A DNA stretch of 64,000 nt from Elusimicrobiota bacterium. Its GTDB lineage: Bacteria; Elusimicrobiota; Elusimicrobia; JACQPE01. This document shows positions 1-64,000 of this stretch, piece by piece. The stretch lies in contig JACPAN010000015.1 of NCBI GenBank assembly GCA_016180815.1, positions 140,680-204,679 of the forward strand, in the 5' to 3' direction. The position numbers were made by a program, and so were the translations under genes. How positions within the stretch are numbered: the stretch's first letter is position 1; every line of letters starts with the position of its first letter. Below the pieces are notes generated by a model. It saw nothing but the letters and a program-made list of their open reading frames with translations, was not told where the DNA came from and did not search any database.

Positions 1-69
1 CGCTGACGTGCCTTTCAGGCACGCTGCGCTCCTTACGCCTAGCATCCGGTACAAATCTGGGCCTCCAAA
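1..69 (-). repeat. Interspersed repeat, copy A (cut by window edge)
   Basis: Read on the reverse strand, these bases align without gaps to 44904-44972, with about 12 differences in 69 positions. The copy contains a hairpin at 7-23 (CGTGCC/GGCACG). In the other copy the stem reads CGTACC/GGTACG, so one base pair has changed on both sides. The end with GGAGGCCCAGATTTG lies at 52-66; the other end runs off the window. It sits just downstream of the thymidine kinase stop. No coding potential is seen in it. Confidence 0.8.
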
Positions 70-95
70 TTGATCATTAATTCCTTAACAGACCC

Positions 96-701
96 TTAGC
101 GCGCGCTTTGGACCAGTTCCGGAATACCGGCTTTTACCGGAATTTGATCGGAGGGAGCGACAAAGCAATTGCGGCAGCGGGCTTCGTATTTTTCCGCGGC
201 TCCCACAACAACGCGCCCGTTGCCGCCGCCGTCCAAGCGCTGCGAATAATGCGCCTTGTCGCTGCCGCACACGCTGCAGATAGCCAGGTTTTTGGTGACG
301 ACTTCGGCTCGGGCCAACAGTTGAGCGATGACTTCAAAGGGCATGCCCCGGTAATCCGTGTCCAAACCCGCCACAACCACGCGAATGCCCCGTTCCGCCA
401 TTAATTCACAGGTGTCGATGAGGCCTATGTCGAAGAATTGGGCTTCATCGATGCCCACGACCTGGGTGTCCGGGGTCAGCCGCTCCAGGATTTGCGACGA
501 GGAGCGGGCCGGGATGCCTTCGAATTCAAAACCGTCATGGCTGACGATTTGATCGTTTTTATACCGGTCATCCAAATGGGATTTGAAGGCTTGGACTTTT
601 TTTCTGGCCAAGACGCACAGGCGCAAGCGCCGGATCAGCTCCGAGGTCTTGCCGGAGAACATGCTGCCGGTCACGACCTCGACGGCGCCTTTTTTGTTCA
701 T
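96..701 (-). CDS. tdk: Thymidine kinase
   Basis: Salvage enzyme that phosphorylates thymidine to dTMP with ATP in the cytoplasm. The 201-residue length is normal for the bacterial type II family. The N-terminus carries the P-loop GSMFSGKT, followed by SELIRRL. VVGIDEAQFFD near residue 80 is the Walker B/catalytic segment. A zinc ribbon follows, with CSVCG and a second pair CRNC near residue 180. The ATG at 701 directly precedes the P-loop region, so the start is secure, although the ribosome site is weak. It is divergent from glutamate dehydrogenase, with about 150 bases between the starts, and stands alone on its strand. Confidence 0.96.
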   Translation of the reverse strand: MNKKGAVEVVTGSMFSGKTSELIRRLRLCVLARKKVQAFKSHLDDRYKNDQIVSHDGFEFEGIPARSSSQILERLTPDTQVVGIDEAQFFDIGLIDTCELMAERGIRVVVAGLDTDYRGMPFEVIAQLLARAEVVTKNLAICSVCGSDKAHYSQRLDGGGNGRVVVGAAEKYEARCRNCFVAPSDQIPVKAGIPELVQSAR

Positions 702-852
702 ATTGAGGGGGGTTTCCGCGACATTTCTGGTTCATTCTACCACAGCCCCGGCTTGCGTAAATTGCACGTTGGAACAGCTAAAATATGGGCAAGCCCTGTG
801 GGGGCTTCATGTATCTGGACCATTAACAAAAATCAAGGAGGACCCTGGACTT

Positions 853-2130
853 ATGCCCGCAACCCTTGAACAAAAGGACGTTCATTCTTTGACGAATCCC
901 TGGCAGCAGGCTCTTTTTCAGTTGGATCAAGTCGCCAAAAAAATACGGCTCGAGCAATGGATTTACGAGCGTTTGGCGCATTGCAAGCGCGTGCTTATCG
1001 TTTCCATTCCGGTCAAGATGGACGACGGCTCGATTAAGACGTTCGAGGGGTACCGTGTGCATCATAATTTGGACCGGGGCCCGGCCAAGGGCGGCATCCG
1101 CTACCATCCCGACGTTAGTTTGGACGAGGTCAAGGCCTTGTCCTTTTGGATGACCATGAAATGCGCGGTGATGAATTTGCCGTTCGGCGGGGCCAAGGGC
1201 GGCGTGATCTGCGAGCCGAAGAAATTTTCCTTGGGGGAGCTCGAGCGTTTGACGCGGCGCTTCACCAGCGAGATCGGCTTGTTGTTGGGCCCGGACAAGG
1301 ATATCCCGGCGCCGGACGTGAACACGGACTCGCAAATCATGGCTTGGATTATGGACACCTACTCCATGAACGTAGGCCATACCGCGCCAGGGGTGGTGAC
1401 GGGCAAGCCTATTGAAATCGGGGGGTCGGAGGGCCGCCGCGAAGCCACGGGCCGCGGCGTGGTCGTGGTGACCATCGAGGCGGCGAAGACGCTGGGCCTC
1501 GACATTAAAAAAATGCGCGTGGCCGTGCAGGGTTTCGGCAATGTTGGCACGAACGCGGCGCGCATTTTCCACAATATGGGCGTCAAGGTCGTGGCTGTGT
1601 CGGATAAAGACGGCGGCGTTTACGATCCCAATGGTTTGGATATCGAGGATTTGCGCATCCATAAAAAAGACGCCATTTCCGTTGGCACTTACCCCAAAGC
1701 CAAAAAAATCAGCAATGCCGAGTTGTTGGCTTGCGATTGCGATGTGTTGGCGCCTTGCGCTTTGGAAGGCGCCATTACCGGGGAAAATGCCGCTCAAATC
1801 AAAGCCAAAATCGTGGTTGAGGGCGCCAACGGCCCGACCACGCCGGAGGCGGATCAGATTTTGAAAGCGAAAGGCGTGACCGTGATCCCGGACATTTTGG
1901 CCAACGCTGGCGGCGTCACCGTGTCTTATTTTGAGTGGGTCCAGGATATTCAATCGCTGTTCTGGAAAGCGGAAAACGTCAACGCCCGCCTGACGGAAGT
2001 GATGAAGCAGGGTTTTGACGAGGTCTACCGGATCGTTAAGCGGGAGAAAGTCGATTTGCGCATGGCCGCCTACATTTTGGCCGTGGAGCGGGTCGCCCAG
2101 GCTTTGCGTATCCGGGGCATTTATCCGTAA
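853..2130 (+). CDS. gdhA: Glutamate dehydrogenase (Glu/Leu/Phe/Val family)
   Basis: Interconverts glutamate and 2-oxoglutarate plus ammonia using NAD(P). The open frame runs further upstream, but the ATG at 853 follows AAGGAGG at 835-841 and gives 425 residues, the family norm. GPAKGGIRYHPDV near residue 77 and PFGGAKGGV near 110 are the substrate-binding and catalytic-lysine segments. AVQGFGNVG near 225 is the dinucleotide-binding loop. The cofactor preference cannot be read safely. A 2-hydroxyacid dehydrogenase gene follows 51 bases later on the same strand. Confidence 0.96.
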   Translation: MPATLEQKDVHSLTNPWQQALFQLDQVAKKIRLEQWIYERLAHCKRVLIVSIPVKMDDGSIKTFEGYRVHHNLDRGPAKGGIRYHPDVSLDEVKALSFWMTMKCAVMNLPFGGAKGGVICEPKKFSLGELERLTRRFTSEIGLLLGPDKDIPAPDVNTDSQIMAWIMDTYSMNVGHTAPGVVTGKPIEIGGSEGRREATGRGVVVVTIEAAKTLGLDIKKMRVAVQGFGNVGTNAARIFHNMGVKVVAVSDKDGGVYDPNGLDIEDLRIHKKDAISVGTYPKAKKISNAELLACDCDVLAPCALEGAITGENAAQIKAKIVVEGANGPTTPEADQILKAKGVTVIPDILANAGGVTVSYFEWVQDIQSLFWKAENVNARLTEVMKQGFDEVYRIVKREKVDLRMAAYILAVERVAQALRIRGIYP

Positions 2131-2181
2131 GCTGAGCGGACCCTGCGCGCCGGCGCCGGCCGGCGTTGATGCGTTGAGCCC

Positions 2182-3168
2182 ATGAAACCCAGGGTTCTGA
2201 TCACCCAAAAAATATTTCCTGAAATCAAACAACGCCTAAGCCGCTCTTGTTCCGTCAAGGAAATCCCGGTTACGCTGCCCGTTGGATCGAGGCGTTTGAC
2301 GCGCGAAGGCCGCAACTGCGAGGGGTTGCTGTCGTTTTTGACCGATGGCATTGATGCGGCATTGCTCAAAAAATTGCCGCGGCTTAGAATCATCGCCAAT
2401 TTCGCGGTGGGCTACAACAATATCGATATCGCCGCTGCGACCGAGTGCGGCATTATGGTGACGAATACCCCCTCCGTGCTCACGGAAGCGACGGCGGATT
2501 TGACCTGGGGGTTGATGTTGTCCGTTGTCCGGCATTTGCCTCAGGCGGATCGTTTTATGCGCGAGGGGCGCTTTAAGGGCTGGCAGCCGGATCTTTTTTT
2601 GGGGCGGGATTTATCGGGGAAAACATTAGGCATTATCGGTTTGGGCCGCATCGGCCGGGCCGTGGCCCGGCGCGCCTTGGCTTCGGGCATGCGCATCGCG
2701 TATACCGCCAGAAAGCGCGACGATGAAGCGGAAATGGAACTGGGCGCCGCAGCCATGAGTTTGGAGGATTTGCTTAAAACCAGCGATGTGGTCACGATTC
2801 ACGCGCCGTTGAGCCCGTCCACCGGGCATTTAATCGGGCGGCGGGAATTAAATTTGATGAAGCCCGGTTCTTATTTGATTAATACGGCGCGGGGTCCGAT
2901 TATCGATGAGAAAGCCTTGGTCGCCGTTCTTAAATCTCGGCGTTTGGCCGGCGCCGCATTGGATGTTTATGAAGACGAACCGCGTTTGGCGCCCGGCTTG
3001 GCCAAACTGCCCAATGTCGTGTTAAGCCCGCATTTAGGCAGCGCCACCGTTGAGACGAGACTGAAAATGGCCGAGGCTGCGGCCGGTAATTTGTTGGATT
3101 TTTTTGCGCGGCGAACTCCGCCAAATTGCGTCAACCCAGAAATTTTAAAAAACCCCGGCAAGTCCTAG
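2182..3168 (+). CDS. D-2-hydroxyacid dehydrogenase (glyoxylate/hydroxypyruvate reductase-like)
   Basis: NAD(P)-dependent reduction of a 2-oxoacid to a D-2-hydroxyacid; glyoxylate or hydroxypyruvate is the likeliest substrate by similarity. 328 residues. The Rossmann loop GLGRIGRAVARRA lies near residue 152. The catalytic trio is visible as NTARGP (Arg), DVYEDEP (Glu) and LSPHLGSAT (His). The start ATG at 2182 has only a weak ribosome site. It follows gdhA and precedes the PHP gene by a few bases, so the three may be co-transcribed. Phosphoglycerate or formate dehydrogenase is less likely: there is no ACT domain and the sequence resembles the GhrB/GyaR branch. Confidence 0.9.
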   Translation: MKPRVLITQKIFPEIKQRLSRSCSVKEIPVTLPVGSRRLTREGRNCEGLLSFLTDGIDAALLKKLPRLRIIANFAVGYNNIDIAAATECGIMVTNTPSVLTEATADLTWGLMLSVVRHLPQADRFMREGRFKGWQPDLFLGRDLSGKTLGIIGLGRIGRAVARRALASGMRIAYTARKRDDEAEMELGAAAMSLEDLLKTSDVVTIHAPLSPSTGHLIGRRELNLMKPGSYLINTARGPIIDEKALVAVLKSRRLAGAALDVYEDEPRLAPGLAKLPNVVLSPHLGSATVETRLKMAEAAAGNLLDFFARRTPPNCVNPEILKNPGKS

Positions 3169-3174
3169 CGGTTT

Positions 3175-4236
3175 ATGCTGCTGTTTTCTTGGCTTGTTTT
3201 TTGGGCATCGTTTGGTTTTTCCGAAGAATGTCTGAAAGGCGCGATCCACGTTCATTCCTATCGTTCCCATGACAGCAAAGGCTCCTTTAAGGAGATCGGC
3301 CAGGCGCTGCGGACGCAGAATTTTGACTTTGTCATTTTAACGGATCATCAGCCGCCGCCCAAAGGCGTACGTCCGCGTTTGAAAATCAAAGGCGTTCCGG
3401 TTCTGCCGGTTGAGGAGAATTTGTTGTGGATTGAGGGAGCTGAAGTCACGATCAAGAAAAAACATCAGGTGCTGGTTTTGGGTTCCCCGGCAGGCAAGGT
3501 TTTGTGGCTGCGGGGCCATGAAATGGAAGGGTTGCTGGAGGCCAAAGCAGCGGGGGCTTTTTTGTTTTTGGGGCATACCGCCTATTCGCCCAAATTTCCG
3601 TACCCGGATATGCTGGACGGCGTCGAGATTTACAATCCGCACATGGATATTTGGCGGGCTTGGAGGCATTGGCCGCGCTGGCTGCATTTGCTTTTGTCCC
3701 ACAAGGATGATTTGCGCAAACTTTGGTTGAGTTTTTTGAGGCATCATAAAACGGAGATCAAAATTTGGCATCGCCTGGTCGCCGGTCGGCCCTTGGGTAT
3801 TATGGGCGGCAATGACGCGCATCAAAACGTCCGGGTGATGGGACGGCTCATTGATCCGTACGACGCCTCCTTCGAGTTTTTGGCCACCTATGTTTGGGCC
3901 GAGGGCAAAAGCGAAGAGGCGATCTTAAAAGCCTTAGCCGGGGGCAGAAGCTATGTCGGCTTTCCCGTCATCGAGGACGCGCGAGGCTTTCGTTTTGAGA
4001 TTTCTTCGCGCACGTTGAGCGCGACGCTTCCTCAAGGAGCGGTCGGCAATATCAAGATTTTTAAGGATAATAAGAAGCTGGGCGAAACAACCGGCGAGAG
4101 CCTGTCGTGGCCGGTTGAGGCCCCGGGCTTGTACCGCGTCGAAGCCTGGCGTACGGTGCGTAAGAAAAAAAGGCCATGGATTTATTCCAATATCATTCGG
4201 GTCAAGGAAAGCGATCTAAGCGCAACGGCGCCCTGA
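3175..4236 (+). CDS. Secreted PHP-domain metallo-phosphoesterase
   Basis: PHP-superfamily hydrolase of unknown substrate. The first residues, MLLFSWLVFWASFGFSEE, look like a signal peptide. The metal-binding motifs follow in PHP order: HVHSYRSHD near residue 25, FVILTDHQ near 53, FLGHTAYS near 128 and GGNDAH near 205. 353 residues. The last 60 bases overlap the start of the ceramidase-like gene in another frame, which suggests translational coupling and a shared extracytoplasmic role. The C-terminal 80 residues look like a beta-rich domain and match nothing I recognise. Confidence 0.82.
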   Translation: MLLFSWLVFWASFGFSEECLKGAIHVHSYRSHDSKGSFKEIGQALRTQNFDFVILTDHQPPPKGVRPRLKIKGVPVLPVEENLLWIEGAEVTIKKKHQVLVLGSPAGKVLWLRGHEMEGLLEAKAAGAFLFLGHTAYSPKFPYPDMLDGVEIYNPHMDIWRAWRHWPRWLHLLLSHKDDLRKLWLSFLRHHKTEIKIWHRLVAGRPLGIMGGNDAHQNVRVMGRLIDPYDASFEFLATYVWAEGKSEEAILKALAGGRSYVGFPVIEDARGFRFEISSRTLSATLPQGAVGNIKIFKDNKKLGETTGESLSWPVEAPGLYRVEAWRTVRKKKRPWIYSNIIRVKESDLSATAP

Positions 4237-5729
4237 CAAGCGCCGTTTTTCTTTTTTTAGCCCTCGTCCTGCAAAACCCCGTATTTGCCGGCTGGCGCGG
4301 CGCCGCCGGAAAAGCGGATATTACCCCGGATTTGTCCCGGCCCGTGTATTTGGCCGGTTACGGCGCGCAAGGCCGCCCGGCTCGCGGCGTGCGCGATCCT
4401 TTGTACGCGCGCGCCGCGGCTTTAAGCGACGGCAATAAAACCGTTGTTTTGGTCGGCTTGGATTTCATCGGATTCGCCAGGCCGCAGGTGGAGAAAATTC
4501 GCTCCGCCTTTCCCGACGCGTATATTCTTGTCGCTTCCGTGCATACGCATTCCGGCCCGGATACATTGGGCTTGTGGGGGCCTGAACCCGGCATTGGCGG
4601 CGTTGATCCCGTTTATATAGAGGACACCGTCACCAAGGTCCAGGCGTTGATCGCGGATTTGCTGAAACGCCTTGAGCCCGTGTCGTTGACCGCAGCCGCG
4701 CGCAAAGTGCCGGTGGCCGGGCTGGTTCGAGACCTTCGCGATCCTATGGTGATTGACGATGAGATGGGGGTTTTGGTCATGAAAAGCCGTTCCTCCGGCC
4801 GCCGGGTGGCGTCGATTGTTTCCTGGTCTTGCCATCCGGAAGTTCTGGGCCGCGATAATTTTGAAATCACCGGCGATTTCGCGTCTTACCTCACCCGCGA
4901 ATTGGAGTTGCTAACCGGCGGAACCGCGGTTTTTTTCGCGGGCTCCATCGGCGGATTGATGAGCCCGGACGCCCGAGCCCCGACGTTCGGCGAGGCCGAG
5001 CGTATCGGCAAGGAACTTGCCCATCACGCGGTTGACGCCGCGGCCGATGCCCAGCCCGTCGGCCAAGACGCGGCGCTGGCCGTTTCTTCAACAACGGTTC
5101 TTCTACCCATCGAAAATATTCTTTATCTGGCTTTCCTGGAGAATGTGCGTCAGGGCCGGCCGATTGTGGATGCCCAGGGCCGGCCATGGAAGGACCGTTA
5201 CTGGAAACATTGGGGGCGGCACATGAGGCTGTTTTTTTCTTGGCTCGACGCGCGTGTTTTCGGGCGTGTTTTTCCTTATCTTGAAACAGAAGCGGCGTTG
5301 GTTCGTTTGGGCGGCGCCGCCAGCTTGCTTGCCGTGCCGGGCGAGATTTTTCCGGAGTTGGTTTTAGGTGGTTATGGCGGCGAGTTTAAATTTCATTACC
5401 CGCTGACCAAGCCCGATAACCCCAGGCCGCCTGATGTCAACCGCGCGCCCAAGGGGCCTTATCTTAAGGAGAAAATGCCGGGCCGCGTGCGCATGATTAT
5501 CGGATTAGCCAATGATGAAATCGGTTATATTGTTCCGGAATACGATTTTCGGATCAATGCCATGAGCCCGGCCATGCACCCCAGGCCCAAGGGGCATCAT
5601 TACGAGGAGACTAATTCTCTGGGCCGCCGCGCGACCCCGCTGCTGCTTCAGGCCATCGAGCGTTTGATCAACCCGACGACGCCGCAAGGGCAATCCCCAA
5701 TTGACCCGCCCAATAAAGCGAAAGAGTGA
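4176..5729 (+). CDS. Secreted neutral/alkaline ceramidase-like hydrolase
   Basis: Member of the non-lysosomal ceramidase N-terminal family, zinc amidases that cleave N-acyl bonds in ceramides and related lipids. The ATG at 4176 lies inside the PHP gene. A basic leader and a hydrophobic stretch (AVFLFLALVLQNPVFA) form a signal peptide, then WRGAAGKADITP starts the mature domain. Zinc-site motifs VHTHSGPD near 112 and SWSCHPEVLG near 210 are present, and ITGDFASYL follows. At 517 residues it is shorter than full ceramidases, which have a C-terminal Ig-like domain, so this is probably the catalytic domain alone. Its 3' end overlaps the convergent YhhN gene by 62 bases. Substrate is inferred only from family. 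Confidence 0.85.
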   Translation: MDLFQYHSGQGKRSKRNGALTSAVFLFLALVLQNPVFAGWRGAAGKADITPDLSRPVYLAGYGAQGRPARGVRDPLYARAAALSDGNKTVVLVGLDFIGFARPQVEKIRSAFPDAYILVASVHTHSGPDTLGLWGPEPGIGGVDPVYIEDTVTKVQALIADLLKRLEPVSLTAAARKVPVAGLVRDLRDPMVIDDEMGVLVMKSRSSGRRVASIVSWSCHPEVLGRDNFEITGDFASYLTRELELLTGGTAVFFAGSIGGLMSPDARAPTFGEAERIGKELAHHAVDAAADAQPVGQDAALAVSSTTVLLPIENILYLAFLENVRQGRPIVDAQGRPWKDRYWKHWGRHMRLFFSWLDARVFGRVFPYLETEAALVRLGGAASLLAVPGEIFPELVLGGYGGEFKFHYPLTKPDNPRPPDVNRAPKGPYLKEKMPGRVRMIIGLANDEIGYIVPEYDFRINAMSPAMHPRPKGHHYEETNSLGRRATPLLLQAIERLINPTTPQGQSPIDPPNKAKE

Positions 5730-6306
5730 CCAGTTCGGCGCGCGGGTAATTGTTTTTGAATTTAGCCCAGGCCAAGTTTGCGTCAGACAAATAAAAGAGC
5801 AAAGCTCCGGCCGCCCCGCATAAGGCGGCTTGTTTAGGCAGCGGCCCGGGCACAAGACCAAGGGCAAGGGTCACCATGGTGGTGATGGCCGCGGCATAAA
5901 CAACAACGGGAATTTTTAATCCGCCCAAGCCCGGCCATAAAATCCTGACGAACAGCAAAGCCGTCAATCCCAAGAAAAGCGATCCCGGCATCATGAAGGA
6001 AGCCCATCGCGCTTGGCCCAGGAAGGCGACGATATAGCAGAGGTGGGCCAGCAGAAACAGGGAGAGGCCGATTAAAAAAGGCTTATCCTTGTCGCTCAAT
6101 AAGGCGATATCGCCGCCTAATGAAAAAAGCAAACCGGCGGCGATCATGCCGTTAAAAAATCCTTCAGGCGGGAAACCGGCGACCCCGATCAACGCCAGCG
6201 TGGTCAGCGGTTTGGCTAAGGCCAACAGGCCGGGCCGGCGTTTCTCAACGGCATAAAAAGAAGTCAGGGCCGACCCCATAAAAACAGCGAGGCAGAAGAT
6301 GTTCAT
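5668..6306 (-). CDS. YhhN/TMEM86 family membrane protein (lysoplasmalogenase-like)
   Basis: Integral membrane protein with about seven or eight hydrophobic helices; characterised relatives hydrolyse the vinyl-ether bond of lysoplasmalogens. I start it at the ATG at 6306 (MNIFCLAVFMGS), which opens the first helix and overlaps the upstream glycosylase stop as ATGA; the open frame extends 27 codons further without membrane character. The family motifs LFSLGGDIALL and YLSDANLAW (SD pair) are present. 212 residues, the normal family length. Its 3' end runs into the convergent ceramidase-like gene, another lipid-hydrolase candidate. Confidence 0.85.
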   Translation of the reverse strand: MNIFCLAVFMGSALTSFYAVEKRRPGLLALAKPLTTLALIGVAGFPPEGFFNGMIAAGLLFSLGGDIALLSDKDKPFLIGLSLFLLAHLCYIVAFLGQARWASFMMPGSLFLGLTALLFVRILWPGLGGLKIPVVVYAAAITTMVTLALGLVPGPLPKQAALCGAAGALLFYLSDANLAWAKFKNNYPRAELVTLSLYWAGQLGIALAASSG

Positions 6307-7049
6307 GGCCGTGGGGCGCGTTTGATTCCCGTTGGGCAGACGTTCATTAACGGGCAGGATGCGCACAGAGGATTGGTTCTGATGCAATGTTGTTTGGCCA
6401 GTTCAACCAACAGGGCGTGGTATTCCTGTAATAAGCGGGCGTCGGCCGGTAATCGTCGTTCGAAAAAAACGCGGATCTCTTCGTAGGTTTTGTTTTTAAA
6501 GGGCCATCCGAGGCGTTCCCCGATGCGCCGTGTGTACGCATCCACGACGAAAACCGGGCGGCCCAGGGCATAGAGCATAATGGAATCCGCGGTTTCCGGC
6601 CCAATGCCCCATAAAGCCAGCAGCCGGCTGCGCAGCCAATCCATGGGCTTATTTTTTAATGATGTCAGGTCATCGCCGGTTTCTTGGCCGACGAAGCGGG
6701 CCAGAATTTTGAGTTTGCGGGTTTTTTGAGTGAAATACCCGCTTGAGCGGATGAGGGCCGCGAGCTCCGCGCCGCGGGCGGCGCGAATTTTTTGAGGGCT
6801 GACGAAGTTGCGTCTGTTCATGGCGTCTAAGACTTTTTCGACATTGGACCAGGCCGTATTCTGGGTCAAAATCGCCCCAACCGCGATTTCAAACGCTTGT
6901 TTAGGGTTGATGCCGGGGAAGCGTCCGGGATGATATCGGGGGGCCGTCGAGTTGTTCGGCGTCACCGGCCACCAGCCTTGCGGCCCAAAACGTCGCAGCA
7001 ACATAGTGTAGATTCGGCGGGGGCGGATGGGTTCAGCCAAACAGCGCAA
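6303..7049 (-). CDS. Endonuclease III-family DNA glycosylase (MagIII-like)
   Basis: Base-excision repair glycosylase with an iron-sulfur cluster. AVGAILTQNTAW near residue 50 is typical of the endonuclease III fold. The helix-hairpin-helix reads LWGIGPETAD and is followed by VVDAYTRR, which carries the catalytic Asp. The Lys that gives endonuclease III its lyase activity is replaced in the hairpin, as in 3-methyladenine glycosylase III, so I expect a monofunctional glycosylase. Four Cys near 225-241, spaced 6-2-5 (CIRTNPLCASC then C), hold the 4Fe-4S cluster. The start may be 7049 or the Met at 7004 (MLLRRFGPQGWWP). The 5' end overlaps the carbonic anhydrase gene and the 3' end overlaps yhhN, so it is part of a coupled run. 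Confidence 0.88.
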   Translation of the reverse strand: MRCLAEPIRPRRIYTMLLRRFGPQGWWPVTPNNSTAPRYHPGRFPGINPKQAFEIAVGAILTQNTAWSNVEKVLDAMNRRNFVSPQKIRAARGAELAALIRSSGYFTQKTRKLKILARFVGQETGDDLTSLKNKPMDWLRSRLLALWGIGPETADSIMLYALGRPVFVVDAYTRRIGERLGWPFKNKTYEEIRVFFERRLPADARLLQEYHALLVELAKQHCIRTNPLCASCPLMNVCPTGIKRAPRP

Positions 7050-7554
7050 CGCTTGTTGTTCGGTGGGCCTTGGCGCGCCGGATGTAATTTTTGGCGCCGT
7101 TGCGGATGGCTGTTTTTTCTTTAGGGCCTGTTTTGCGGAGGATTTTTGCCGGGACGCCTAAAATCAGGCTTCGAGGCGCGATGTTCGCGCCGTCTAAAAT
7201 CAAAGCGCCCGCGCCGATCAGGGACCAGGATCCGATGCGCGCAGCCATGACAATGGCGCCCATGCCCACCAGCACATGGTCCGCGATACGGCTGCCGTGA
7301 ATCAGCGCCCGGTGCCCGACCGTAATATGTTTGCCCAGGATCGAAGGCGCGCCCGGATCGCAATGAATGACGGTGCCGTCTTGAACATTGGTTCCTTCCC
7401 CGATAATAATGCGATCCGTATCCGCCCTCAATACGCAGCCGGGCCAAATCGAGGCGCGGGCTTTGATTTGGACATCGCCGATGATTTCAGCCGAGGGATG
7501 AATGAAGGCGCTGGGATGAACGCTGGGTTTTTTGCCGTTGAAGCTACGCAGCAC
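7033..7554 (-). CDS. Gamma carbonic anhydrase-like hexapeptide-repeat protein (YrdA family)
   Basis: Left-handed beta-helix protein of the gamma carbonic anhydrase family, a trimer binding zinc or iron between subunits. 173 residues with hexapeptide repeats from about 20 to 140. Candidate metal histidines occur in GTVIHCD and VGHRALIHG. Relatives are often annotated as acetyltransferases, but the histidine spacing favours the carbonic anhydrase branch. Its start overlaps the rnhB stop by 11 bases. Physiological activity in this subfamily is often unproven. Confidence 0.88.
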   Translation of the reverse strand: MLRSFNGKKPSVHPSAFIHPSAEIIGDVQIKARASIWPGCVLRADTDRIIIGEGTNVQDGTVIHCDPGAPSILGKHITVGHRALIHGSRIADHVLVGMGAIVMAARIGSWSLIGAGALILDGANIAPRSLILGVPAKILRKTGPKEKTAIRNGAKNYIRRAKAHRTTSVALFG

Positions 7555-8230
7555 AGAGCGTTTGCTGTTGGGAATCCGAAGCTTGAGATTTTAAATCCGA
7601 TATTTTTTTCAGGGTGGACCATTTATGTCGGACATGCGGGGCGATGGCTTCCCAGCCGCCGTTGACATTGGCGATGAACGCCCTGGTTTTTGGGTCCGAA
7701 GGGTAGCCGCTGCCGAAATCGCCCAGGGTTTGGCGCAGCCGCGCGATTTCCCGGTCCCGGGTCACCTTGGCCACGATTGAGGCGGCCATGCAAGCCACAT
7801 ACGTCGCGTCCGCCTTGTTTTCGAGAATGATATGCGGGCTTGGGGCTTCTTCGGTCCAGCCGACCACGAAGCGTAAATGACACAGCAGCTTGGGGATGCC
7901 TTCCGGCGGCACGGGCGCGTCCCAAATCAGGATTTGAGGCTTAAAGCGCTGGGTTAAGTCGCGCACGCCTAAAAGCTCCAGGCGGTTGATATTTTCCCGG
8001 TCGATATCTTTGGGCGTAAAGACGACGCTTTGATAAGAGAATCCGTTCATGGCTTCGTAAATGCGTTCCCGCTCACCGGGCGAAAGCTTTTTGGAGTCAT
8101 CGACGCCCAATGCTTTGAGGCGTTCCAATTCCTCGCGATCCCTTAAAAAGAACCCGGATAAAACCATGGGCCCCATCAGCGAACCCCGTCCTGCTTCATC
8201 AACGCCTAGGGTGAATTTTGCCGGCTGCAT
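7544..8230 (-). CDS. rnhB: Ribonuclease HII
   Basis: Removes ribonucleotides and RNA primers from DNA-RNA hybrids. The N-terminal LGVDEAGRGSLMGPMV contains the GRG motif and the first catalytic Asp-Glu pair. DDSKKLSPGERE follows near residue 45. KADATYVACMAASIVAKVTRD near 145 gives the remaining acidic residue and the family C-terminal motif. 228 residues, usual length. First gene of a reverse-strand run (rnhB, carbonic anhydrase, glycosylase, yhhN) in which all genes overlap. About 40 bases separate it from the divergent reductase gene. Confidence 0.95.
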   Translation of the reverse strand: MQPAKFTLGVDEAGRGSLMGPMVLSGFFLRDREELERLKALGVDDSKKLSPGERERIYEAMNGFSYQSVVFTPKDIDRENINRLELLGVRDLTQRFKPQILIWDAPVPPEGIPKLLCHLRFVVGWTEEAPSPHIILENKADATYVACMAASIVAKVTRDREIARLRQTLGDFGSGYPSDPKTRAFIANVNGGWEAIAPHVRHKWSTLKKISDLKSQASDSQQQTLCAA

Positions 8231-8270
8231 GGAAGCTGCTTTTTATCAAATTTTTCTTTATGATAAATCC

Positions 8271-9185
8271 ATGCGCGCAGCGATTGTCGGCGCTTCGGGG
8301 TTGTTGGGCCGCGCTTTGCTTGACGTTGCCGGGCAGGCAGGTTTAGATTGGGAAATCGCCGCCTTTTCCAGAAAACAGCCCGGGGCAATGCTTCCGGGTG
8401 TTGTTTGGAAACCGCTCGATATCGGAGATTGCGATTTGGTCCGCGCCGCCATCACCCGTCAAAATCCCGACGTGGTGATTCATTTGGCCGCTTTAAGAAG
8501 CCCGGATGAATGCGAGAAGAATCCCGAAGAAGCTTATCGCGTCAATTATTTAGGAACGAGGAACGTGGCGTTAGCCTGCGACCGTTTTGATACCGAGCTT
8601 TGTTTCGTTTCCAGCGATCAGGTCTTTTACGGTTTGGATGCGCGCTGCGTTCACGGCGAGGACGACCCGCCTAAAGCCGCCAATGTTTATGGAGAAACGA
8701 AAATTTTAGCCGAACGTTATATCCAGGCTCATTTGCGCCGTTATTTTATTGTGCGCACCGGGAAAATGTTCGGCGGCCCCAACGACACCTTCAGTTTCAT
8801 TAACAACGCCTTTGCGGCTCTGCGCGCCGGCTCATCCATGCGCTGCGCCGTTGATTGGGCCGCGCATGCGACGCATGCGGCCTTCGTAGCCCAGGCCATC
8901 ATCAAGCTCTTGAACCGTAAGACGTACGGAATTTATCATGCGGTGAGCCCGGGCGTTCCCAATTATCTTGAAATCGCCCAATATTTGGCGGACACCATCG
9001 GCGCTCCCCGGCATTTAGCCGCGCCCTCGACCAGACAGGAATTGAATTTGTCCGCCGGACGCCCCGAGCGCCTGGAGCTTTCGGATCGCCTGTGGCGCCA
9101 TGATTTCGGCGGCCCGCTGCCGGATTGGAAAGAAGGGATGCGGCTTTTTTTCCGGGAACGCCTGGCTCAGGCACCCAAGCGGTAA
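8271..9185 (+). CDS. RmlD-like SDR-family sugar nucleotide reductase
   Basis: Extended short-chain dehydrogenase related to dTDP-4-dehydrorhamnose reductase. The ATG at 8271 is placed just before the Rossmann motif GASGLLGRALLDVAG; the upstream in-frame extension covers the rnhB start and is rejected. 304 residues. VIHLAALRSPDECEKNP near 65 and VYGETKILAERYI near 138 (Tyr-x3-Lys catalytic pair) are typical. No rhamnose operon accompanies it, so the substrate is open; a role like the MAT2B homologues cannot be excluded. Its last 19 bases overlap the convergent addA-like gene. Confidence 0.85.
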   Translation: MRAAIVGASGLLGRALLDVAGQAGLDWEIAAFSRKQPGAMLPGVVWKPLDIGDCDLVRAAITRQNPDVVIHLAALRSPDECEKNPEEAYRVNYLGTRNVALACDRFDTELCFVSSDQVFYGLDARCVHGEDDPPKAANVYGETKILAERYIQAHLRRYFIVRTGKMFGGPNDTFSFINNAFAALRAGSSMRCAVDWAAHATHAAFVAQAIIKLLNRKTYGIYHAVSPGVPNYLEIAQYLADTIGAPRHLAAPSTRQELNLSAGRPERLELSDRLWRHDFGGPLPDWKEGMRLFFRERLAQAPKR

Positions 9186-12040
9186 CGCTTGGCATTGCTG
9201 ATCGAGATAACCTCAAAAATCATATTTTTGGCGCCGAGGCGTTTTTTAAATCCTTCCAGCGCGTTTAGGTAATGGCGGCCTTGAAGGCGATGCTCTTGGG
9301 CGGACGCGGCTTCTGTTTTGTAATCCGCCACAACAATAAGGCCCGGGGCTTCTTCGTAAATCAAATCCACGCGGCCGACAATCAAAGAGTCGCCGGCAGC
9401 ATAGGCGACGGGCAGCTCGCGCGCGAGAAGCCGCCGGCCTGATATCTCACGCCATAAGTCCGATTGAAGAAATACGCCGAGGGCCGCAAGCGCTTCTTCT
9501 TCGGTGCCCTTTGCCCAGTTTTTTTCGTTTTTTTTCAAATCGGACGCGGCTTGGGTGAACAAACGGTTCAGTTCTTGTTGATCAGCCGGGCCCCAAGGCA
9601 GGCGTTCCAGAACCGAATGGATCAGTTGTCCAATGAGGCGCGGGTCGCCTTTGCCCGCGCGTTTTCCGGCCGGATGCTCCTGGTCCGATAATTGTTCTTT
9701 TTCCGAAGCGTAAAGCAAGGCGGGCCTGATTTGAGCCGGAACGGCTTCAATGGGATCGCTCTGGCCGGCGGCGATCGGAGGGGCCGGCGGCATTTCGGGA
9801 GCGGACTGCTCCCGGGCGCTGCAGAGAGGGCAGTCCCACTCTTGAGCCAGGGTTTTGGCTTTGGTTAAAGGGGTTAAAACTGCGCCCACCGACCGGGAGC
9901 GCGTTCTATCGGCGGCGGGCGGCTCAAACACAACAAGCATTTCCTCGCTTCTGGTCAGCGCCACATAAAGAATCCGGGCTTCTTCGGCCAATTCTTTTTG
10001 GCGCCGGGCTTCTTTGAGTTCTTTAAATAACGCCGGATCCGATCCCAAAAAATTGTCCTTAGCCGCGCTGTTAAACGCGATGGCGGCGCGGCCGGTGGCC
10101 GGGTCCCAAAAAAGTTTTTTGCCTTGAACCTTGAGCTTCCAGTCCGCTAAACCCGCCACCACAACGCAGGGAAATTGAAGTCCTTTGGCCTTGTGAATGG
10201 TGGCGATGCGTACGGCATCGCCTTCCCAGGAGGCTTCTTTTCTGTCTTCTTCCTCCTCTTCAAGGCGGGGCTCCAGCCGCGAGCGCAGCGTTTTCAGGAA
10301 GGCGGCCGAATCGCCGCCGGAACTCCAGGCCAGAACTTCGGCGATTTCCCAAGCGCGGGTTTCCTCCGGTCCCAGGGCGCGCGCTTGGGCCGATAATCCG
10401 AAGCATTGCTTTAAGCCGGTGACGATCAGCCCGGGAGCAGCCGTTTCAAAAAGGCGTTCCCTTAAGCCGGCCACGGGACGGACGATGTCTTGTTCGATGT
10501 CGGCGTCGCGCCGGCGCGTGTACTGGAAATAGAAACGCGCATTGGAGTCATCGGGGTTGCCGTAAAGCGTCATCAGCCAAAACAAATCCCGCACCGTCAG
10601 AGACATGCGCAGCGCGGCCGTTTCCGAACCTTCGAGAACGGCCGGGACGCCCGCTTTTTTGAGCTCGTCAAAATACACCCAGGCATTGCTCATTTTCCTC
10701 AGCAGGATCGCAAAATTTTTCCAAGGCCAGACGCGTTCGCGAGCCAGCCCGGCAATGGCGGCGGCCACATGCCGGGCTTCCCGGCGGCGTTCATCATGAT
10801 TGTCTCCGGACGATTGGGCGGGCATTTGATGCCAATAGATGACGTCCGCGTTGAAGGATTTTTTTCCGGCCGCGCCCATGGGCTCATAGCCTTCCAAGGC
10901 GCCGTGAAAAACTTCGTTGACGAAGCGCAGGATGCCCGGGCCGCTTCTTTTATTGCCGGCCAGCGTGTATTCTTTGACATTCATGCGTTCTTTGGCGCCG
11001 AAGATCAGTTCCGGCCGCGCGCCCCGGAAAGCGTAAATCGATTGGAACGGGTCGCCGACCATGAATAAGCGGCCTCCGGGCGCTTCCTTAACGCCGGGGG
11101 CCATGCCCGCCAGGCGCGCGATGATCCTTAATTGGACCGGGTCCGTGTCTTGAAGTTCATCGAGGAGGATATACCCGATGCCGGCCTGCACATCCGCGAT
11201 CATATCCGCCGGGCCTTCGTTTAAAAACCGGTCGAGCCAATACAGGATTAAGTCATAGTCAAGATAACCCTCTTCCTTGCTTTGTTCCAGCGCCCGCTTC
11301 ACTTTGGCGAGCATGTTCGGCCAGGCCTCTTGAAGCGTTCGGGCGAACGCATGATCGGCGCTGAAGCTCAGCGTTTCGCCCGGCCGTCCCCCCAGCCCTT
11401 TTTTAGTTTCCTCCAGCGTTTCCAACAGCAAGGCTTCCAGTTGCGCATAAGAGACGCCGCTTAAGGCGGCGGCTTGATGCACGATTTCATCCCCGGAGAG
11501 TTCCCCCAGCAATTCTTTAAGGCCGGCCCCGCTGGCGTCAAAGCGCGTCAACAGGCCGCCCAGGGCTTCCAAGGGGTGATTGTCCAGTATTTTTTTGGCG
11601 AAGGAATGGATGGTGCCGATTTCCAGTCCTTGGCGCGCGCTGACGTCCAGGAGCTGCCCGGCTTTTTTGTTGAGATGGCTCCAGAACCGTTCGCCTTTGG
11701 GAAAATGGCGCTGGGCTTTAAGCCCATGCTCGATTTCTGCCCAGGGGATGCTGCCGTCGAATGACAGGCTGTCCGGGCTCAAAGCCGTGGCCACGGCTTT
11801 TAAGAAATGCAGAACGCGGCTTTTAAGCTCCTGAGCCGCTTTCTCCGTGAATGTGATGGCCACCACGCGGCCGGGTCCTTCCTGGCGCAGCAAGGCCACC
11901 AGGCATTTGGCGGCCAAGAGCCTGGTTTTGCCCGAACCGGCGCAGGCGCGAACCATGATATTGTTGGAAAAATCCGCCAGGATTTCAGCCAGGGCCCGCG
12001 ATTCCAAGTCCGGCTCTTGAAAAAGGCTTTTATTCATCAT
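9167..12040 (-). CDS. addA: AddA-like helicase-nuclease subunit (UvrD/Rep family)
   Basis: ATP-dependent DNA end-resection helicase and nuclease, acting with the product of the preceding gene in recombinational repair. Walker A ACAGSGKTR lies near residue 32. Other UvrD motifs follow: DELQDTDPVQL, VGDPFQSIYAFRGARP, IHKAKGLQFPCVVVAGL and YVALTRSEEML. The C-terminal PD-(D/E)XK nuclease reads LIGQLIHSVLE, then GRVDLIYE and VADYKTE. I chose the ATG at 12040 (MMNKSLF); a TTG six codons earlier is possible. It overlaps the upstream addB-like stop, so the pair is coupled. At 957 residues it is shorter than Bacillus AddA, so assignment is to the AddA-like group rather than a strict orthologue. Confidence 0.88.
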   Translation of the reverse strand: MMNKSLFQEPDLESRALAEILADFSNNIMVRACAGSGKTRLLAAKCLVALLRQEGPGRVVAITFTEKAAQELKSRVLHFLKAVATALSPDSLSFDGSIPWAEIEHGLKAQRHFPKGERFWSHLNKKAGQLLDVSARQGLEIGTIHSFAKKILDNHPLEALGGLLTRFDASGAGLKELLGELSGDEIVHQAAALSGVSYAQLEALLLETLEETKKGLGGRPGETLSFSADHAFARTLQEAWPNMLAKVKRALEQSKEEGYLDYDLILYWLDRFLNEGPADMIADVQAGIGYILLDELQDTDPVQLRIIARLAGMAPGVKEAPGGRLFMVGDPFQSIYAFRGARPELIFGAKERMNVKEYTLAGNKRSGPGILRFVNEVFHGALEGYEPMGAAGKKSFNADVIYWHQMPAQSSGDNHDERRREARHVAAAIAGLARERVWPWKNFAILLRKMSNAWVYFDELKKAGVPAVLEGSETAALRMSLTVRDLFWLMTLYGNPDDSNARFYFQYTRRRDADIEQDIVRPVAGLRERLFETAAPGLIVTGLKQCFGLSAQARALGPEETRAWEIAEVLAWSSGGDSAAFLKTLRSRLEPRLEEEEEDRKEASWEGDAVRIATIHKAKGLQFPCVVVAGLADWKLKVQGKKLFWDPATGRAAIAFNSAAKDNFLGSDPALFKELKEARRQKELAEEARILYVALTRSEEMLVVFEPPAADRTRSRSVGAVLTPLTKAKTLAQEWDCPLCSAREQSAPEMPPAPPIAAGQSDPIEAVPAQIRPALLYASEKEQLSDQEHPAGKRAGKGDPRLIGQLIHSVLERLPWGPADQQELNRLFTQAASDLKKNEKNWAKGTEEEALAALGVFLQSDLWREISGRRLLARELPVAYAAGDSLIVGRVDLIYEEAPGLIVVADYKTEAASAQEHRLQGRHYLNALEGFKKRLGAKNMIFEVISISNAKRYRLGA

Positions 12041-15005
12041 CGTCGTTTTCAAGCGCAAACGAAGCGCTTAAGGGTTGAGTCAGCTCTTCATGGATGCGCC
12101 GCGCCGCGGGCACATCTTTTAAGCACAAGGATTGGTGCGGGCAATAAGAGCAACGCTCTGCGAATTTTTCATGCGGCCAAAAGGGAAATAGGACGGTTTC
12201 GGCATCCGCCGCGACTCCGGCCTCGAAAAGATTCAGCCACCGGCTCAGCCGCTCGCGTTGCGGCGCCAAGTTTTCTGCGGTTTTCCAGCCGAACACAAGC
12301 GGCGCTTTATTGGCGGCGACTTCCCAATAGGCGTTGATCAACAGCACCTGGCCCGAGGACGGGTTTTTTTCCTGGGCGTGGAGCAGGTAAAAAAGAATTT
12401 GAAGGCCGTAGCGCGGCCCTTCCGGGGAGCCGGGGGACATGAGTTTTTCAAGCATGCCCAAGGCTTTGGTCCTCGCGCCCGTTGTATCGCCGAACGCGGA
12501 GCGCCGTTTGAGCTTGATTTCGACGAACGTGTCTTCCCCCAGCGCCAGGTCCGCCCGGCATTCGAAGCTCATGACGCGGCCGTTGCCGCCGGTCAGCGCC
12601 AGGGTTTTTTCGCGCTCCAGCGTTTTCGCGGGCATGGCCGGCGCCAGCTTCGCCCATTCAGCGTTTAATAATTCTAAAAGGGATTCGATCCGGTTCATTT
12701 TATAGCGTTCGGCCGGCGCCAATTGACTGCGGTCGATCGCGCCGAACGCGCGGCCCAGCTCTTCATTCCACAGCAGTTTCCAAGGCGCTTTTTTTGGGCC
12801 GCCGAAGGCGTTGTAGAGCGTCCGGGCAAAGGCCTCCCCCAAAAAAACGGCCGGAAAAAATTCCGCCCGCGGCGGCGGAGGGAGGCCGGGGAGGCGTTTA
12901 ATCTGTTTGAAAGCAAAGGCTTGCGGGCAGGAGAGAAAGTCGGATAAGGCCGTGGGGCTTAGGCGTTTGCGTTTCGACAGCCAATCATTCCAGTCGTTTT
13001 TATCCAGACGCACGACAGCGGCGGCTGAGGGCTCGGGGATGGTCGCGGTTTGTTGCCGGGCGGAGCCGTTGCCTGGCGCGGTCGGCAATTTTTTCGGCCC
13101 CGGTTCGCCGGGCGGGGCCTGGAGATCAAGATAAGGGGAAGGCAGGGCGGGTTTGCCGTCGGTCATCACCTGAGGGTAGGTGATGACGCAGGCCCGCCCG
13201 GCCGACGATTGAAGAAGCTTGAAAATCAGCGCGTCTTCCGCGGTTTCCAGAACGGATTCTTTGAGCCGGCGGGCTTTGAAGCGCCGGTCGCGCTTTGTTT
13301 CTTTTAAGCCGAAACCGAGTTCATTTAAGCGCCGGCGCAGGATATCGGGGAGAAAGGGGTTGTCGCGGGGGTCCATGGGGTAGGCCCCGTCGACCGCGCC
13401 CAAAATAATCACATTGGGCCAGCAGCCGCCCCTGGCCTGGTTGGCGCTTAATAACCAGACCCCGTTGGCTCGCTCCGGCGTGCGCGCGGAATCGAGGATC
13501 ACGCCGGCCATGGCTTCTTCCATCAGCTCAACGGCAATCGCGCGCGCATTCAAGAGGGTGGCGGGAAACGCCTCAAGAATTTCGCGGAATTTTTCCAAAG
13601 CTTGCTTGAGCGCCGGAGCAGCCGGTTTGACCGCTATTTTATCCAGCCACGCAGCCAGCGCCGCGGGCGTCGCCTGGCGGCTGAGATCGGCCCCCTCCCA
13701 TAATAATTCGAACCATCGGAGCGTCTCTTGGGCGACTTTGCCTTTGAGTGTTTTTGGGCAGTCCGGTTCCCATTCCACGAGTTGTTCAACGGCGCCCGCA
13801 GCTGTTTTTTGCGCGATGAGCAGGCTGCGCTGAGCCGGCGATAATGAGAGCAGTCTGGCGAGCGCCGCCGCGGTATGGGGCCGGAGTTCGGGGGCGATAC
13901 CGTTCATGGGCCGCTCCAGTATGTCGAGCGCGCGGGAAGCGCCGGGCCTTTCCCAGAAACGAAGCGCGGCTTTTAACACCGCGCCCAGGGGTTTTTGAGC
14001 CAAGGTCTCGCGCGGATCTTCGGGCGCCACAAAAGGGATTCCTTCTTCCAACAGAATTTTTTCAAGGATCGGAAAATAAGCGGCGGTGTCCCGGTAAATC
14101 ACGGCGCAGGAGGCCAGCGCATGTCCCTCTTGAACCCAGCCTTTGATCAGCCGGGCCGCGGTTAGCGCTTCCTCTTGGGGCGAAGCGCAGCGGAGAATGT
14201 CCGCATGGCCGGCGGCGTCGCGCGGCCGGGTGTTTTCGGCCGCTTTAAATCCCCACCCGATGAACTCGTCAGCCATCGGCTGTGTGAAGGCATCTTGCGG
14301 CAGAAAAACGGTCACGGCGCATAAGCCGCCCGCGGCTTTGAGAAAAAGTTTTTGAACGCCCGTGAATTCATAAAAGCCCCAAATGAACAGAGCGCCCGGC
14401 GCGTCGCCCCGGCCGCCGGCCGCGTTTTCACTGATGGCCATTGCCGCTTCAAGCATCATTTGCGGTCCGTCGGTCCAGCCGTTCTCGTTGAGCGTTTGGG
14501 TGTAGTCATGATAAAGGCCGAACACATCGCGGCCGCGCGCCCCGGCCCTGGGCGGCAGGTTTTCGTAGGGTTCATTCGTCAGCAGCCACTCGGCTTCTTC
14601 AGGCGTCACCCCGGCATCCCTTAATTCGCGGACGACGGAATACAAGGCCGCGCAGGTCGGGTAGGGGTCGCGTTTGGGGTAATGAAACGCGGGCCGCTCT
14701 TGGATCAGCTTCCAGCAGCAAGCCAGGTAGCGCTTGTCTTCGGTGACATCAGGCGCGTCGCGCTTAAGCCAGCGGAAACTCTCGATGGCCAGTTGATGGA
14801 TGGTGATGACATCAACGCCGGCCAAATCATTGTCCAACTGCCGCGCCAGCTCTTTTAAAAGCCAATGCCGCGCGATTTGCGAGGGGACAGCCACGACCAA
14901 GCGGTCATTCGCTTGAGCTTCGGTCCGGGCCGCGGCGATGGAGCGCGCCAATTGAGCCGACAAGGCGGCCCAGGAACCGTCGAGAATAAGATGGCAAGGT
15001 CGCAT
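12030..15005 (-). CDS. addB: AddB-like PD-(D/E)XK nuclease subunit
   Basis: Partner of the AddA-like helicase. The N-terminal half resembles an inactivated helicase (VVAVPSQIARHWLL near 55) without a clear Walker A. The C-terminal nuclease has SPTALSDFLSCPQAF near 690, then CRADLALGEDTFVEIKLK with the D...ExK catalytic residues. Four Cys, one in SCPQAF and three in ERCSYCPHQSLC near 960, match the iron-sulfur staple of AddB nucleases. 991 residues; ATG at 15005. It is the upstream gene of the two-gene operon and overlaps addA by 11 bases. Confidence 0.88.
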   Translation of the reverse strand: MRPCHLILDGSWAALSAQLARSIAAARTEAQANDRLVVAVPSQIARHWLLKELARQLDNDLAGVDVITIHQLAIESFRWLKRDAPDVTEDKRYLACCWKLIQERPAFHYPKRDPYPTCAALYSVVRELRDAGVTPEEAEWLLTNEPYENLPPRAGARGRDVFGLYHDYTQTLNENGWTDGPQMMLEAAMAISENAAGGRGDAPGALFIWGFYEFTGVQKLFLKAAGGLCAVTVFLPQDAFTQPMADEFIGWGFKAAENTRPRDAAGHADILRCASPQEEALTAARLIKGWVQEGHALASCAVIYRDTAAYFPILEKILLEEGIPFVAPEDPRETLAQKPLGAVLKAALRFWERPGASRALDILERPMNGIAPELRPHTAAALARLLSLSPAQRSLLIAQKTAAGAVEQLVEWEPDCPKTLKGKVAQETLRWFELLWEGADLSRQATPAALAAWLDKIAVKPAAPALKQALEKFREILEAFPATLLNARAIAVELMEEAMAGVILDSARTPERANGVWLLSANQARGGCWPNVIILGAVDGAYPMDPRDNPFLPDILRRRLNELGFGLKETKRDRRFKARRLKESVLETAEDALIFKLLQSSAGRACVITYPQVMTDGKPALPSPYLDLQAPPGEPGPKKLPTAPGNGSARQQTATIPEPSAAAVVRLDKNDWNDWLSKRKRLSPTALSDFLSCPQAFAFKQIKRLPGLPPPPRAEFFPAVFLGEAFARTLYNAFGGPKKAPWKLLWNEELGRAFGAIDRSQLAPAERYKMNRIESLLELLNAEWAKLAPAMPAKTLEREKTLALTGGNGRVMSFECRADLALGEDTFVEIKLKRRSAFGDTTGARTKALGMLEKLMSPGSPEGPRYGLQILFYLLHAQEKNPSSGQVLLINAYWEVAANKAPLVFGWKTAENLAPQRERLSRWLNLFEAGVAADAETVLFPFWPHEKFAERCSYCPHQSLCLKDVPAARRIHEELTQPLSASFALENDDDE

Positions 15006-15133
15006 GAGAAGAGTGCCGTATCATCATAGAAATTTGGCGGAGGCATGCCTTGCGGGAAGCTTTTTTTGGGGGTAGGCTTTTCATAGGTTCGGACATTCCG
15101 GTTCGGATATCGATCCCAAAAAGGAGGCGCGGC

Positions 15134-16303
15134 ATGCGAATCGGCGTCGGTTTTTCCCAGCACAGCGATCCTGCCGCTCTCGCGGCCGAGGCCGGCGATT
15201 TGGCCATGGGCAACGCAGGCGCGGTGCGCGCTGATTTTGCGCTGGTCTTTACCACGGCGCATCCCATCGCCGAGTACATGCCTTTGTTGGAAACCGTGCG
15301 CAAGGTCACCGGCGCCAAAGAAATTGCGGGCGCCTCAGCCAGCGGCATTGTGGTTCCGGAGGGAGAGTTCGAGGATGGGTCCGGCGCCGCCATCGTTGTT
15401 TTTGATTTCGAAGGCGGCGCCGGGCTGATACGCAGCGCTCTTTGGCGCGCCGGATCCAAGCCCTCCTTGCCCGTGCTGGATAAAAAACAAGAACCCGGAT
15501 CATTGATGGTTTTGGCCGACCCCGCGGCCTTCGATGCCCAGACGTTCAAGGGCTTGGCTCAAGACGGGCGCATTGCCATGTTCGGCGCCGGCGCCAGCGG
15601 ATTCCTCAAGCAGACCGGCGGCGCCCCTGTTTTGCATCAGGACCAAGGCTACCGCAACGCCGCTGTTTTGATCGGATTTTCCCGGTCCATGGCGCTTTCC
15701 TTGAACGTGGCCTATGGCTGCCGCGCCCTTTCATCGCCGTTTCAGGTGACCAAGGTCCGCAATAATTTGGTGTTGGAACTTGCCGGCCGTCCGGCCGCCA
15801 AAATTCTCGAAGAAGAGTTGACGCAGACCATCCGGCGCCTGCACCCCAATAAGCATTGGGACAAGCCGCTGCCTTTATTGGCCGGCATTCTGCTTGCGGA
15901 TTCCGACAACCGGCATCCGCCGCATCCGTCGGAATTCGTGGTGAGGCCCATCTTGGGCGTCGATCCCAATACGGGCGGATTGCTGTTTGAGGAAAAATTG
16001 CAGGTCGGGCGCCAGATTACCTTCGTTCTTCGCGAGAAGGAATGGGCGCACCGGGAAATGCTCCACGGCATCGAGTCCCTGGCTTCGCAGCTTCAGGGCC
16101 GCCGTCCGAAATTCGGATTTTATTTCAATTGCGCGGGCCGGGGCCGCGATCTCTTCGGAGAGGATGACCACGATTTAAAATTGATCACCGAGCGTTTGGG
16201 CGCTTTTCCTTTAGTGGGCATGTTTTCTTCGTTTGAGCTGGTCCCCCAGGGGCCCTCGCTCTCCGTGCACGGGTTCACCGGCATTTTGGCCGTTTTCATT
16301 TGA
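15134..16303 (+). CDS. FIST domain protein (N and C domains), copy 1
   Basis: FIST proteins are predicted small-molecule (amino acid) sensory modules. The ATG at 15134 is preceded by AAGGAGG and gives 389 residues; the frame opens earlier but lacks a ribosome site. GASASGIVVPEGEFED near residue 75 and the C-terminal FYFNCAGRGRDLFG near 330, followed by GMFSSFEL, are FIST N and FIST C hallmarks. There is no fused kinase, receiver or methyl-acceptor domain, so it is a stand-alone sensor whose output partner is unknown. A second stand-alone copy lies at 59029-60216 with the matching motifs CSASGIIGG and FSCTGRGRGLYG. Confidence 0.88.
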   Translation: MRIGVGFSQHSDPAALAAEAGDLAMGNAGAVRADFALVFTTAHPIAEYMPLLETVRKVTGAKEIAGASASGIVVPEGEFEDGSGAAIVVFDFEGGAGLIRSALWRAGSKPSLPVLDKKQEPGSLMVLADPAAFDAQTFKGLAQDGRIAMFGAGASGFLKQTGGAPVLHQDQGYRNAAVLIGFSRSMALSLNVAYGCRALSSPFQVTKVRNNLVLELAGRPAAKILEEELTQTIRRLHPNKHWDKPLPLLAGILLADSDNRHPPHPSEFVVRPILGVDPNTGGLLFEEKLQVGRQITFVLREKEWAHREMLHGIESLASQLQGRRPKFGFYFNCAGRGRDLFGEDDHDLKLITERLGAFPLVGMFSSFELVPQGPSLSVHGFTGILAVFI

Positions 16304-16356
16304 CGCCCTTTTCCTAAAATACAGTCTCTCTCAACGCTTTCCCTGTCGTCGATTCT

Positions 16357-16443
16357 GGAGAGGTGCGTGAGCGGTTTAAACGGCACGCCTGGAAAGCGTG
16401 TAGGCTCGAAAGGGCCTCGAGGGTTCGAATCCCTCCCTCTCCG
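16357..16443 (+). tRNA. tRNA-Ser (anticodon GGA)
   Basis: The acceptor arm GGAGAGG pairs with CCTCTCC at 16436-16442, followed by discriminator G. The anticodon stem CACGC/GCGTG encloses CTGGAAA, so the anticodon is GGA, reading UCC and UCU. A long variable arm and the T arm with GGTTCGAATCC are present, giving the class II length of 87 bases. The 3' CCA is not encoded. It lies 54 bases after the FIST gene and is convergent with two TRL-like genes. Confidence 0.96.
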
Positions 16444-16446
16444 TTG

Positions 16447-16887
16447 TTATTTAAATCCCTGCGCCGTGACTTCTATGCACATCCGTGTGAAAATCCCCAG
16501 AACGCGTATCGTGTGTTTATCCATTTTGACGTCGTAAATCCCGGTTAAATCCGGGTAACGGCTGCGCAGTTTGCCCATCATCTTGACGAAGCTCGAATCT
16601 CCGTAAACGCTTGAGATCGATGATGAGCGCGAGGAGGCATAAGGAATCCCCAACGGGATCGAGAGTCCGAATTGGCAGCTTTTTTCTTTGATTTCGCCGA
16701 TTGGCTCGGCGTCGTGAGGCAAACCGCGATGGGTCAGGGTTGCGTAATTTAAAGGCCCTTTGCTGTCGTAAAAAAGAACAAATAAGCCGCTGGGCCTGAG
16801 AATGCCGGGTTTGACCTCATGGGGCAAGCGCTCGGCGTCGGCCAATCCCGTCCAGGCCAAAAGAAAAAAAATGGCGAAGGGTCTCAA
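16447..16887 (-). CDS. Secreted TRL-like protein, second member
   Basis: Predicted exported protein of unknown function. A short signal peptide (FAIFFLLAWTGLADA) starts the protein. The second half repeats the layout of the lipoprotein encoded just upstream: a Cys in KEKSCQF, a stretch ending YPDLTGIYDVK, then VLGIFTRMCIEV, compared with AILYDVR and LLGLYTRTCTVI in its neighbour. I therefore place it in the TRL (tRNA-associated locus) group, as a divergent paralogue. The start codon is TTG and overlaps the upstream stop as TTGA, which indicates coupling. It ends three bases from the tRNA-Ser gene. 146 residues. Confidence 0.65.
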   Translation of the reverse strand: MRPFAIFFLLAWTGLADAERLPHEVKPGILRPSGLFVLFYDSKGPLNYATLTHRGLPHDAEPIGEIKEKSCQFGLSIPLGIPYASSRSSSISSVYGDSSFVKMMGKLRSRYPDLTGIYDVKMDKHTIRVLGIFTRMCIEVTAQGFK

Positions 16888-17261
16888 GTTCCTTTGGCTT
16901 TGCCGACTCTGGCCGTGATCACGGTGCAGGTGCGCGTGTAAAGCCCCAGGAGATAAGCCCTTACTCTGAGGTCCGCGCGCACATCATAGAGAATGGCATT
17001 CGTATGCCCGGCCAGGGCTTTTTTGGCGGCGGCCGCGTAACCGGCGTCGCCCCAGGCCACCAGATAAAGAGCCGATTGATTGCAGGCTTCTCCCGTGACC
17101 GTTTCATCCGTTTCACTGGCCGCGACATCAGCCGGCGTCGCCGTGTTGTAGCCGTAAGGCGCGCGCACATTGGAATAAATCAAGCCGCAGCCGGTCATGG
17201 CGGCGGCCGCCAGCGCGAGGAAACCGGAACGAACAAACAAAAGGGATATTTTTTTGTTCAT
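16884..17261 (-). CDS. TRL-like lipoprotein
   Basis: Short predicted lipoprotein: a basic N-terminus, a hydrophobic stretch, then the lipobox-like AAAAMTGCGLIYSN, so Cys near residue 25 would be lipidated. The mature part fits the TRL-like pattern: GLIYSNVRAPYG, then GEACNQSALYLVAWGDAGYAAA, AILYDVR and LLGLYTRTCTVITA. TRL proteins were named for a tRNA-associated locus and have no established function. Here too the gene is beside a tRNA. 125 residues; coupled to the second TRL-like gene. Confidence 0.75.
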   Translation of the reverse strand: MNKKISLLFVRSGFLALAAAAMTGCGLIYSNVRAPYGYNTATPADVAASETDETVTGEACNQSALYLVAWGDAGYAAAAKKALAGHTNAILYDVRADLRVRAYLLGLYTRTCTVITARVGKAKGT

Positions 17262-17299
17262 GGCGTTATTATGCTTTTCTTGGCCGGAGGATGGCGGGG

Positions 17300-17857
17300 C
17301 TATTTTTTGTTCAAGTAGCGGATGAGTTCGACGGCGCCGATGCCGACCAAGGCCCCGGCCCCGCCTAAAATCATCAACGGGGGAGCGACTTCGCCGAAGC
17401 GGGCGCCCTTTTCCAGCGCCGCGCCGATGACGCCGGCGCCGACGGAGCTGACGGCCGTTGTCGTCAGCGCGCTCCAGCCCGGCCCGATTTTATCCCGCAA
17501 CACGCCGTGAATCCCGGCTCCGGCTAAGCCGCCCAAAGCGCCGGCGCGGCCGCCGACTGCGGTTAATCGGATGGCGGGCCCCATATCAACCCCGCGAGAA
17601 AGGCGATAAAGAGGGTAGCCTACGGCAAAACCTCCGCTGACGGCGCCTGCCGTGACCTCGCCCGCTCGCTGCCATCCTGAGATACGGACAGGCTCTGTTT
17701 TGTTTCGTCGGCAAGGGCAAGCGGACCCGTCGTTCGTTCGTTCAAGATTTTTCCATTCAGCGGCCAAACCGTCGTTCGAAGAGATATTGACCTGGGCGTT
17801 GGCCGGACGCATACTTAAAAAGCCGATCATGGAAACGATGCAAACGCCGATGAGCAT
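17300..17857 (-). CDS. Small exported membrane protein of unknown function
   Basis: I do not recognise the family. An N-terminal hydrophobic segment (MLIGVCIVSMIGFLS, ending ANA) looks like a signal peptide. A polar part with a CPC pair follows near residue 48. The C-terminal 110 residues are rich in Gly and Ala and could form two or three glycine-zipper-like membrane helices, ending in a basic tail (RYLNKK). The layout resembles the small proteins at 46196-47812, but with no clear sequence identity. It follows the TRL-like genes' strand, with 38 bases to the lipoprotein start. Confidence 0.6.
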   Translation of the reverse strand: MLIGVCIVSMIGFLSMRPANAQVNISSNDGLAAEWKNLERTNDGSACPCRRNKTEPVRISGWQRAGEVTAGAVSGGFAVGYPLYRLSRGVDMGPAIRLTAVGGRAGALGGLAGAGIHGVLRDKIGPGWSALTTTAVSSVGAGVIGAALEKGARFGEVAPPLMILGGAGALVGIGAVELIRYLNKK

Positions 17858-18006
17858 AAATCAATTAAAGCAGCCGTTGGGTTTTTTCCCCAGAGCCTTT
17901 TGGGTATTTTTCCTGGGTCTTTGGGCGCAGGCAAAAAGCGGGACTTTCACCGGAGCGCCGGAGCGCGATCCGGCAAAGGCATCTTTTCATAAAGAATAAA
18001 TTCGCC

Positions 18007-18309
18007 TTAGAATAAAGCAAGGGGATTTTTTCGCCTGCGCATATTTTCATCGCTCCAACGCCACCATTGAAAGAGTTCGGGGTTCGGATTTTTGGCTGAG
18101 GCGTAATACACCGCGCAGCGCAAAACATAAAGCATGCACCGGTCCACGATTTGCCGTTTTTGCCGGCAGTGACGTTCATAAAGGCGCTGCGGATTTTGCC
18201 CGCGCAAATCCCCGGTCTTTTTTATGCCGAGTTTCCAGAGGTCTTCGGCTACGGATTTGCCCACGCCGGGAATTTCTTGCAGGGCTTCCAAGACTCCGGT
18301 TTTATTCAT
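18007..18309 (-). CDS. Cdd1/pathogenicity-locus helix-hairpin-helix protein
   Basis: Small DNA-binding-type protein of the Cdd1 family. I start it at the ATG at 18309 (MNKTGVLEAL), which follows a GGGGG ribosome site; the open frame reaches further but the extra residues look non-coding. LQEIPGVGKSVAEDLWKLGI is a classic helix-hairpin-helix. NPQRLYERHCRQ and VDRCMLYVLRCAVYYAS follow, the C-rich helix typical of Cdd1. 100 residues. No function is established for the family. Confidence 0.85.
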   Translation of the reverse strand: MNKTGVLEALQEIPGVGKSVAEDLWKLGIKKTGDLRGQNPQRLYERHCRQKRQIVDRCMLYVLRCAVYYASAKNPNPELFQWWRWSDENMRRRKNPLALF

Positions 18310-18357
18310 ACGGCCACCCCCCTTGCTTTTGAGCCTTATTGCTGGTATTTCTAAATT

Positions 18358-18912
18358 ATGGATAAAAGAAGAGCCGCCTGGTGTTTGGCCGTCGTTTTTT
18401 TGATTCGTGGCGCGGTTTGGGCAGGGTGCAACGAGATCAGCATCGACGATGAGAACCCGTCGGAAGTCACAAAAGCGGAACTGATTGAAATGGCTGAGCT
18501 GGCCAAGGATTTTTGTCATACCGCGGCGCCTCATATGGGCAGCGCGGATGAAAACACAATGCAAAATTGCGTAAAGATTTTAGGGGACGATTGGTCCACG
18601 GCGGAGAAGCTCCGTTGCCGGATTGAGCGCAATGACGAGGACGATCCTCATGACGACGAATACGCCGGCCTCCTAGTGTGCCTGTCCAAGAAAGCCCCCT
18701 TTGAACCGGCTTCCGTCTGGAGCGAAGGAATGATCGGCTTCGAGAATATGAAAAAGACGCTTTGTCAGTTTCGCTCTAAAAATAGGAGAGAAAAGATCAA
18801 TTCCGCCACCTTGGTCCACCGCGCCCGAATTTATTTGCCCGAGGCTTTCTTGGGGCTTAAGGATACTTACCAGGCCCTTCTTGCGGCGGAGTCCAAGGCC
18901 AAAAGCGATTGA
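18358..18912 (+). CDS. Secreted Cys-containing protein of unknown function
   Basis: 184 residues starting with a signal peptide (WCLAVVFLIRGAVWA). The mature part has six or so Cys and a strongly acidic stretch (NDEDDPHDDEY near 95). This pattern suggests a disulfide-bonded periplasmic or extracellular protein. It converges with the secreted protease gene, which ends two bases away. I recognise no domain. Confidence 0.6.
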   Translation: MDKRRAAWCLAVVFLIRGAVWAGCNEISIDDENPSEVTKAELIEMAELAKDFCHTAAPHMGSADENTMQNCVKILGDDWSTAEKLRCRIERNDEDDPHDDEYAGLLVCLSKKAPFEPASVWSEGMIGFENMKKTLCQFRSKNRREKINSATLVHRARIYLPEAFLGLKDTYQALLAAESKAKSD

Positions 18913-18913
18913 G

Positions 18914-19756
18914 TTATTTGTTGATGTAGTATTCCGGCGGGAGGTCTTCGATGAAATGCGGCGGCGGGCCGATGTAGCGTTGCCGCAAGAAGGCCAACTC
19001 TTCTTCATCCAAAGAAATATCGCTTTGGTGGTAGACGACGTTTTCAAAGGTTTCTTCCATGATCCAAACAATGTCCTCCGGCCGGCAGCGCCGGCGGATG
19101 GGGCAACGCCGCTGTTTGTTGGCGGCATAGGCCTTGGAGTTGCGCATCAAATCATAAAGCCGCTCGTATTTGATTCCGGCGCAGATTTCATCGGCGCTTG
19201 ATTCGCTCCCCAGGGCGCTCATGCATTGCGAATAGAAGAGCCGCCCGAGGCTTTCATCGCCGCCTGCGCAGAGCCGCTCGATGCCGAACACCGCATCGTT
19301 TTCTGTTTGTCCGCCCATGAAATTGTGCATGAGTTCACTCGGCACGCCAGCGAGATGCAGAAATTCATGAATAATTGTTTCTCCGACTTTTGTTTTGTGG
19401 CAGCCGCGCCGGTCGTTCCCGTAGGCCGCCGGAAAAAGCGTAATTAAGGTGTCGTCGGTTTCGCGCCCTGCCTCGCCGCAAGTGGAAGCGCGATCCTCGC
19501 CGGATGGCCGGCAGGCGACGATGATGGTTTTATCCATATGCCGTCTGATTTGATCGTTGAATTGAAGCGAAGGGTAGGTCAGGTGGCAGGCCTGAAGAAG
19601 GGCCGCGGCCTGGGGCAAGCGCTCCACGATCGAAGGACCCAGCGTTTCACCCGACGGCATACGCTCGGTCCAGCAGTTGGGTTCGATTTCAAAGCGCATC
19701 TTCAACATCTCGACCGTCGTCCGTCCGTCCGTCCGGTTCGCCGGGTTCGCGCGCAT
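18914..19756 (-). CDS. Zinc metalloprotease-like protein, signal peptide out of frame
   Basis: Predicted zinc peptidase: ETIIHEFLHLAGVPSE near residue 130 is an HExxHxxG-type metal site, and many Cys (about 12) suggest an extracellular protein. Read from the ATG at 19756 there is no signal peptide. However, an ATG at 19805 opens a good one (MRVLLMALILCLTFSVHA) in a different frame, which meets a stop at 19689. The two frames are joined across a run of four GTCC units at 19719-19735. Removing one unit fuses them into one secreted protein. So this is a frameshifted gene, a phase-variable gene or a sequence error. Confidence 0.65.
   Translation of the reverse strand: MRANPANRTDGRTTVEMLKMRFEIEPNCWTERMPSGETLGPSIVERLPQAAALLQACHLTYPSLQFNDQIRRHMDKTIIVACRPSGEDRASTCGEAGRETDDTLITLFPAAYGNDRRGCHKTKVGETIIHEFLHLAGVPSELMHNFMGGQTENDAVFGIERLCAGGDESLGRLFYSQCMSALGSESSADEICAGIKYERLYDLMRNSKAYAANKQRRCPIRRRCRPEDIVWIMEETFENVVYHQSDISLDEEELAFLRQRYIGPPPHFIEDLPPEYYINK
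19719..19735. repeat. Tetranucleotide repeat (GTCC)4 at a frameshift
   Basis: Four complete GTCC units and one further G. It lies early in the protease gene, between the signal peptide frame (19689-19805, reverse strand) and the catalytic frame. A change of one unit moves the reading frame by four bases and would restore a complete secreted protein. Four units is short for an active contingency locus. Confidence 0.85.
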
Positions 19757-19851
19757 GAACGGAAAATGTCAAACAAAGGATCAGCGCCATAAGCAAAACG
19801 CGCATATTTAAATGTAGCAGAGATACGCCTCGGCCGCACCCTTAGGGACCC

Positions 19852-20577
19852 TTAGGCGAAGGCCGCTTTGACGACGATGTTTCGCCTGGGGCAGACGATA
19901 TAGATGCCGCGCAGTTTTTCAAAGGGCATTTCCTGGAATCGTCGTTCCATCAAACGCGCGATGCGCTTGGGGGTGACCATATACCAGTCCAGGAGCAGCA
20001 TAAGCCCCGGCGTCTGGCATTTGTGAATTTTGCCCCGGATCACCTTTTTGGCCATTTCGATCAAGGCGTCCGGCCCCCCGCCGCCGACGGCCAGTCCGAA
20101 TTTGGCGAACTCTTCCTCGGCGCGCGGGTCGTATTTCGTCACTTGGAAACTGATGGCTTGGCCGGTTTTCTTGTTGAGCGCGATCACGTCGACGTCGTCG
20201 TCCTCGCGGCTGTTTTTGGCCACCGCCCAATCCCCTGTTTTTTCTCCTAAATTGCGCAAAAACCGCCAAACGCAGAAAAGTTCTTCGCTGCCTTTGTTTT
20301 GATCCTTGGCCTTCGGCCGCCGCCGCCAAAGAACGCGGCCGTTTTTCTGATAGCGTTTCAACCGGGCTTTGAACCATTTACGGAATCCACCGTTGGCTGC
20401 GTAGCCGATTTCCGCCAAGCCCTCCCCGTCCGCCGCCGGAGCGAGCAGGTTGTCGAGAAAATCAATGATGCGCCGGCATTCCTGAACCAGGGTTAATTTT
20501 TCCTGCTTAATCGCCAAGCGGAAGCCTTTTTTTGCTTCGTGAAGCTCGTTTTTGATGAACGCGCGCGACAGACCCAT
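19852..20577 (-). CDS. Hypothetical protein, possibly PD-(D/E)XK nuclease-like
   Basis: 241 residues, no signal peptide, rich in basic residues in the first 100. Near residue 128 an acidic run, DDDVDVIALNKK, is followed by AISFQVTK. The D-x(n)-(E/Q)-x-K arrangement recalls PD-(D/E)XK nucleases such as Mrr-type enzymes, with Gln in place of Glu. This is a pattern match only. The C-terminus (LRGIYIVCPRRNIVV) is beta-like. It stands between the broken protease gene and an envelope operon on the other strand. Confidence 0.5.
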   Translation of the reverse strand: MGLSRAFIKNELHEAKKGFRLAIKQEKLTLVQECRRIIDFLDNLLAPAADGEGLAEIGYAANGGFRKWFKARLKRYQKNGRVLWRRRPKAKDQNKGSEELFCVWRFLRNLGEKTGDWAVAKNSREDDDVDVIALNKKTGQAISFQVTKYDPRAEEEFAKFGLAVGGGGPDALIEMAKKVIRGKIHKCQTPGLMLLLDWYMVTPKRIARLMERRFQEMPFEKLRGIYIVCPRRNIVVKAAFA

Positions 20578-20656
20578 GCGTCCGGCGACCTCCTTATTCT
20601 TTTTAAGTATAGTTCCTTGGCGGTTGTCTGCAACGGTTGATTTTACGGAGGATGAT

Positions 20657-21388
20657 GTGAAGAAATTATTTTGGGCATTCGTCGTTTTGATTTCAGGATT
20701 GTCTTGGGTTCAGGCGAAAGAGCGAGCGGGCGCTCCGGCGCTGATGGGCGAATTCAAGCCTGCGGTCGGAACCTGGGGCGAATACGAATATTCGGTGGCC
20801 AAGGACGGCAAAAAACAGGAGGAGAAGGGGCGTTGGCGTTTGGCCGTGGTCGGCAAGCAGGGGGGTGATTATTGGATCGAGAATAAATTCACCGCGGTGT
20901 CGCCCAAACCCAAGAAAGGCGAGAACATGGGCATCATGAAAATGCTGGTCGGCAAGAACGCGGATCAGCCCAAAAAAGTTTTGATGAAATCCCCGGACGG
21001 CCGGGTTATGGATATGACCGCCATGATGAAAATGAACAAGCGCGAAGCGCCTCAAAGCGCCATGAAAAAGGCCGGCAAGGAAAAGGTAAGCGTTCCGGCC
21101 GGGACGTTCACCGCCGATAAATATACTTATGAATCCGAAGGATCGACCGGCGAGGTTTGGGTCAAGGCGGGCATCGGCCCCAACGGTGTCATCAAACAGA
21201 CTTCACGCTCCGGAAAATCGGAAACCATGTCCGTTCTCCTGGCTTACGGCAAGGATGCCAAGCCGGAAGTCATGGAAACTGAAGCCGCAAATCCCATGGC
21301 CGGTATGCCTCAAATGCCGGAAGGGATGCCCGATATCGGTGAGCTGATGAAAAAAATGGGCGGCAAGAAATCTCCTGACGGCGAATAG
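20657..21388 (+). CDS. Exported protein of unknown function (envelope operon, gene 1)
   Basis: I start it at GTG 20657, five bases after GGAGG at 20647-20651; the frame upstream lacks such a site. The result begins with a good signal peptide (KKLFWAFVVLISGLSWVQA). 243 residues. The mature part looks beta-rich up to about 200. A Met/Pro-rich tail follows (MAGMPQMPEGMPDIGELM), resembling metal- or protein-binding low-complexity tails. It is followed nine bases later by a beta-barrel-like gene and then a 74-residue gene. I know no family for it. Confidence 0.65.
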   Translation: MKKLFWAFVVLISGLSWVQAKERAGAPALMGEFKPAVGTWGEYEYSVAKDGKKQEEKGRWRLAVVGKQGGDYWIENKFTAVSPKPKKGENMGIMKMLVGKNADQPKKVLMKSPDGRVMDMTAMMKMNKREAPQSAMKKAGKEKVSVPAGTFTADKYTYESEGSTGEVWVKAGIGPNGVIKQTSRSGKSETMSVLLAYGKDAKPEVMETEAANPMAGMPQMPEGMPDIGELMKKMGGKKSPDGE

Positions 21389-21397
21389 GAGGCTCAC

Positions 21398-22027
21398 ATG
21401 AAACGGAATTTTTTAGGCGTTATTTGGGCGCTGATGATTATTGCTCCGCTGCCTATTGTTGCGGCTCAGGAGGCGCCGGGGGACTCTCCCTGGACGATTC
21501 AATTCGAGCTCAAAAAGATGGGGTTGGGTTTTGATTTTATGGGCCAAACTCAAGGGGAACAGAAAACCCGCCGCTTGTCGCCTTCGTTGAAGCTGGAGGA
21601 CATTTTATCGAGGGATTCCAAGGACAATGAATTGAGCCTGGGCGCCGGCCTTTACTACCGGTACGAGAAGGCGACCGTCAGCGGCCGGGAACAGACGGCT
21701 GATGTCTGGGGTTTGAATTTGGCGGAGATTACCTTCAAGAAAATCAGGGGCCGCGGCTTCGGTAGATTAAACCCATATTTGGGGTTTAATCTGGAGCGGA
21801 CTCAATTGACCATTGCGAGCGCCGAGGTTGAGAGCAAGCCGGACTCTTTTTGGTCCGGGGTCGGCGAAATCGGCGCCAAATATAAGGTTGATCGCCGCTG
21901 GCATTTGAAAGCCGGCTGGAAGAGCAATTTTAGGGAAGGCCTAAAACGCTATTCTTATCTTTCCATCGGCTTAATGTATTCTTTTTTGGATGCGACCAAG
22001 AAATCAGGCGGTAAGGAGGTTCAATGA
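21398..22027 (+). CDS. Predicted outer-membrane beta-barrel protein
   Basis: 209 residues: a signal peptide (LGVIWALMIIAPLPIVAAQ), then alternating polar/hydrophobic strands such as LSLGAGLYYRYEKATV, LNPYLGFNLERTQLTI and YSYLSIGLMYSF. This pattern is typical of an eight-strand barrel resembling the OmpW/OprF type. An AGGAGG site precedes the ATG. It sits between two genes of unknown role and overlaps the next by four bases. Confidence 0.65.
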   Translation: MKRNFLGVIWALMIIAPLPIVAAQEAPGDSPWTIQFELKKMGLGFDFMGQTQGEQKTRRLSPSLKLEDILSRDSKDNELSLGAGLYYRYEKATVSGREQTADVWGLNLAEITFKKIRGRGFGRLNPYLGFNLERTQLTIASAEVESKPDSFWSGVGEIGAKYKVDRRWHLKAGWKSNFREGLKRYSYLSIGLMYSFLDATKKSGGKEVQ

Positions 22028-22248
22028 GCGAAGCGCGCGAATCCGAATTCAAAGGCAACCCCATGATCGTTTTAGCCAATGGGCCGGATGACAAGTACCC
22101 GTTTCAATTCGGCTTGAGGAAAGCCAAGATGATTCTCGACCATGTCGAGGACATCAAAAAATTCGTAGAGAAGCACGCGGGGGACTCCAAGAGCCCTAAG
22201 GGTTCCAAGGGCACAGGCGGTGAATCTCTTTCCGACGTCGAGCTTTAA
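22024..22248 (+). CDS. Small cytoplasmic protein of unknown function
   Basis: 74 residues, no signal peptide or membrane segment. Its middle (FQFGLRKAKMILDHVEDIKKFVE) is an amphipathic helix and the tail is Ser/Lys/Gly-rich. The start overlaps the barrel gene stop as ATGA and has a strong AAGGAGG site at 22013-22019, so it looks genuinely translated as the third gene of the operon. Confidence 0.65.
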   Translation: MSEARESEFKGNPMIVLANGPDDKYPFQFGLRKAKMILDHVEDIKKFVEKHAGDSKSPKGSKGTGGESLSDVEL

Positions 22249-22272
22249 GTTTCGTTCCCGTCGTTTCCCTTG

Positions 22273-22304
22273 AGCCCGCAGGCGTTTTTGCCTGCCCGCG
22301 GGCT
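22273..22304 (+). terminator. Hairpin between the envelope operon and typA (possible terminator)
   Basis: AGCCCGC pairs with GCGGGCT and the inner AGGC with GCCT, around a GTTTTT loop; a GCCC bulge interrupts one arm. It lies 25 bases after an operon end, where a terminator is expected. No T tract follows, so intrinsic termination is doubtful. Confidence 0.35.
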
Positions 22305-22352
22305 GTTGCGCCTGCTAAAATTAAGCCGCACTCCTTATATTAGAGACATGAT

Positions 22353-24182
22353 TTGAGCTCCACCGAATATCGTCGTCCGGATTTGCGCAATATCGCCATT
22401 ATTGCGCACGTTGACCACGGCAAGACAACGCTGGTGGACGCGATTTTTAAGCAAACAGGCACCTTCACCGTTAAAGCGGACGAGGCGCAGGAGATGGTGA
22501 TGGATTCCAATGAGCTTGAGCGCGAGCGCGGGATTACGATTTTAGCCAAGAACACCTCCGTCCCCTATAAAGGGGTCACCATCAACATCGCGGACACGCC
22601 CGGGCACGCTGATTTCGGCTCGGAAGTGGAGCGCATTTTGAAGATGGTGGACGGGGTTTTGCTTTTGGTTGATGCGGTGGAAGGGCCCATGCCGCAGACG
22701 CGTTTTGTTCTGCGCAAAGCCTTATCGTTGGGCCTTCGCCCGATTGTCGTCATCAATAAAATGGACCGGCCCAACACCCGCCCTCAGGAAGCTCTCGAGA
22801 GAGTGTTCGGCCTGTTTATCGATTTGGGAGCCTCCGATCCGCAGATGGAATTTCCCGTTCTTTACGCGGCCGGGCGCGAAGGTTGGGCCAGTTTGACGCC
22901 TGAGCGCGGCGCGGATTTGACCCCGTTGTTTGAGACGATTCTTGAGGCGGTGCCGGGCCCTTTGGTCAATGAGGGAAAGCCCCTGCAAATGCTGGTCACC
23001 ATGCTCGATTACGATAATTATCTGGGCAAAATCGGCATCGGAAGAATTCTCAACGGCCGGACGGCCAAATCTCAGATCGCGGCCTTGATCAAACCCAACG
23101 GCGATATTATTCGCTCTAAAATTACGATGCTTAAAAAATTTACGGGTTTGGCCAAGCAGGAGATCGAGGAGGCCAGGGCCGGCGATATCGTGGCGGTTGC
23201 GGGTTTTGAAACGATCAATGTGGGCGATACAGTGGCTTCGGCGGAGAGCCCCCAGGCCCTGCCGCCTTTGGAAATCGACGAGCCGACGTTATCCATGGAG
23301 TTTATGGTTAACAGCAGCCCCTTTGCCGGGCGCGAAGGAAAATTCGTCAACGCCAGGCACTTGCGCGAGCGGTTGCTTAAAGAGCAGCAGACCAATGTGG
23401 GATTAAAAATCGAAATCATGCCAGGAGAGGGCCAATTCAAGGTATCCGGGCGCGGAGAATTGCATTTGTCGATCCTCATCGAGACCATGCGTCGCGAGGG
23501 CTACGAGCTTTCGGTCTCGCGCCCGGAAGTGATTTTTAAAGAGGCGGACGGGAAAATGTTGGAGCCGATGGAGCATTTGGTGATCGACGCCGCCGGAGCG
23601 CATCAGGGAGCGATTTTGGAAAGCCTGGGCCGCCGCGAAGCCCGTTTCGTCAATATGACGCCGGAAGGCTCGTCGCGGACGCGTTTTGAATACACCATCG
23701 CCTCGCGCGCCTTAATGGGGTTTAAAACCGAGTTAATGACCATTACCAAGGGCGAGGGCATGATGCATCACAGTTTCCACGGCTACGGACCCAAGGGCAG
23801 CGATCCGGCCAAGCGCAGCAACGGGGTTTTAATCGCCATGGAACAGGGCGTGTCCACGGGCTACGCGCTCGACAGCCTGCAGGTGCGCAACACGCTGTTT
23901 ATCGGCGCGGGCGTGGAGGTTTACGAAGGCATGATCGTGGGCATCAACAGCCGCGACAATGATTTGGTGGTCAATCCCTGCAAAGGAAAGGCGCTCTCGA
24001 ATATGCGCACCAAGGCCACCGATGACGCGATTGTTTTGACCCCGCCGCTGGCGTTTACGCTGGAGCAGTCGTTGGAATTTATCGATGATACCGAGCTCGT
24101 TGAGGTCACGCCCAAGAATATACGCCTGCGTAAAAAAACATTGAACGCCAGCCAACGCAAGCGCCAGCAAAAAGAAGATTAG
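22353..24182 (+). CDS. typA: Ribosome-associated GTPase TypA/BipA
   Basis: Translational GTPase of the EF-G class that binds ribosomes and aids 50S assembly, often under stress. G motifs in order: HVDHGKTT near residue 18, ERGITI near 52, DTPGHADFG near 74 and NKMDRP near 131. The C-terminal [14 protein letters not shown] is TypA-specific. 609 residues, full length. The only workable start is TTG at 22353; the ATG at 22348 is followed at once by a stop codon. Expression may therefore be modest. Confidence 0.95.
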
Positions 24183-24192
24183 GATTTGTCCG

Positions 24193-25080
24193 TCAGCGTT
24201 TGATAAACGTTCCTCGATCTAATTCTTCGAAAGCTGTTTTGAGCTCATCCTGAGTGTTCATCACCACGGGCCCGTACCAGGCAATGGGTTCTTTAATGGG
24301 TTGTCCGGAAACAAGGAGAAAGCGCGCGGAGCGTTTTGAGCTCGCCGCTAAAATTATGTCCCCGGGCCCGAAAAGAGCCAGGGTGTCTTCGGGGAATGCT
24401 TTGGCTTGGGCCGCGTCAATGGGCCCTTCGGGCATTAGGCCTGGGCCCGGATCAAAATAAGCTTCTCCCTCGACGACATAAGCGAACGCCGTGCGCCCGG
24501 CTTTCACCGGATGCGTAAACGTTCTGTCCGCGGGCAGGGTCACATCCAAAAATTCGGGATCGATGGCTAATCCTTGCACCGGGCCGCGCGCCCCGGCCGC
24601 CTCCCCGCAAATGACCCGCACCATAGCCCCTTCCGGGGTTTTAACCGCCGGAATTTTTCCTTCTTTGATTTCCTGATAGCGTGCCGGCGTCATTTTGTTT
24701 TTAGCCGGCAGATTAGCCCAAAGCTGAAACCCCCACATCTGCCCCCGGCGGTCCCCTCTGGGCATTTCCTGATGCAGAATGCCGCCGCCTGCGGTCATCC
24801 ATTGAACATCGCCCGAGGAAATCACCCCGCCGTTGCCCAAGCTGTCTTGATGCTCGATATCACCATCGAGCACATAAGTGATGGTTTCAATGCCCCGGTG
24901 CGGGTGCCACGGGAAACCGTTTTTGTAATCGTCGGGATTTTCGGATTTAAAAGCGTCCAACAGCAGGAAAGGATCGAACTGTCCGGCCTCATGAAACCCG
25001 AACGCCCGGCGCAAGTGAACGCCCGCCCCTTCGACCGTGGGCCTGCTTTTCCATGATTTTTGAACGCGGCGGATATTCAT
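24193..25080 (-). CDS. Pirin family protein
   Basis: Bicupin metalloprotein; some relatives are quercetinases, others are redox-responsive regulators. The N-terminal cupin has FPWHPHRGIETITYVLDG, then IEHQDSLGN and GGGILHQEMP, giving the three His and one Glu metal ligands. 295 residues, normal length. It begins 19 bases from the divergent acetyltransferase start, so the two may share a control region. The 3' end converges with typA. Confidence 0.92.
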   Translation of the reverse strand: MNIRRVQKSWKSRPTVEGAGVHLRRAFGFHEAGQFDPFLLLDAFKSENPDDYKNGFPWHPHRGIETITYVLDGDIEHQDSLGNGGVISSGDVQWMTAGGGILHQEMPRGDRRGQMWGFQLWANLPAKNKMTPARYQEIKEGKIPAVKTPEGAMVRVICGEAAGARGPVQGLAIDPEFLDVTLPADRTFTHPVKAGRTAFAYVVEGEAYFDPGPGLMPEGPIDAAQAKAFPEDTLALFGPGDIILAASSKRSARFLLVSGQPIKEPIAWYGPVVMNTQDELKTAFEELDRGTFIKR

Positions 25081-25098
25081 CGTCCATAATTAGTTTAA

Positions 25099-25674
25099 AT
25101 GTTTTGGACCTTGATGAAAAACGTGGAATTGCAGAAACAAATTTTAGTGGACAGCCATGTCAGCATTCATGCGCTGGAAGAAAGAGACGCGGCGAATTTA
25201 TTCCGTTTGACGGAGCGCAATCGAGCGCGCCTGAAGCAATGGCTGCCTTGGCTTGATGACACCCGCACGCAAGCGGACACGTTGCGCTTCATCCAAGGAG
25301 CGGAAAAAGCCTTTGAATCAAAAACGGGCCTTCACGCGAAAATTCTTTTGCGCGGGCAAATCGCCGGCACCATCGGCCTGCACTACATCGACTGGGTGAA
25401 TGCCAGAACAAGCATCGGGTATTGGCTGGGCGCGGAATTCGAGGGCCGGGGCATTATGGCGCGTTCTTGCCGGGCCTTGATTGATTACTTGTTTAAAGAA
25501 TTAAAAATGAACCGCGTGGAAATTTTAATCGCTCCCGGCAACAAAAAAAGCCAAGCCATCCCCAGAAAACTCGGCTTTACTGAGGAGGGAACGCTCAGAC
25601 AGTACGCCCGGATGTACACTCAATTCGCGGACCATATCGTCTATTCCGTGCTCGCCAAAGAGTGGGATCGGTAG
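25099..25674 (+). CDS. GNAT acetyltransferase (RimJ/RimL type)
   Basis: N-acetyltransferase of the ribosomal-protein-modifying type; the actual substrate is unknown. 191 residues. IGYWLGAEFEGRGIMARSC near residue 115 is the acetyl-CoA loop, and NKKSQAIPRKLGFTEEG near 150 is the typical last part of the fold. The first five residues may be extra; a Met at 25114 is an alternative start. Confidence 0.9.
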   Translation: MFWTLMKNVELQKQILVDSHVSIHALEERDAANLFRLTERNRARLKQWLPWLDDTRTQADTLRFIQGAEKAFESKTGLHAKILLRGQIAGTIGLHYIDWVNARTSIGYWLGAEFEGRGIMARSCRALIDYLFKELKMNRVEILIAPGNKKSQAIPRKLGFTEEGTLRQYARMYTQFADHIVYSVLAKEWDR

Positions 25675-25686
25675 ACGCTCCGGAGA

Positions 25687-25875
25687 CTAGGGGTTTTCTT
25701 TGGAGGCGGAGATTTCCAATTCGCCGTTTTCTGCCGGGTGGGTGCTAATGACGATGGGCCGGCAACAGACTTGGCAATCTTCAACGTAAGATTGGCCTTC
25801 CATGGAGGGATCGATCGCGGTTTCTATTTTTTCCCAACAGTAGGGGCAGGTCAGCTCCGTTTTTTTCAGGCTCAT
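25687..25875 (-). CDS. CPXCG-motif cysteine-rich small protein
   Basis: 62 residues with a zinc-ribbon-like pattern: CPYCWE near residue 10 and DCQVCCRPI near 33. This matches the small CPXCG cysteine-rich family seen in many bacteria, which has no known function. It is transcribed just after the coiled-coil protein gene, on the same strand. Confidence 0.85.
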   Translation of the reverse strand: MSLKKTELTCPYCWEKIETAIDPSMEGQSYVEDCQVCCRPIVISTHPAENGELEISASKENP

Positions 25876-25901
25876 GAGAAACCTTGATGCGCAGCGAGGC
25901 G

Positions 25902-26696
25902 CTATTCGCTTTTTTCGATTTCTTTAACGGCTTTTTTGTACGTTTCCGCCATTAAATCCGCGTTTTTTTCGCCCGCTTCCTCAAGCTCTTTCGCAATCAT
26001 GTCGCAAATCTGCCGTCTCAATTTTTTTGTTTCCTTGAGCTTTTTGGCGGCTTCTTTCAGCTGTTTTTTTCGCTCCGCGATTTCTTTTTTATTTTTTTTG
26101 GACTCTACGGAGAGGTCTTTAATGATTTTTTCGATCTGTTCGACTTCTCCCGAGATCGTTGCCTCTTGAGACAAAAGCGGCGCTAAGCGGCTGTTGGAGC
26201 GCTCCAACAGCGTTTTAGTTTCTCTGCCTTTACGGAAAAAGAATTGGGCCACATCGCTGATGGGCATGGCGCAGCCCATGACCTTTCCGGCTTTCGGCGG
26301 TTCCGTCGCCGCCGGAGGGCTGACGGTTGTTTCGGTGGAGACCTCCATCGGGGCGGAGCTCGCTGCCGGTTCGGTGGAAGCGGAGACTCCGGTTGAAGCA
26401 GTTTCGGCTGCCGGCGCCGGGGTTGCGGACTCGATGGGGGCGGCCGCCGGAGTTTGTTGAGGGGCGGTTCCGGGTTGTTGTTCGGACGCAGGGACGGGCG
26501 CGGATTCAACAGGCGTTTGCGGGGAGGTCGTAACAGCCTCTGCGGCGTCGGTTTTTTCCGGAGTTTTTTCTTCCGCAGGTTTTTTAGCGGCCGCGGCCGG
26601 CGCCGCTTTTTTCCCTTTTTTCGGCGCGGCTTGGGCCTCGGTTCCCAGGGCGGTTAAAATCAGAACAAAGAGCGTGAAGCGTTTGATTGTTGTCAT
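25902..26696 (-). CDS. Exported Ala/Pro-rich protein with C-terminal coiled coil
   Basis: 264 residues. A signal peptide (FTLFVLILTALGTEAQA) is followed by a low-complexity A/P/T/E/K segment to about residue 140, which would be extended and flexible. About 165-264 is a strongly charged heptad-type coiled coil (KKNKKEIAERKKQLKEAAKK). The layout suggests an envelope-spanning or scaffold protein. I do not recognise a named family. Confidence 0.65.
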   Translation of the reverse strand: MTTIKRFTLFVLILTALGTEAQAAPKKGKKAAPAAAAKKPAEEKTPEKTDAAEAVTTSPQTPVESAPVPASEQQPGTAPQQTPAAAPIESATPAPAAETASTGVSASTEPAASSAPMEVSTETTVSPPAATEPPKAGKVMGCAMPISDVAQFFFRKGRETKTLLERSNSRLAPLLSQEATISGEVEQIEKIIKDLSVESKKNKKEIAERKKQLKEAAKKLKETKKLRRQICDMIAKELEEAGEKNADLMAETYKKAVKEIEKSE

Positions 26697-26725
26697 TGAT
26701 AATCCCCCATCTTGTTGAAAGCGGT

Positions 26726-27187
26726 TCAGATTATAGCGCGGGTTTGCCTCAGCGCCTCAAAGAGCGTGATTCCGGCTGCAGTGGAAAGGTTCAGCGAGCG
26801 GACCTCCGGACCGATGGGAATCCGGTACATGTGTTCGCCGAAGCGCCGGTGAATGTCCTTGGGCAGGCCTTTTGTTTCGCTGCCGAAAATCAAATAAGAC
26901 CCCGCCGCGTAAGGCGCCTCCCAAAAAAGTTTTTTGGCCTTGGTTGAGAAAAAGAGCAGCGATGCATTTTCGCCCGCTGCATCCAGGAATTGCTCAAAAT
27001 CATCATAAAGTTGAAGTTTTAGTCTGGGCCAATAATCCAGCCCCGCGCGGCGCACTTCCTTGTCCTTTAGGCTGAAACCCAATGGCCCAACCAGATGCAA
27101 CGTGCTCCCCGTGGCCACGCAGGAACGCCCAATATTGCCCGTGTTCCAATGAATTTCCGGCTCGACCAGGACGATGTTCAACGGCAT
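26726..27187 (-). CDS. trmL: tRNA (cytidine/uridine-34 2'-O)-methyltransferase
   Basis: SPOUT methyltransferase that modifies the wobble base of leucine tRNAs. 153 residues, typical of TrmL. PEIHWNTGNIGRSC near residue 9, FGSETKGLP near 101 and RSLNLSTAAGITLFEALRQ near 129 form the knotted SAM-binding core. No accessory domain, as expected. Confidence 0.94.
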   Translation of the reverse strand: MPLNIVLVEPEIHWNTGNIGRSCVATGSTLHLVGPLGFSLKDKEVRRAGLDYWPRLKLQLYDDFEQFLDAAGENASLLFFSTKAKKLFWEAPYAAGSYLIFGSETKGLPKDIHRRFGEHMYRIPIGPEVRSLNLSTAAGITLFEALRQTRAII

Positions 27188-27287
27188 TTTTCCATTTTAA
27201 AATTATCCGGCCGCCGGGGCGCGCCATGCTCATGCGCGGGGATCAGCGCGGCGCCCCCGGTATCGGCCGGTGCTTTTAATTGAACGG

Positions 27288-27515
27288 TTATTTGGCTTCG
27301 ACGGCTTGGGTTTGTGCTGCGTGATGATTCGCCGAGCATTTGCCGGCTTGATAAAGGCCGAACCCTGCGCCCGCGAGCAGCAGGCCCGCTAAGAGCCCGC
27401 ACAGGAATTTGCCTTTGCGTCCGCCGCCGCAACAACTGCCGCAGCCGCTGGTTTCTGAGGAGCAGCAGCTCCCGCATGATTCTTCCGATTCCTTCTTTTT
27501 TTGTTCTTCCGACAT
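27288..27515 (-). CDS. Small Cys-rich single-pass membrane protein
   Basis: 75 residues from the ATG at 27515, which follows a perfect AGGAGG. The acidic/lysine-rich N-terminus leads into a cysteine cluster (SCGSCCSSETSGCGSCCGGG). A single hydrophobic helix (GLLAGLLLAGAGFGLYQAG) and a short tail with HH follow. The cluster could bind metal or an iron-sulfur cofactor; this is inference. It lies 16 bases after the HtrA-like gene and is probably co-transcribed. Confidence 0.7.
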   Translation of the reverse strand: MSEEQKKKESEESCGSCCSSETSGCGSCCGGGRKGKFLCGLLAGLLLAGAGFGLYQAGKCSANHHAAQTQAVEAK

Positions 27516-27531
27516 GGAACCTCCTGTTAAT

Positions 27532-28500
27532 TTAGTTTTCCGATTCTTCCGGGACAATGGAAAGCTCTCCGGGTTGGCCCCGGCGTAAAACTTCGATGCC
27601 GAAGCGGCTGCCGATGCGCTCATCGGTCAACAGTTTGTGCAGATCGTCGATCCCGTCGATTTTTTCCCCGTCAAAGGCCGTGATCACGTCGCCTTCCTGG
27701 ATACCCGCGCGTTGGGCCGGGCTGTCGTCTTCGACGCCGATCACCAAAATGCCTTTGAGTTCGGCCAGATGCAGGGAGCGGGCGAATTGTCGCGGGATTA
27801 AGCGCGCATCCTGTCCGGCTACGCCGATATAACCCCGTCTGATTTTTCCGTCTTTGATCAGGCGTCCGGCCACGTATTTGGCCGTGTTGATGGGGATGGC
27901 AAAGCAAATGCCTTGGGCCGGAAGAATAATCGCGGTGTTGACGCCCACGACCTCGGCCCGGGAATTAACCAGCGGGCCTCCGGAATTTCCGGGATTGAGC
28001 GCGGCGTCGGTTTGGATGACGTTGTCGATTAATCGGCCGGAGACCGAGCGCAAGGAGCGCCCCAAAGCGCTGACCACCCCGGCGGTGACCGTGCATTGGA
28101 AACCGAAGGGATTGCCGACGGCAAGGACCACATGCCCCGGTTTCAAGGATTCGGAGTCGCCCAGCCTGGCCGCGGTTAACCCTTGGGCCGCGATGCGGAT
28201 TACGGCCAAGTCCGTGGCGCGGTCATGGCCCACGATTTCCGCCGGGAAATTGCGCCCATCGGCCAGCGTGACCTCGATGCGGGCGGCGCCGTCGATGACG
28301 TGGTTGTTGGTGATGATATAGCCGTTGGAGGTGAAGATGAACCCCGATCCCGCGCCATGGCTGCGCGGATCGGAGCCCCGGCGGATTTCGATATTAACCA
28401 CCGTCGGGCTGATGGTTTGCGCGGCCTGGGAAACCGTGCGCGAGTAGGCATCGAGAAGCCCTTCTTCTTGATCGACGCGATCGTGCGCCGGCATGTTCAT
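27532..28500 (-). CDS. htrA: HtrA/DegP-like serine protease, no signal peptide
   Basis: Trypsin-like protease with one C-terminal PDZ domain. His in TNNHVID, Asp in ATDLAVIRI and Ser in NPGNSGGPLV form the triad. The PDZ spans roughly 220-315 (VEDDSPAQRAGIQEGDVI). The ATG at 28500 has AAGGAG eight bases before it; the 15-codon extension above it covers the operator. No signal peptide or membrane anchor is seen, unlike most HtrA proteins, so the product may be cytoplasmic. An inverted repeat at 28519-28532 matches the one in front of the TetR gene, so the protease is probably under its control. Confidence 0.9.
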   Translation of the reverse strand: MNMPAHDRVDQEEGLLDAYSRTVSQAAQTISPTVVNIEIRRGSDPRSHGAGSGFIFTSNGYIITNNHVIDGAARIEVTLADGRNFPAEIVGHDRATDLAVIRIAAQGLTAARLGDSESLKPGHVVLAVGNPFGFQCTVTAGVVSALGRSLRSVSGRLIDNVIQTDAALNPGNSGGPLVNSRAEVVGVNTAIILPAQGICFAIPINTAKYVAGRLIKDGKIRRGYIGVAGQDARLIPRQFARSLHLAELKGILVIGVEDDSPAQRAGIQEGDVITAFDGEKIDGIDDLHKLLTDERIGSRFGIEVLRRGQPGELSIVPEESEN

Positions 28501-28518
28501 GACATTCTCCTTATTTTG

Positions 28519-28532
28519 ACCAATCAGTTGGT
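28519..28532. promoter_or_regulatory. Predicted TetR operator upstream of htrA
   Basis: ACCAATCAGTTGGT: the half-sites ACCAA and TTGGT are perfectly inverted around TCAG. The site ends 19 bases before the htrA start and about 30 bases after the TetR gene stop. The same half-sites with the same spacing occur at 29184-29199. A TetR-type homodimer would fit. Confidence 0.7.
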
Positions 28533-28561
28533 AAATATAATTCATAAATTTTTTTAGCCGG

Positions 28562-29158
28562 TCAGGCTTTATACCCCCTTAAATAGAGAACGACGAATTT
28601 TTTGGAATTGTGCAGCGGCGCCACGTCGCGGCTGGCCTTGCAGCAAAGCATGGCCCCTTCGAAGGAGTGGATGATGGCTTGAGCCGAGACTTTGGGCTCG
28701 AAATCTTTACGGAAGTAGCCCCGGTTTTTCCAGGACTCCAGGAATTCGGCCAGCGTGTTCGTCCAGCCGCCGAAGCACTCCAGGATTTTGCGCCTCAGTT
28801 TTTCGCTTTGATTGGAAATTTCCTGGGCCAAATTGCCGATGAAACATCCGCGTTTGCATCCTTCTTTCTTCATGGATGAGGCCGCGTCGTCGAACATGGC
28901 TTCCACCGCTTCGATGGGATCGCGCTCCGGGCTGAAATAGGAGAGATAGGCTTCCTCCTGGCAGCTGGCCCCCTGGCACACGGCCGCCAGGCCCAAATCT
29001 TCTTTACTCGGGTAATAGTGGAACAAATTGGCTTTTTTGACCCCGGCCTTGGTCGCGATATCGTCCACGCTCACGCCTTTGAACCCAAATTGGTGGAACA
29101 AGGATACGGCCGTGTCGATGATTTTTTGACGCATCTGAGTATTGGGCCTGCGGCTCAT
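28562..29158 (-). CDS. TetR-family transcriptional regulator
   Basis: 198 residues. The N-terminal helix-turn-helix reads IIDTAVSLFHQFGFKGVSVDDIATKAGVKKANLFHYYPSKEDL (shown in pieces: FGFKGVSVDDIATKAGV and LFHYYPSKEDL). The C-terminal part resembles the AcuR/YcdC-like group, with several Cys (CQGASCQ, CKRGC, CCKAS) that could sense thiols or metals. Likely represses itself and htrA through the ACCAA-N4-TTGGT sites, and perhaps the divergent topoisomerase VI operon. The inducer is unknown. Confidence 0.88.
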   Translation of the reverse strand: MSRRPNTQMRQKIIDTAVSLFHQFGFKGVSVDDIATKAGVKKANLFHYYPSKEDLGLAAVCQGASCQEEAYLSYFSPERDPIEAVEAMFDDAASSMKKEGCKRGCFIGNLAQEISNQSEKLRRKILECFGGWTNTLAEFLESWKNRGYFRKDFEPKVSAQAIIHSFEGAMLCCKASRDVAPLHNSKKFVVLYLRGYKA

Positions 29159-29183
29159 TGCATTTTCCTGGGCCTATTAATTA

Positions 29184-29199
29184 TACCAACCACTTGGTA
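29184..29199. promoter_or_regulatory. Predicted TetR operator between tetR and top6B
   Basis: TACCAACCACTTGGTA, six-base inverted arms around CCAC. A TATAAT hexamer lies on each side, at 29202-29207 on the plus strand and in mirrored position on the minus strand (GGTATAAT). A dimer bound here could therefore block both the TetR promoter and the divergent top6B promoter. The -35 elements are not clear. Confidence 0.68.
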
Positions 29200-29275
29200 A
29201 GTATAATATCCGAAATCATTTTTGTCAATAGGGCGCCGCCATTGTTCTTGCCATTTGAGTAAAATCCTTTTTCTT

Positions 29276-31219
29276 ATGACGCTTGGTGCTAAGACTAAGA
29301 AAGAAAAACCGGACGATGCGCCGCGCGTTGCCGCGGCGCCGAAAAAAGCGGGGTTGACCGCCGATGAGATGGGGCTGCAACAGCGGGAAATTTCCGTTTC
29401 CGAGTTCTTCACCAAAAACCGCCATCTTCTAGGCTTCGACAATCCGAGAAAAGCGCTTTTGACCACGGTGAAAGAGGCGGTGGACAATGCGTTGGACGCC
29501 TCAGAGGAAGCCGGGATTCTTCCGGAAATCACGGTGAAAGTGGAAATGGCCCATGCCGGGCCCACCCCGCCCCCGGTGTCCCAGGCCACGCGCTTTCGCG
29601 CGACCGTCATCGATTATGGACCGGGCATTGTGCGCCAGCAAGTGCCGCGCATTTTCGCCAAGCTGCTGTACGGCTCCAAATTCCATCGCCTGAAGATGAG
29701 CCGCGGCCAACAGGGCATCGGCATTTCCGCGGCCGGCATGTATGGGCAGTTGACCACCGGCAAGCCGGTCAAAATCATTTCCCGCACATCGGAGAAAACC
29801 CCGGCCCATTATTTTGAGGTTCAAATCGATACCAAGAAAAACGAGCCCATTATCTTGGAGAAAAAAGAAATCGATTGGGAGAATCATCGCGGCACCCAGG
29901 TGACGATCGAGCTCGAAGGCCGGTATCAGAAAGGCCGGGCTTCGGTGGACGAATACATGGAGTTGACCTCGATCAGCAACCCCCACGCCAAGCTGACGTA
30001 TATCACCCCGGAAGGCGAAACAAAGATTTTCGAGCGCACGATCGGCGAGTTGCCGGAGACGCCGCGCACCATTAAGCCGCATCCCTACGGCATCGAGCTG
30101 GGCATGCTCTTGAAAATGCTCCATGACACCAAATCTCATTGGCTGTCCGGTTTTTTAAGCGCGGATTTTTCCCGCGTGTCTTCGGCTGTGGCGGATCAAA
30201 TCTGCAAAACAGCGGGCTTAAACCCCAGGATGAAGCCGCGCATGGTGGCGCGCCAAGACGCGGAGGCTCTGCATAAAGCGATTCAGGCGACTAAAATCAT
30301 GGCGCCCCCTACCAATTGCCTTTCCCCGATCGGCGAAAAAGCGATTCTCTCCGGGCTGTATAAACAAATCAAAGGTTCATTTTACACGGCCGTGTCTCGA
30401 CCCCCGGCTGTTTATCGCGGCAACCCTTTTATCATCGAGGCGGGGCTGGCTTATGGCTTGGGCCCCGGCCAGGCTGCGCCGGCTCAGCCGCAGGCGCCGT
30501 TGGCGGAAGGCGAGTCCCATGAAAGCGATGACAGCGAACTGGCCCGCGTGATCCGTTTTGCCAATCGCGTGCCTTTGGTTTACCAGCAATCCGCCTGTTC
30601 CACATTCAAAGCTGTTTTGGAAACCAATTGGAAAAATTATGGCGTGGCTCAATCACGCGGCGCTCCCCCGTCCGGGCCCATGGTTGTTTTCGTGCATATG
30701 GCCTCGGTGTGGGTGCCCTTCACCAGCGAATCCAAAGAAGCAATCGCGGATTACGACGAGATCCGCAAAGAAATCACGCTCGCTTTGCGTGAATGCGGGC
30801 GAAGGCTGGGTATTTATTTAAAGCGTCGCGAGCGCGCTAAAATCGAACACCGGCGCAGGAATATTTTCGAGCTGTACATCGAAGAGGTGGTGCAAGCCTG
30901 CAAGCGTTTGAAAGGCGGGAAGCTCGCGGACGCCAAACTTAAAAATCAACTTTTGGAAATCGCCAAAAAACGTACCGGCGGTGAGAAAACGGACGAGCTA
31001 TTGGATCAAAAAACCGGGCCCGAAGGCCTGCCGAATTCCATCATCGTGACCGAAGAAGGGGTTGAAGGCGAGGTGGCCGCAACGCCGGTTTTAACAACTG
31101 AGCCGGTTCCGGCCCAGGCTCCAACCACGGAACCTGAACAAGAGCCCAAGCAAGCCCGGCCTAAGGCCAAAAAAGCTGCGCCGGCTACGGCCAAGAAGAA
31201 AAAGAGAGGCAAAAAATAA
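29276..31219 (+). CDS. top6B: DNA topoisomerase VI subunit B
   Basis: ATPase subunit of a type IIB topoisomerase that passes one duplex through another. I start at ATG 29276; the frame extends to a TTG at 29222 without support. GHKL motifs: KEAVDNALDASEEAG near 66 (N box), VIDYGPGI near 111, and RGQQGIGISAAGMYGQL near 143. About 300-540 is the H2TH and transducer region. The last 70 residues are an Ala/Pro/Lys tail that may be disordered. 647 residues. Topoisomerase VI is the archaeal and plant enzyme and occurs in a minority of bacteria, so transfer or retention is of interest. The stop overlaps the subunit A start. Confidence 0.95.
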   Translation: MTLGAKTKKEKPDDAPRVAAAPKKAGLTADEMGLQQREISVSEFFTKNRHLLGFDNPRKALLTTVKEAVDNALDASEEAGILPEITVKVEMAHAGPTPPPVSQATRFRATVIDYGPGIVRQQVPRIFAKLLYGSKFHRLKMSRGQQGIGISAAGMYGQLTTGKPVKIISRTSEKTPAHYFEVQIDTKKNEPIILEKKEIDWENHRGTQVTIELEGRYQKGRASVDEYMELTSISNPHAKLTYITPEGETKIFERTIGELPETPRTIKPHPYGIELGMLLKMLHDTKSHWLSGFLSADFSRVSSAVADQICKTAGLNPRMKPRMVARQDAEALHKAIQATKIMAPPTNCLSPIGEKAILSGLYKQIKGSFYTAVSRPPAVYRGNPFIIEAGLAYGLGPGQAAPAQPQAPLAEGESHESDDSELARVIRFANRVPLVYQQSACSTFKAVLETNWKNYGVAQSRGAPPSGPMVVFVHMASVWVPFTSESKEAIADYDEIRKEITLALRECGRRLGIYLKRRERAKIEHRRRNIFELYIEEVVQACKRLKGGKLADAKLKNQLLEIAKKRTGGEKTDELLDQKTGPEGLPNSIIVTEEGVEGEVAATPVLTTEPVPAQAPTTEPEQEPKQARPKAKKAAPATAKKKKRGKK

Positions 31220-32313
31220 TGGCCAAAAAAACCGGAGCCATCGAAAAAAGATTGGTGGGGTTGGCTGATACCGTGATCGAGGCGGCCCAGAAAAAGAAAG
31301 ACCCGGCCATCGAAATTCCGGTGCGCGCCCTTTCCAATGTCAAATTCAATGAGAAGAAAGGCATTATTGAAATGGGCAAAAACACCCAGGAGCGCACGTT
31401 CTTCAACGTGGGCATGGCTAAAAAATTCATGCAGACCATGCTGGTGGGCGACGCCTTGGCCGAGCTCCAGCGCGCGGATTTGACCACCAGCTTAAGGGAA
31501 ATTTATTACCGCACTAAGCACACCATCGCGGATTCTAACGAGAACACCTTCGACACGCAGGATGAGTCGGACCCCATTATCGAGGATTTGGAAGTCGGGC
31601 TGGCCGCTTTAAGAGAAGAGCTGCACGTGCGCGCGGAAAACGGCGGCACCGTGATCGGCCCTTTGGTGTTGGAGGACGACGGGGACAGGGTCGACTGCTC
31701 GCGCCTGGGCAAAGGCGGCTATTCCGTGCCCTCGATCGTCGAGGATCCTTATGTCAAAATTAAAAAATGCACGGCGGATTTCCTTCTGCTGGTGGAAAAA
31801 GGCACCCAGTGGAACCGCTTGGCCGAGGACAAGTTTTGGAAAAAATACAATTGCGTGCTGTTGACCGGAAACGGGCAGCCGCCGCGCGGCGTGCGCCGCT
31901 TGGCCCGGCGCCTGCATGAAGAGAAGAAGCTGCCCGTTTATGTGTTGGTCGACAACGACCCCTGGGGCTATTACATTTATTCCGTCGTTAAGCAGGGCTC
32001 CATCAACCTGGCCTTCGAAAGCCAGCGCATGGCCATCCCTACCGCCAAATTCGTGGGCCTCTCCAGCGCGGATCCGGAGCACTACGGGCTTCCAAGGAAC
32101 GTGGGCATCAAGTTAAACGACAAGGACATCACCCGCGCCAAAGAATTGATGAATTACCCCTGGTTCCAGGATAAAAAGTGGCAGGCTGAGATTAAACGCA
32201 TGTTGGCCTCCGGCCTCAAATATGAGCTCGATGCCCTGGCCAATAAAGATTTCCAATACCTGACTAAAAAATACCTTCCCAAAAAACTCGCCGACAAAGA
32301 CTGGATCGATTAA
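31219..32313 (+). CDS. top6A: DNA topoisomerase VI subunit A (Spo11-like)
   Basis: DNA-cleaving subunit, homologous to the meiotic Spo11 protein. The winged-helix part contains SLREIYYRTKHT, with Tyr97 the expected nucleophile. The Toprim domain has Glu193 in LLLVEKGTQW and the Asp pair at 245 and 247 in LVDNDPWGYYIYS. 364 residues, full length, with all key residues kept, so the enzyme should be active. The ATG overlaps the top6B stop (TAATG), giving an obligate two-gene operon. Confidence 0.96.
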   Translation: MAKKTGAIEKRLVGLADTVIEAAQKKKDPAIEIPVRALSNVKFNEKKGIIEMGKNTQERTFFNVGMAKKFMQTMLVGDALAELQRADLTTSLREIYYRTKHTIADSNENTFDTQDESDPIIEDLEVGLAALREELHVRAENGGTVIGPLVLEDDGDRVDCSRLGKGGYSVPSIVEDPYVKIKKCTADFLLLVEKGTQWNRLAEDKFWKKYNCVLLTGNGQPPRGVRRLARRLHEEKKLPVYVLVDNDPWGYYIYSVVKQGSINLAFESQRMAIPTAKFVGLSSADPEHYGLPRNVGIKLNDKDITRAKELMNYPWFQDKKWQAEIKRMLASGLKYELDALANKDFQYLTKKYLPKKLADKDWID

Positions 32314-32328
32314 AGTCGTTTAAGGCAA

Positions 32329-33000
32329 ATGGGGAAAATTTTAGAGCGCCAGGGCTACCATTTATTGGGGTATCTCCTGTTGGGGAGCATCCTTTACTGG
32401 GCTGTTTTGCAGAACCCCGAATCCCACGGCCGGGCCTTGAGCCTGTCCACTTCCGGCTTGGCCGCTTTATCCTGGATTTTGGCCGGTATTTTTCAATTCG
32501 GCAGCGCCATTATTTGGCGTCTGGAGCTTCACCGCGGCTACGTCCATCGGACCATGGGCGGCACGGGGTTTCCGTTGTTTCGCTTCTTCTTCGCCGTTAT
32601 CATCATCACGCGCATGCTGCTCGTGATCCCTATCTCAAAGACTTCGGCGGGGACGTTGCCCATTCCCCCGGCTTTGTTTTGGATTCTTATCCTTGCTCCT
32701 CTGCCGTTGATCATTTGGGCCTGCGTTTCCGTTTTGCTTTATTTTGGGTTTATCCGCGCCACGGGCGCCGATCACTTCGACCCCGCCTATAAGAAACGGG
32801 GCTTGGAGACCAGAGGAATTTTTAAATACATCAGAAACCCCATGTACGCGGTGATTCTTCTGCTGCTTTATCATCCCGGTTTGTATTTTCAAAGTTTCCT
32901 GGGCTTGGTCGCTGCGGCCTGTCACCACGCTTTTGTCTGGTGCCATTATTTTTGCACGGAAAAACCGGACATGAAGAAGATTTACGGAGACAAATTTTAG
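32329..33000 (+). CDS. Membrane methyltransferase-like protein (ICMT/PEMT fold)
   Basis: 223 residues with five or so hydrophobic helices. The C-terminal GIFKYIRNPMYAVILLLL followed by a His-containing helix and a terminal polar tail resembles the SAM-binding end of isoprenylcysteine and phosphatidylethanolamine methyltransferases. The substrate is unknown; weak similarity means a NnrU-like protein is an alternative. It follows top6A by 15 bases on the same strand. Confidence 0.6.
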   Translation: MGKILERQGYHLLGYLLLGSILYWAVLQNPESHGRALSLSTSGLAALSWILAGIFQFGSAIIWRLELHRGYVHRTMGGTGFPLFRFFFAVIIITRMLLVIPISKTSAGTLPIPPALFWILILAPLPLIIWACVSVLLYFGFIRATGADHFDPAYKKRGLETRGIFKYIRNPMYAVILLLLYHPGLYFQSFLGLVAAACHHAFVWCHYFCTEKPDMKKIYGDKF

Positions 33001-33051
33001 CCGGCATTCCTAAAAAATGAGTTGAACAAGACTGGATTTTTAATGAATTAT

Positions 33052-33075
33052 ATGGTATATATCTATATATACCAT
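33052..33075. promoter_or_regulatory. Palindromic operator overlapping the nucleotidyltransferase start
   Basis: ATGGTATATA and TATATACCAT are perfect inverted arms around TCTA. The right arm ends in the first two bases of the ATG at 33074. No Shine-Dalgarno sequence precedes that ATG, so the message may be leaderless or start very close. A ribbon-helix-helix protein encoded two genes on is the natural binding candidate. Confidence 0.65.
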
Positions 33076-33541
33076 GATAATTTTCAAAGTCGCGGACATT
33101 TTTGAGAAAAAAAGCTTGGACTATGCCATTGTTGGAGGATTTGCCGTGGCCCTTCACGGCGCCGTTCGGGGAACCGTGGATTTGGATCTGGTTTTAAAAC
33201 TTTCCCGGGAAAGTTTTATCTTGGCTGAGGAAGCGCTTAACAGCATCGGCCTTGTTTCGCGCCTGCCCGTTAAGGCCGGACAGGTTTTTGATTTCAGGCA
33301 GGAATATATTCAAAACAAAAACCTGATTGCCTGGAGTTTCCACAACCCGGATCATCCCGTAGAAATCGTGGATATTATCCTGACGCATGATTTGGCCAAG
33401 CTCAAGACCAAAAAAATCAAAACCGGGGGTCGCAGCCTTCCGGTTATTGCCATCGAAGATTTGATCGCCATGAAGGAGCTCTCCGGCAGACCCCAAGACA
33501 AATCCGATGCCGAGGCCTTAAGGAAGCTCAACCATGAATAA
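33074..33541 (+). CDS. Nucleotidyltransferase-fold protein, candidate toxin
   Basis: 155 residues of the Pol-beta nucleotidyltransferase fold. AIVGGFAVALHGAVRGTVDLDLV near residue 18 contains the GG and the DxD metal pair (shown as IVGGFAVALHG and VDLDLV). IVDIILTHDL adds the third acidic residue. Such MNT proteins are toxins or antitoxins in AbiE-, MNT-HEPN- and related modules. Its 3' end overlaps the next gene, a small DNA-binding protein, by eight bases. No HEPN partner is present. Confidence 0.72.
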   Translation: MIIFKVADIFEKKSLDYAIVGGFAVALHGAVRGTVDLDLVLKLSRESFILAEEALNSIGLVSRLPVKAGQVFDFRQEYIQNKNLIAWSFHNPDHPVEIVDIILTHDLAKLKTKKIKTGGRSLPVIAIEDLIAMKELSGRPQDKSDAEALRKLNHE

Positions 33542-33791
33542 GGCGGTTCAGTATTTCAGCGATGAGTATTTGGAGCAATGCCGCAAGCTCACGCCTGAGC
33601 AAATCCTGGAGTTCCTTGAAGATTTCCGCGCTTTGAACGCGCCCGGCGCCAAAAGCAAAAGCCGCTTAATCAGCATGAAAGTCCCGGAGAATCTTTTAAG
33701 CGCCTTCAAGACCAAATCCGCTTTAGCCGGCATTCCCTATCAAGCGCAAATCAAACGCTTGATGCGCCGGTGGGCTCTGGGCGAGCCCTAA
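33534..33791 (+). CDS. Ribbon-helix-helix/BrnA-like antitoxin
   Basis: 85 residues. The C-terminal SRLISMKVPENLLSAFKTKS and GIPYQAQIKRLMRRW have the beta-strand and two-helix layout of RHH (CopG/BrnA-type) DNA-binding proteins. It is coupled to the nucleotidyltransferase gene, and a palindrome lies over that gene's start. I read the pair as a self-regulating toxin-antitoxin-like unit, toxin first. Confidence 0.68.
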   Translation: MNKAVQYFSDEYLEQCRKLTPEQILEFLEDFRALNAPGAKSKSRLISMKVPENLLSAFKTKSALAGIPYQAQIKRLMRRWALGEP

Positions 33792-33800
33792 AAACCGCCG

Positions 33801-34715
33801 ATGCTTTCTTTTTTTTTCTGGGCTCTTTTTCTATCTGTATTAACTCCTTGGGTTTCCGCGCCCTTCGCTTTATTTTTAGGCATTTGTTTCGCGCTTATTT
33901 TTAACCGGCGGCATTCTGCTTCGCTAAAGAGCGCAACGAAAATTTTGCTTCAAGCCAGCGTCGTGGGCCTGGGATTCGGCATGAATTTGGGGCGGCTCAT
34001 CGAAGCGGGAGTAAGCGGATTTGTTTATACGGCAGGGGGTCTGGTTTTTGCCATGGCCGCCGGCCTTTTTCTGGGACGACGGCTCGGCGTGCCGGGCAAA
34101 ACCGCGTATTTGATTTCTTCGGGAACCGCGATTTGCGGAGGCAGCGCCATCGCGGCCGTGGGGCCCATCATTGGCGCGGATTCCGAGGAAATGTCGGTTT
34201 CCCTAGGCACGGTTTTTATCCTCAATTCCGCGGCGCTTTTTATTTTCCCCCTGGTCGGCGCCGCCTTAAATTTAACGCAGGAGCAATTCGGGCTCTGGGC
34301 GGCTTTGGCTATTCACGACACCAGTTCCGTTGTCGGCGCCGTCTCCAAATACGGGGCCGGGGCCTTGGCTGTGGGAACTACGGTTAAATTAGCGCGCGCT
34401 TTGTGGATTGTGCCCATGTCTTTGGCCACCGCGGCTTTTTACCGTTCCAAAGCCGTGATTGTCTGGCCCTGGTTTATTCTGTTTTTCGTGATCGCGGCCG
34501 TGTTGAACACCTATTTCCCATTGCCGGGCGGCGTTTACGCCGGTATCGCTTTGACCGGGAAAGCCGGGCTTAAAGGCACGCTGTTTTTAATCGGCAGCGG
34601 GATGTCCCTGTCCGCCGTCAAAAAAGTGGGCCCACGTCCTTTTCTTCATAGTCTTATCTTATGGGCCGTTGTTTCTTTAATATCGTTGGCGTTGATTATG
34701 GGCGGGTCGATCTGA
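33801..34715 (+). CDS. YeiH-family membrane protein (putative sulfate exporter)
   Basis: 304 residues with about nine or ten membrane helices. LLQASVVGLGFGMNL near 52, SSGTAICGGSAIAAVGP near 108 and AIHDTSSVVGAV near 175 are conserved in the YeiH/UPF0324 family. The family is annotated as a sulfate or sulfite exporter, with weak experimental support. It starts 10 bases after the antitoxin gene. Confidence 0.88.
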   Translation: MLSFFFWALFLSVLTPWVSAPFALFLGICFALIFNRRHSASLKSATKILLQASVVGLGFGMNLGRLIEAGVSGFVYTAGGLVFAMAAGLFLGRRLGVPGKTAYLISSGTAICGGSAIAAVGPIIGADSEEMSVSLGTVFILNSAALFIFPLVGAALNLTQEQFGLWAALAIHDTSSVVGAVSKYGAGALAVGTTVKLARALWIVPMSLATAAFYRSKAVIVWPWFILFFVIAAVLNTYFPLPGGVYAGIALTGKAGLKGTLFLIGSGMSLSAVKKVGPRPFLHSLILWAVVSLISLALIMGGSI

Positions 34716-34792
34716 GCAAGTTGATATATTTGTTGCTATGGCAGCGGGCGGATATTTTTTTATGAATTTTGAAGCGCAGGGAATTTGCGTCC

Positions 34793-35563
34793 ATGACTGA
34801 ACGGCCCGGACATGCTCACGAGGACGGCCCTCTTGAGCACTCCCATCACCCCGATGCGATCCGCGCCCGGTTGTCGGACGGACCACGGCGCAGTTATTTA
34901 AAAGATTTCGTCTTCGGGGCTATCGACGGCGCCGTCACCACGTTCGCCGTGGTGGCCGGTGTGCAGGGCGCCGGGTTGTCGGACCGAGTGGTGCTGATTT
35001 TAGGCATCGCTAATTTGGCCGCGGACGGATTCAGCATGGCGGTCGGCAATTTTTTGGGCTGCCGTTCCGAACTCCAGCAAATCGAACGCGCGCGGCGGAT
35101 GGAAGAACGCCATGTCGAAAGGGACCCGGCGGGCGAGCGCGAGGAGATCCGGCAGATTTACGCGGTCAAGGGTTTTGATGGGGACATCCTCGACCGGATC
35201 GTGACGCATATCACTGGGACCAAAAAACTTTGGGTTGACACCATGCTGCGCGAGGAATTGGGTTTAGACATTGCGCCGCGCAACCCGGTGCGCGCCGGGG
35301 GCTCCACGTTCCTGGCTTTCGTGGGCGTGGGTCTGATCCCTCTCCTTGCGTTTATTGCCCGCTACCTCTGGCCGGATTTGGCGGACAACGCTTTCGCTTG
35401 GAGCGCATCGCTCACGGCCGCGGCTTTTTTTTGGGTCGGCGCCCTTAAGGGCCGGATTGTCGACCAATCCTGGTGGGTTTCCGGTTTGGAAACCCTTTTG
35501 GTCGGCAGCTTGGCGGCCACGGTCGCTTATTTGGCCGGGTTTTTTCTGCGCGGCTTGGCGTAA
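34793..35563 (+). CDS. VIT1/CCC1-family iron/manganese transporter
   Basis: Membrane protein related to vacuolar iron transporters. The His-rich N-terminus (GHAHEDGPLEHSHH) may bind metal. FVFGAIDGAVTTFAVVAGVQGAG is the first helix pair, with the conserved Asp; NLAADGFSMAVGNFLG is the second. A cytoplasmic Glu/Arg-rich metal-binding stretch follows (QIERARRMEERHVERDP). Start taken at ATG 34793; a TTG eight codons earlier is possible. 256 residues. Confidence 0.88.
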   Translation: MTERPGHAHEDGPLEHSHHPDAIRARLSDGPRRSYLKDFVFGAIDGAVTTFAVVAGVQGAGLSDRVVLILGIANLAADGFSMAVGNFLGCRSELQQIERARRMEERHVERDPAGEREEIRQIYAVKGFDGDILDRIVTHITGTKKLWVDTMLREELGLDIAPRNPVRAGGSTFLAFVGVGLIPLLAFIARYLWPDLADNAFAWSASLTAAAFFWVGALKGRIVDQSWWVSGLETLLVGSLAATVAYLAGFFLRGLA

Positions 35564-35663
35564 GTTGGGCTAAGAACTGTTGCGAAAAATCCTGACCGGC
35601 AGACTCAGATGCGTGCATTCGAAAAAATGGCGGGATACCCCCAAATCTTACCCGGAAATACCC

Positions 35664-35692
35664 TTGACAATACAACTAATTAGTTGTATTAA
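35664..35692 (+). promoter_or_regulatory. higBA promoter with an embedded palindromic operator
   Basis: TTGACA at 35664-35669 is a perfect -35, with TATTAA at 35687-35692 as -10 after 17 bases. The 20-base segment at 35670-35689, ATACAACTAATTAGTTGTAT, is a perfect palindrome that fills the spacer and the start of the -10. Binding by the downstream HTH antitoxin would block RNA polymerase directly. Confidence 0.85.
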
Positions 35693-35706
35693 TATACAGG
35701 AGACCT

Positions 35707-36060
35707 GTGTACGAGCTAATTTTTTACACAACGGCTGACGACCAGTCTCCCGTAGACGAATTTTTGGACTCCCTGGTCCGAAAGCCAAGGGCAAAAATTT
35801 TCAAATTTATGGAATATCTAAAAGTTCAAGGTCCCGATCTCCCTAGGCCTTATGCCGACACTCTGCGGGGTAAGGTGCGGGAGCTTAGGGTGCCCTATGG
35901 CAAATTGCATTACAGGCTTTTGTATTTCTTTCAAGGAAAACGAATCGTATTAACCTCTGGATTCTTAAAGAAGACTTCGGGGGTGCCGGAAGAGGAAATT
36001 GTTCGATCCGAAAGGCGGATGGCCGACTGGCTAAGCCGCCATCCGGAAGGAGGCGCGTAA
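35707..36060 (+). CDS. higB: HigB-like toxin (RelE superfamily, Gp49 type)
   Basis: Predicted ribosome-dependent mRNA interferase. 117 residues from GTG 35707, which follows AGGAG at about 35698. The core reads SPVDEFLDSL, then ADTLRGKVRELRVPYGKLHYRLLYFF and IVLTSGFLKK (order and aromatic residues as in HigB/Gp49). The antitoxin gene follows two bases after the stop, in the HigBA order. Confidence 0.88.
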   Translation: MYELIFYTTADDQSPVDEFLDSLVRKPRAKIFKFMEYLKVQGPDLPRPYADTLRGKVRELRVPYGKLHYRLLYFFQGKRIVLTSGFLKKTSGVPEEEIVRSERRMADWLSRHPEGGA

Positions 36061-36062
36061 GA

Positions 36063-36350
36063 ATGGCACATAAAATTCGTCGTTTTGAGGATAGGCTCCG
36101 AGAGGAGCTAAAAGACCCGGAATTCAAAAAACATTACGAGGCCTATGATCTGCCGGTGCGCCTGGCCATGCAGATTGCCCAAATCAGGCAGCGCAAAAAG
36201 ATGACCCAAGCCCAATTAGCCAAAAAAATTGGCGTTCGCCAGCAATTCGTGGCGCGTTTAGAAAATTCTTACGAAACCGTGCCCAGCTTGCGCACTCTTC
36301 AGAAAGTGGCGGATGCCCTAGATAGGCACCTTTACGTTGATTTTCGGTAG
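36063..36350 (+). CDS. higA: HigA-like antitoxin (XRE-type HTH)
   Basis: 95 residues. About 38-92 is a Cro/C1 helix-turn-helix: KKMTQAQLAKKIGVRQQFVA, then ARLENSYETVPSLRTLQKVA. The N-terminal 35 residues would cover the toxin. Probably represses the operon by binding the palindrome at 35670-35689. Confidence 0.9.
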   Translation: MAHKIRRFEDRLREELKDPEFKKHYEAYDLPVRLAMQIAQIRQRKKMTQAQLAKKIGVRQQFVARLENSYETVPSLRTLQKVADALDRHLYVDFR

Positions 36351-36351
36351 C

Positions 36352-36579
36352 ATGAAAACCAAAACCGTTGCAAAAAAATCAGCCGACAAATCGACCGGCG
36401 ACATTGTCATTTTTGTTGAAAACGGCGCCGTGGTGGATGTAATCAGCAACAAGGAAGGCCTGCAGGCCATGATCGTTGATCACGATAGCGAAGGATCCGG
36501 GCCGCTCCGCTCGCGGTATTTTCAGCAAGTCTCCTATGACCCCAATAGCGTCGCTGACGCTATCTCCGGCGACGAGTAG
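36352..36579 (+). CDS. Small third gene of the higBA operon, unknown function
   Basis: 75 residues from the ATG at 36352, two bases after the higA stop. It starts basic (KTKTVAKKSADKS) and continues as a beta-rich, acidic domain (GDIVIFVENGAVVDVISNKE). I recognise no family. The tight spacing makes it a likely accessory member of the toxin-antitoxin operon. Its last 20 bases overlap a broken gene on the other strand. Confidence 0.6.
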   Translation: MKTKTVAKKSADKSTGDIVIFVENGAVVDVISNKEGLQAMIVDHDSEGSGPLRSRYFQQVSYDPNSVADAISGDE

Positions 36580-36798
36580 CGCGGGTTTTCTTTCCTTCTT
36601 TTTGACTTACCGCAATATAAGGGTAAAAGGACTGTTCATCGGCAACGCCCTTGCGCTCCACGAGCCAACGCCGGATTAAATCCCTGACCTCTCCGATCAT
36701 TTCGATATCCCAATCGAGTTTTTGCTGGGACGGATTTATGCCGGGATGTTATATTTTTGGCAGTAAGCCTTAATTTTTTCTATCCATGATTCCGCCAT
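36560..36798 (-). pseudogene. Frameshifted gene remnant
   Basis: From ATG 36798, after a good AAGGAA ribosome site, the frame reads MAESWIEKIKAYCQKYNIPA and stops at once. One base over, it continues INPSQQKLDWD, then IEMIGEVRDLIRRWLVERKG and YPYIAVSQKEG to a stop at 36560. Joined, the two give about 80 residues of plausible helical protein. This suggests one frameshift in a small gene. I do not recognise the family. The rest of 36580-36900 holds nothing else I can see. Confidence 0.5.
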
Positions 36799-36901
36799 AC
36801 GCTAATTTCCTTTCAGGGTATCAGTTTTCCGCCAAATCGTCAAAAAGCGAGCGCCGGGCACCGGTAGATAAACATTTACTATGAGGTCGCATACGGCACA
36901 T

Positions 36902-37900
36902 TTATTTTTGAAACTTTATCGCCTCTTCTCCATTTCTAAATTCTCGTTGCCAATTATCCCAACGAAAAGAAAAAACAAAATTTCTGAACAGATTTAAGAC
37001 CCATCGTCTATAATCTCGCATGGCCGAATCATCCACCTTGTCCGGTTTGAATATGGCTTTCATTTCTATATCAATGGTGGACTCAGTAAATTCGCGGATG
37101 GCGTTCTTTTTCCAGCCAAGATTCATTGCCAACCTGGGACGCAGTACCGATGTCATCGGAGAAAAAACATTTATTGTTACATCCACGTACTCTGAGCGAA
37201 ACTCAACGCTCGAATCGCCTATGATTAAAGAAGTGTGAGGTGGCAACGAAATTCCTTCGTTTTCGCCTGGTATGCCATAGTTCGCAAAAGGATTTTTATG
37301 AGCTTGAGCAAGAATTTCTCTCAACGAAACTTTTGTAGATTCTTGGATCGTAAAATTATCGGCTACTAAAGACCACCCTAGACCTTCCGGATAAGGAACG
37401 ATTCTACTTCTCCAGTTGTGGTTATATATCCACGCTAACCAAGTGATAACGCCTCTTTGGATAAGAAAGACCTTGGTGCCCCCGTCCACTTCGAACATAT
37501 CTGGTCGCTTTTTACCTCTAGAGTTACCTTGAAAATATTGCTGCCAGAGTTCGTTCAAAAAGTAAAGATTGTTTGGGACTATAAAATTGCCGGTTTTCTT
37601 GTGTTGTATCAAGAAGGTGGAAAATTTTGCTACAAGAACATTTCTAGCGTAAACTGTATCAACCCCGATATTGGCTGAAGAAAAATTCATTATTGCCTCT
37701 ATGGTTGCTTGAGATTTGATCAATTTTTTTTGCATCGATTCATTCTGAATGGTCACAACGATTCCCGCCAGCAACATCAATCCTGCAGCCGCCCATGAAA
37801 TAAAGCGTTTCCAATTTTTCTTTTCTTTTTTCTTGACGTCTGGAAGGATGCCAATAGTATAAAGTGCACCCAAAGCCATAAAAATAAACGCCCAAAACAT
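36902..37900 (-). CDS. Orphan membrane-anchored protein, AT-rich
   Basis: About 332 residues; start taken at ATG 37900 (MFWAFIFMALGALYT), although a TTG at 37918 adds six residues. Two membrane helices lie in the first 55 residues, then a large soluble domain with no recognisable motif. Base composition is clearly richer in A and T than all neighbours, and codon use differs, so recent transfer is likely. It follows the dienelactone hydrolase gene by a few bases on the same strand but is unlikely to be functionally linked. Confidence 0.65.
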   Translation of the reverse strand: MFWAFIFMALGALYTIGILPDVKKKEKKNWKRFISWAAAGLMLLAGIVVTIQNESMQKKLIKSQATIEAIMNFSSANIGVDTVYARNVLVAKFSTFLIQHKKTGNFIVPNNLYFLNELWQQYFQGNSRGKKRPDMFEVDGGTKVFLIQRGVITWLAWIYNHNWRSRIVPYPEGLGWSLVADNFTIQESTKVSLREILAQAHKNPFANYGIPGENEGISLPPHTSLIIGDSSVEFRSEYVDVTINVFSPMTSVLRPRLAMNLGWKKNAIREFTESTIDIEMKAIFKPDKVDDSAMRDYRRWVLNLFRNFVFSFRWDNWQREFRNGEEAIKFQK

Positions 37901-37923
37901 ATATTTAAGTTTGGTCAATACGG

Positions 37924-38694
37924 TTATTTAAAAATTTCCTCAAAGAAACTTTTCATGGCTTGCCAGGAGCGTTTGTCGGCTTTTTCATTATACGCGGCTC
38001 CTTTTGTCGGGTCGTTGCCGGCTTCGGGGACGGTGAAGCTGTGCACGGCTCCTCCATAGGCGGTCAACTGCCAGTCGGCTTTGGCGTTTCGCATTTCGTC
38101 TTTGAAGGCTTCGAGGTCTTGATTGACATGTTTGTCGTCAGCGCCGTGAAGGACAAGGACTTTGGCTTTGACCTGGCCGGGTTGGGCGGGCATGGGCGTG
38201 TCTAAGGCGCCGTGGAAGCTGGCCACGCCTTTTAAGGGGGCGCCGGCGCGGGCTAATTCCAAAACCGTGGTTCCGCCGAAGCAATAGCCGATGGCCGCGA
38301 GATTTGACGTGTCCACGTTTTTTTGTTTTTTGAGCACCTCTAAGCCCGAAAGGGCGCGTTCGCGCATTAATTTGCGGTCGCCTTTGTACATCCCCGCCAG
38401 TTTGGCGGCTTCCTGATGGTCCTTGGCAAAGATGCCCTTGCCGTACATGTCGATGGCAAAGGCGACATAGCCTAATTTGGCGAGCATTTCAGCCCTGCGG
38501 CGGACATAGTCGCCGTGACCTTTCCATTCGTGGACAACAATGATGCCGGGGAGTTTGCTTTTTTTTGTGTCGTCGTAGGCCAGGTAGCCTTGCAACTCGG
38601 TTGTGCCGTGTTTGTAAGCGATCGTTTGGGTTTTGATTTCGGCATGGGCGATGGAAGAGGCGTTAATCATGAGAGCAAGGAAAATTTTAGTCAT
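37924..38694 (-). CDS. Secreted dienelactone hydrolase family protein
   Basis: Alpha/beta hydrolase with a signal peptide (FLALMINASSIAHA), so it acts in the periplasm. The nucleophile is Cys in AIGYCFGGTTV near residue 138; Asp in LHGADDKHV and His in GGAVHSFTVP complete the triad. 256 residues. The natural substrate is unknown for secreted members. The start is preceded by GGGGGG, which lies in one arm of an inverted repeat (38694-38741). Confidence 0.9.
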   Translation of the reverse strand: MTKIFLALMINASSIAHAEIKTQTIAYKHGTTELQGYLAYDDTKKSKLPGIIVVHEWKGHGDYVRRRAEMLAKLGYVAFAIDMYGKGIFAKDHQEAAKLAGMYKGDRKLMRERALSGLEVLKKQKNVDTSNLAAIGYCFGGTTVLELARAGAPLKGVASFHGALDTPMPAQPGQVKAKVLVLHGADDKHVNQDLEAFKDEMRNAKADWQLTAYGGAVHSFTVPEAGNDPTKGAAYNEKADKRSWQAMKSFFEEIFK

Positions 38695-38774
38695 TTTGCC
38701 CCCCCTTTTTTATTTTGAGAATTTTATCTTTTTGGGCAAAAGCGTTGCGGGGCGCGGTCTTGAGCAATTGCTCA
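38694..38774. promoter_or_regulatory. Inverted repeats in the dlh-mltD divergent region
   Basis: TTTTGCCC at 38694-38701 and GGGCAAAA at 38734-38741 are inverted; in the dlh transcript they would form a hairpin that hides its ribosome site and start codon. Next, TGAGCAATTGCTCA at 38761-38774 is a perfect 14-base palindrome, a candidate operator between the two divergent genes. Confidence 0.4.
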
Positions 38775-38810
38775 GGATTTGGGGCGTCGGGAAAAACTAA
38801 AATTATCGGG

Positions 38811-40091
38811 ATGCGTTTGATTTTTGCCGTTTTATTGGCGGCGTTGTCGGCAGGGTCGATTTCTGCTCAGCCGCTTGAGCCGGAACTGACGCCTGTGCCG
38901 GTCGACGCTCAGGGCGAGGCGGTTAGCAATAAAATTTTCCAGGAAATCGAGAAGGCCGAGGCCTTGTACGTCAAAGGCGCCAAGAAATTCCAGGAAGGGG
39001 ATTACAAAAAAGCCAAGAGGGATATTCAGAAGTCCTTTAAAATTCTGTCCTCGCTGATGGTGGAGGAAGGGTTGGTGGGGACGTTGGGTTCGGATGTCGA
39101 GGCGTTGATCGGAAAAATAAAAAACGCGGAGATCGGGATGATGACGTCCACGGGCGCGGTTTCGGCCCTGGATGTGTCGCCGGAAGAGCTGGCCGAGGCC
39201 AAGCCCTTGGGCGCGAAGCCGGATGGCAACGGCCGGTATACGATTCGCATCGACCCGGAAAATGCGTTGACGCAGAGGTATTTGGCCTTGTACACCAAAA
39301 GCAAGAGGCGGCCTTTGGTACTTCAGGCCCTGGAGCGATCGGGCCGGTACAGGGATATGATTTTGAGGGAGCTGCAGAAAGCGGGATTGCCCAAGGAGTT
39401 GTTGTGGCTGGTGATGGTGGAGAGCGAATTCAAGGCCAAGGGCTTATCCAGGGTCGGGGCCGGAGGGCTTTGGCAATTGATGCCGGCCACGGGCCGGAAG
39501 CTGGGGCTTAAAGTCAATTATTGGATCGATGAGCGTTATGATCCGGAGAAAGCGACCAGGGCCGCGCTGCAGTATTTGAAGGAGCTTTATCATTTGTTCG
39601 ACGATTGGCATTTGGCGTTGGCCGCGTATAACCGGGGGGAGCATGGGATCGGCAGGGATTTGGCCTTTTCCAAGTCCGTGGAATTCGATCAATTATCCAT
39701 GCGCTCGGCTTTGCCCAAGGAAACCGAGGATTTTGTGCCGAAATTCATGGCCTGCGTGCTGATGGGCGATAATCCGGGGGATTATGATTTTGATCCCAAG
39801 TACGAAAACCCGGAGCCGTTTAATTACCCGGAATTTGAATTGCGCATTCCCCGGGGAACGAAAGAGAAGTTTTTGGAGAAATTGGCCACGGTCAAAGATT
39901 GGAACCCCACGCGCGGGTTTGTGCGCTATAAGGTGCGTTCAGGGGATATTTTGGGCGTGATTGCGCGGCGGCACCAAACAACGGTGCAGGCGATTATGAA
40001 GGACAATAAGATTAAGAATGTCCGGATGCTGCGCCCGGGGCAGGTTTTAAATATACGGCCGGGGAAAGGGTACTTTTCTAAAGGGAAATAG
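38811..40091 (+). CDS. mltD: Lytic murein transglycosylase D with LysM
   Basis: Cleaves peptidoglycan glycan strands, forming anhydromuropeptides. ATG 38811 opens a signal peptide (LIFAVLLAALSAGSISA). A helical region follows (about 25-150). The SLT domain has the catalytic Glu in LLWLVMVESEFKAKG near residue 205, then GAGGLWQLMPATGRKLGL and ALAAYNRGEHGI. A C-terminal LysM (YKVRSGDILGVIARRHQTTV near 375-420) binds peptidoglycan. 426 residues. No lipobox Cys is seen, so it is probably periplasmic rather than lipid-anchored. Confidence 0.93.
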   Translation: MRLIFAVLLAALSAGSISAQPLEPELTPVPVDAQGEAVSNKIFQEIEKAEALYVKGAKKFQEGDYKKAKRDIQKSFKILSSLMVEEGLVGTLGSDVEALIGKIKNAEIGMMTSTGAVSALDVSPEELAEAKPLGAKPDGNGRYTIRIDPENALTQRYLALYTKSKRRPLVLQALERSGRYRDMILRELQKAGLPKELLWLVMVESEFKAKGLSRVGAGGLWQLMPATGRKLGLKVNYWIDERYDPEKATRAALQYLKELYHLFDDWHLALAAYNRGEHGIGRDLAFSKSVEFDQLSMRSALPKETEDFVPKFMACVLMGDNPGDYDFDPKYENPEPFNYPEFELRIPRGTKEKFLEKLATVKDWNPTRGFVRYKVRSGDILGVIARRHQTTVQAIMKDNKIKNVRMLRPGQVLNIRPGKGYFSKGK

Positions 40092-40094
40092 TTT

Positions 40095-41312
40095 TTAGTC
40101 CCAGCGGACGGAAGCCGGGGCTTTTGTTCTAACCCGGGCCGGCGCAGCCCAATAATCAATGGTGTTGTTTTTGATGGCGTCTTTGGCTTTGGCCGTTTCT
40201 TCGGGCGTTAAAGTCCGTTCGATGAGATTCCAGGCGCTGCGGAAACCGCTGATTCTTCCTTCCAGAAGCGCGGCCCACATTTGAGCGATGGAAATGACGG
40301 CGCGATCGTTGCCATCCACATGAAAATCAGCCAAATCCCATAGAGCCGCGGCCACGCGCCATTCATTGGTCTCGCCGGTGCAGACATCTGAGGGCACGTT
40401 TTCGATTTGAATGGGGGCGCGCCGGGGCACCAGGTATTCGAATTTGGGATCCTCATCCAACAGGGAGAAGCGCGCCGCAGCCGCGAAAAAGGTCGGGAAT
40501 CCTTCGGACCAGGCCAAGGCCTGGGAATAACATTCGTCGATTTTATGCGAGCCGCCGGCCGGGCTGGAATTGGTGAAGGTGGCGACAATGGCGTGGCCGA
40601 GCTCATGCAAATTCACGTCCCAGGCTTCGGCATTGGTCAAATGCACTTTGTGGGCGCCGGGGCGGTAGAAATCCGCTTGAGCGGGCCAGACGATTTTGGT
40701 TGTGCGCCACCAGGGATCAAGCTCGATATGGTTGACAGTGAAAAAGTCCATGGCTTGCGAATAGGTCAGGTGAATGAAGCCGATTTGCCCGTTGGCTTGC
40801 TGGGGGTTCAGGCGGTAAATGCCGATGCTGACCGTATGCTCAAGGGGAAGGTTGACGGTGGGGCCTTCCCAGGCATAGGATTTTCCATCCGGGCTTTCGT
40901 AGGCGAAGCGGTTGTTGTCCAGATGAAAGCGGATGACGCACCGGCCTGAGGCCCGGTCCGAGGGCTCGATGGAAAAAGAGCCGTCGTCGTTAACCGGGAC
41001 CGCGGTGACGCCGCCGGAAGGGCAGGTCAAGGACACTTTGGCCCGGCGAGCCGGATAATGCTGCAGGTGTTTATCCGTGATGTCGAAGAAACCGGTGATC
41101 GCGGGCGCGTCGGATTCCAGGATGCGGCCTAAAGCGATTTGTTCGGCTTGGAAAATATAGGCGCCGTCCTCCAAGCGGCCTTCGCGCTCAAGTTTTGATT
41201 TTAAAGGCGGGTAAGGGATCGGAGAGGAGATATCGTTGTCATTGGAGTCATCAGCATGGGTCCAGGCGAAGGAAATCGTTGTCAGCAGCAGAATTGTCAG
41301 CAGTTTTTTCAT
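40095..41312 (-). CDS. Secreted zinc metalloprotease-like protein
   Basis: 405 residues with a signal peptide (LLTILLLTTISFAWTHA). The first 150 residues look like a beta-sandwich domain (AKVSLTCPSGGVTAVPVNDD). The peptidase site is VNLHELGHAIVATF near 237, with a possible third ligand in ALAWSEGFPTFFAAAA about 30 residues on, the gluzincin pattern. The family is not one I can name. It converges with mltD, three bases between stops. Confidence 0.75.
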   Translation of the reverse strand: MKKLLTILLLTTISFAWTHADDSNDNDISSPIPYPPLKSKLEREGRLEDGAYIFQAEQIALGRILESDAPAITGFFDITDKHLQHYPARRAKVSLTCPSGGVTAVPVNDDGSFSIEPSDRASGRCVIRFHLDNNRFAYESPDGKSYAWEGPTVNLPLEHTVSIGIYRLNPQQANGQIGFIHLTYSQAMDFFTVNHIELDPWWRTTKIVWPAQADFYRPGAHKVHLTNAEAWDVNLHELGHAIVATFTNSSPAGGSHKIDECYSQALAWSEGFPTFFAAAARFSLLDEDPKFEYLVPRRAPIQIENVPSDVCTGETNEWRVAAALWDLADFHVDGNDRAVISIAQMWAALLEGRISGFRSAWNLIERTLTPEETAKAKDAIKNNTIDYWAAPARVRTKAPASVRWD

Positions 41313-41388
41313 TGGGTTTATGTAAGCAAAATTTATAGGAGGATCAAAGCGGATTAGCCTGGTAGAGTTGATATAGTCCTTTTCTCTT

Positions 41389-42264
41389 ATGACTAGGGTT
41401 TACGGAGCGATCGGTACCAGCATTTTGGTTTGGTCGTTGGCTTTTTTGGTGATTCGGACCGCTTTGGCCCAGCTCAAGCCCGCGGAATTGGCGTTGCTGC
41501 GATTTATTCCCGTGGCGTTATTGTGCGGCATTTTTGCCGCGATTAAGTTTAGGAAAGAGACGACGCGGATTTTGAGGGAAGACCGGGGCGCGTTGATCAT
41601 GATGTCCATGCTGCTGATTCCTTTTTATAACTGGTGTTTGTATTTGGGGCAGCAGAAAGTGTCGCCGGGGCTGGCGGCGTTGATGATCGGGTCGTCGCCG
41701 GCAGTGACGTATGTGATGGCGTTTTCCATCGGGCAGGAGAAATTTTTGTGGCCCAAGATGGGCGGGATTTTGCTGGCATTTGCGGGGCTCTTGATCGCGA
41801 TTGTTTTGGGCTCGGAGCGCGGCCTTGAGGCGTCGGGTTGGGCTTATGTGCTGGCGGTGTTCGGGGCCACGATGAGCGCGTCGTCCTACAGCATTATGGC
41901 GCGCTCTCTATTGTTCAAATACGATCCGGTGCCGCTCATGTGCTTGGTGATGGTGACCGGCACCGTGCCGTTGTTGATCGCCGGGGGTCCGGAGTTCTGG
42001 GGCAAGCTGGTTTTGCTCAGCGGAAAAACATGGGTAAGTATAGGGTATTTGTCTTTAATCGCGACGTTGGGCGGTTTTTATTCCTGGTTTTACGCGTTGA
42101 AGAGATTGCCGGCCAGCAATGTGGTGATTTTTGCGAATTTGATTCCGTTTTTAACCATGTTATTCGGGTATGTTTTTTATGGGGAGCATATCACCGCCTG
42201 GCTGATTGCGGGCGGGGTGTTGATTGCATTGGGCGTTTATCAAACGACGAGGAAAATAGCGTGA
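41389..42264 (+). CDS. DMT-superfamily transporter (EamA)
   Basis: 291 residues with ten membrane helices in two EamA repeats (about 1-140 and 150-290). LRFIPVALLCGIFAA and ASSYSIMARSLL show typical features. Exports or imports a small metabolite; substrate cannot be inferred. Its stop overlaps the GTG of the pseudouridine synthase gene. Confidence 0.9.
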   Translation: MTRVYGAIGTSILVWSLAFLVIRTALAQLKPAELALLRFIPVALLCGIFAAIKFRKETTRILREDRGALIMMSMLLIPFYNWCLYLGQQKVSPGLAALMIGSSPAVTYVMAFSIGQEKFLWPKMGGILLAFAGLLIAIVLGSERGLEASGWAYVLAVFGATMSASSYSIMARSLLFKYDPVPLMCLVMVTGTVPLLIAGGPEFWGKLVLLSGKTWVSIGYLSLIATLGGFYSWFYALKRLPASNVVIFANLIPFLTMLFGYVFYGEHITAWLIAGGVLIALGVYQTTRKIA

Positions 42265-42908
42265 TTGTTTTTGAAGACGAGAATATTTTGGTCGCGGATA
42301 AGCCCGCCGGGCTGTTGGTGATTCCGGGTCGAGGCCCGGCCAAAAACGAGCAGACGCTAAAAGGCATGCTCAGTGAAGAAGCCGGGCGGTTGTGGGTGGT
42401 GCACCGTTTGGACCGGGAGGCCAGCGGCTTGGTCTGTTTTGCCCGCAACGCGCAAACCCACCGGTATTTGTCCATGAAATTTGAGCAGCGCGAGGTCAAA
42501 AAAACGTATTTGGTTTTGGTTCAGGGGGTGTTGTCCAGAGAGAGGGACGCGATTCAATCGAAAATCCGGACGTATGGGTCCGGGCGCATGGGCGTTCATC
42601 CGGACGGCAAGGAATCGGAAACCAAGTACCGGGTTAAAGAGCGTTTTGTCCAGGCGAGTTTATGCGAGGTTGATTTGATGACCGGGCGCCGCCATCAAAT
42701 CCGCGTGCATTTTTATTCCATCGGGCATCCGGTGGCGGGCGATCCTTTATATGGGAGCCGCCCGGAGAAATCCTTGCGTTTGATGCTGCATGCCTGGAAA
42801 TTGGCGTTTCGCGGGCCGGATGGAAAACCGATTGATTTGGAAGTTGCACCGCCGCCGGATTTTTTAAGCGTCGTGGAGAGTCTTAGGACTCGATCCGTTC
42901 AACCTTAA
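42261..42908 (+). CDS. RluA-family pseudouridine synthase
   Basis: Converts uridine to pseudouridine in rRNA or tRNA. I start at GTG 42261, which overlaps the transporter stop as GTGA; the frame upstream is a shadow of the transporter gene. VVHRLDREASGLVCFAR near 49 holds the catalytic Asp. CEVDLMTGRRHQIRVHF near 137 and HPVAGDPLYG follow in family order. 215 residues and no S4 domain, as in the RluA/TruC branch. The 3' end overlaps pyk by 26 bases, tail to tail. Confidence 0.92.
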   Translation: MIVFEDENILVADKPAGLLVIPGRGPAKNEQTLKGMLSEEAGRLWVVHRLDREASGLVCFARNAQTHRYLSMKFEQREVKKTYLVLVQGVLSRERDAIQSKIRTYGSGRMGVHPDGKESETKYRVKERFVQASLCEVDLMTGRRHQIRVHFYSIGHPVAGDPLYGSRPEKSLRLMLHAWKLAFRGPDGKPIDLEVAPPPDFLSVVESLRTRSVQP

Positions 42909-44298
42909 TCAGGTTGGTTGTTCCGGATTTATTCAGCGGCACGCCTGCGGTCACCACCGCGATATCCCCTTTTTTGGCGCGTCCGTTGACTTTGGCGGCG
43001 TGCAGGGAAATTTTGAAGAGATCGTCGAGGGTGTGCGCGCGCGGGATTTCAATGGGCACAATACCCCAATTGAGGTTTAAGAAGCGCAAAATCGAGGGGT
43101 TGTGGCTTAAGGCCAGGATATTCTGCCTGGGCCTGAAACGCGAAACGCGCTGAGCCGTTGAGCCGAAGGCCGTGGGCGTGATGATGACTTTGGCGCGCAA
43201 ATCCTCGGCCATGATGCAGGCCGCCTGGCTGATGGAATCCGAGACCGTGTTGCCCACCGGAGTGTCGTCGAGCAACCGCCGGTGATTCAAGCTTTGCTCC
43301 GCGACCTGGATGATAGAGCACATCATGAGCACGGATTCCACCGGGTATTTGCCGACGGCGGTTTCCTCGGAGAGCATAAGCGCGTCCGCGGAATCCAAGA
43401 CCGCGGTGGTGATGTCCGTGACCTCGGCGCGGGTCGGGCGCGGGCGCGCGACCATGGAGGCCAGCATGTGAGTGGCGACGATCGAGGGCTTGCCCATTTG
43501 GCGCGCGTGCGTGATGATTTTCTTTTGGGCCAGCGGCACCTGCTGCAGGGGGATTTCAACGCCCAAATCCCCCCTCGCGACCATAACCCCGTCCGAGACC
43601 TGCACAATGGCATCGAGCCGGTCCAAGGCTTCGTGCTTTTCGATTTTGGCGATGATGGGGATTCTGCCTTTGCCGAGATGAGCGAGCAGCGCACGCGCTT
43701 GTTTGATGTCCTTGGGATCGCGTACGAACGAGAGCGCCACTATGTCCACGCCGGCTTCAACGCCGAAGGCCATGTCGCGTTTGTCTTTTTCCGTGATCAC
43801 TTCGGCGTGGAGCGTGCCGTCGGGAAAATTGATGCCCTGATGCGAGGTCAGGCGCCCGCCGTTTAACACGCGGCATTGAATGATGGTCCTGTCCGTGGAC
43901 AAGACTTCGACTTCGATCAATCCGTCCGCTAAAAACAGGGAATTGCTTTTTTTAACGTCTTTGGGCAGGCCCGCGTAATTGACGGAGATTTGGCGGCGAT
44001 TGCCCATGATTTTTTTGGTGGTGAGTTTTAACAGGTCCCCGGCCCTCAGTTCCGCAACGCGGCCGGATAATTCCCCGATCCTGATTTTTGGGCCGGAAAT
44101 ATCCTGAAGGATGGCGACGGGAAGCTTTGATTTTTGGGCCACGTCGCGCACGGCTTTGATGCGGCGGGCGTGGTCTTTGGGCGTGCCGTGGGAGAAGTTG
44201 AGGCGGAAAACATTGACTCCGCCCTCGATCATTTGTTCCAGGATTCCCGGTCCGTCGCAGGCCGGACCCAGCGTGGCGACGATTTTGGTTTTTTTCAT
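42883..44298 (-). CDS. pyk: Pyruvate kinase
   Basis: Last glycolytic step: phosphoenolpyruvate and ADP to pyruvate and ATP. KTKIVATLGPAC at the N-terminus, VFRLNFSHG near 30, PIIAKIEKHEALDRLD near 215 (catalytic Lys and Glu) and DGVMVARGDLGVEIPL near 240 are all present. The C-terminal allosteric domain is complete. 471 residues. Stand-alone gene, ATG at 44298. Confidence 0.96.
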   Translation of the reverse strand: MKKTKIVATLGPACDGPGILEQMIEGGVNVFRLNFSHGTPKDHARRIKAVRDVAQKSKLPVAILQDISGPKIRIGELSGRVAELRAGDLLKLTTKKIMGNRRQISVNYAGLPKDVKKSNSLFLADGLIEVEVLSTDRTIIQCRVLNGGRLTSHQGINFPDGTLHAEVITEKDKRDMAFGVEAGVDIVALSFVRDPKDIKQARALLAHLGKGRIPIIAKIEKHEALDRLDAIVQVSDGVMVARGDLGVEIPLQQVPLAQKKIITHARQMGKPSIVATHMLASMVARPRPTRAEVTDITTAVLDSADALMLSEETAVGKYPVESVLMMCSIIQVAEQSLNHRRLLDDTPVGNTVSDSISQAACIMAEDLRAKVIITPTAFGSTAQRVSRFRPRQNILALSHNPSILRFLNLNWGIVPIEIPRAHTLDDLFKISLHAAKVNGRAKKGDIAVVTAGVPLNKSGTTNLIKVERIES

Positions 44299-44372
44299 GG
44301 CAACAGGGGAACTGCTCCCCCCTCAATATTCTAGCCGCCTGCGCGGCAAATGCCATAATCGATTTGGTTTTG

Positions 44373-44876
44373 ATGATGTTCATTTTAAGCGTGGTTATTT
44401 TCCTGCTGGCGGCGGCGGCGAGCCTGTTTTTACTGGCGTTGGGCTTGCCGGGCAATTGGGCGCTATTGGCCGGCACATTATTGGCGATCGCGTTAAGCCC
44501 GAAGGCGGCGCTCACATTCGGCGCGGTGTTTATTTTGCTGGGCGTGTGCATTTTCGCCGAGGTTGTGGAGTGGCTGTGCGGGGTGTTCGGAGCGAGGCGC
44601 TACGGTGTGTCTAAGGCCGGGGTGCTGGGCGCTTTAATCGGCGGGTTGATCGGCGCTATTTTGTTGGGCTCCGTGATTCCGGTGGTGGGTGCGATCCCGG
44701 GCGGGTTTATCGGGACGTTTTTGGGCGCTTTTTTGGCGGAGCTGTCGCGCGGTCAAAATAGGGAACAGGCGCTGCGTCTGGGCTGGGGCGCGTTTACGGC
44801 GCGGATGCTGGCGTTGGTGGCGAAATTCGGGGTGACTTTCACCATGGCCGCGATCGGGTTTTTCTTTCTTTTCTAA
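44373..44876 (+). CDS. DUF456 membrane protein
   Basis: About 167 residues, almost entirely hydrophobic with Gly-rich helices. LGLPGNWALLAG near 25 and AVLGALIGGLIGA-like glycine repeats near 85-120 match DUF456. Function unknown. The ATG at 44373 (or 44376) is preferred over a TTG at 44364. The stop codon TAA ends with the first base of the left terminal repeat of the element that follows, so the element inserted right behind this gene. Confidence 0.85.
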   Translation: MMFILSVVIFLLAAAASLFLLALGLPGNWALLAGTLLAIALSPKAALTFGAVFILLGVCIFAEVVEWLCGVFGARRYGVSKAGVLGALIGGLIGAILLGSVIPVVGAIPGGFIGTFLGAFLAELSRGQNREQALRLGWGAFTARMLALVAKFGVTFTMAAIGFFFLF

Positions 44877-45149
44877 GGGGTCGCGGAGAAATAATATGTA
44901 CATTTTGGAGGCCCAGATTTGAGCCGTATGCTAGGCGCGCCGAGCGCAGCGTACCTGGAGGGTACGTTAGCGAAGGCGCAACGACGCAGACGGCCAAATA
45001 TGGGCCTCCCCGAAGGGCCAGGGCATTTTTGGGCTGCGACTTTGCCGGATTTTTTTTACGTACCTTGCAGGCACGCCGCAAAAAATCCGGCTTCGTCTCG
45101 CTCCAAAATTGCTCTGGCAAAATGTACATATTATTTCTCCGCGACCCCT
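44876..45149. mobile_element. MITE-like element with 32-bp terminal inverted repeats
   Basis: Bases 44876-44907 and 45118-45149 are identical inverted copies, 32 bases each, starting AGGGGTCGCGGAGAAATAAT. Within the left arm begins a second unit (44907-45009) with its own 15-base inverted ends, GGAGGCCCAGATTTG and CAAATATGGGCCTCC, one mismatch apart. This inner unit belongs to the same family as the copy at 1-69. A further perfect 12-base hairpin, GCCGGATTTTTT/AAAAAATCCGGC, lies at 45044-45091. There is no transposase; both flanking genes end exactly at the arms. It explains the gap between genes here. Confidence 0.8.
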
Positions 45150-45996
45150 AACAGGGGAACATTTTCCGGACCGTCGTTTCCACGACAAAAAGGCCGGCGT
45201 CCGGGCGCTTGTCTTCGCTGGCATACACGGAGGAGCCGGCCATGGCTTGGTGCAGGTAAGGCAGGTAATTGACCAACTCCGATTCCAAAGCCCGGAAAAT
45301 GATGAAGCGGCTGAACAGGCGTTTCCCTTTCTTAGACTCCATCTCGGCCCAGTATTTTCTGATCACAGGGTCTTCCCCTTTGATTTTTGTGTTGGGGTGG
45401 CGGAAGACAGAGCCGGATTTGGGGTAAAACCAACCACCCTTTTTGTTTCGGCGGGCAAGGCCGATTTTTTCCAAGTCGCGCAAGACGGTTTGGGCGTTTT
45501 TTGCGGGAAATCCGAGCAGGCCGGCGAGATTGGCCGCATCCCAGGCTTGGCGGTTATTCGACAGAGTTTGATGAATCCAATAATGCAGGGCGGATTTTTT
45601 GATGGCTTGTGACTGCTCCAGGTTTAAATTCGTCACGGATTGCTCGCGGGCTTTGCCGATGGCGGTTTCCAGCGGATGGCGGCTTTGAGTTTGCTGGGCG
45701 GATAAAAGGGGGACGATTAATTCATCGAAACCGTGCTGCCCGTAGGCGGATTTTAAATGAGCCAGAACAAATTCGCGGATCATGGGCCGGTCCGTGACCG
45801 GCCAGAGCAAACGCCTTAAAGCCAGCAGGGTTTTGGCTCCGGGCAAAGAATGCCCATTTTCCAAATTCAGGTATTGGCGGTAGGAGCAGCCGAGAGCGGC
45901 GTTCCCCCCGTTCTTGTGATAGAACTCGTAGGCGGTTTTAAAGCCGGCTTTGCGGCGCATTTTGACCAGCGTGGGGCCGAAGGCATTGGCTTTCAT
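45148..45996 (-). CDS. HTH transcriptional regulator-like protein (XRE plus winged helix)
   Basis: 282 residues. About 5-65 resembles a Cro-type helix-turn-helix (CSYRQYLNLENGHSLPGAKT). About 150-190 looks like a winged helix (NLAGLLGFPAKNAQTVLRDL, then EKIGLARRNKKGGWFY). The layout recalls the TIGR02147/DUF4423 group of regulators, which I suggest with caution. Its stop codon lies on the outer edge of the MITE-like element, so the C-terminus may have been altered by the insertion. Confidence 0.6.
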   Translation of the reverse strand: MKANAFGPTLVKMRRKAGFKTAYEFYHKNGGNAALGCSYRQYLNLENGHSLPGAKTLLALRRLLWPVTDRPMIREFVLAHLKSAYGQHGFDELIVPLLSAQQTQSRHPLETAIGKAREQSVTNLNLEQSQAIKKSALHYWIHQTLSNNRQAWDAANLAGLLGFPAKNAQTVLRDLEKIGLARRNKKGGWFYPKSGSVFRHPNTKIKGEDPVIRKYWAEMESKKGKRLFSRFIIFRALESELVNYLPYLHQAMAGSSVYASEDKRPDAGLFVVETTVRKMFPC

Positions 45997-46195
45997 CAGT
46001 TTCTTCAGGAAGTCTAACCCCGATTTTTAGAGAAATCAAGTTTCCTTAGCCTGGCCTTATCGAGCAAAGGAATTTCCTCAAACTTTAGGGCCTAAGCGGG
46101 GCCCGGGGGACACTAGGCGGAGTTGTTGCGGCGCGGCAAAATAATGAGGGGCGGATATCGGCCGCCGAAAATTGTCAACGATAGCGGGGTGTTGC

Positions 46196-46753
46196 ATGGT
46201 TCGCATGTTGTTCGTTCCTCTTTTTTTAGTTTCCGTGGCCGTTGCCTCGGCGCAGTCCACCCAAGAAACGCATGAGGAAGCGGCCGCGGTCTTTGATGGC
46301 TCCGGGGCAGGCCGGGAAATTCCCATCGGCCGTGGATTGGCGGTGGTGGCCAGTTCGGACAGCGTGGCGTCCAGCCGCATTCGTCCGGCGCATCGCTGGT
46401 GTCCGCCGGGTCCGGGCAAGTCGTTTCGCTGCAGGGATATCCCGGACCGGCTTATCGAAGAGCATGAAGTGATAACCACGTACCGGATTTTGGATCGCGC
46501 GCGTTACGCCGAAGCGCAAGGCAAGCCCTGGATTTTTCCGGGAGCAGCAGCGGGGTTGGGCCTTGGCTTGACGGCGGGGGCGCTGGCTTTGCTGGCCGCC
46601 GGGCCGCTCTCGACGCTGTTGATTTTGACCGGACTCGGCGCCGTCTTCGGCGCGGCCGCGGGTTATGTGACGGCCTGGAATATCGCGGCCAACAGGAGCG
46701 AGGTGTTCAGCGAGACCGAGGAATACACGGTGTCGCGCGACTTGCCGCAGTGA
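46196..46753 (+). CDS. Small exported membrane protein (cassette gene 1)
   Basis: 185 residues from ATG 46196. Signal peptide MLFVPLFLVSVAVASAQ, then a polar part with two Cys (HRWCPPGPGKSFRCRD near 70). A pair of Gly/Ala-rich membrane helices near 115-160 (GLGLGLTAGALALLAAG) and a polar tail follow. No family recognised. Three similar small genes follow with overlapping or very close ends. Confidence 0.6.
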   Translation: MVRMLFVPLFLVSVAVASAQSTQETHEEAAAVFDGSGAGREIPIGRGLAVVASSDSVASSRIRPAHRWCPPGPGKSFRCRDIPDRLIEEHEVITTYRILDRARYAEAQGKPWIFPGAAAGLGLGLTAGALALLAAGPLSTLLILTGLGAVFGAAAGYVTAWNIAANRSEVFSETEEYTVSRDLPQ

Positions 46754-47292
46754 AGAAAATTGCGTTGATATTCGTTTTCACTTCGGACGTTATGGCTTGG
46801 GCCGATCAAAACGAAACTTTATTGGCTCAAGCGAGGCCGTATTTTGGGGAAACGGCTCAAGCGGCGCCCAGGGCGGCGGTTCATCCTGTTCCTTCAACGG
46901 AAATAGGCGCTGCTTTAAGCCGGCCGTTGAGCGCGTCCGAAGAGCCTGCTGACCATGCGTGCCGGGAATCCTATGCGTTTTGCGTGCGTCAGGCGCGATT
47001 TTGGCGGCGGCGGGCCGGGCAAGACGAATTTTGGGGAAAAATCGAGCTGATCGCCGGGTTTGTTCAGGGCGCGGCCGGGGCGATTTCGCTGGCCGCGGCC
47101 GTTTACGCTTTCTCTTGGATTCCCCTGTTGATGGCGGTGTCCTCGTTGTTGGTTGGGGCGCTGCTTTTTTCAGCAGGAGCCAGGAGATTAAACCGGGCCC
47201 GGCGGACCGAAGCCCGCAGCCGGGAAATCGCCAATGATTGCGAACAAGAGAACAGACAATGTCAAGAATCAGGAGGAAACGATGCGTGTTAA
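46750..47292 (+). CDS. Small exported membrane protein (cassette gene 2)
   Basis: 180 residues from GTG 46750, which overlaps the previous stop (GTGA). A signal-like N-terminus is followed by a Pro/Ala stretch and two Cys (CRESYAFCV near 75). WGKIELIAGFVQGAAGAISL opens a two-helix membrane region. A basic helix ending in Cys (NDCEQENRQC) closes the protein. The same order of parts is seen in the next gene, so they may be paralogues. Function unknown. Confidence 0.6.
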   Translation: MKKIALIFVFTSDVMAWADQNETLLAQARPYFGETAQAAPRAAVHPVPSTEIGAALSRPLSASEEPADHACRESYAFCVRQARFWRRRAGQDEFWGKIELIAGFVQGAAGAISLAAAVYAFSWIPLLMAVSSLLVGALLFSAGARRLNRARRTEARSREIANDCEQENRQCQESGGNDAC

Positions 47293-47812
47293 TACTGTCG
47301 TCAAAGCTGTTGCAACGGCGGCTGTCGTCTTTTTATGCGGGCCCTGGCGGCTGACGGCCCAGGCGCTGCCGCAGGGGAGCGAATTTGAGCAGGCCCAGGA
47401 TGTTTTTGACGGAGCGCGTTGGTCCGGCGGCCCCAGGCGCTTAAGGCGCGATGTGCGGGCAATGAGTGATGCCGAAATCGATGCGGAAATTGATCCTATT
47501 GATCAGGATTGCCAGAGAAGTTTGTCTGATTTCATGGAGAATCGCGAGATCGCTTCCGCAGCGCGTCAGCGCGCTTGGGGCGAGCTGGCCGGCGGGGTCG
47601 TTTCAGCGGCCGGCGGGTTGACGTTGATGGCGTTGCCGGCTTTTGTGGGCGCCGGGGCGTTGGTTTTGTTTTTCGTTTTAGGCGGCACGCTGTGCTACCT
47701 TGCGTCGCGCCTGTTGCAATCCTCGGCGGAGTCTTTTCAGGAAGCCAGGGTGCATCAGTTTTTGGCGGAGCACAAAGCGGATAACGCCAATGCTCTTTGC
47801 CGTGAAGGATAA
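47282..47812 (+). CDS. Small exported membrane protein (cassette gene 3)
   Basis: 176 residues from ATG 47282 after AGGAGG; overlaps gene 2 by 11 bases. A signal peptide (AVATAAVVFLCGPWRLTAQA) leads to an acidic stretch (DAEIDAEIDPIDQDC). WGELAGGVVSAAGGLTLMAL then starts a two-helix membrane hairpin, and a charged helix ends in NALCREG. Compare WGKIELIAG...GAAGAISL in gene 2. I know no family. Confidence 0.6.
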   Translation: MRVNTVVKAVATAAVVFLCGPWRLTAQALPQGSEFEQAQDVFDGARWSGGPRRLRRDVRAMSDAEIDAEIDPIDQDCQRSLSDFMENREIASAARQRAWGELAGGVVSAAGGLTLMALPAFVGAGALVLFFVLGGTLCYLASRLLQSSAESFQEARVHQFLAEHKADNANALCREG

Positions 47813-47817
47813 ATTCA

Positions 47818-47994
47818 GTGGAAATTTTGCCCTTGTTTTATTATGCCGGCGGTTTTTTGCTCTTACTCGCTTTATTTCAATGGGTGAGGTGGAATGATTC
47901 CCGTAAAAAGGCAAATCAAACGCAGGGTTTCTATAACGAGGTCAAGGCTGATCTTCAAGAGATGAAAGCCTGCGACGCGGAGCCGGCGAGCTAA
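47818..47994 (+). CDS. 58-residue single-pass membrane protein (cassette gene 4)
   Basis: Starts at GTG 47818, five bases after the previous stop, with GAAGGAT as ribosome site. LPLFYYAGGFLLLLALFQWV is one membrane helix; a basic patch (RWNDSRKKANQ) follows, which predicts the C-terminus in the cytoplasm. It ends with CDAEPAS. The stop overlaps the serS stop region, tail to tail. Too short for default gene finders; the coupling supports it. Confidence 0.5.
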   Translation: MEILPLFYYAGGFLLLLALFQWVRWNDSRKKANQTQGFYNEVKADLQEMKACDAEPAS

Positions 47995-49271
47995 ATCGAA
48001 TCAAAGCCCGTATAAGGCCGCAGGGCGTCCGGTATGCTGACGCGGCCTTCGGGCGTCTGATAGTTTTCCAGAATCGCGGCCAAGCAGCGGCCTACGGCAA
48101 CGCCGGAGCCGTTTAAGGTGTGGACGAATTCTTTTTTGCCGTCTGCGCGTTTGATTTTGATATTGGCGCGGCGGGCTTGAAAATCCAGGCAATTGGAACA
48201 GGAAGAGATTTCCCGCCATTTGTTTTCCCCGGGCATCCAGACTTCCAAATCATAAGTTTTGGTTGAGGCGAAACCGAGATCAGCGCTGCATAGGGCCAAG
48301 ACCCGGTGCGGGATGCCCAGGCGCTCCAAAACCACGCAAGCCTGTTTGGTCATGAGTTCCAAGTCTTCCATGGATTTTTCCGGGAAAGCGAAGCGCACCA
48401 ATTCCACTTTGTTGAATTGATGATTGCGGATGAGGCCGCGGATATCTTTGCCGTAAGAGCCGGCCTCGCTCCTGAAACAGGCGGTGTAGGCCGTATACGC
48501 CAAGGGCAGATTTTTTTCATCCAGCATTTCCCCCCGGTGCAGATTGACCAAAGAAACCTCGGAGGTTGGGATTAAATAAAGGTCGGGGCCGGGTTCTTCT
48601 TTGTGGATTTGATAAAGCTCTTCTTTGAATTTGGGCAAATGCCCGCTGGCGGTGAGGGTTTCGGCTGAGGCGAAATACGGCGGCCAGAATTCCTGGTACC
48701 CGTGCTCTTTGGTGTGAATATTCAGCATAAAGGAAATAAGGGCGCGCTCCAGGGCCGCGCCTTTGCCTTTTAGGAGAGCGAATCGGGAGCCCGCGAGCTT
48801 GGCGGCGCGCTCAAAATCAAAAATCCCTAATTTTTCACCGATGGCTTGATGGTCCAGAGCTTTGAAATCGAGTTTTTTAGGTTCGCCCCAGTTGCGCACG
48901 ACTTTATTGTCCTCAGGGGAAGCGCCTAAAGGCGTGCTTGCGTCCGGGGCATTGGGCAGGCCCAGGGCCAGGGCTTCCATTTGGGTTTGGAGCCCGGCTA
49001 ATTCCTTTTCTTTGTCCATCAGCGGGCGCTTGATATCCTCGGATTCTTTCATGAGCGAGGGGTCGTCCTTGCCCGAAGCGCGCAAAGCCCCGACTTTTTT
49101 AGACAATTCGTTTTTTTTGGACCGGAGGGTTTCTACATCGAGTAGAAGTTTGCGGCAGCGTCCGTCTTTTTCCAGAAGTTCTTCCAGGGCCGGCAAATAG
49201 CGCCCGCCCCGGTTTTTATAGGCCTGGCGGAACAAATCAGGTTGTTCGCGGACTTTCTTTAAGTCGATCAC
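47991..49271 (-). CDS. serS: Seryl-tRNA synthetase
   Basis: Charges tRNA-Ser with serine. The N-terminal coiled-coil arm (about 30-105) grips the long variable arm of tRNA-Ser. Class II motif 2 reads CFRSEAGSYGKDIRGLIR near 267, with NHQFNKVELV. Motif 3 is SGVAVGRCLAAILENYQ near 390. 426 residues, bacterial type. Tail-to-tail with the small-membrane-protein cassette; a YggU-type gene lies 19 bases upstream. Confidence 0.97.
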   Translation of the reverse strand: MIDLKKVREQPDLFRQAYKNRGGRYLPALEELLEKDGRCRKLLLDVETLRSKKNELSKKVGALRASGKDDPSLMKESEDIKRPLMDKEKELAGLQTQMEALALGLPNAPDASTPLGASPEDNKVVRNWGEPKKLDFKALDHQAIGEKLGIFDFERAAKLAGSRFALLKGKGAALERALISFMLNIHTKEHGYQEFWPPYFASAETLTASGHLPKFKEELYQIHKEEPGPDLYLIPTSEVSLVNLHRGEMLDEKNLPLAYTAYTACFRSEAGSYGKDIRGLIRNHQFNKVELVRFAFPEKSMEDLELMTKQACVVLERLGIPHRVLALCSADLGFASTKTYDLEVWMPGENKWREISSCSNCLDFQARRANIKIKRADGKKEFVHTLNGSGVAVGRCLAAILENYQTPEGRVSIPDALRPYTGFDSI

Positions 49272-49290
49272 TAGGGGATTTTACCAATCG

Positions 49291-49524
49291 TCAGCAGGAT
49301 AGGCCCATGAATTGAATGATTTTATTGGGTGAGCGGGCCCCCTTGATGATGCGCAATTTGACGGCAGGAACGCCCAGGCTCTGGGCCAGAAGATTTAGGG
49401 CCGCGTTATTGGCCAAGCCGCGCTCAGCCGGAGCCTTGACCCAGGCTTCATAAGCGTCCGGGGCTTTTTGAATAATTTCGGATTTGCGCGCGTCTGGATG
49501 GACTTTGAGTTTGATGAGAACCAT
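49291..49524 (-). CDS. DUF167/YggU family protein
   Basis: 77 residues. LKVHPDARKSEI, then VKAPAERGLANNAALNLLAQ and IIKGARSPNKIIQF are the three conserved parts of this small alpha/beta family, whose function is unknown. Same strand as serS and 19 bases before it, so co-transcribed. Confidence 0.92.
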   Translation of the reverse strand: MVLIKLKVHPDARKSEIIQKAPDAYEAWVKAPAERGLANNAALNLLAQSLGVPAVKLRIIKGARSPNKIIQFMGLSC

Positions 49525-49547
49525 TCCCCTATTTTGAAAAATTAAAG

Positions 49548-49576
49548 TTGCTGTTTTCGGGAAGGCGGGGTAAACT
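49548..49576 (+). promoter_or_regulatory. Predicted sigma-70 promoter of the 49607 gene
   Basis: TTGCTG at 49548-49553 and TAAACT at 49571-49576 are separated by exactly 17 bases. Transcription would begin near 49583, and AGGAGG at 49594-49599 precedes the ATG by seven bases. Confidence 0.55.
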
Positions 49577-49606
49577 TAGCGTGACCGGCAATCAGGAGGC
49601 GCCAAT

Positions 49607-50362
49607 ATGAACAAAGCTAAATTCCGGGAAGCGGCCCTGTTTCTGTTTTTATTTTTATTGGGGTTGATGTTTTGCGTGGGGGTTCACGCTGAGGGCGGGA
49701 AAGCTGGCGGCGGGAAAAAGAAATCATCCGCAACATCAAGAAACGACCGGGAATTAGAGGGTCTTCTGCGTACGGAAAATTTGGATCCGGCGAGCGAGGC
49801 GCATGGCCGGATTTTGGAATTGTTGGGCGACCGGGACGGAACCTCTGTGACCGTTTGCTTGCGGGCCGCGCGTTTCGGCGGGGACCGGGTCCGCGCCACG
49901 ACATCCGTTGGGCAGGCGCGGATGGCGCTTGATTTTATGGAGGCCGTGGCTCATGCGCGTTATGAAGCGCAGAATATTCAGGATTTCACGGCCCGCAACA
50001 TGATTGAATTTTTAAAAGTGTGCGTAGCCGACAATGAGAGCGGCCGTCCGCGCGCTTGCCGCAATGACATGGGATCGGAAAACGGGATTCCGGCCGTGGC
50101 CGATTATTTATTGCGTGAACGCAGGGAACCCGGTCCCGGGGGCAAGGGACATCGAAACGTGGGCGGGCATTTGAACCGGGCCCAAGCCCGGGCTGCGAAT
50201 GAAGCCAGTGAGGATGTGATTAACGGAGTGATCGAGCTGGCGGAGACAAAAGCTGAGTATGAACCGTATGTTGTTTGGCTTGAATCCATGGGTTTGACCA
50301 ATTACGCGGAGAAAATAAGGAATGAACGCCTGGATACGGCCAGGCGGGAATTGCTTCGTTAG
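49607..50362 (+). CDS. Exported protein of unknown function
   Basis: 251 residues. The signal peptide (AALFLFLFLLGLMFCVGVHA) is followed by a Gly/Lys-rich linker (GGKAGGGKKKSS) and a mostly helical domain with three Cys. No known motif. It has its own promoter and strong ribosome site, so it is surely a gene. Its end overlaps the convergent TVP38-type gene by four bases. Confidence 0.65.
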   Translation: MNKAKFREAALFLFLFLLGLMFCVGVHAEGGKAGGGKKKSSATSRNDRELEGLLRTENLDPASEAHGRILELLGDRDGTSVTVCLRAARFGGDRVRATTSVGQARMALDFMEAVAHARYEAQNIQDFTARNMIEFLKVCVADNESGRPRACRNDMGSENGIPAVADYLLRERREPGPGGKGHRNVGGHLNRAQARAANEASEDVINGVIELAETKAEYEPYVVWLESMGLTNYAEKIRNERLDTARRELLR

Positions 50363-51048
50363 AAAGGATTCTTTTTACGGTTGGCGGGCAGCCATTTTTT
50401 GAAAATTTTCGGCGTCATGGAAAGAAAAACCATGAGCATGGCGGCCAGGAATAAATGCACGAAGGCTTTACCGTTGACGCCCGTTGTTCCGGATAAAATG
50501 GAGTCCGCAAAATAGGTGTAGATAAAGGTTCCCGGCAGCATGCCTGCCAGCGAGCCCAGGGCAAAGTCCCGATAGCGAATTTTGGAAATACCGGCCGCGA
50601 AATTCAAGCCGTTGAAGGGAACAAAAGGCAGGAGCCTGAGCGTCAGTATCGTTTGGAAGCCGTGTTGAGCGGCTTTGGCGTCTAAAGCCGCCAGTTTGCC
50701 ATCTTTTAAAAGAGAAGCCACAAAATCCCGGCCCATGAACCGGGCGACCAAAAAGGCCAAAGAGGCGCCGATATTGGCGGAAATCGCGTTGTAAATGGTG
50801 CCCCACAGCGTTCCGAAAACCGCGCCTCCCCCCAAAACAAAAGGGATGGCAGGCAAACCCACGGCGCTGGTGCAGGCATAGGCCGCGATGAAGGCGATAG
50901 GTCCCCACCAGACATTTCTGAGTATGCGGATAAAAGCGAGCAGGGAGTCTTTGTTGAGGTAAGGGGCCAGGGGGCTGAATCGCGCCAAGAGCGCAATCGC
51001 CAGAAGGCCCGCAATCAGCGCCGCAAATTTTCCCGCGCGCGCGTTCAT
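50359..51048 (-). CDS. TVP38/TMEM64 family membrane protein
   Basis: 229 residues from ATG 51048, which overlaps the upstream stop as ATGA; the open frame reaches further but only shadows the neighbour. FVLGGGAVFGTLWGTIYNAI and GASLAFLVARFMGRDF near 75-110, then LRLLPFVPFNGLNFAAGISK near 145, are the VTT domain motifs shared with DedA. DedA-superfamily proteins are linked to lipid scrambling and envelope homeostasis. Last gene of the eight-ORF run starting at pit. Confidence 0.88.
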   Translation of the reverse strand: MNARAGKFAALIAGLLAIALLARFSPLAPYLNKDSLLAFIRILRNVWWGPIAFIAAYACTSAVGLPAIPFVLGGGAVFGTLWGTIYNAISANIGASLAFLVARFMGRDFVASLLKDGKLAALDAKAAQHGFQTILTLRLLPFVPFNGLNFAAGISKIRYRDFALGSLAGMLPGTFIYTYFADSILSGTTGVNGKAFVHLFLAAMLMVFLSMTPKIFKKWLPANRKKNPF

Positions 51049-51848
51049 TGGGCGGCCAAGGACCGGATAAAGGGCATGGCGAGAAGTTTGGGCAAGGTGA
51101 TATCTTGCGGGCGCGGGTATTCCTTCAAACCGATCGCGATATTTTTCTGATCGCCGCGCCAGAGATAAGTGCCGAGGAGCCTGTCCCAGAAAGAAAAAAG
51201 ATTGGAGTAGTTGGAATTCGTCTCGCCGGGGATATTCGAGTGATGGATGCGGTGCATGTCCGGCGTCACGAATACCCGGCGCAGACGCGTTTCCCAAGGT
51301 TCCGGGATGTGGATGTTGGCGTGCTGGAACTGCGCGGCCAAAAGTAGCCCGGCTTCGTGAATCGCTATGGCGATCGCGCTCGGCCCCCAAATAAAACCGA
51401 TGAACATTTTAAAGGTTGAAGAAAGCAGAATTTCGCCCAAGTGAAAGCGGGACGCGCTGGTGACGTCTAGATCTAAATCGCTGTGATGCACTTTGTGCAG
51501 GCGCCACATGAGCGGGATTTCATGATAGGAGCGATGCCAAAGGTAAGTGATGAAATCAAGAAAAACGAATGACAGCGCGATATTGGCCCAGGGCGGCAGA
51601 TTTGAGGCGTTGAGCAGGCCGATCTTGCGGCTGCCCAGGTAATCGAAATACGCCACGATCATGCTGGAAACGCCGATGTTTAAAACCAAGACATTAAAGC
51701 CGCCTAGAAGCAGATTCGTTAAGTAATGTTTGGGCGCGGGCACGACGAGTTTACGGAAGGGCCGGAGTTGTTCCCAACAGCCGAAACCGATCAGCCCGCC
51801 GACGGAGAAAATCAGCCGCCAGGCGCCGGTTTCAAGCCCAAGAAACAT
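51045..51848 (-). CDS. Sterol desaturase/fatty acid hydroxylase family protein
   Basis: Di-iron membrane oxygenase, 267 residues. The His boxes are WHRSYHEIP near 105, HKVHHSD near 118, the middle FQHANIHI near 175, and MHRIHHS near 200. Four membrane helices. Known relatives hydroxylate or desaturate lipids, or cleave alkylglycerol ethers. Placed in the arsenosugar-type run, it may act on the lipid part of the product; this is inference. Confidence 0.9.
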   Translation of the reverse strand: MFLGLETGAWRLIFSVGGLIGFGCWEQLRPFRKLVVPAPKHYLTNLLLGGFNVLVLNIGVSSMIVAYFDYLGSRKIGLLNASNLPPWANIALSFVFLDFITYLWHRSYHEIPLMWRLHKVHHSDLDLDVTSASRFHLGEILLSSTFKMFIGFIWGPSAIAIAIHEAGLLLAAQFQHANIHIPEPWETRLRRVFVTPDMHRIHHSNIPGETNSNYSNLFSFWDRLLGTYLWRGDQKNIAIGLKEYPRPQDITLPKLLAMPFIRSLAAQ

Positions 51849-51931
51849 CAGAGCGAGCGAAAAATCAGGCGGCGTTCGATTTTGCCCCGGGGTTTTCCGT
51901 CGGCTTCAACGTATCCATGGCGTTTGTTCAT
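51848..51931 (-). CDS. 27-residue coupled mini-ORF
   Basis: ATG 51931 overlaps the stop of the His-rich protein gene (ATGA), and its stop overlaps the start of the desaturase-family gene (TGATG). The peptide is strongly basic (KPRGKIERRLIFRSL at the C-terminus). It may be a true small protein, or a translational relay that carries ribosomes to the next gene. Confidence 0.4.
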   Translation of the reverse strand: MNKRHGYVEADGKPRGKIERRLIFRSL

Positions 51932-52452
51932 TTTTTCTCTTGAAGCGGGACCATTTTGTTGTTGCTGTTGTAGGTGAAGCGTGGCTTGCCGTTGACTTTG
52001 TGAATGACGACTTTATCCATGATCCAGCCGCTCTCTGTTTTCGTGGCGTAAAAGTCCAGGTCCACGGTGTTTTTGTCGCCTTTGAGCGCGGACTTGAAAT
52101 CCGCGCAAGCGAAAAACGAATCGCCGCCTAAATGGACGATTTTGTTCGTATGGATGCGCACCAGCTTAAGCCGCCATTCCTTGTTGAGTTTGGCGTCTTT
52201 GATTTTGAAGGAGCCTTTGGCGGATTTGGTTTTGACATGCGTTTTGACGAAGTCGTTGTATTCCCCGTACATCTGTTTTTTCCAGCCGGTTGATCCGGCC
52301 GGGTGCTCGTGCCCCTCCGGATGTTCATGGCTTTCGTGGCTTGCCGGGTGCTCATGCGTTTGGCCGGTCGGGTGTTCCGTGGGGTGTTCCGCGACGGCGA
52401 AACCCGTGGTCAAAATCATCGAAACGATCAGGGCGGCTGGTTTTTTGTTCAT
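51928..52452 (-). CDS. Secreted His-rich protein of unknown function
   Basis: 174 residues. After a signal peptide (LIVSMILTTGFAVA) comes a His/Glu/Pro-rich segment of about 35 residues (EHPTEHPTGQTHEHPASHES), a likely metal-binding region. The C-terminal domain (about 55-170) looks beta-rich (KLVRIHTNKIVHLGGDSFFA). It overlaps its neighbours on both sides. A role in binding a metal or metalloid in the periplasm would fit; unproven. Confidence 0.65.
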   Translation of the reverse strand: MNKKPAALIVSMILTTGFAVAEHPTEHPTGQTHEHPASHESHEHPEGHEHPAGSTGWKKQMYGEYNDFVKTHVKTKSAKGSFKIKDAKLNKEWRLKLVRIHTNKIVHLGGDSFFACADFKSALKGDKNTVDLDFYATKTESGWIMDKVVIHKVNGKPRFTYNSNNKMVPLQEKK

Positions 52453-53888
52453 GGGATCTCCTTTTGTTTTTCGTGGGCGTTATCCGGCGCGGCCAACGAA
52501 ATATCGTCGAAATAGGCGCTGGCCGTTTCTCCGGTATTGTCCGTGTCCGTCATCAGAGCGATAAAAGCGATATCCGGAGGATCCTCTCCGAAAAGCCGTT
52601 TGTAATCATCGTAAATATTGCGTTCTTCGGTTCGCCATTTTCCCACATTCTCCGGACCGCTTTCCACGGCGATCATTTTTGTCCGGTTCGTGTAAGGATT
52701 ATCCACGGCCGCGCCGATGGGAAGTTTATTGTCCCAGATATAATTTAAGGCGGCGTGGGGCGGGTAATGGCCGTACAGGGATTTAGCGACGCCATATTTG
52801 GCCCGCTGCCAGGCGGAGGCGTTTTTGGGGTCGTAGCGAAAAGCCACGTAAATCCGCGCCGCATAATCGTCACCGCTTTTTTTGCGGGCATCGGCTTTCT
52901 CCAGGACGCGCTCGATTTTCCAGCGCCAGCGCAACATGGGGTAATCCTTGGGGCTGGCTTGAACTTCCTTTAGAATGGCCGAGGCTGAGAACGAGCTTTG
53001 AGCCATGACGAAGTAATCGCCGTTTTCTTCGACAAGCGAGTACGCGGTGCGGCGCGGTATTTTTTTAAATACGAGGGGCTTCCAGTTTTTAGGGAGACCG
53101 TCGGGCTCCGTTGCCCCGGAAAATGAATCGATCGACAGGGTGCGGCCGAGCGGTGTCAACGCGAATATTGCTTGAGCGGCCAGAAACACGGCCAAGAGCA
53201 AAGCGATGGGCGCGCCCCAGAGTTTTAGGCTTCCTTTGCCCAAAGCCTCGAGTATCGGCCGCGTATGAATCAGGCCGCCGTTATGATGGCGCGCGAAATC
53301 CAAGAGGCGCTTTAAATCCTCGGCTGTGTCGATGTCGCCGAGTTTGTTTAAAAGCCCGGGCTCGAGGTTCAAGAAACGCAGGCGCGAGAGGGTTTCTTCA
53401 AAAACCCGGGGCGTGGACCAGGGGATGTTTTCAAAAACCTCCGGGACCGGACGGCAAAGGCCGATTAAATAGTAGCCGCCGTCATGAGCCGGGCCTAGAA
53501 CAATGTCATGCCGGTCCAACAGTTCGAAGGCGTGCGTCAAATGATCGGCGCTGAGGCGAGGCGAGTCCGAGCCGATGATCACGACTTTTGAGGCGCCCGA
53601 AGAAAACGCGTGCTGCGCGGCATGGGAGAGGCGTTCGCCTAAATCGGAGCCCTGTTGAGGGAAAAAATCCGGCCGGTCATCGCTCATCCATACGGGTTCA
53701 ATATGCGGCGGCCAAGGATCATAGGCCACATCAACTTGGGTTAAGGGCACGGAGCGGGCCGCGGACAAAGCGTCTTTGGCCAGGGCTTTATACAAAGCGG
53801 CCGCTTCCCGGTTTGACAAGGGCGGACAAAGCCGTGTTTTGACCTGTCCGGGCACCGGGGCTTTGACGAAAATAACGATTTTGTTCAT
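52449..53888 (-). CDS. Fusion: TIGR04282-type glycosyltransferase plus DUF3047
   Basis: 479 residues. About 1-200 is a GT-A nucleotide-sugar transferase of the TIGR04282/DUF2064 type: FVKAPVPGQVKTRLCPPLS, then IIGSDSPRLSADHL and GPAHDGGYYLIGL. A membrane helix follows near 225-245 (LWGAPIALLLAVFLAAQAIF). The rest (about 255-470) is DUF3047, with MLRWRWKIERVL and YAARIYVAFRYDP. This order would put the transferase in the cytoplasm and DUF3047 outside. The fusion is unusual. It overlaps both flanking genes by four bases. Confidence 0.82.
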   Translation of the reverse strand: MNKIVIFVKAPVPGQVKTRLCPPLSNREAAALYKALAKDALSAARSVPLTQVDVAYDPWPPHIEPVWMSDDRPDFFPQQGSDLGERLSHAAQHAFSSGASKVVIIGSDSPRLSADHLTHAFELLDRHDIVLGPAHDGGYYLIGLCRPVPEVFENIPWSTPRVFEETLSRLRFLNLEPGLLNKLGDIDTAEDLKRLLDFARHHNGGLIHTRPILEALGKGSLKLWGAPIALLLAVFLAAQAIFALTPLGRTLSIDSFSGATEPDGLPKNWKPLVFKKIPRRTAYSLVEENGDYFVMAQSSFSASAILKEVQASPKDYPMLRWRWKIERVLEKADARKKSGDDYAARIYVAFRYDPKNASAWQRAKYGVAKSLYGHYPPHAALNYIWDNKLPIGAAVDNPYTNRTKMIAVESGPENVGKWRTEERNIYDDYKRLFGEDPPDIAFIALMTDTDNTGETASAYFDDISLAAPDNAHEKQKEIP

Positions 53889-54562
53889 CGGTATATTTTG
53901 GCTAAAAGTTCGGGCGGCAGTCCCAGATAATAACAGGCGATGATGGCGTTGTTTTTCAGGCCATTGAGAAGGGGGCCGTTTTTTTCATGGCGGCGTTTGG
54001 AGGTGCGGACTTGTTGGGGCAGAACGTGCACGGGCCCGAGATGTTTGAGTTTGCCGACCAGCGCGTATTCTTCCATCAGCGGCATCTCCGGGAATCCTCC
54101 GGCCTCGAAATAATGTTCACGGCTGACGGCAATGGCCTGGTCCCCGTGCGGAACGCCGGTCAGGCTCCGGCGCCAGCGCGCCGCAGCCTCGATGAGGCGA
54201 TACGGCCAGCCTTGCGCGTCGAACCCGATCTCGAAGGCCGTGGCTGAGTGATGATGGCCGTTGGACCAAGCCTCAAGGAGAATGTTTTGCCAATCATCGG
54301 GCAATAAAGTGTCCGCATGCAGAAAAAGAAAGAGATCGCCTTTGGCCGCGAGCGCGCCTTCATGCATTTGCCGGGCGCGCGGGCGTTGAGCGGAGACGGT
54401 TCTGTCGGCCAGGAATTGGGCGGCGTCAAGCGTGGAATCCTTGCTTTGACCATCGGCCACGATGATTTCAACGGCTGATGTTGCGGTGGCGCGCAAATGC
54501 GCTAAAAGTCCGGGCAAGATCTCGGCTTCGTTAAAAGTCGGGACAATGACGCTTAGCAGCAT
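53885..54562 (-). CDS. TIGR04283-type glycosyltransferase (arsenosugar cluster type)
   Basis: Family 2 glycosyltransferase, 225 residues from ATG 54562, which overlaps the upstream stop by ten bases. LLSVIVPTFNEAEILPGLL at the N-terminus, EIIVADGQSKDST near 38 and FLFLHADTLLP near 85 (metal-binding Asp) are typical. TIGR04283 proteins occur next to arsenite methylation and are assigned to arsenosugar biosynthesis. Here it directly follows an ArsM-like fusion. Confidence 0.88.
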   Translation of the reverse strand: MLLSVIVPTFNEAEILPGLLAHLRATATSAVEIIVADGQSKDSTLDAAQFLADRTVSAQRPRARQMHEGALAAKGDLFLFLHADTLLPDDWQNILLEAWSNGHHHSATAFEIGFDAQGWPYRLIEAAARWRRSLTGVPHGDQAIAVSREHYFEAGGFPEMPLMEEYALVGKLKHLGPVHVLPQQVRTSKRRHEKNGPLLNGLKNNAIIACYYLGLPPELLAKIYR

Positions 54563-57162
54563 GCCCCGCCTTCGCAACAACCGTCATTCGCGGCAACGGC
54601 CATGGGCAAGGCTGCCGGCGCTTGTGAGCCGTCGGACTCATACACCAAAAACTGTCCGGCGTAAGCGCCGGAGCGCAGCTTGGCCGCGGTGTCCGTGCAG
54701 ATTTCGATGGATTCTCCTCTGGGGAACAAATGCCCTTCTTCATCCATGGCCGCTTTATAAGGGCCCAGGTACACGGCTTGCTGCCCCATAAACCGGCAGC
54801 CGGCTTTTTTTTCGAATTTGAAAGCTTGCACCGTGAGCGAATGGAATTGATAGGCCTTCACTTCTTTCCAGAACGTTTTTTTGAGGATTCGGATGCCGTA
54901 AAAACCCGCTCGCTCCAGCGCAGTCAAAAATTCCTCCTCAGAAAGCGAGCCGGAAATGCATTCCCCCCATAGGTCTTGATGCGCGGCCAAGGCTAAAGGC
55001 ACCGGCCGGTCGGCGACAATATCCGCGACAACCATGCGGCCCGTATCCTTTAGAACGCGCCAGATTTCGGCGAAGACTTTATTTTTGTCCGGCGAGAGAT
55101 TGATCACGCAATTAGACGTGACCAGGTCCACGCTCGCGGTCTCAGCCGGGATATTTTCCAGATAGCCGTCGCGAAATTCCACGACGTCGTATCCTAAGAC
55201 AGCGGCCACGTCGTTTTTGCATTGCCGGGCCACGGTGAGCATTTCCTGGGTCATGTCCACGCCGATGACGCGGCCCGTGGGCCCGACTTTTTTGGCGGCG
55301 ATGAAGCAGTCGATGCCCGCGCCCGAGCCCAAATCCAGCATGGTTTCACCGGCCTTGAGCCCGGCCTGGGTGACCGGCGAGCCGCAGCCGTAAAAACGAT
55401 CGAGAACCTCTCTGGGGATATGCCCGACTTCGCTCTCGTCGTACTTGACCGGACAGCAGAGCTCTTTCTGCGGGGCGAGGGCTGCTTTGCCGTAGAAGTT
55501 TTGAATGATTTTGTAAGGCTTTTCCACGTCGAAGGACAGCACGCAATTGGAATGCGTGAGCTTGACCTTCACGGCGGCGCCGTCGGGATCAAGCCAGAGC
55601 GCGGCGTCTTGGCTGGAGGCGATTTGACCCTCGCCCATGGCATGGTAAATGACGGGAGGATTGAATCCTGATTTTAAATTGAGCGCGGCTTTTTTCGTTG
55701 AGGCCAGGTCAAACATCGCGTCTTTCATCAACTCCACATAGAGTTCATGGTAGGGGTCTTCACCCATCAGGCTGCCTTCATGTCCGTTGGCGCTGTCGTT
55801 TCCGCTCTGCCGAGCTCCAACCATTTCCGCGCCGACCCGCTTCGCGGGTACCCCGGCTTGGTCAAAGAAATAACTGTGTTCGATATCCCCGCCTCCGGTC
55901 AGGAAGCGGAAGGGATGGCCGCTGAGTGATTTTTTCTGTCCGACCGTGGCGTTGCGAAACGCGCGGGCGACGGGGCTCTCCATCCAAATTTTTCGAAGCG
56001 GTTCTTTTTCGGCGTCGCCTAAGGCTAAGGCCGGATAACCGGCCATGGCCGCCGAGGGATAAACTTTGCCGTCCATATACACGCAGAGGCTTTCCCAGCA
56101 GCAATTGCCCAAGTCGTATTTGACGCCCGGCAGTCCGTTGACGCGCAGGGCAAAGGACTCGGCATTGTCGACAATAACGCCCAATTCTTTGGATGCGGCT
56201 TTGACGGTGCGCGCTAAGTGCGCGAGTTCGGCATGCGTAGGGAAAGCCGCGGACCCGTCGGTTTCCAGAATGCGCCCGCGTTTGTGCAGCCACATCAAAT
56301 GCACGGACTTGGCGCCGAGCTCCTTGGCGAGCTTGGGCAATTGTTCAAGGTCGCGGACATTGGATTTGGTGACGGCCGCGGTCAGCGATGTTGCAAACCC
56401 GAGTTCGTTTAATGTTTTTAAGCCGGCCGAGGCTTTGGCGAAGACGCCGGCTCCGCGAATGGGATCGTTCGTTTCCGGGCGGCAGCCGTCTAAGCTCACT
56501 TGGAAATTCAGGCGTTCGCGGTCGAGGGTTTTGAGCGCCTCGAGCCTAGGCCCAGAAAACAGCGTGGCGTTGGTCAACACCATCAGCTGCGCTTTTTTGT
56601 CCTCGGTGGTATAGCGGATTAAATCGAAAATATCCTCCCGGATAAAGGGTTCGCCGCCCGTAAAGTAGAAGCGCCGAACGCCCAGATCAAAGCCTTGGTC
56701 GATCAGGCCCAAATAAAAATCGCGGCCGAGCCCCTTCTCGCCGCCGGGACCTGAGGACACCAGGCAATGGCTACAGGCCAGGTTGCAGGTTTGCAGCAAA
56801 TGAATCCAGAGTTCGTTGAGCGTTTTCGGTTCAAGCGCTTCGCCGCGCCCCGGATAAGGCGGCGCGGTTTGGGCGGCGGCGTGGAGCATGCCCTTGGCCA
56901 TGGCCTGGCGAACAAACACATGAAGATCGCGCCAGGCTTTAGCCGCGTCCGAGACGAATTGTTCGTTATAGAGCCGGAAAATTTCCCCAAGGGTTTTGCG
57001 GCCGTCGACCCACTCGAGCAGCCGGGCGCCGCGTTGATCGACCGCTATCCAATTGGGCGCTCCGCCGTCGATGAAAAAATGAATCCCCTCGCGCTCGAAC
57101 GAATCAAGGCGGCTGCGGTGAAGGACAAGCGAGTCTTTGAGTTCCGGAATTTGCAGCGACAT
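54553..57162 (-). CDS. Three-domain fusion: PqqD-like, radical SAM, ArsM-like methyltransferase
   Basis: 869 residues. About 1-95 is PqqD-like. A radical SAM domain follows with the cluster site Cys126, Cys130, Cys133 (LLQTCNLACSHCLVS) and YFTGGEPFIRED; further Cys lie in GNCCWESLC near 353. About 500-800 is a SAM methyltransferase with MLDLGSGAGIDCF near 608. Its Cys in RFYGCGSP, SNCVINLSPDK and WGECISGSLSEEE correspond to the three arsenite-binding Cys of ArsM. The C-terminus ends CCEGGACC, a metal-binding tail. It probably methylates arsenite and transfers a radical-generated adenosyl unit, the two steps that separate ArsM and ArsS proteins perform elsewhere. The activity assignment is inference. 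Confidence 0.85.
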   Translation of the reverse strand: MSLQIPELKDSLVLHRSRLDSFEREGIHFFIDGGAPNWIAVDQRGARLLEWVDGRKTLGEIFRLYNEQFVSDAAKAWRDLHVFVRQAMAKGMLHAAAQTAPPYPGRGEALEPKTLNELWIHLLQTCNLACSHCLVSSGPGGEKGLGRDFYLGLIDQGFDLGVRRFYFTGGEPFIREDIFDLIRYTTEDKKAQLMVLTNATLFSGPRLEALKTLDRERLNFQVSLDGCRPETNDPIRGAGVFAKASAGLKTLNELGFATSLTAAVTKSNVRDLEQLPKLAKELGAKSVHLMWLHKRGRILETDGSAAFPTHAELAHLARTVKAASKELGVIVDNAESFALRVNGLPGVKYDLGNCCWESLCVYMDGKVYPSAAMAGYPALALGDAEKEPLRKIWMESPVARAFRNATVGQKKSLSGHPFRFLTGGGDIEHSYFFDQAGVPAKRVGAEMVGARQSGNDSANGHEGSLMGEDPYHELYVELMKDAMFDLASTKKAALNLKSGFNPPVIYHAMGEGQIASSQDAALWLDPDGAAVKVKLTHSNCVLSFDVEKPYKIIQNFYGKAALAPQKELCCPVKYDESEVGHIPREVLDRFYGCGSPVTQAGLKAGETMLDLGSGAGIDCFIAAKKVGPTGRVIGVDMTQEMLTVARQCKNDVAAVLGYDVVEFRDGYLENIPAETASVDLVTSNCVINLSPDKNKVFAEIWRVLKDTGRMVVADIVADRPVPLALAAHQDLWGECISGSLSEEEFLTALERAGFYGIRILKKTFWKEVKAYQFHSLTVQAFKFEKKAGCRFMGQQAVYLGPYKAAMDEEGHLFPRGESIEICTDTAAKLRSGAYAGQFLVYESDGSQAPAALPMAVAANDGCCEGGACC

Positions 57163-57171
57163 AACCCTCCT

Positions 57172-58158
57172 CTATACGATTTTGTTTAACAGCCAATAGC
57201 ACCCGACGCCGATGGCGCCTGCTATGGGCACGGTAACGAGCCAAGCCGCGACAATTCCCCCGGCTGTTTTCCAGTTGAGGCCGCCTTTTTGCAGGCCCAT
57301 GCCCATGATGGCGGAGCCCGAGACATGCGTGGTTGAAACCGGAAAACCCTTGACGGCCGTGGCCATGACCATCGCGGATGTGGCCAGATTGGCGGCGAAT
57401 CCCTCCAAATGATTCATGCGCGTCACTTGATGCGCCAGGGTTTCGGTTACTTTAAGTCCCATGATGACGCTGCCCGCGGCATTAGCCAAGGCCAGGATCA
57501 AGAAGAACCATTTGGGCGCAATGTGAACATTGGGATCGATCACATGATAAAAAACCATCCCTAAGGCCGCAATTTTCGGGGTGTCGTTTAAACCCCGGGC
57601 AAATCCTGACGAGATGGCGCTCATCCAATGGGCCCAATGACAATTGATGCAGTATTGCCGTTCGCAAAGCCAATAAAGAAAGCGAAAAATCACCACGCCC
57701 AGGCCGAATGCGGCGATGGGCGAGATCAACAAGGGCAAGACTATTTTTTTGGTGACGCCGGCCCACAACACGTTGTCGAAGCCGAAGGCATAAAGGCCGG
57801 TGAGAACCACAGAACCCACGATCGAATGCGTTGTGGACACGGGAAGGCCGGTTTTTGAGGCGAATAAAACCCAACCGATGGCGCCGCCTAGAACCGCCAA
57901 GGCGAAGAGCTGATTGACCGCTACTTGAGGAGAGAGCATGCCTTTGGTGAACAGCAAAGTCATTTTAACGGCCCAACCGGAGGCTATAGTCGCGCCTGCA
58001 GCAGCGGCCAAAGACACAAGAAGCACCGCTTTTTTGTAATCCGACTCCCCGCTGCCCACTAAGGTGGCGACTGATTTTGAAATATCATTGGCGCCGTTGG
58101 CAAAGGCCAGGATGATGGCGCCGGAAATCCCAAAAATAGAAATCAAATTCATAGACAT
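57172..58158 (-). CDS. pit: PiT-family inorganic phosphate transporter
   Basis: 328 residues, about ten membrane helices in two repeats. LAFANGANDISKSVATLVG near 17 and FARGLNDTPKIAAL near 190 are the duplicated family signature. KTGLPVSTTHS and KGFPVSTTHVSG are the matching pairs. PiT carriers also take up arsenate as a phosphate analogue, which is suggestive because the next gene, nine bases on, is an ArsM fusion. It is probably the first gene of the run and is divergent from an ECF sigma factor. Confidence 0.92.
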   Translation of the reverse strand: MSMNLISIFGISGAIILAFANGANDISKSVATLVGSGESDYKKAVLLVSLAAAAGATIASGWAVKMTLLFTKGMLSPQVAVNQLFALAVLGGAIGWVLFASKTGLPVSTTHSIVGSVVLTGLYAFGFDNVLWAGVTKKIVLPLLISPIAAFGLGVVIFRFLYWLCERQYCINCHWAHWMSAISSGFARGLNDTPKIAALGMVFYHVIDPNVHIAPKWFFLILALANAAGSVIMGLKVTETLAHQVTRMNHLEGFAANLATSAMVMATAVKGFPVSTTHVSGSAIMGMGLQKGGLNWKTAGGIVAAWLVTVPIAGAIGVGCYWLLNKIV

Positions 58159-58214
58159 CCAATGAGTGCGCAGTAATATGTGCGTTCAATGGGTAGAATA
58201 TTACACTTCATTTT

Positions 58215-58793
58215 ATGATGCCCAAAATAACGGAGCCCAGTTTCGAGGATATTAAAAGCCGTAGGCCCGAGGCCTTGAGCCGTTTGGTGGAGATGCATAC
58301 GCCGGCGTTATTGGCCGGAGCTTTGGGTTTGGGGTTCCCTCCGAGTGAAGCCGAGGAGTTGGTTCAAGACACATTTGTCGCTTTTTTGAGCGCGCTGGAG
58401 CGTTTTGAGGGGCGTTCTCAGGTCAAAACGTATTTGTTCGGGATTCTTTACAATAAAGCTTTGGAATTGAGGCGGCGGCAAGGCCGCGAGGAAACAACCG
58501 ATGAAATCGAAAAAATCGTGGACAGCCGGTTTGACAGCCGGGGCCATTGGACGCGTCCGCCCAAGGGGCCTGAAGACGAGGCCCGGATCAGCGAATTGGG
58601 CCGGATGATCAACGATTGCGCCGGGGGTTTGGGCATCAAGGAGCGGGCCGCGTTCTATTTGAAGGAAGGGGAGCGTCAAAGCACGGAGCACATCTGTAAT
58701 ATGTTGGGTATTTCCCCCACTTATTTAGGGGTGCTTCTTTTTCGGGCCAGAAACAAATTGAGGGAGTGCCTGGAAGGAACAATGAACGGTTGA
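58215..58793 (+). CDS. ECF-type RNA polymerase sigma factor
   Basis: 192 residues. Sigma region 2 reads AEELVQDTFVAFLSALERFE, then VKTYLFGILYNKALELRRRQ. After a longer than usual linker (about 95-135), region 4 has STEHICNMLGISPTYLGVLL, then FRARNKLRECL. The next gene, coupled by TGATG, encodes a short zinc anti-sigma-like protein. It starts 56 bases from pit on the other strand. Confidence 0.88.
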   Translation: MMPKITEPSFEDIKSRRPEALSRLVEMHTPALLAGALGLGFPPSEAEELVQDTFVAFLSALERFEGRSQVKTYLFGILYNKALELRRRQGREETTDEIEKIVDSRFDSRGHWTRPPKGPEDEARISELGRMINDCAGGLGIKERAAFYLKEGERQSTEHICNMLGISPTYLGVLLFRARNKLRECLEGTMNG

Positions 58794-59032
58794 TGTTGGG
58801 CATGCCGAGCTGCCGTGAAGTGACCCGTTTGGTTGCCAGCGGAGAAATTGAGACTCTGAGGGGGTTCAAGCGTTTTTTGGTGCGCGCGCATTATTTGATT
58901 TGCAGATATTGCACGCGCTATGCCCGGGAAATCCGTTTAATCGGCCGGGCGTTTAAAGCCGCCGCCGACAGCCGCGACCTTTCCGCCCAGGCCGGCCGTT
59001 TGACCGGCCGTATCCTGTCCCGATTAAATTAA
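58793..59032 (+). CDS. Minimal zinc-binding anti-sigma factor-like protein
   Basis: 79 residues from ATG 58793, inside the sigma stop (TGATG). CREVTRLVASGEIETLRG is the first helix of the anti-sigma fold, and RAHYLICRYCTRYAREI has the His-x3-Cys-x2-Cys zinc motif (HYLICRYC) of ZAS proteins such as RsrA and ChrR. It has no membrane segment or sensor domain, so it would act in the cytoplasm, perhaps responding to oxidants or thiol-reactive metalloids through the Cys pair. Confidence 0.75.
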   Translation: MLGMPSCREVTRLVASGEIETLRGFKRFLVRAHYLICRYCTRYAREIRLIGRAFKAAADSRDLSAQAGRLTGRILSRLN

Positions 59033-60216
59033 TGCGTCGGCCGGAATAGGCCGAAGCAGGACGTGTAGCCGTGGATATGGGTGGCGTTGTCCACGGGCCC
59101 GATTTCGCCGTTGGCGAAGAACCCTCCCAGCGCCAGAGGGCCCATTTTATCGGCGAAGATTTCGCTGTCGTGATTGGGGCGGCCGTAAAGGCCGCGACCC
59201 CGGCCGGTGCAGGAGAATAACAGCGCGCCTTCGGGTTTGATTCCGGGATTTCTATTCTTATATTCTTCTAAATGGCGCTGTAAATCTTTGGCGGATGTTT
59301 CTTTATCCCGGATATGAAATTGGATGATTTGCCCGGGCCGGAGCAGGGCGCTGACCGACAACAGCCCGCGCTCCGGATCAAAGCCGATCAGGTTTCTGAT
59401 CAGGTAATCCTTGGCCGAGCTGATGGCTTTGAGCGGGTTGTTGAGAATCCCCAAAAACAGGGAGTGCCCGGCTAATTCGCGGTCTTTTTCGGATAAAGAG
59501 GCGAAGAGCTCTTCAAAAATTTCAGGGATGCGCCGGTCGTCGAGTTCGGCCAAGACATTATCTTCGCATTGCGTGACTTTATAAGGCCGCCCAACCGGGC
59601 GGCAGCCTTGGGCTACGATGGGATCAACCACCAGATTGCCGGTTAAGGCGACGCCGACCGCGCCCGCCGGCCGGGATTCGCGATCGAGGAAAAGCGCGTT
59701 TTCTCCGGGCCGCCGGCCCCTGCTGGCCAATCCTCCGATTTTGACGGAGCCGGGGTAGGCGTAATCAAGGCCCTGGGCTAAGGTTTCCGGGTTGATGGAA
59801 AAAGGATCGGAGAGAAGAATGAAATTGGCGCGCATGGCGCGGTCGTTCATGACGCCGATGAGCTGGGACCAGGCCTTAGGCGGATCATCCGGGCTCGGCA
59901 AATCTTTTTGAGTGAGCCGGAAGGGGAACACCCGCACGCCGGGCAGCCAGGCGCAGATCAAGCCCACGGCCGGACGATCCTCGATTTCCTGGCCGCCGCC
60001 GATGATGCCGGATGCTGAGCAGCCCAGCAGGGTTTTTGGCGCGAGCAATTTTTTGGCCGTTTCCAGAAGGCGCTCGGTTTCCTCTTCCGCGGCCGTGTTC
60101 ACAAATAAAAGGCTCAAATCCGGAGAATCGCCGGCCGCTTCCCTTGTTTGTCGGATGCAGGTTTCAAGCGCTTTGGGCGCGGGGCGGTCTTCGCAGACTA
60201 AGGACAGCCATTTCAT
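59029..60216 (-). CDS. FIST domain protein (N and C domains), copy 2
   Basis: 395 residues, stand-alone. LLGCSASGIIGGGQEIEDRP near 63 and the C-terminal LLFSCTGRGRGLYG near 335, then GGFFANGEIGPV, mark the two FIST domains. Related to the copy at 15134-16303 but clearly diverged. The 3' end overlaps the anti-sigma gene by four bases, tail to tail. The sensed ligand and the output are unknown. Confidence 0.88.
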   Translation of the reverse strand: MKWLSLVCEDRPAPKALETCIRQTREAAGDSPDLSLLFVNTAAEEETERLLETAKKLLAPKTLLGCSASGIIGGGQEIEDRPAVGLICAWLPGVRVFPFRLTQKDLPSPDDPPKAWSQLIGVMNDRAMRANFILLSDPFSINPETLAQGLDYAYPGSVKIGGLASRGRRPGENALFLDRESRPAGAVGVALTGNLVVDPIVAQGCRPVGRPYKVTQCEDNVLAELDDRRIPEIFEELFASLSEKDRELAGHSLFLGILNNPLKAISSAKDYLIRNLIGFDPERGLLSVSALLRPGQIIQFHIRDKETSAKDLQRHLEEYKNRNPGIKPEGALLFSCTGRGRGLYGRPNHDSEIFADKMGPLALGGFFANGEIGPVDNATHIHGYTSCFGLFRPTH

Positions 60217-60248
60217 TGCCGCAGTATTTTATCGGAAAATGAGAAGCG

Positions 60249-60704
60249 ATGCGTTATTGGCTGGTCAAGTCGGAGCCCGACGAATACTCCATCGACGATT
60301 TGGCGCGCGACCAAACGGGCGTTTGGGACGGGGTGCGCAATTATCAGGCGAGAAATTACCTTAAGGAAATGAACAAGGGCGATTTGCTTTTGTTTTATCA
60401 TTCGAGCTGCCGGCCGCAGGCCGTCGCCGGCATCGCCAAGGTTATTCGAACCGCTGAGCCGGACCCGACGCAATTTGACCCCCGGAACGAGCGTTATGAC
60501 CCCGGTTCGGCGCCCGCAAATCCGCGTTGGTTTCAGGTGGCCATCGCCTTCGTCCAAAAATTCGCCGAAGCGTTGACGCTTGAAGAAATCAAGCGGATCC
60601 CGGCTTTGAAGAATATGGTTCTTTTGAAAAGGGGCCGCTTGTCGGTTCAGCCCGTGTCGCCGGATGAATGGGCCGTTGTTTTAAAAGCGAAAAATCAGGG
60701 ATAG
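60249..60704 (+). CDS. EVE-domain protein
   Basis: 151 residues of the PUA-like EVE fold, related to human THYN1. MRYWLVKSEPDEYSIDDL starts it; WDGVRNYQARNYLKEMNKGD and FYHSSCRPQAVAGIAKV follow. EVE domains bind modified bases in DNA or RNA. Here it is a single-domain housekeeping-type member. Its end overlaps a doubtful reverse-strand gene by 24 bases. Confidence 0.93.
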   Translation: MRYWLVKSEPDEYSIDDLARDQTGVWDGVRNYQARNYLKEMNKGDLLLFYHSSCRPQAVAGIAKVIRTAEPDPTQFDPRNERYDPGSAPANPRWFQVAIAFVQKFAEALTLEEIKRIPALKNMVLLKRGRLSVQPVSPDEWAVVLKAKNQG

Positions 60705-61133
60705 GCCCAGGCGCCGGGTGGAAATACGCGTGGACAGGCGCACCCGTCTTTGGCTTTTTGCGGATCGCGCGTGTGAATGTTGATGGGACGGTGGAGCCAT
60801 TGGCCCGGGCAAAGCCAGCGAATGGCCCAGGCCAAGATGGCCGAGTTCTTCATTAACCAGGCTTCTGGCATAACGCGCGCTTTCTTTTTGAATCATATGG
60901 GCGAATTCATCCTCCAGGGATAAGGCTTCCAAGGGAAGTAAATTCAGGATCGGGATATTCTCGAGAGAATCAGCCACGGCTTCCCCGGCGTATTGCCCGC
61001 TGACAATGCCGGAGAGCAGCGTATTGGTTGCGGTTTGTTCTGCGCTGGGGATCGAGGGCAGAGTGGCGCTGGTAAAGCAAAAAGCCGTCAACAGAGTCGA
61101 ATAAGCGCCGGCGCACCACAGAGAGATATCCAT
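60681..61133 (-). CDS. Doubtful small protein after rtcB
   Basis: 150 residues with a weakly hydrophobic start (WCAGAYSTLLTAFCF). A helical acidic middle (LEDEFAHMIQKESARYARS) and an Arg/Ser-rich C-terminus that overlaps the EVE gene follow. The ATG lies one base after the rtcB stop, which supports translation. The low-complexity end argues against. I recognise no family. Confidence 0.4.
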   Translation of the reverse strand: MDISLWCAGAYSTLLTAFCFTSATLPSIPSAEQTATNTLLSGIVSGQYAGEAVADSLENIPILNLLPLEALSLEDEFAHMIQKESARYARSLVNEELGHLGLGHSLALPGPMAPPSHQHSHARSAKSQRRVRLSTRISTRRLGLSLIFRF

Positions 61134-61134
61134 G

Positions 61135-62571
61135 TCAGCCTTTGACCACGCCTAACGGGCGCATTCGCGCGACTTTTTTTGAAAGCCCGGCGCCGTGGCA
61201 GACCTCCACGACTTCGGAAACGTCTTTATAGGCGAACGGCGCTTCTTCGGCCAAACCTTTATAAGAATCGGTGCGCACGATAATGCCTTGCGCTTTTAAA
61301 TCCTGTTGCAATTGCCGTCCTTGAATCCGTTTGGCGGCTTGAACCCGGCTCATGGCCCGCCCGGCGCCGTGCGCCGTGGTGCCGAATGTTTCCGCCATGG
61401 CCTGCTCGGTGCCGACTAAAACATAGCTTGCCGTTCCCATGGAGCCGGGCAACAGCACGGGCTGGCCCACGGAGCGGTATTTCTCCGGCACCTCGGGGTG
61501 CCCGGCGGGAAAAGCGCGCGTGGCTCCTTTGCGGTGCACGCAAACCTTGATTTTTTTCCCGTTGATTTGATGCTCTTCGATTTTGCCGATATTGTGGCAG
61601 ACATCGTAAAGCACGCTCAATCCTAATTCCCGGGCCGTGCGTCCGAACATTTTTTCAAAGGTTTCGCGGGTCCAGTGCGTGATGGTTTGGCGGTTGGCGC
61701 GAGCGAAATTGGCGCCCGCGCACATGGCCGCGAAATAATCCTTGCCTTCCGGGGAGGACAGCGGCGCGCTGGCTAATTGCTTGTCCGGGAGCTTGATTTG
61801 ATATTTTTCAGCGGCGCGCTGCATGGTTTTCAAAAAATCATCGCAGATTTGATAGCCGCAGCCGCGCGATCCCGTATGGATCAAAATGACGATTTGATTT
61901 TTAAAAAGCCCAAAAATCTGGGCGACGGCGTCATCATAAATTTCATCGATCCATTGAATTTCCAAAAAGTGATTGCCGCTGCCTAGCGTGCCCAATTGAT
62001 CGCTGCCGCGCTCGATGGCGCGATCGGACACGATGCCGGGGTCTGCGCCCGGCAGCCGGCCGTTGTCTTCAATGGTGTCCTGATCTTCTGGCCAGCCGTA
62101 TCCTTGCTCGATGGCCCAGACTGCGCCGTGTTCCAGGACCCGGCGCATCTCCTTGTCCTTCAATTTGATTTTTCCGGTTGAGCCCACGCCGCTGGGCACG
62201 GCGTGAAAAAGTGCGTCCATCAGGGGTTCAAGTTTCGGCCGGACCTCATCCACGTTCAACTCGGAACGCAAGAGGCGGACGCCGCAGGAAATATCAAAAC
62301 CGATGCCGCCGGGTGAAATGACGCCTTCTTTTAAGTCCGTGGCCGCGACGCCCCCGACCGGGAAACCGTAGCCCCAATGAACATCCGGCATGGCCAGCGA
62401 TTGTCCGACGATTCCGGGCAAGGTCGCGACATTAGCGACTTGCTCCGAAGCTTTGTCCGTCAGGATTTTAGGCAGCATGGATTCCGAGGCGTAGATGATT
62501 CCCGGCACGCGCATGGCTCCTTGGCGGGGCAACTCCCAGCGGAATTCGTCGATTTTTTTGAGGCCGGGCAT
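61135..62571 (-). CDS. rtcB: RNA-splicing ligase RtcB
   Basis: GTP-dependent ligase that joins RNA 2',3'-cyclic phosphate and 5'-OH ends, for repair or tRNA splicing. Metal ligands are seen in GGIGFDISCGVRLL near 95 (Cys), LGSGNHFLEIQ and LIHTGSRGCGYQ (His). The catalytic His lies in TTAHGAGRAMSRVQA near 395. 478 residues, full length. Its activator archease is encoded eight bases upstream. Confidence 0.96.
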   Translation of the reverse strand: MPGLKKIDEFRWELPRQGAMRVPGIIYASESMLPKILTDKASEQVANVATLPGIVGQSLAMPDVHWGYGFPVGGVAATDLKEGVISPGGIGFDISCGVRLLRSELNVDEVRPKLEPLMDALFHAVPSGVGSTGKIKLKDKEMRRVLEHGAVWAIEQGYGWPEDQDTIEDNGRLPGADPGIVSDRAIERGSDQLGTLGSGNHFLEIQWIDEIYDDAVAQIFGLFKNQIVILIHTGSRGCGYQICDDFLKTMQRAAEKYQIKLPDKQLASAPLSSPEGKDYFAAMCAGANFARANRQTITHWTRETFEKMFGRTARELGLSVLYDVCHNIGKIEEHQINGKKIKVCVHRKGATRAFPAGHPEVPEKYRSVGQPVLLPGSMGTASYVLVGTEQAMAETFGTTAHGAGRAMSRVQAAKRIQGRQLQQDLKAQGIIVRTDSYKGLAEEAPFAYKDVSEVVEVCHGAGLSKKVARMRPLGVVKG

Positions 62572-62578
62572 GTTTTTA

Positions 62579-63019
62579 TTATATGTCCAGGATTACCGTA
62601 GTTTTGACCGTGTTTTTTGACCGTATGATTTTTAATCGTTGATAAGTGGCTGCTTTCACTTCAAGGACCAGGGGCAGGCGGTCGAAGCTTTTGCCTTTGG
62701 CGCGAACCGCCAGCGCGGTTCCGTTTTGATCGGCGCTTAAGTCGAAATTTTGCGCAACAAAGCGTTGGGTTTGAATCCAAAAAACAACTTCATTGAGCCA
62801 AGCCACCAGAAGCTCTTCCGTTGTTTCGGCCCGGAGCGCCGCTGTTTTTTCGGCCACCCGGCCGCCTTGCGGCGTTTGAGGCAGGACGAGCTTGATCAGG
62901 CCGTACCCTGCCGTTTGAAAGAACGCGTTGAGATCAGGGGCTTCAATCTCAATCCCGATTTCCGAGGTATGTTCGGTGAAGCGGAACCGGCCGTTGGCGG
63001 TATTCGGCGTTTTGGGCAT
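62579..63019 (-). CDS. Archease (RtcB activator)
   Basis: 146 residues from ATG 63019; the longer frame overlaps the divergent protease start. The core FRFTEHTSEIGIEIEAPDLN, FFQTAGYGLIKL, then EELLVAWLNEVVFW and the final VILDI match archease. The usual HTAD motif reads HTSE here, so a metal-binding Asp appears as Glu. Archease helps RtcB accept GTP and turn over. Same strand as rtcB and clearly co-transcribed. Confidence 0.88.
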   Translation of the reverse strand: MPKTPNTANGRFRFTEHTSEIGIEIEAPDLNAFFQTAGYGLIKLVLPQTPQGGRVAEKTAALRAETTEELLVAWLNEVVFWIQTQRFVAQNFDLSADQNGTALAVRAKGKSFDRLPLVLEVKAATYQRLKIIRSKNTVKTTVILDI

Positions 63020-63092
63020 CAATCTATTATTGAAATTATCGTTGAGGCTGACCTGGAGGCCCGGGGAAAATGGGGGTATCCTATAAATAACG

Positions 63093-63998
63093 ATGAAAAC
63101 AAGCGTTTTTCTTTTGATTTTATTATCAGGCCCGTTTCTTTGGGCTTTGGAAATGGCGACCATGGAGGATTTTTGCGCCGAGGTTTACGGAGGGCCGTCT
63201 CAGGTCGCCGGGGAAGTAATTAATGAATGCGGGGTTTGCGCTTGGCCGCCGGAAACCCCCGATGCCCGGGCTTGTATCCCTGAGAAGCTTTATGACCGGC
63301 TCCCTGCATTTACGATCGCCCAGATCAAATATTTGCACGGGCAAAGGGCCGTTAAGAATTCCGCGGCCGCGGCGATGGCGGCCGAGGAGGGATGCGGGAC
63401 ATTAGATGGAACCTGCCGGTTTTTTCCGGAGGTGCACGTGGCCGAGGCTTTTTATGAAGTCGCCGGGAATGTTGATCAGGCGGCTTGCGTGATCGCGCAT
63501 GAGTTGGGGCATATCAACAAGGAGCATTTCGACAAAATGCTGGCGGCAACAATGCGCTGGATCAGGCGCCGCGGGGGCGTGTCTCGTCTCGGCGGCTCAA
63601 AAGAAGCGGTGCGGCGTTTCAGTGAAACCGACGAATTCGTAGAGCTCTGTAATACGCATGAGCAGGAGGCCGATGATCAGGCGATGGAAACTATGGGTTT
63701 ATCGGAGTTCAAATTGGAAGAATGTTCGATTCTTTTTGGAACGTTGGGACGGGACCGGTGCCATCCTGATCCGGAAGTCAGAGCCGCCAGGGCGCGCGAG
63801 TTTGCCGAGCGCCGCCGCCGCGAAGAAGAGGAGCGGCGGCGCATGATCGAGGAATCAAGCGCGGCGACGGAACGAGCGTTAGAGCATTTGAATCAGGGTG
63901 CGGCGGATGACGGTGAAGAGGTTTGCCCCCAGTATTTTGTCGATGATTTGGGGAATCCCGTTTACAGCTGCGGGGGGGTCGGGCGCTTAGACCGCTGA
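63093..63998 (+). CDS. Secreted M48-like zinc metalloprotease
   Basis: 301 residues with a signal peptide (VFLLILLSGPFLWA). CVIAHELGHINKEHFDKML near 133 is the HExxH site; CNTHEQEADDQAMETMGLSE near 190 gives the third ligand Glu and following Asp, the M48 pattern. About ten Cys suggest disulfides. A strongly charged helix (EFAERRRREEEERRRMIEES) follows, then a short tail. It is complete, ending two bases before the window ends. Confidence 0.82.
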   Translation: MKTSVFLLILLSGPFLWALEMATMEDFCAEVYGGPSQVAGEVINECGVCAWPPETPDARACIPEKLYDRLPAFTIAQIKYLHGQRAVKNSAAAAMAAEEGCGTLDGTCRFFPEVHVAEAFYEVAGNVDQAACVIAHELGHINKEHFDKMLAATMRWIRRRGGVSRLGGSKEAVRRFSETDEFVELCNTHEQEADDQAMETMGLSEFKLEECSILFGTLGRDRCHPDPEVRAARAREFAERRRREEEERRRMIEESSAATERALEHLNQGAADDGEEVCPQYFVDDLGNPVYSCGGVGRLDR

Positions 63999-64000
63999 CG

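Follow-up and report, generated by a model that had tools for sequence, protein, structure and literature searches.

The 64,000-nucleotide stretch of DNA analyzed here (hereafter the window) carries a short palindromic element between a gene for a DUF456 protein and an oppositely oriented gene for a DUF4423-domain protein, with both genes ending in the triplets that flank it (Table 1). Its two arms are complementary at 32 of 32 positions, confirming the perfect inverted ends reported in the first-pass annotation. That annotation gave a gene-less element of 274 bases. The open reading frames that cross it do enter from the flanks and are not gene-like, but the TAA triplets, which from the letters look like a 3-bp target duplication, lie directly on both sides and thus bound the element at 44877–45148, trimming it to 272 bp. 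The outer 15-base pair of hairpin B (44907–44921 with 44995–45009), previously described as an inner repeat with inverted ends, is present with one mismatch (14/15), while the 12-base stem of hairpin C is perfect, as claimed (GCCGGATTTTTT with AAAAAATCCGGC, 45044–45055 with 45080–45091). The window element is therefore short and non-coding, with terminal inverted repeats and a TAA/TAA target-site duplication, as is characteristic of miniature inverted-repeat elements (MITEs).

Table 1. Features of the element and its flanks, in window positions.
Feature	Positions	Strand	Basis
Flanking gene, DUF456 protein, ending in the duplication	44364–44876	+	ORF list, domain match
Apparent left target-site duplication TAA, doubling as the DUF456 gene stop codon	44874–44876		Sequence
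Left arm: terminal inverted repeat, outer stem	44876–44907	+	32/32 against right arm; covarying stem, 47 copies
Element proper, 272 bp, GGGGTCGCGG...CCGCGACCCC	44877–45148		Sequence, arms, copies in own genome and class
Hairpin B, with conserved GGCGCG (44934–44939) and GCAACG (44978–44983)	44907–45009	+	Complementarity, fold, alignment, covariation
Linker/turn CCCCGAAGGG joining hairpins B and C	45008–45017	+	Sequence, alignment
Hairpin C, with the perfect 12-bp stem inside	45017–45118	+	Sequence, complementarity, fold, covariation
Cross-phylum motif, left half: TTTTGGGCTGCGAC plus one further T	45027–45041	+	Pattern scan; nearly invariant columns
Cross-phylum motif, right half: GTCTCGCTCCAAAAT	45095–45109	+	Pattern scan, alignment
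Right arm: terminal inverted repeat, outer stem	45118–45149	-	Pairing with left arm; covariation
Flanking gene, DUF4423-domain protein (stop 45148–45150), ending in the duplication	45148–45996	-	ORF list, domain match
Apparent right target-site duplication TAA, overlapping the DUF4423 gene stop codon	45149–45151		Sequence

Folded as single-stranded DNA, the element reaches -102.5 kcal/mol, whereas shuffled sequences average -44.9 (z -15.1; none of 200 shuffles equals it), and its RNA folds give z scores of -15.8 and -16.8, one for each strand. The computed fold of the single strand is T-shaped, comprising a long outer stem of ~32 bp and two hairpins. The inner repeat had been read as one element nested in another, and single-hairpin versions do exist; most copies nevertheless have hairpins B and C together, in a constant order, so that the structure is better described as a single T-shaped unit.

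The host genome (2.85 Mb in 39 contigs) contains further copies at approximately ten other loci, the longer matches being 76–84% identical; some are interrupted by a contig end or a scaffold gap, one consists of hairpin C only, and three have no more than the hairpin-C core in common with it. A count of the exact 32-base arm, proposed in the first-pass annotation, returns the window copy alone, but the unit including its arms recurs in relatives, e.g. in G003 (contigs C15 and C12), where it is 82% identical over positions 1–260. Across the class, 27 of 98 genomes carry the element, with identities of 82–85% within the same family and ~65–70% elsewhere. Moreover, a pattern scan with the hairpin-C motif detected at least 119 stretches, and the matches listed come from Elusimicrobia, Omnitrophota, NPL-UPA2, a deltaproteobacterial MAG (Proteobacteria), Ghiorsea, a Flammeovirgaceae MAG and a cultured member of the Bacteroidota, Niabella drilacis DSM 25811. 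In N. drilacis a 161-bp version with one hairpin is present ~50 times (50 forward and 51 reverse matches to the arm), and 12 of the 29 unique copies read are identical in sequence and inserted at different places. Most other copies measure between 161 and ~295 bp. Collections of phage, plasmid and viral contigs contained no match, and an origin on such carriers was dropped. That the structure is a chance palindrome or an assembly artefact is extremely improbable: three copies (L007, L010 and L011) do lie at contig ends or a scaffold gap, but the fold departs from chance at z ~-15 and intact copies with different flanks occur in many independent assemblies, including a cultured isolate and a complete genome, which refutes this reading.

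The flanks of these copies bear on their mobility. Of the 23 scored copies with type-A tips in other genomes, 22 have the same triplet, TAA or TTA, on both sides. TWA stands on both sides of all but one of the 29 unique Niabella copies (loci L066–L206), its middle base being equal left and right in 20 and different in 9, a mismatch that would not follow from a simple staggered cut. Outside type A, the tips border on TA instead of TWA, or the flanks are YTAR-like, so a single transposase does not account for all copies. Empty sites in relatives, a check suggested in the first-pass annotation, were found for two copies other than that in the window: the L003 copy of the host genome is missing between adjoining orthologous flank genes in G001:C96 and G003:C66, and G029:C4 lacks the L044 copy of genome G010 where the orthologous pair of genes meets. 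For the window copy, no orthologous pair of flanks was found within its family. In G003:C66, the intergenic gap that corresponds to L003 (L338, ~1880–2180) exceeds the joined flanks by ~275 nt and was considered as a filled orthologous site; its sequence is an unrelated insertion.

On the strength of the copies, their ends, the duplication and the empty sites, we consider it likely that the element belongs to a family of non-autonomous fold-back DNA transposons (MITEs), whose tips are moved in trans by an IS5-type DDE transposase with a 3-bp TWA duplication. The earlier MITE-like designation is upheld by the dispersed copies, terminal inverted repeats, TWA duplications and the two empty sites. 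In this model the long arms would be the terminal inverted repeats, their tips (GRGYCYGT directly behind TWA) being cut and joined by the transposase; insertion, which often falls on or beside a stop codon at a gene border, would yield the 3-bp TWA duplication; and the element, when single-stranded, would fold into the T, with its ~32-bp outer stem and two hairpins bearing nearly invariant motifs. The core hairpins may represent a subterminal binding site.

The identity of the two arms had been taken as a sign of recent movement. The closest other copy in the host genome is at most 84% identical to the window element, and the family as a whole retains the pairing of its arms as their sequence drifts. 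In 75 non-Niabella copies, the arms are 93% alike within a copy, and left arms compared between copies average 55%. We aligned 47 copies selected for having arms; these sequences are related, so the following counts are not independent events. In this alignment 95.7% of cells are paired, against 76.5% when shuffled and 34.8–42.7% when slid, the covariation score is 0.518 against 0.166, and double changes occur in 77 of 91 pairs overall, including 31 of the 32 outer-stem pairs. When copies are compared pairwise, outer-stem positions differ on both sides 11438 times and on one side 1966 times, and G-T or A-C intermediates are scarce (42 of 1430 cells). Either rapid correction of an arm from its partner or strong selection for the fold is compatible with this pattern. 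Quasi-palindrome correction is an established process, and template-switch correction of this kind at replication would be the likeliest cause of the retained pairing, possibly helped by selection for folding. Since outer-stem pairing is kept despite drift, most copies are expected to feature near-perfect arms whatever their age; and because arms stay paired through double changes in diverged copies, perfect ends are no proof of recent movement. Identical inverted ends are thus no clock, and the family offers a large copy set for studying how long palindromes stay paired in bacterial genomes.

Within the 47-copy alignment, G-T cells outnumber A-C cells (132 vs 62 overall, 74 vs 18 in hairpin B), with 34 of the former coming from a single pair whose consensus is G-U. 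This excess hints at a requirement for one particular strand to fold.

In the host genome, a similar core is enclosed by at least four arm types, namely AGGG(G)TC.., AGTGCTGCGACC../AGTGGACGCAGC.., CTCTACTGTG.. and GAGTCTGTCC.., and further types occur in Omnitrophota (CTGAGCC... behind TA) and in Niabella (GAGCCTGTTTAAA behind TWA). Between L001 and L012/L015, the hairpin-C core is 0.76–0.79 identical while the arms, at 0.48–0.52, are near chance (0.46). This disparity, and a core motif that crosses phyla with different arms, raise the possibility that the conserved hairpin core is the true replicator, passing between transposases with the arms as exchangeable adapters to different enzymes. 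Tentatively, then, the folded core might cross phyla by pairing with different transposon ends, so that several unrelated transposases could move it, and constitute the persisting lineage, its pairing kept by replication-time palindrome correction. Against this, most arm types share CATTT at their inner ends, which would favor fast evolution of the tips over swapping of arms between cores; the arms may simply diverge fastest at their tips, and no single site was caught with one core and two arm sets. Three stretches of the host genome, L355 (~1514–1595, contig C10), L356 (~1557–1638, C14) and L357 (~1221–1303, C20), feature the hairpin-C core within unrelated arms, either CTCTACTGTG.. with CTAG/TTAG-like flanks or GAGTCTGTCC.. 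with a possible CGAG duplication.

The window element was described as lying exactly between two convergent stop codons, which is true of this copy and not typical of the family: scorable copies lie in 4 convergent, 6 divergent and 28 tandem contexts. Orientation bias in the tandem contexts was not significant (10 vs 18, p 0.18). By a crude ORF test, a gene reads into 77 element sides, ending in the tip or duplication in 25 cases and inside the arm in 31, and we infer that the TWA target together with stop codons in the arms may let gene-end insertions do little harm. The L044 copy in G010 lies between two same-strand genes, with the upstream frame continuing into the arm and the downstream frame opening in an arm remnant. 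The strong RNA fold, the position at gene borders and the covariation would also be expected of a functional RNA or regulatory element, such as a bidirectional terminator or mRNA stabilizer, spread for the benefit of its host. We regard this as improbable, given that the element matched no family among the Rfam covariance models at gathering score, that convergent sites are few with no significant orientation bias in tandem, and that orthologous sites in relatives lack the element. A bidirectional terminator or orientation-dependent RNA in particular was rejected, there being bias neither in orientation nor toward convergent genes.

A transposase acting from elsewhere, as the first-pass annotation had proposed, is plausible. 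However, the search it suggested for a transposon with the same ends was unsuccessful: neither the host genome, Niabella nor the loci compared with the arms yielded an autonomous element with these arms, and no transposon with ends like the other arm types was found among the collected loci. Similar tips alone were found, on the IS5-family elements L291 and L296 from two class genomes, which encode DUF4096 and DDE_Tnp_1 (NCBIfam transpos_IS5_3). Their tip, GAGCCTATCC behind TAA, and their 3-bp TAA duplications resemble the TWA and GRGYCYGT of the window family; they differ from it in carrying a transposase, in having ends of only ~20 bp and in lacking the core hairpins, and the inner arm sequence is not shared. 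We take elements of this IS5_3/DUF4096 type to be members of the IS427- or IS1031-like groups. An IS5-type transposase acting in trans is our best lead and probably the helper. PF01609 is missing from several copy-rich genomes (G010, G029, G062, G063, G065, G077 and G089), although such assemblies readily lose repeated sequences.

Other candidates for the helper were set aside. The ends of the DUF772 (IS1182-type) transposon of Niabella differ from those of the element. Unpaired arms might mark the ends of an autonomous element, but those inspected in G010 and Omnitrophota resemble solo arms or truncated copies. Tourist-like MITEs of the eukaryotic PIF/Harbinger superfamily are characterized by a TWA duplication, GGGYCTGT-like tips and a foldback structure, and resemble the window family in all three respects but for their eukaryotic hosts; a Harbinger-type transposase was rejected as the helper, DDE_Tnp_4 being absent from the 18 genomes tested.

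It is also conceivable, though unlikely, that the folded single strand is itself the mobile substrate, with a single-strand transposase or recombinase acting on the T structure as RAYT (Y1) enzymes do on REPINs. The element is under strong structural constraint, can fold as a strand and combines two inverted hairpins with nearly invariant motifs, all of which would suit such an enzyme, as would the hint from the G-T excess that one strand matters, and Y1_Tnp genes occur in most element-carrying genomes of the class. Y1 transposases, however, would not be expected to leave target duplications, dozens of element matches occur in G010 without a Y1_Tnp match, and the element lies beside the gene at none of the Y1 loci examined, for which reason a RAYT link was discarded. 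REPINs are likewise paired inverted hairpins, dispersed and mobile in trans through their RAYT transposases (PMC3116915); the window family differs from them in its target duplications, its long covarying outer stem and its lack of linkage to a Y1 gene, and it thus departs from the REPIN/RAYT pattern of no target duplication and REPs flanking a Y1 gene.

MITEs are short, gene-less elements with terminal inverted repeats and target duplications that reside between genes and yield stable stem-loop transcripts (PMC10969869), and the window family has these traits. It differs from ordinary MITEs in its covarying T fold spread over several phyla, in the several unrelated-looking arm types that surround one core, and in having no recognized parental transposon. 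An IS982-derived MITE in Cardinium has undergone a recent burst in a Bacteroidota genome alongside an intact parental IS (PMC9769881); the Niabella copies are similar in their recent burst, but without a recognized parental IS. Intrastrand-triplex repeats (PMC4666352) were rejected, as their sequence differs. We found no description of the family in the open-access literature searched, which excludes ISfinder entries, and an earlier description may have escaped us. Should the family prove as widespread as the pattern scan indicates, it would be a rare case of a bacterial MITE that crosses phyla with a recognizable structure, and the copies in the cultured N. drilacis make its mobility testable.

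Two minor observations concern incomplete copies. The window opens (position 1 to ~96, from G000:C15:140680; L010 and L011) with half of another copy beside a 7-N scaffold gap, and contig C12 of the host genome begins with the same 72 bases. The assembly breaks, and may also be misjoined, at these palindromes, and the family may explain such assembly breaks. In Omnitrophota MAGs, solo arms lie directly at start codons (L237 3526, L238 3056, L239 2955 and L233 3041) of genes for an mlaF-like ABC ATPase, the cytidylate kinase cmk, lpxA and a glycosyltransferase, and at two of these the GGAGG of the arm could act as a ribosome-binding site.

Follow-up and report, generated by a model that had tools for sequence, protein, structure and literature searches.

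Arsenosugar synthesis begins with ArsM and the radical SAM enzyme ArsS, and the papers that name these first two steps (PMC8552651, PMC12159101) do not name the later genes. Among bacteria, the ArsM and ArsS pathway is represented by the cyanobacterium Synechocystis (Xue 2019 and Cheng 2021, as cited in PMC8552651 and PMC12159101), and a different organoarsenical, arsinothricin, is specified by the arsQML cluster of Burkholderia gladioli (PMC8552651). Here we analyzed a 64,000-nucleotide stretch of DNA (the window) from an uncultured Elusimicrobia bacterium, in which eight tightly packed minus-strand ORFs run from 58158 to 50359 (Table 1) and include a fusion of PqqD, radical SAM and ArsM domains, for which a search of the open literature, covering few subscription papers, returned no publication. 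We read this locus, with a probability of about 0.68, as a putative inducible organoarsenical operon of the arsenosugar type, the core of which would be this one three-domain enzyme.

As shown in Table 1, the organization of the locus agrees with the initial annotation, which had described eight same-strand ORFs with overlaps or short gaps: neighboring ORFs overlap by up to 10 bases or lie up to 9 bases apart (+9 between Pit and the fusion, -10 between the fusion and the TIGR04283 gene, then -4, -4, -4, -1 and -4). The gene identities proposed there (Pit, the fusion, TIGR04283, TIGR04282-DUF3047, the hydroxylase family and TVP38) were likewise upheld by the profile scores. The most likely start codons of the TIGR04283 and TVP38 genes are ATG 54562 and ATG 51048, respectively. 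Searches for simple sigma-70 promoters and for terminators gave no more matches than shuffled sequence did.

Table 1. Features of the fusion operon and of the adjoining divergent genes (positions in the window)
Feature	Position	Strand	Basis
Pit-family (PHO4) inorganic anion transporter; operon's first gene	57172..58158	-	PF01384
PqqD - radical SAM (degenerate SPASM) - ArsM fusion, 869 aa; core enzyme	54553..57162	-	Profiles, motifs
In-frame insertion in fusion, about 23 residues	55780..55865	-	Copy of 67-bp genomic repeat
GT2-type transferase TIGR04283	53885..54562	-	227.5 bits, cut-off 182
TIGR04282 (CofC/DUF2064-like) + one membrane helix near residue 219 + DUF3047	52449..53888	-	Profiles, hydrophobic segment
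His-rich (EHP-repeat) protein, signal-like N terminus	51928..52452	-	No Pfam/NCBIfam match
Mini-ORF, 27 aa	51848..51931	-	No homolog in related loci
Fatty-acid-hydroxylase/sterol-desaturase-family membrane protein	51045..51848	-	PF04116
TVP38/DedA-superfamily (VTT domain) membrane protein; operon's last gene	50359..51048	-	PF09335
ECF-type promoter-like motif, operon direction	58177..58204	-	Comparison of operon heads
ECF sigma-70 factor, divergent from pit	58215..58793	+	Sigma-70 region 2, TIGR02937
HxxxCxxC protein, 88 aa	58766..59032	+	Conserved small ORF, 7 loci in two phyla

In the fusion, PqqD (25.5 bits, cut-off 23.4), Radical_SAM (PF04055; 60 bits, cut-off 29.5) and SPASM (22.8 bits, cut-off 21.5) domains are joined to an ArsM part that scores 235 bits against NF008823, just below the cut-off of 263, and the top PDB matches of which are arsenic methyltransferases. 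The radical SAM motif CX3CX2C is present as CNLACSHC (C126-C133), and in an alignment with solved ArsM proteins C593, C685 and C735 correspond to the YGCG, SNCV and GEC motifs. Together with C569/C570 and a tail CC, these three cysteines are invariant in 11 aligned homologs and, judged by this alignment, the ArsM domain carries all known arsenic-binding cysteines. The earlier proposal of arsenic chemistry at this locus is thus supported. By the curated threshold the radical SAM half is not ArsS (67 bits against TIGR04167, cut-off 300), and its reaction is therefore one that we infer. The auxiliary-cluster cysteines of the SPASM domain have been lost in the Elusimicrobia branch, where the window protein and its homologs read LTGGGD at the place of the CxxC...CGGG kept in L014 and L015. 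The L015 fusion carries an in-frame stop (TAG), perhaps an assembly error. An in-frame selenocysteine considered for the fusion of genome G210 was rejected because the TGA sits 3' of the conserved C-terminal CC. The insertion in the window protein is missing from 18 homologs, and the repeat behind it has 5 copies in the genome. The predicted structure of the fusion is of low confidence (mean pLDDT 60).

The fusion is an old family, found in 15 of 295 Elusimicrobiota genomes as well as in Nitrospirota and one Planctomycetota MAG. Its neighborhood was compared with two kinds of control loci. Pit adjoins 15, TVP38 13, TIGR04283 11 and a MerA-like gene 10 of the 18 Elusimicrobia fusion loci, whereas Pit, TVP38 and TIGR04283 were each found at 0 of 42 control ArsM loci and at 0 or 1 of 16 fusion loci of a Nitrospirota sister clade. 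Pit, TVP38 and the transferases therefore recur at fusion loci beyond chance, and the full recurrent cassette (Pit, TVP38, both transferases, DUF3047 or DUF547 and the MerA-like reductase) is almost absent from both control sets. Pit is 64-71% identical at most Elusimicrobia fusion loci and is found at ArsS-type loci too, DUF3047 recurs near the fusion across phyla, and TIGR04283 exceeds its cut-off in 13 of the 15 fusion genomes (p 1e-13). In the Nitrospirota, one locus (L228) unites the ECF factor, fusion, Pit, TVP38, DUF3047 and MerA-like genes, TVP38 adjoins fusion or split versions, and many fusions of this lineage had no detectable cassette genes within 10 kb. Unfused relatives of the fusion adjoin TVP38, TIGR04283 and TIGR04282.

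The profile scores of the remaining core genes lie well above threshold (Pit PHO4, 204 bits, cut-off 33.7; TIGR04282, 205.6 bits, cut-off 134; DUF3047, 267 bits, cut-off 27). TIGR04282 and TIGR04283 owe their arsenosugar-biosynthesis names to NCBI annotation, and our literature search found no biochemical test of either; the link to arsenosugars that had been drawn from these two families is supported, and both exceed their cut-offs at the same locus. A PF03960-type ArsC was sought in the host genome and not found.

Regulation by the divergent genes is suggested by three features. First, the putative ECF factor has a sigma-70 region 2 above and a region 4 just below cut-off, and its homologs adjoin fusion, ArsS-type and other TIGR04283 loci. 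Second, no small ORF near fusion genes is conserved apart from the HxxxCxxC gene, the product of which is a probable zinc-finger anti-sigma partner of the ECF factor. Third, the motif upstream of pit, which was detected only through comparing operon heads, has 3 mismatches to GTAACATTyTA-n4-TTtGnCCtACtTA, a sequence that is exact or near-exact at the heads of related operons and also precedes the MerA-like gene in L006 and L016. The divergent pair, the motif and the in-frame insertion in the fusion were absent from the initial annotation.

How the fusion relates to ArsS is best seen at L149, where the same cassette (Pit, DUF547, TIGR04282/TIGR04283 and ECF) surrounds a separate ArsM and a true ArsS (460 bits, cut-off 300). 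No ArsS was found in the host genome at E 1e-30 or better, and ArsS is present in none of the fusion genomes, an absence that is weak alone because the expected overlap is about 0.4 genomes. Taken with L149, this absence indicates that the fusion most likely takes the place of both ArsM and ArsS in a pathway of the arsenosugar type, and the operon probably converts toxic arsenic to a sugar-bound organic arsenic compound. In the proposed mechanism, arsenic or thiol stress would free the ECF factor and switch on the operon, Pit would import phosphate or arsenate, and As(III) would be methylated by the ArsM half of the fusion. The radical SAM half would then attach a bulkier group taken from SAM, most likely 5'-deoxyadenosyl in the manner of ArsS, so that the ribose of the sugar would derive from SAM, and TIGR04282 and TIGR04283 would exchange or decorate the aglycone. 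Handling of the product at or across the membrane may fall to TVP38 and the membrane-tethered TIGR04282-DUF3047 protein and, optionally, to the hydroxylase and His-rich protein; this product would be an arsenosugar that is either soluble in water or linked to the membrane.

A lipid-linked product is possible. Of the last four genes, which the initial annotation had tied to the arsenic genes, TVP38 (VTT domain, 90.7 bits, cut-off 33.9) adjoins 20 of 35 fusion loci overall and belongs firmly to the cassette; the hydroxylase and His-rich genes are genuine partners but dispensable ones, both also adjoining TIGR04282/TIGR04283 pairs without the fusion; and the mini-ORF, with no counterpart in any related locus, drops out and probably either serves translational coupling or is a chance ORF. 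Because TVP38, DUF3047, the His-rich gene and the hydroxylase keep this linkage in relatives, the end of the operon does have a conserved neighborhood. The His-rich protein has a conserved C-terminal domain without a match among Pfam/NCBIfam profiles, a predicted structure of low confidence (mean pLDDT 47), and homologs in 31 of 295 genomes, including 13 of the 15 fusion genomes. It is conceivable, at perhaps one chance in four, that the substrate of the hydroxylase and TVP38 is a lipid moiety, with the arsenosugar joined to a lipid of the membrane. Consistent with this, TVP38 is a constant partner, the hydroxylase (PF04116; 94 bits, cut-off 31) retains intact His boxes (HRSYH, HKVHH, HRIHH; HX3H, HX2HH, HX2HH) conserved in six homologs, is a distant relative of the ornithine-lipid hydroxylase OlsE (77.6 bits against NF052566, below the cut-off of 475) and adjoins TIGR04282/TIGR04283 in five loci, and cyanobacteria with ArsM/ArsS have been reported to make arsenolipids (a reference in PMC12159101). 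However, the hydroxylase adjoins just 3 of the 18 Elusimicrobia fusion loci, and its closest orthologs (G174, G157, G274 and G266) lie away from fusion loci. Further, TVP38 proteins are general membrane proteins present in 13 of 14 control genomes, the operon has no acyl- or phospholipid-transferase gene, and two membrane protein families are all that points to a lipid.

An equally tentative alternative is that the radical SAM half performs chemistry other than that of ArsS, for instance 3-amino-3-carboxypropyl transfer as by ArsL, yielding a new organoarsenical for subsequent glycosylation. The solved proteins nearest to this domain are BlsE, PqqE and SkfB and, because its ArsS score is also below cut-off, a different reaction is possible for this separate, PqqD-bearing lineage. 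Moreover, in the sister clade the same fusion is paired with a B12-radical SAM protein at 16 of 16 loci without the transferases, which points to use of the fusion scaffold in more than one pathway. Against this, the cassette shared with the true ArsM and ArsS of L149 argues for the same product class. A somewhat bolder and still less probable combination would have a C-As bond formed by a non-ArsS route, an undescribed membrane-linked organoarsenical under an arsenic-sensing ECF switch, and a second such compound made by the sister clade. A plain arsenic methylation or resistance operon with the membrane and transferase genes as bystanders would need only ArsM, and arsenic is known to be detoxified by methylation alone, but this is improbable given that the same non-ArsM genes recur across three phyla and are near absent at the 42 other ArsM genes. 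The least credible proposal is a RiPP-like one, in which PqqD would mark a peptide substrate, perhaps the mini-ORF product or the His-rich protein, for conversion to an arsenic-bearing or arsenic-binding peptide: PqqD and SPASM domains are typical of peptide maturases and a mini-ORF is present, but the latter is unconserved, the sole conserved small ORF nearby is anti-sigma-like, and most fusion loci lack the His-rich gene.

Overall, the arsenosugar-type reading is of interest because a cassette common to two unrelated core enzymes and three phyla supplies concrete candidates for the missing arsenosugar steps (TIGR04282, TIGR04283, DUF3047/DUF547, TVP38 and the MerA-like protein) together with a testable regulator. 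It also suggests that uncultured groundwater bacteria carry out chemistry of the arsenosugar type, at a great distance from the algae and cyanobacteria in which it is known.

Compared with arsQML, the operon shares an ArsM adjoining a radical SAM enzyme that here, too, would form a C-As bond, but its ArsM scores 211 bits against NF040538 (cut-off 500), sugar-type transferases are present, and no ArsQ (GntP-type gene) is among the annotated operon proteins. The sister clade (Nitrospirota, L216-L227 and L243-L246) has the same domain order at about 40% identity but differs in its intact SPASM cysteines, in lacking both the C-terminal tail domain of ArsM and the cassette, and in its partner, which is BchE/HpnJ-like. 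A single-chain radical SAM and ArsM protein is also found in G281 (L165), adjoining MerA-like, TVP38 and DUF547 genes; its radical SAM part, in contrast, is a true ArsS (398 bits) without PqqD, and the fusion is an independent one. With the cyanobacterial ArsM and ArsS pathway, the operon shares ArsM plus a radical SAM enzyme and the TIGR04282/TIGR04283 families, whereas here Pit, ECF/anti-sigma-like, DUF3047 and TVP38 genes lie in or beside the operon and the radical SAM domain is of another lineage, bears PqqD and is joined to ArsM, so that one three-part enzyme probably stands here in place of the two separate ones of other bacteria.

The ORF positions and spacings bear out the initial annotation of an eight-ORF, one-strand run in this genome (2.85 Mb, 99.5% complete; Elusimicrobiota, the phylum of the fusion's nearest named relatives), and domain searches upheld the gene names it had given. 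Its reading of the run as an arsenosugar or arsenolipid operon held in part: the radical SAM part of the 869-aa PqqD-radical SAM-ArsM fusion scored 67 bits against the curated cut-off of 300 for ArsS (TIGR04167), and is thus not ArsS by that cut-off, and the 27-aa mini-ORF had no counterpart at the related loci compared. A membrane helix near residue 219 separates the two domains of the TIGR04282-DUF3047 protein, so the DUF3047 domain probably lies on the opposite side of the membrane from TIGR04282. The genome has five copies of an interspersed 67-bp repeat, part of which forms a hairpin; one copy is inserted in frame in the fusion gene.

Coordinates of the operon, the fusion protein and other features (window positions unless stated)
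Feature	Position	Strand	Details
Eight-ORF run	58158 to 50359	minus	spacings +9, -10, -4, -4, -4, -1, -4 bases
TIGR04283 gene	ATG 54562	minus	likely start
TVP38 gene	ATG 51048	minus	likely start
Fusion, PqqD	residues 35-93
Fusion, radical SAM CX3CX2C	residues 126-133
Fusion, SPASM region			degenerate
Fusion, ArsM	residues about 550-869
Repeat insertion in fusion	55780-55865; residues about 435-457		adds about 23 residues, absent from all homologs
ECF motif	58204-58177		three mismatches
Inverted repeat pair	1-77 and 44896-44972		77 bases, 81% complementary, 44.8 kb apart
Three adjacent ORFs	46172-47812	plus	193, 180, 192 aa; hydrophobic pair in second half of each; looks like a small tandem family
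Planctomycetota fusion gene	8550-11021 of locus L015		in-frame TAG, residue 219 of aligned stretch

One scan of 84,980 genomes returned 11 full-length fusion homologs; their hosts are Elusimicrobia plus one each from Troglogloeales, Nitrospirae and Planctomycetota (a MAG), and 10 of the 11 align at 51-68% identity. The ArsM cysteines are invariant across the aligned homologs, and three of them match, by alignment, the corresponding motifs of solved arsenic methyltransferases; the SPASM cysteines are lost in the Elusimicrobia branch and retained at loci L014 and L015. Our survey found the fusion in 15/295 Elusimicrobiota genomes, some matches being split or ended by contig edges, and in the phylum of L014, 38/346 genomes match at E 1e-80 or better, a count that takes in unfused relatives and a sister clade as well as the fusion. 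The ArsM tree, which has some long branches, places the fusion lineage apart from ArsS-associated ArsMs. In the tree, the Troglogloeales fusion (L012) nests with full support within the Elusimicrobia fusions, reflecting either horizontal transfer or a misbinned contig.

We mapped neighbours at 35 fusion loci. Within about 10 kb at the 18 Elusimicrobia loci, we found Pit (15), TVP38 (13), TIGR04283 (11), a MerA-like reductase (10), TIGR04282 (8), ECF (6), DUF547, DUF3047 and an anti-sigma-like gene (5 each), a His-rich gene (4) and the hydroxylase (3). Among control loci of similar length, the 42 around ordinary ArsM lacked these cassette genes save one MerA-like, and the 16 of the sister clade held one Pit and one transferase pair; the query proteins were Elusimicrobial, and distant homologs may escape detection. 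Enrichment of Pit and TVP38 gave a Fisher p of about 1e-11, although related loci are not independent. The Nitrospirota locus L228 reads ECF, fusion, Pit, TVP38, DUF3047, MerA-like; TVP38 lies immediately 3' of the fusion in L213 and L215. Unfused ArsM accompanies TVP38 and TIGR04283 in L233, L235 and L236, and on a different contig of the L233 genome (L234) an unfused PqqD-radical SAM gene adjoins TIGR04282.

The sister-clade fusions (Nitrospirota, L216-L227 and L243-L246) are about 800 aa long, with intact SPASM cysteines and no ArsM tail domain, and in 16/16 loci are followed by a B12-binding radical SAM protein of 493 aa with similarity to BchE/HpnJ and weak similarity to P-methyltransferases and ArsL. 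These loci show no transferase cassette, and the clade possibly represents a second organoarsenic pathway.

In the window, L006 and L016 the hydroxylase is a neighbour of the fusion, whereas in L159 and L170 it adjoins TIGR04282/TIGR04283 with the fusion absent; of its homologs at 27 places in 295 genomes, 4 are at fusion or TIGR04282/TIGR04283 loci. Its closest ortholog (67%, genome G174) lies next to His-rich and transglutaminase-like genes, and L170 has, consecutively, transglutaminase-like, His-rich, DsbD-like, hydroxylase, TIGR04282 and TIGR04283 genes. We therefore read hydroxylase and His-rich protein as one module that certain genomes add to the pathway. Counted by genome, where phylogeny confounds, 13/15 fusion genomes have the His-rich family and 10/15 the hydroxylase.

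In two phyla, a divergent ECF sigma gene with a small HxxxCxxC protein recurs next to fusion loci, ArsS loci and other TIGR04283 loci; the initial annotation did not mention this pair. Comparison of operon heads yielded the motif GTAACATTyTA-n4-TTtGnCCtACtTA, oriented with the operon, which is exact in L106, L116, L155 and L156 (at the operon head in the last two); L105 carries it with one mismatch, L006 and L103 with two. L006 and L016 also have degenerate copies ahead of the MerA-like gene. No copy with ≤2 mismatches occurred in 60 shuffled loci, and the motif fits a putative ECF promoter.

ArsM methylates As(III), and ArsS, a radical SAM enzyme, adenosylates arsenic during arsenosugar synthesis (PMC12159101, PMC8552651). 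Domain content, cysteines, linkage and the promoter motif are observed directly. We propose that the fused radical SAM would carry out an ArsS-like step, that the TIGR04282/TIGR04283 transferases would replace or extend the sugar part, and that TVP38, DUF3047 and the optional genes would work at the membrane. Arsenate may enter the cell through Pit; PF03960 arsenate reductase was not found in this genome. An arsenolipid product is possible.

A third core type occurs in Elusimicrobiota: L148 and L151-L154 carry ArsM with a small radical SAM protein (about 296-327 aa) that is neither ArsS nor fusion-like, in L148 alongside Pit, GT87, TIGR04282, TIGR04283 and ECF. The TIGR04283/TIGR04282 loci L155 and L156 carry yet another radical SAM protein, L155 additionally having DUF547, TVP38 and MerA-like genes.

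ArsS was found in 8/295 genomes (one partial, below cut-off), none of which has the fusion; because about 0.4 joint genomes are expected by chance, this non-overlap is only suggestive. TIGR04283 exceeds its cut-off in 27 genomes, 13 with the fusion and 5 with ArsS, and the zero overlap among these has a probability of 0.025 by direct count. L149, of the same class, comprises Pit, ArsM, GT87, ArsS (460 bits), TIGR04282, DUF547, TIGR04283 and a divergent ECF/anti-sigma-like pair, and is thus the same cassette but with both known core genes, ArsM and ArsS; in L165, an independent ArsS-ArsM fusion is accompanied by MerA-like, TVP38 and DUF547 genes. The simplest reading is that two separately evolved core enzymes, the fusion and ArsM plus ArsS, share one accessory cassette.
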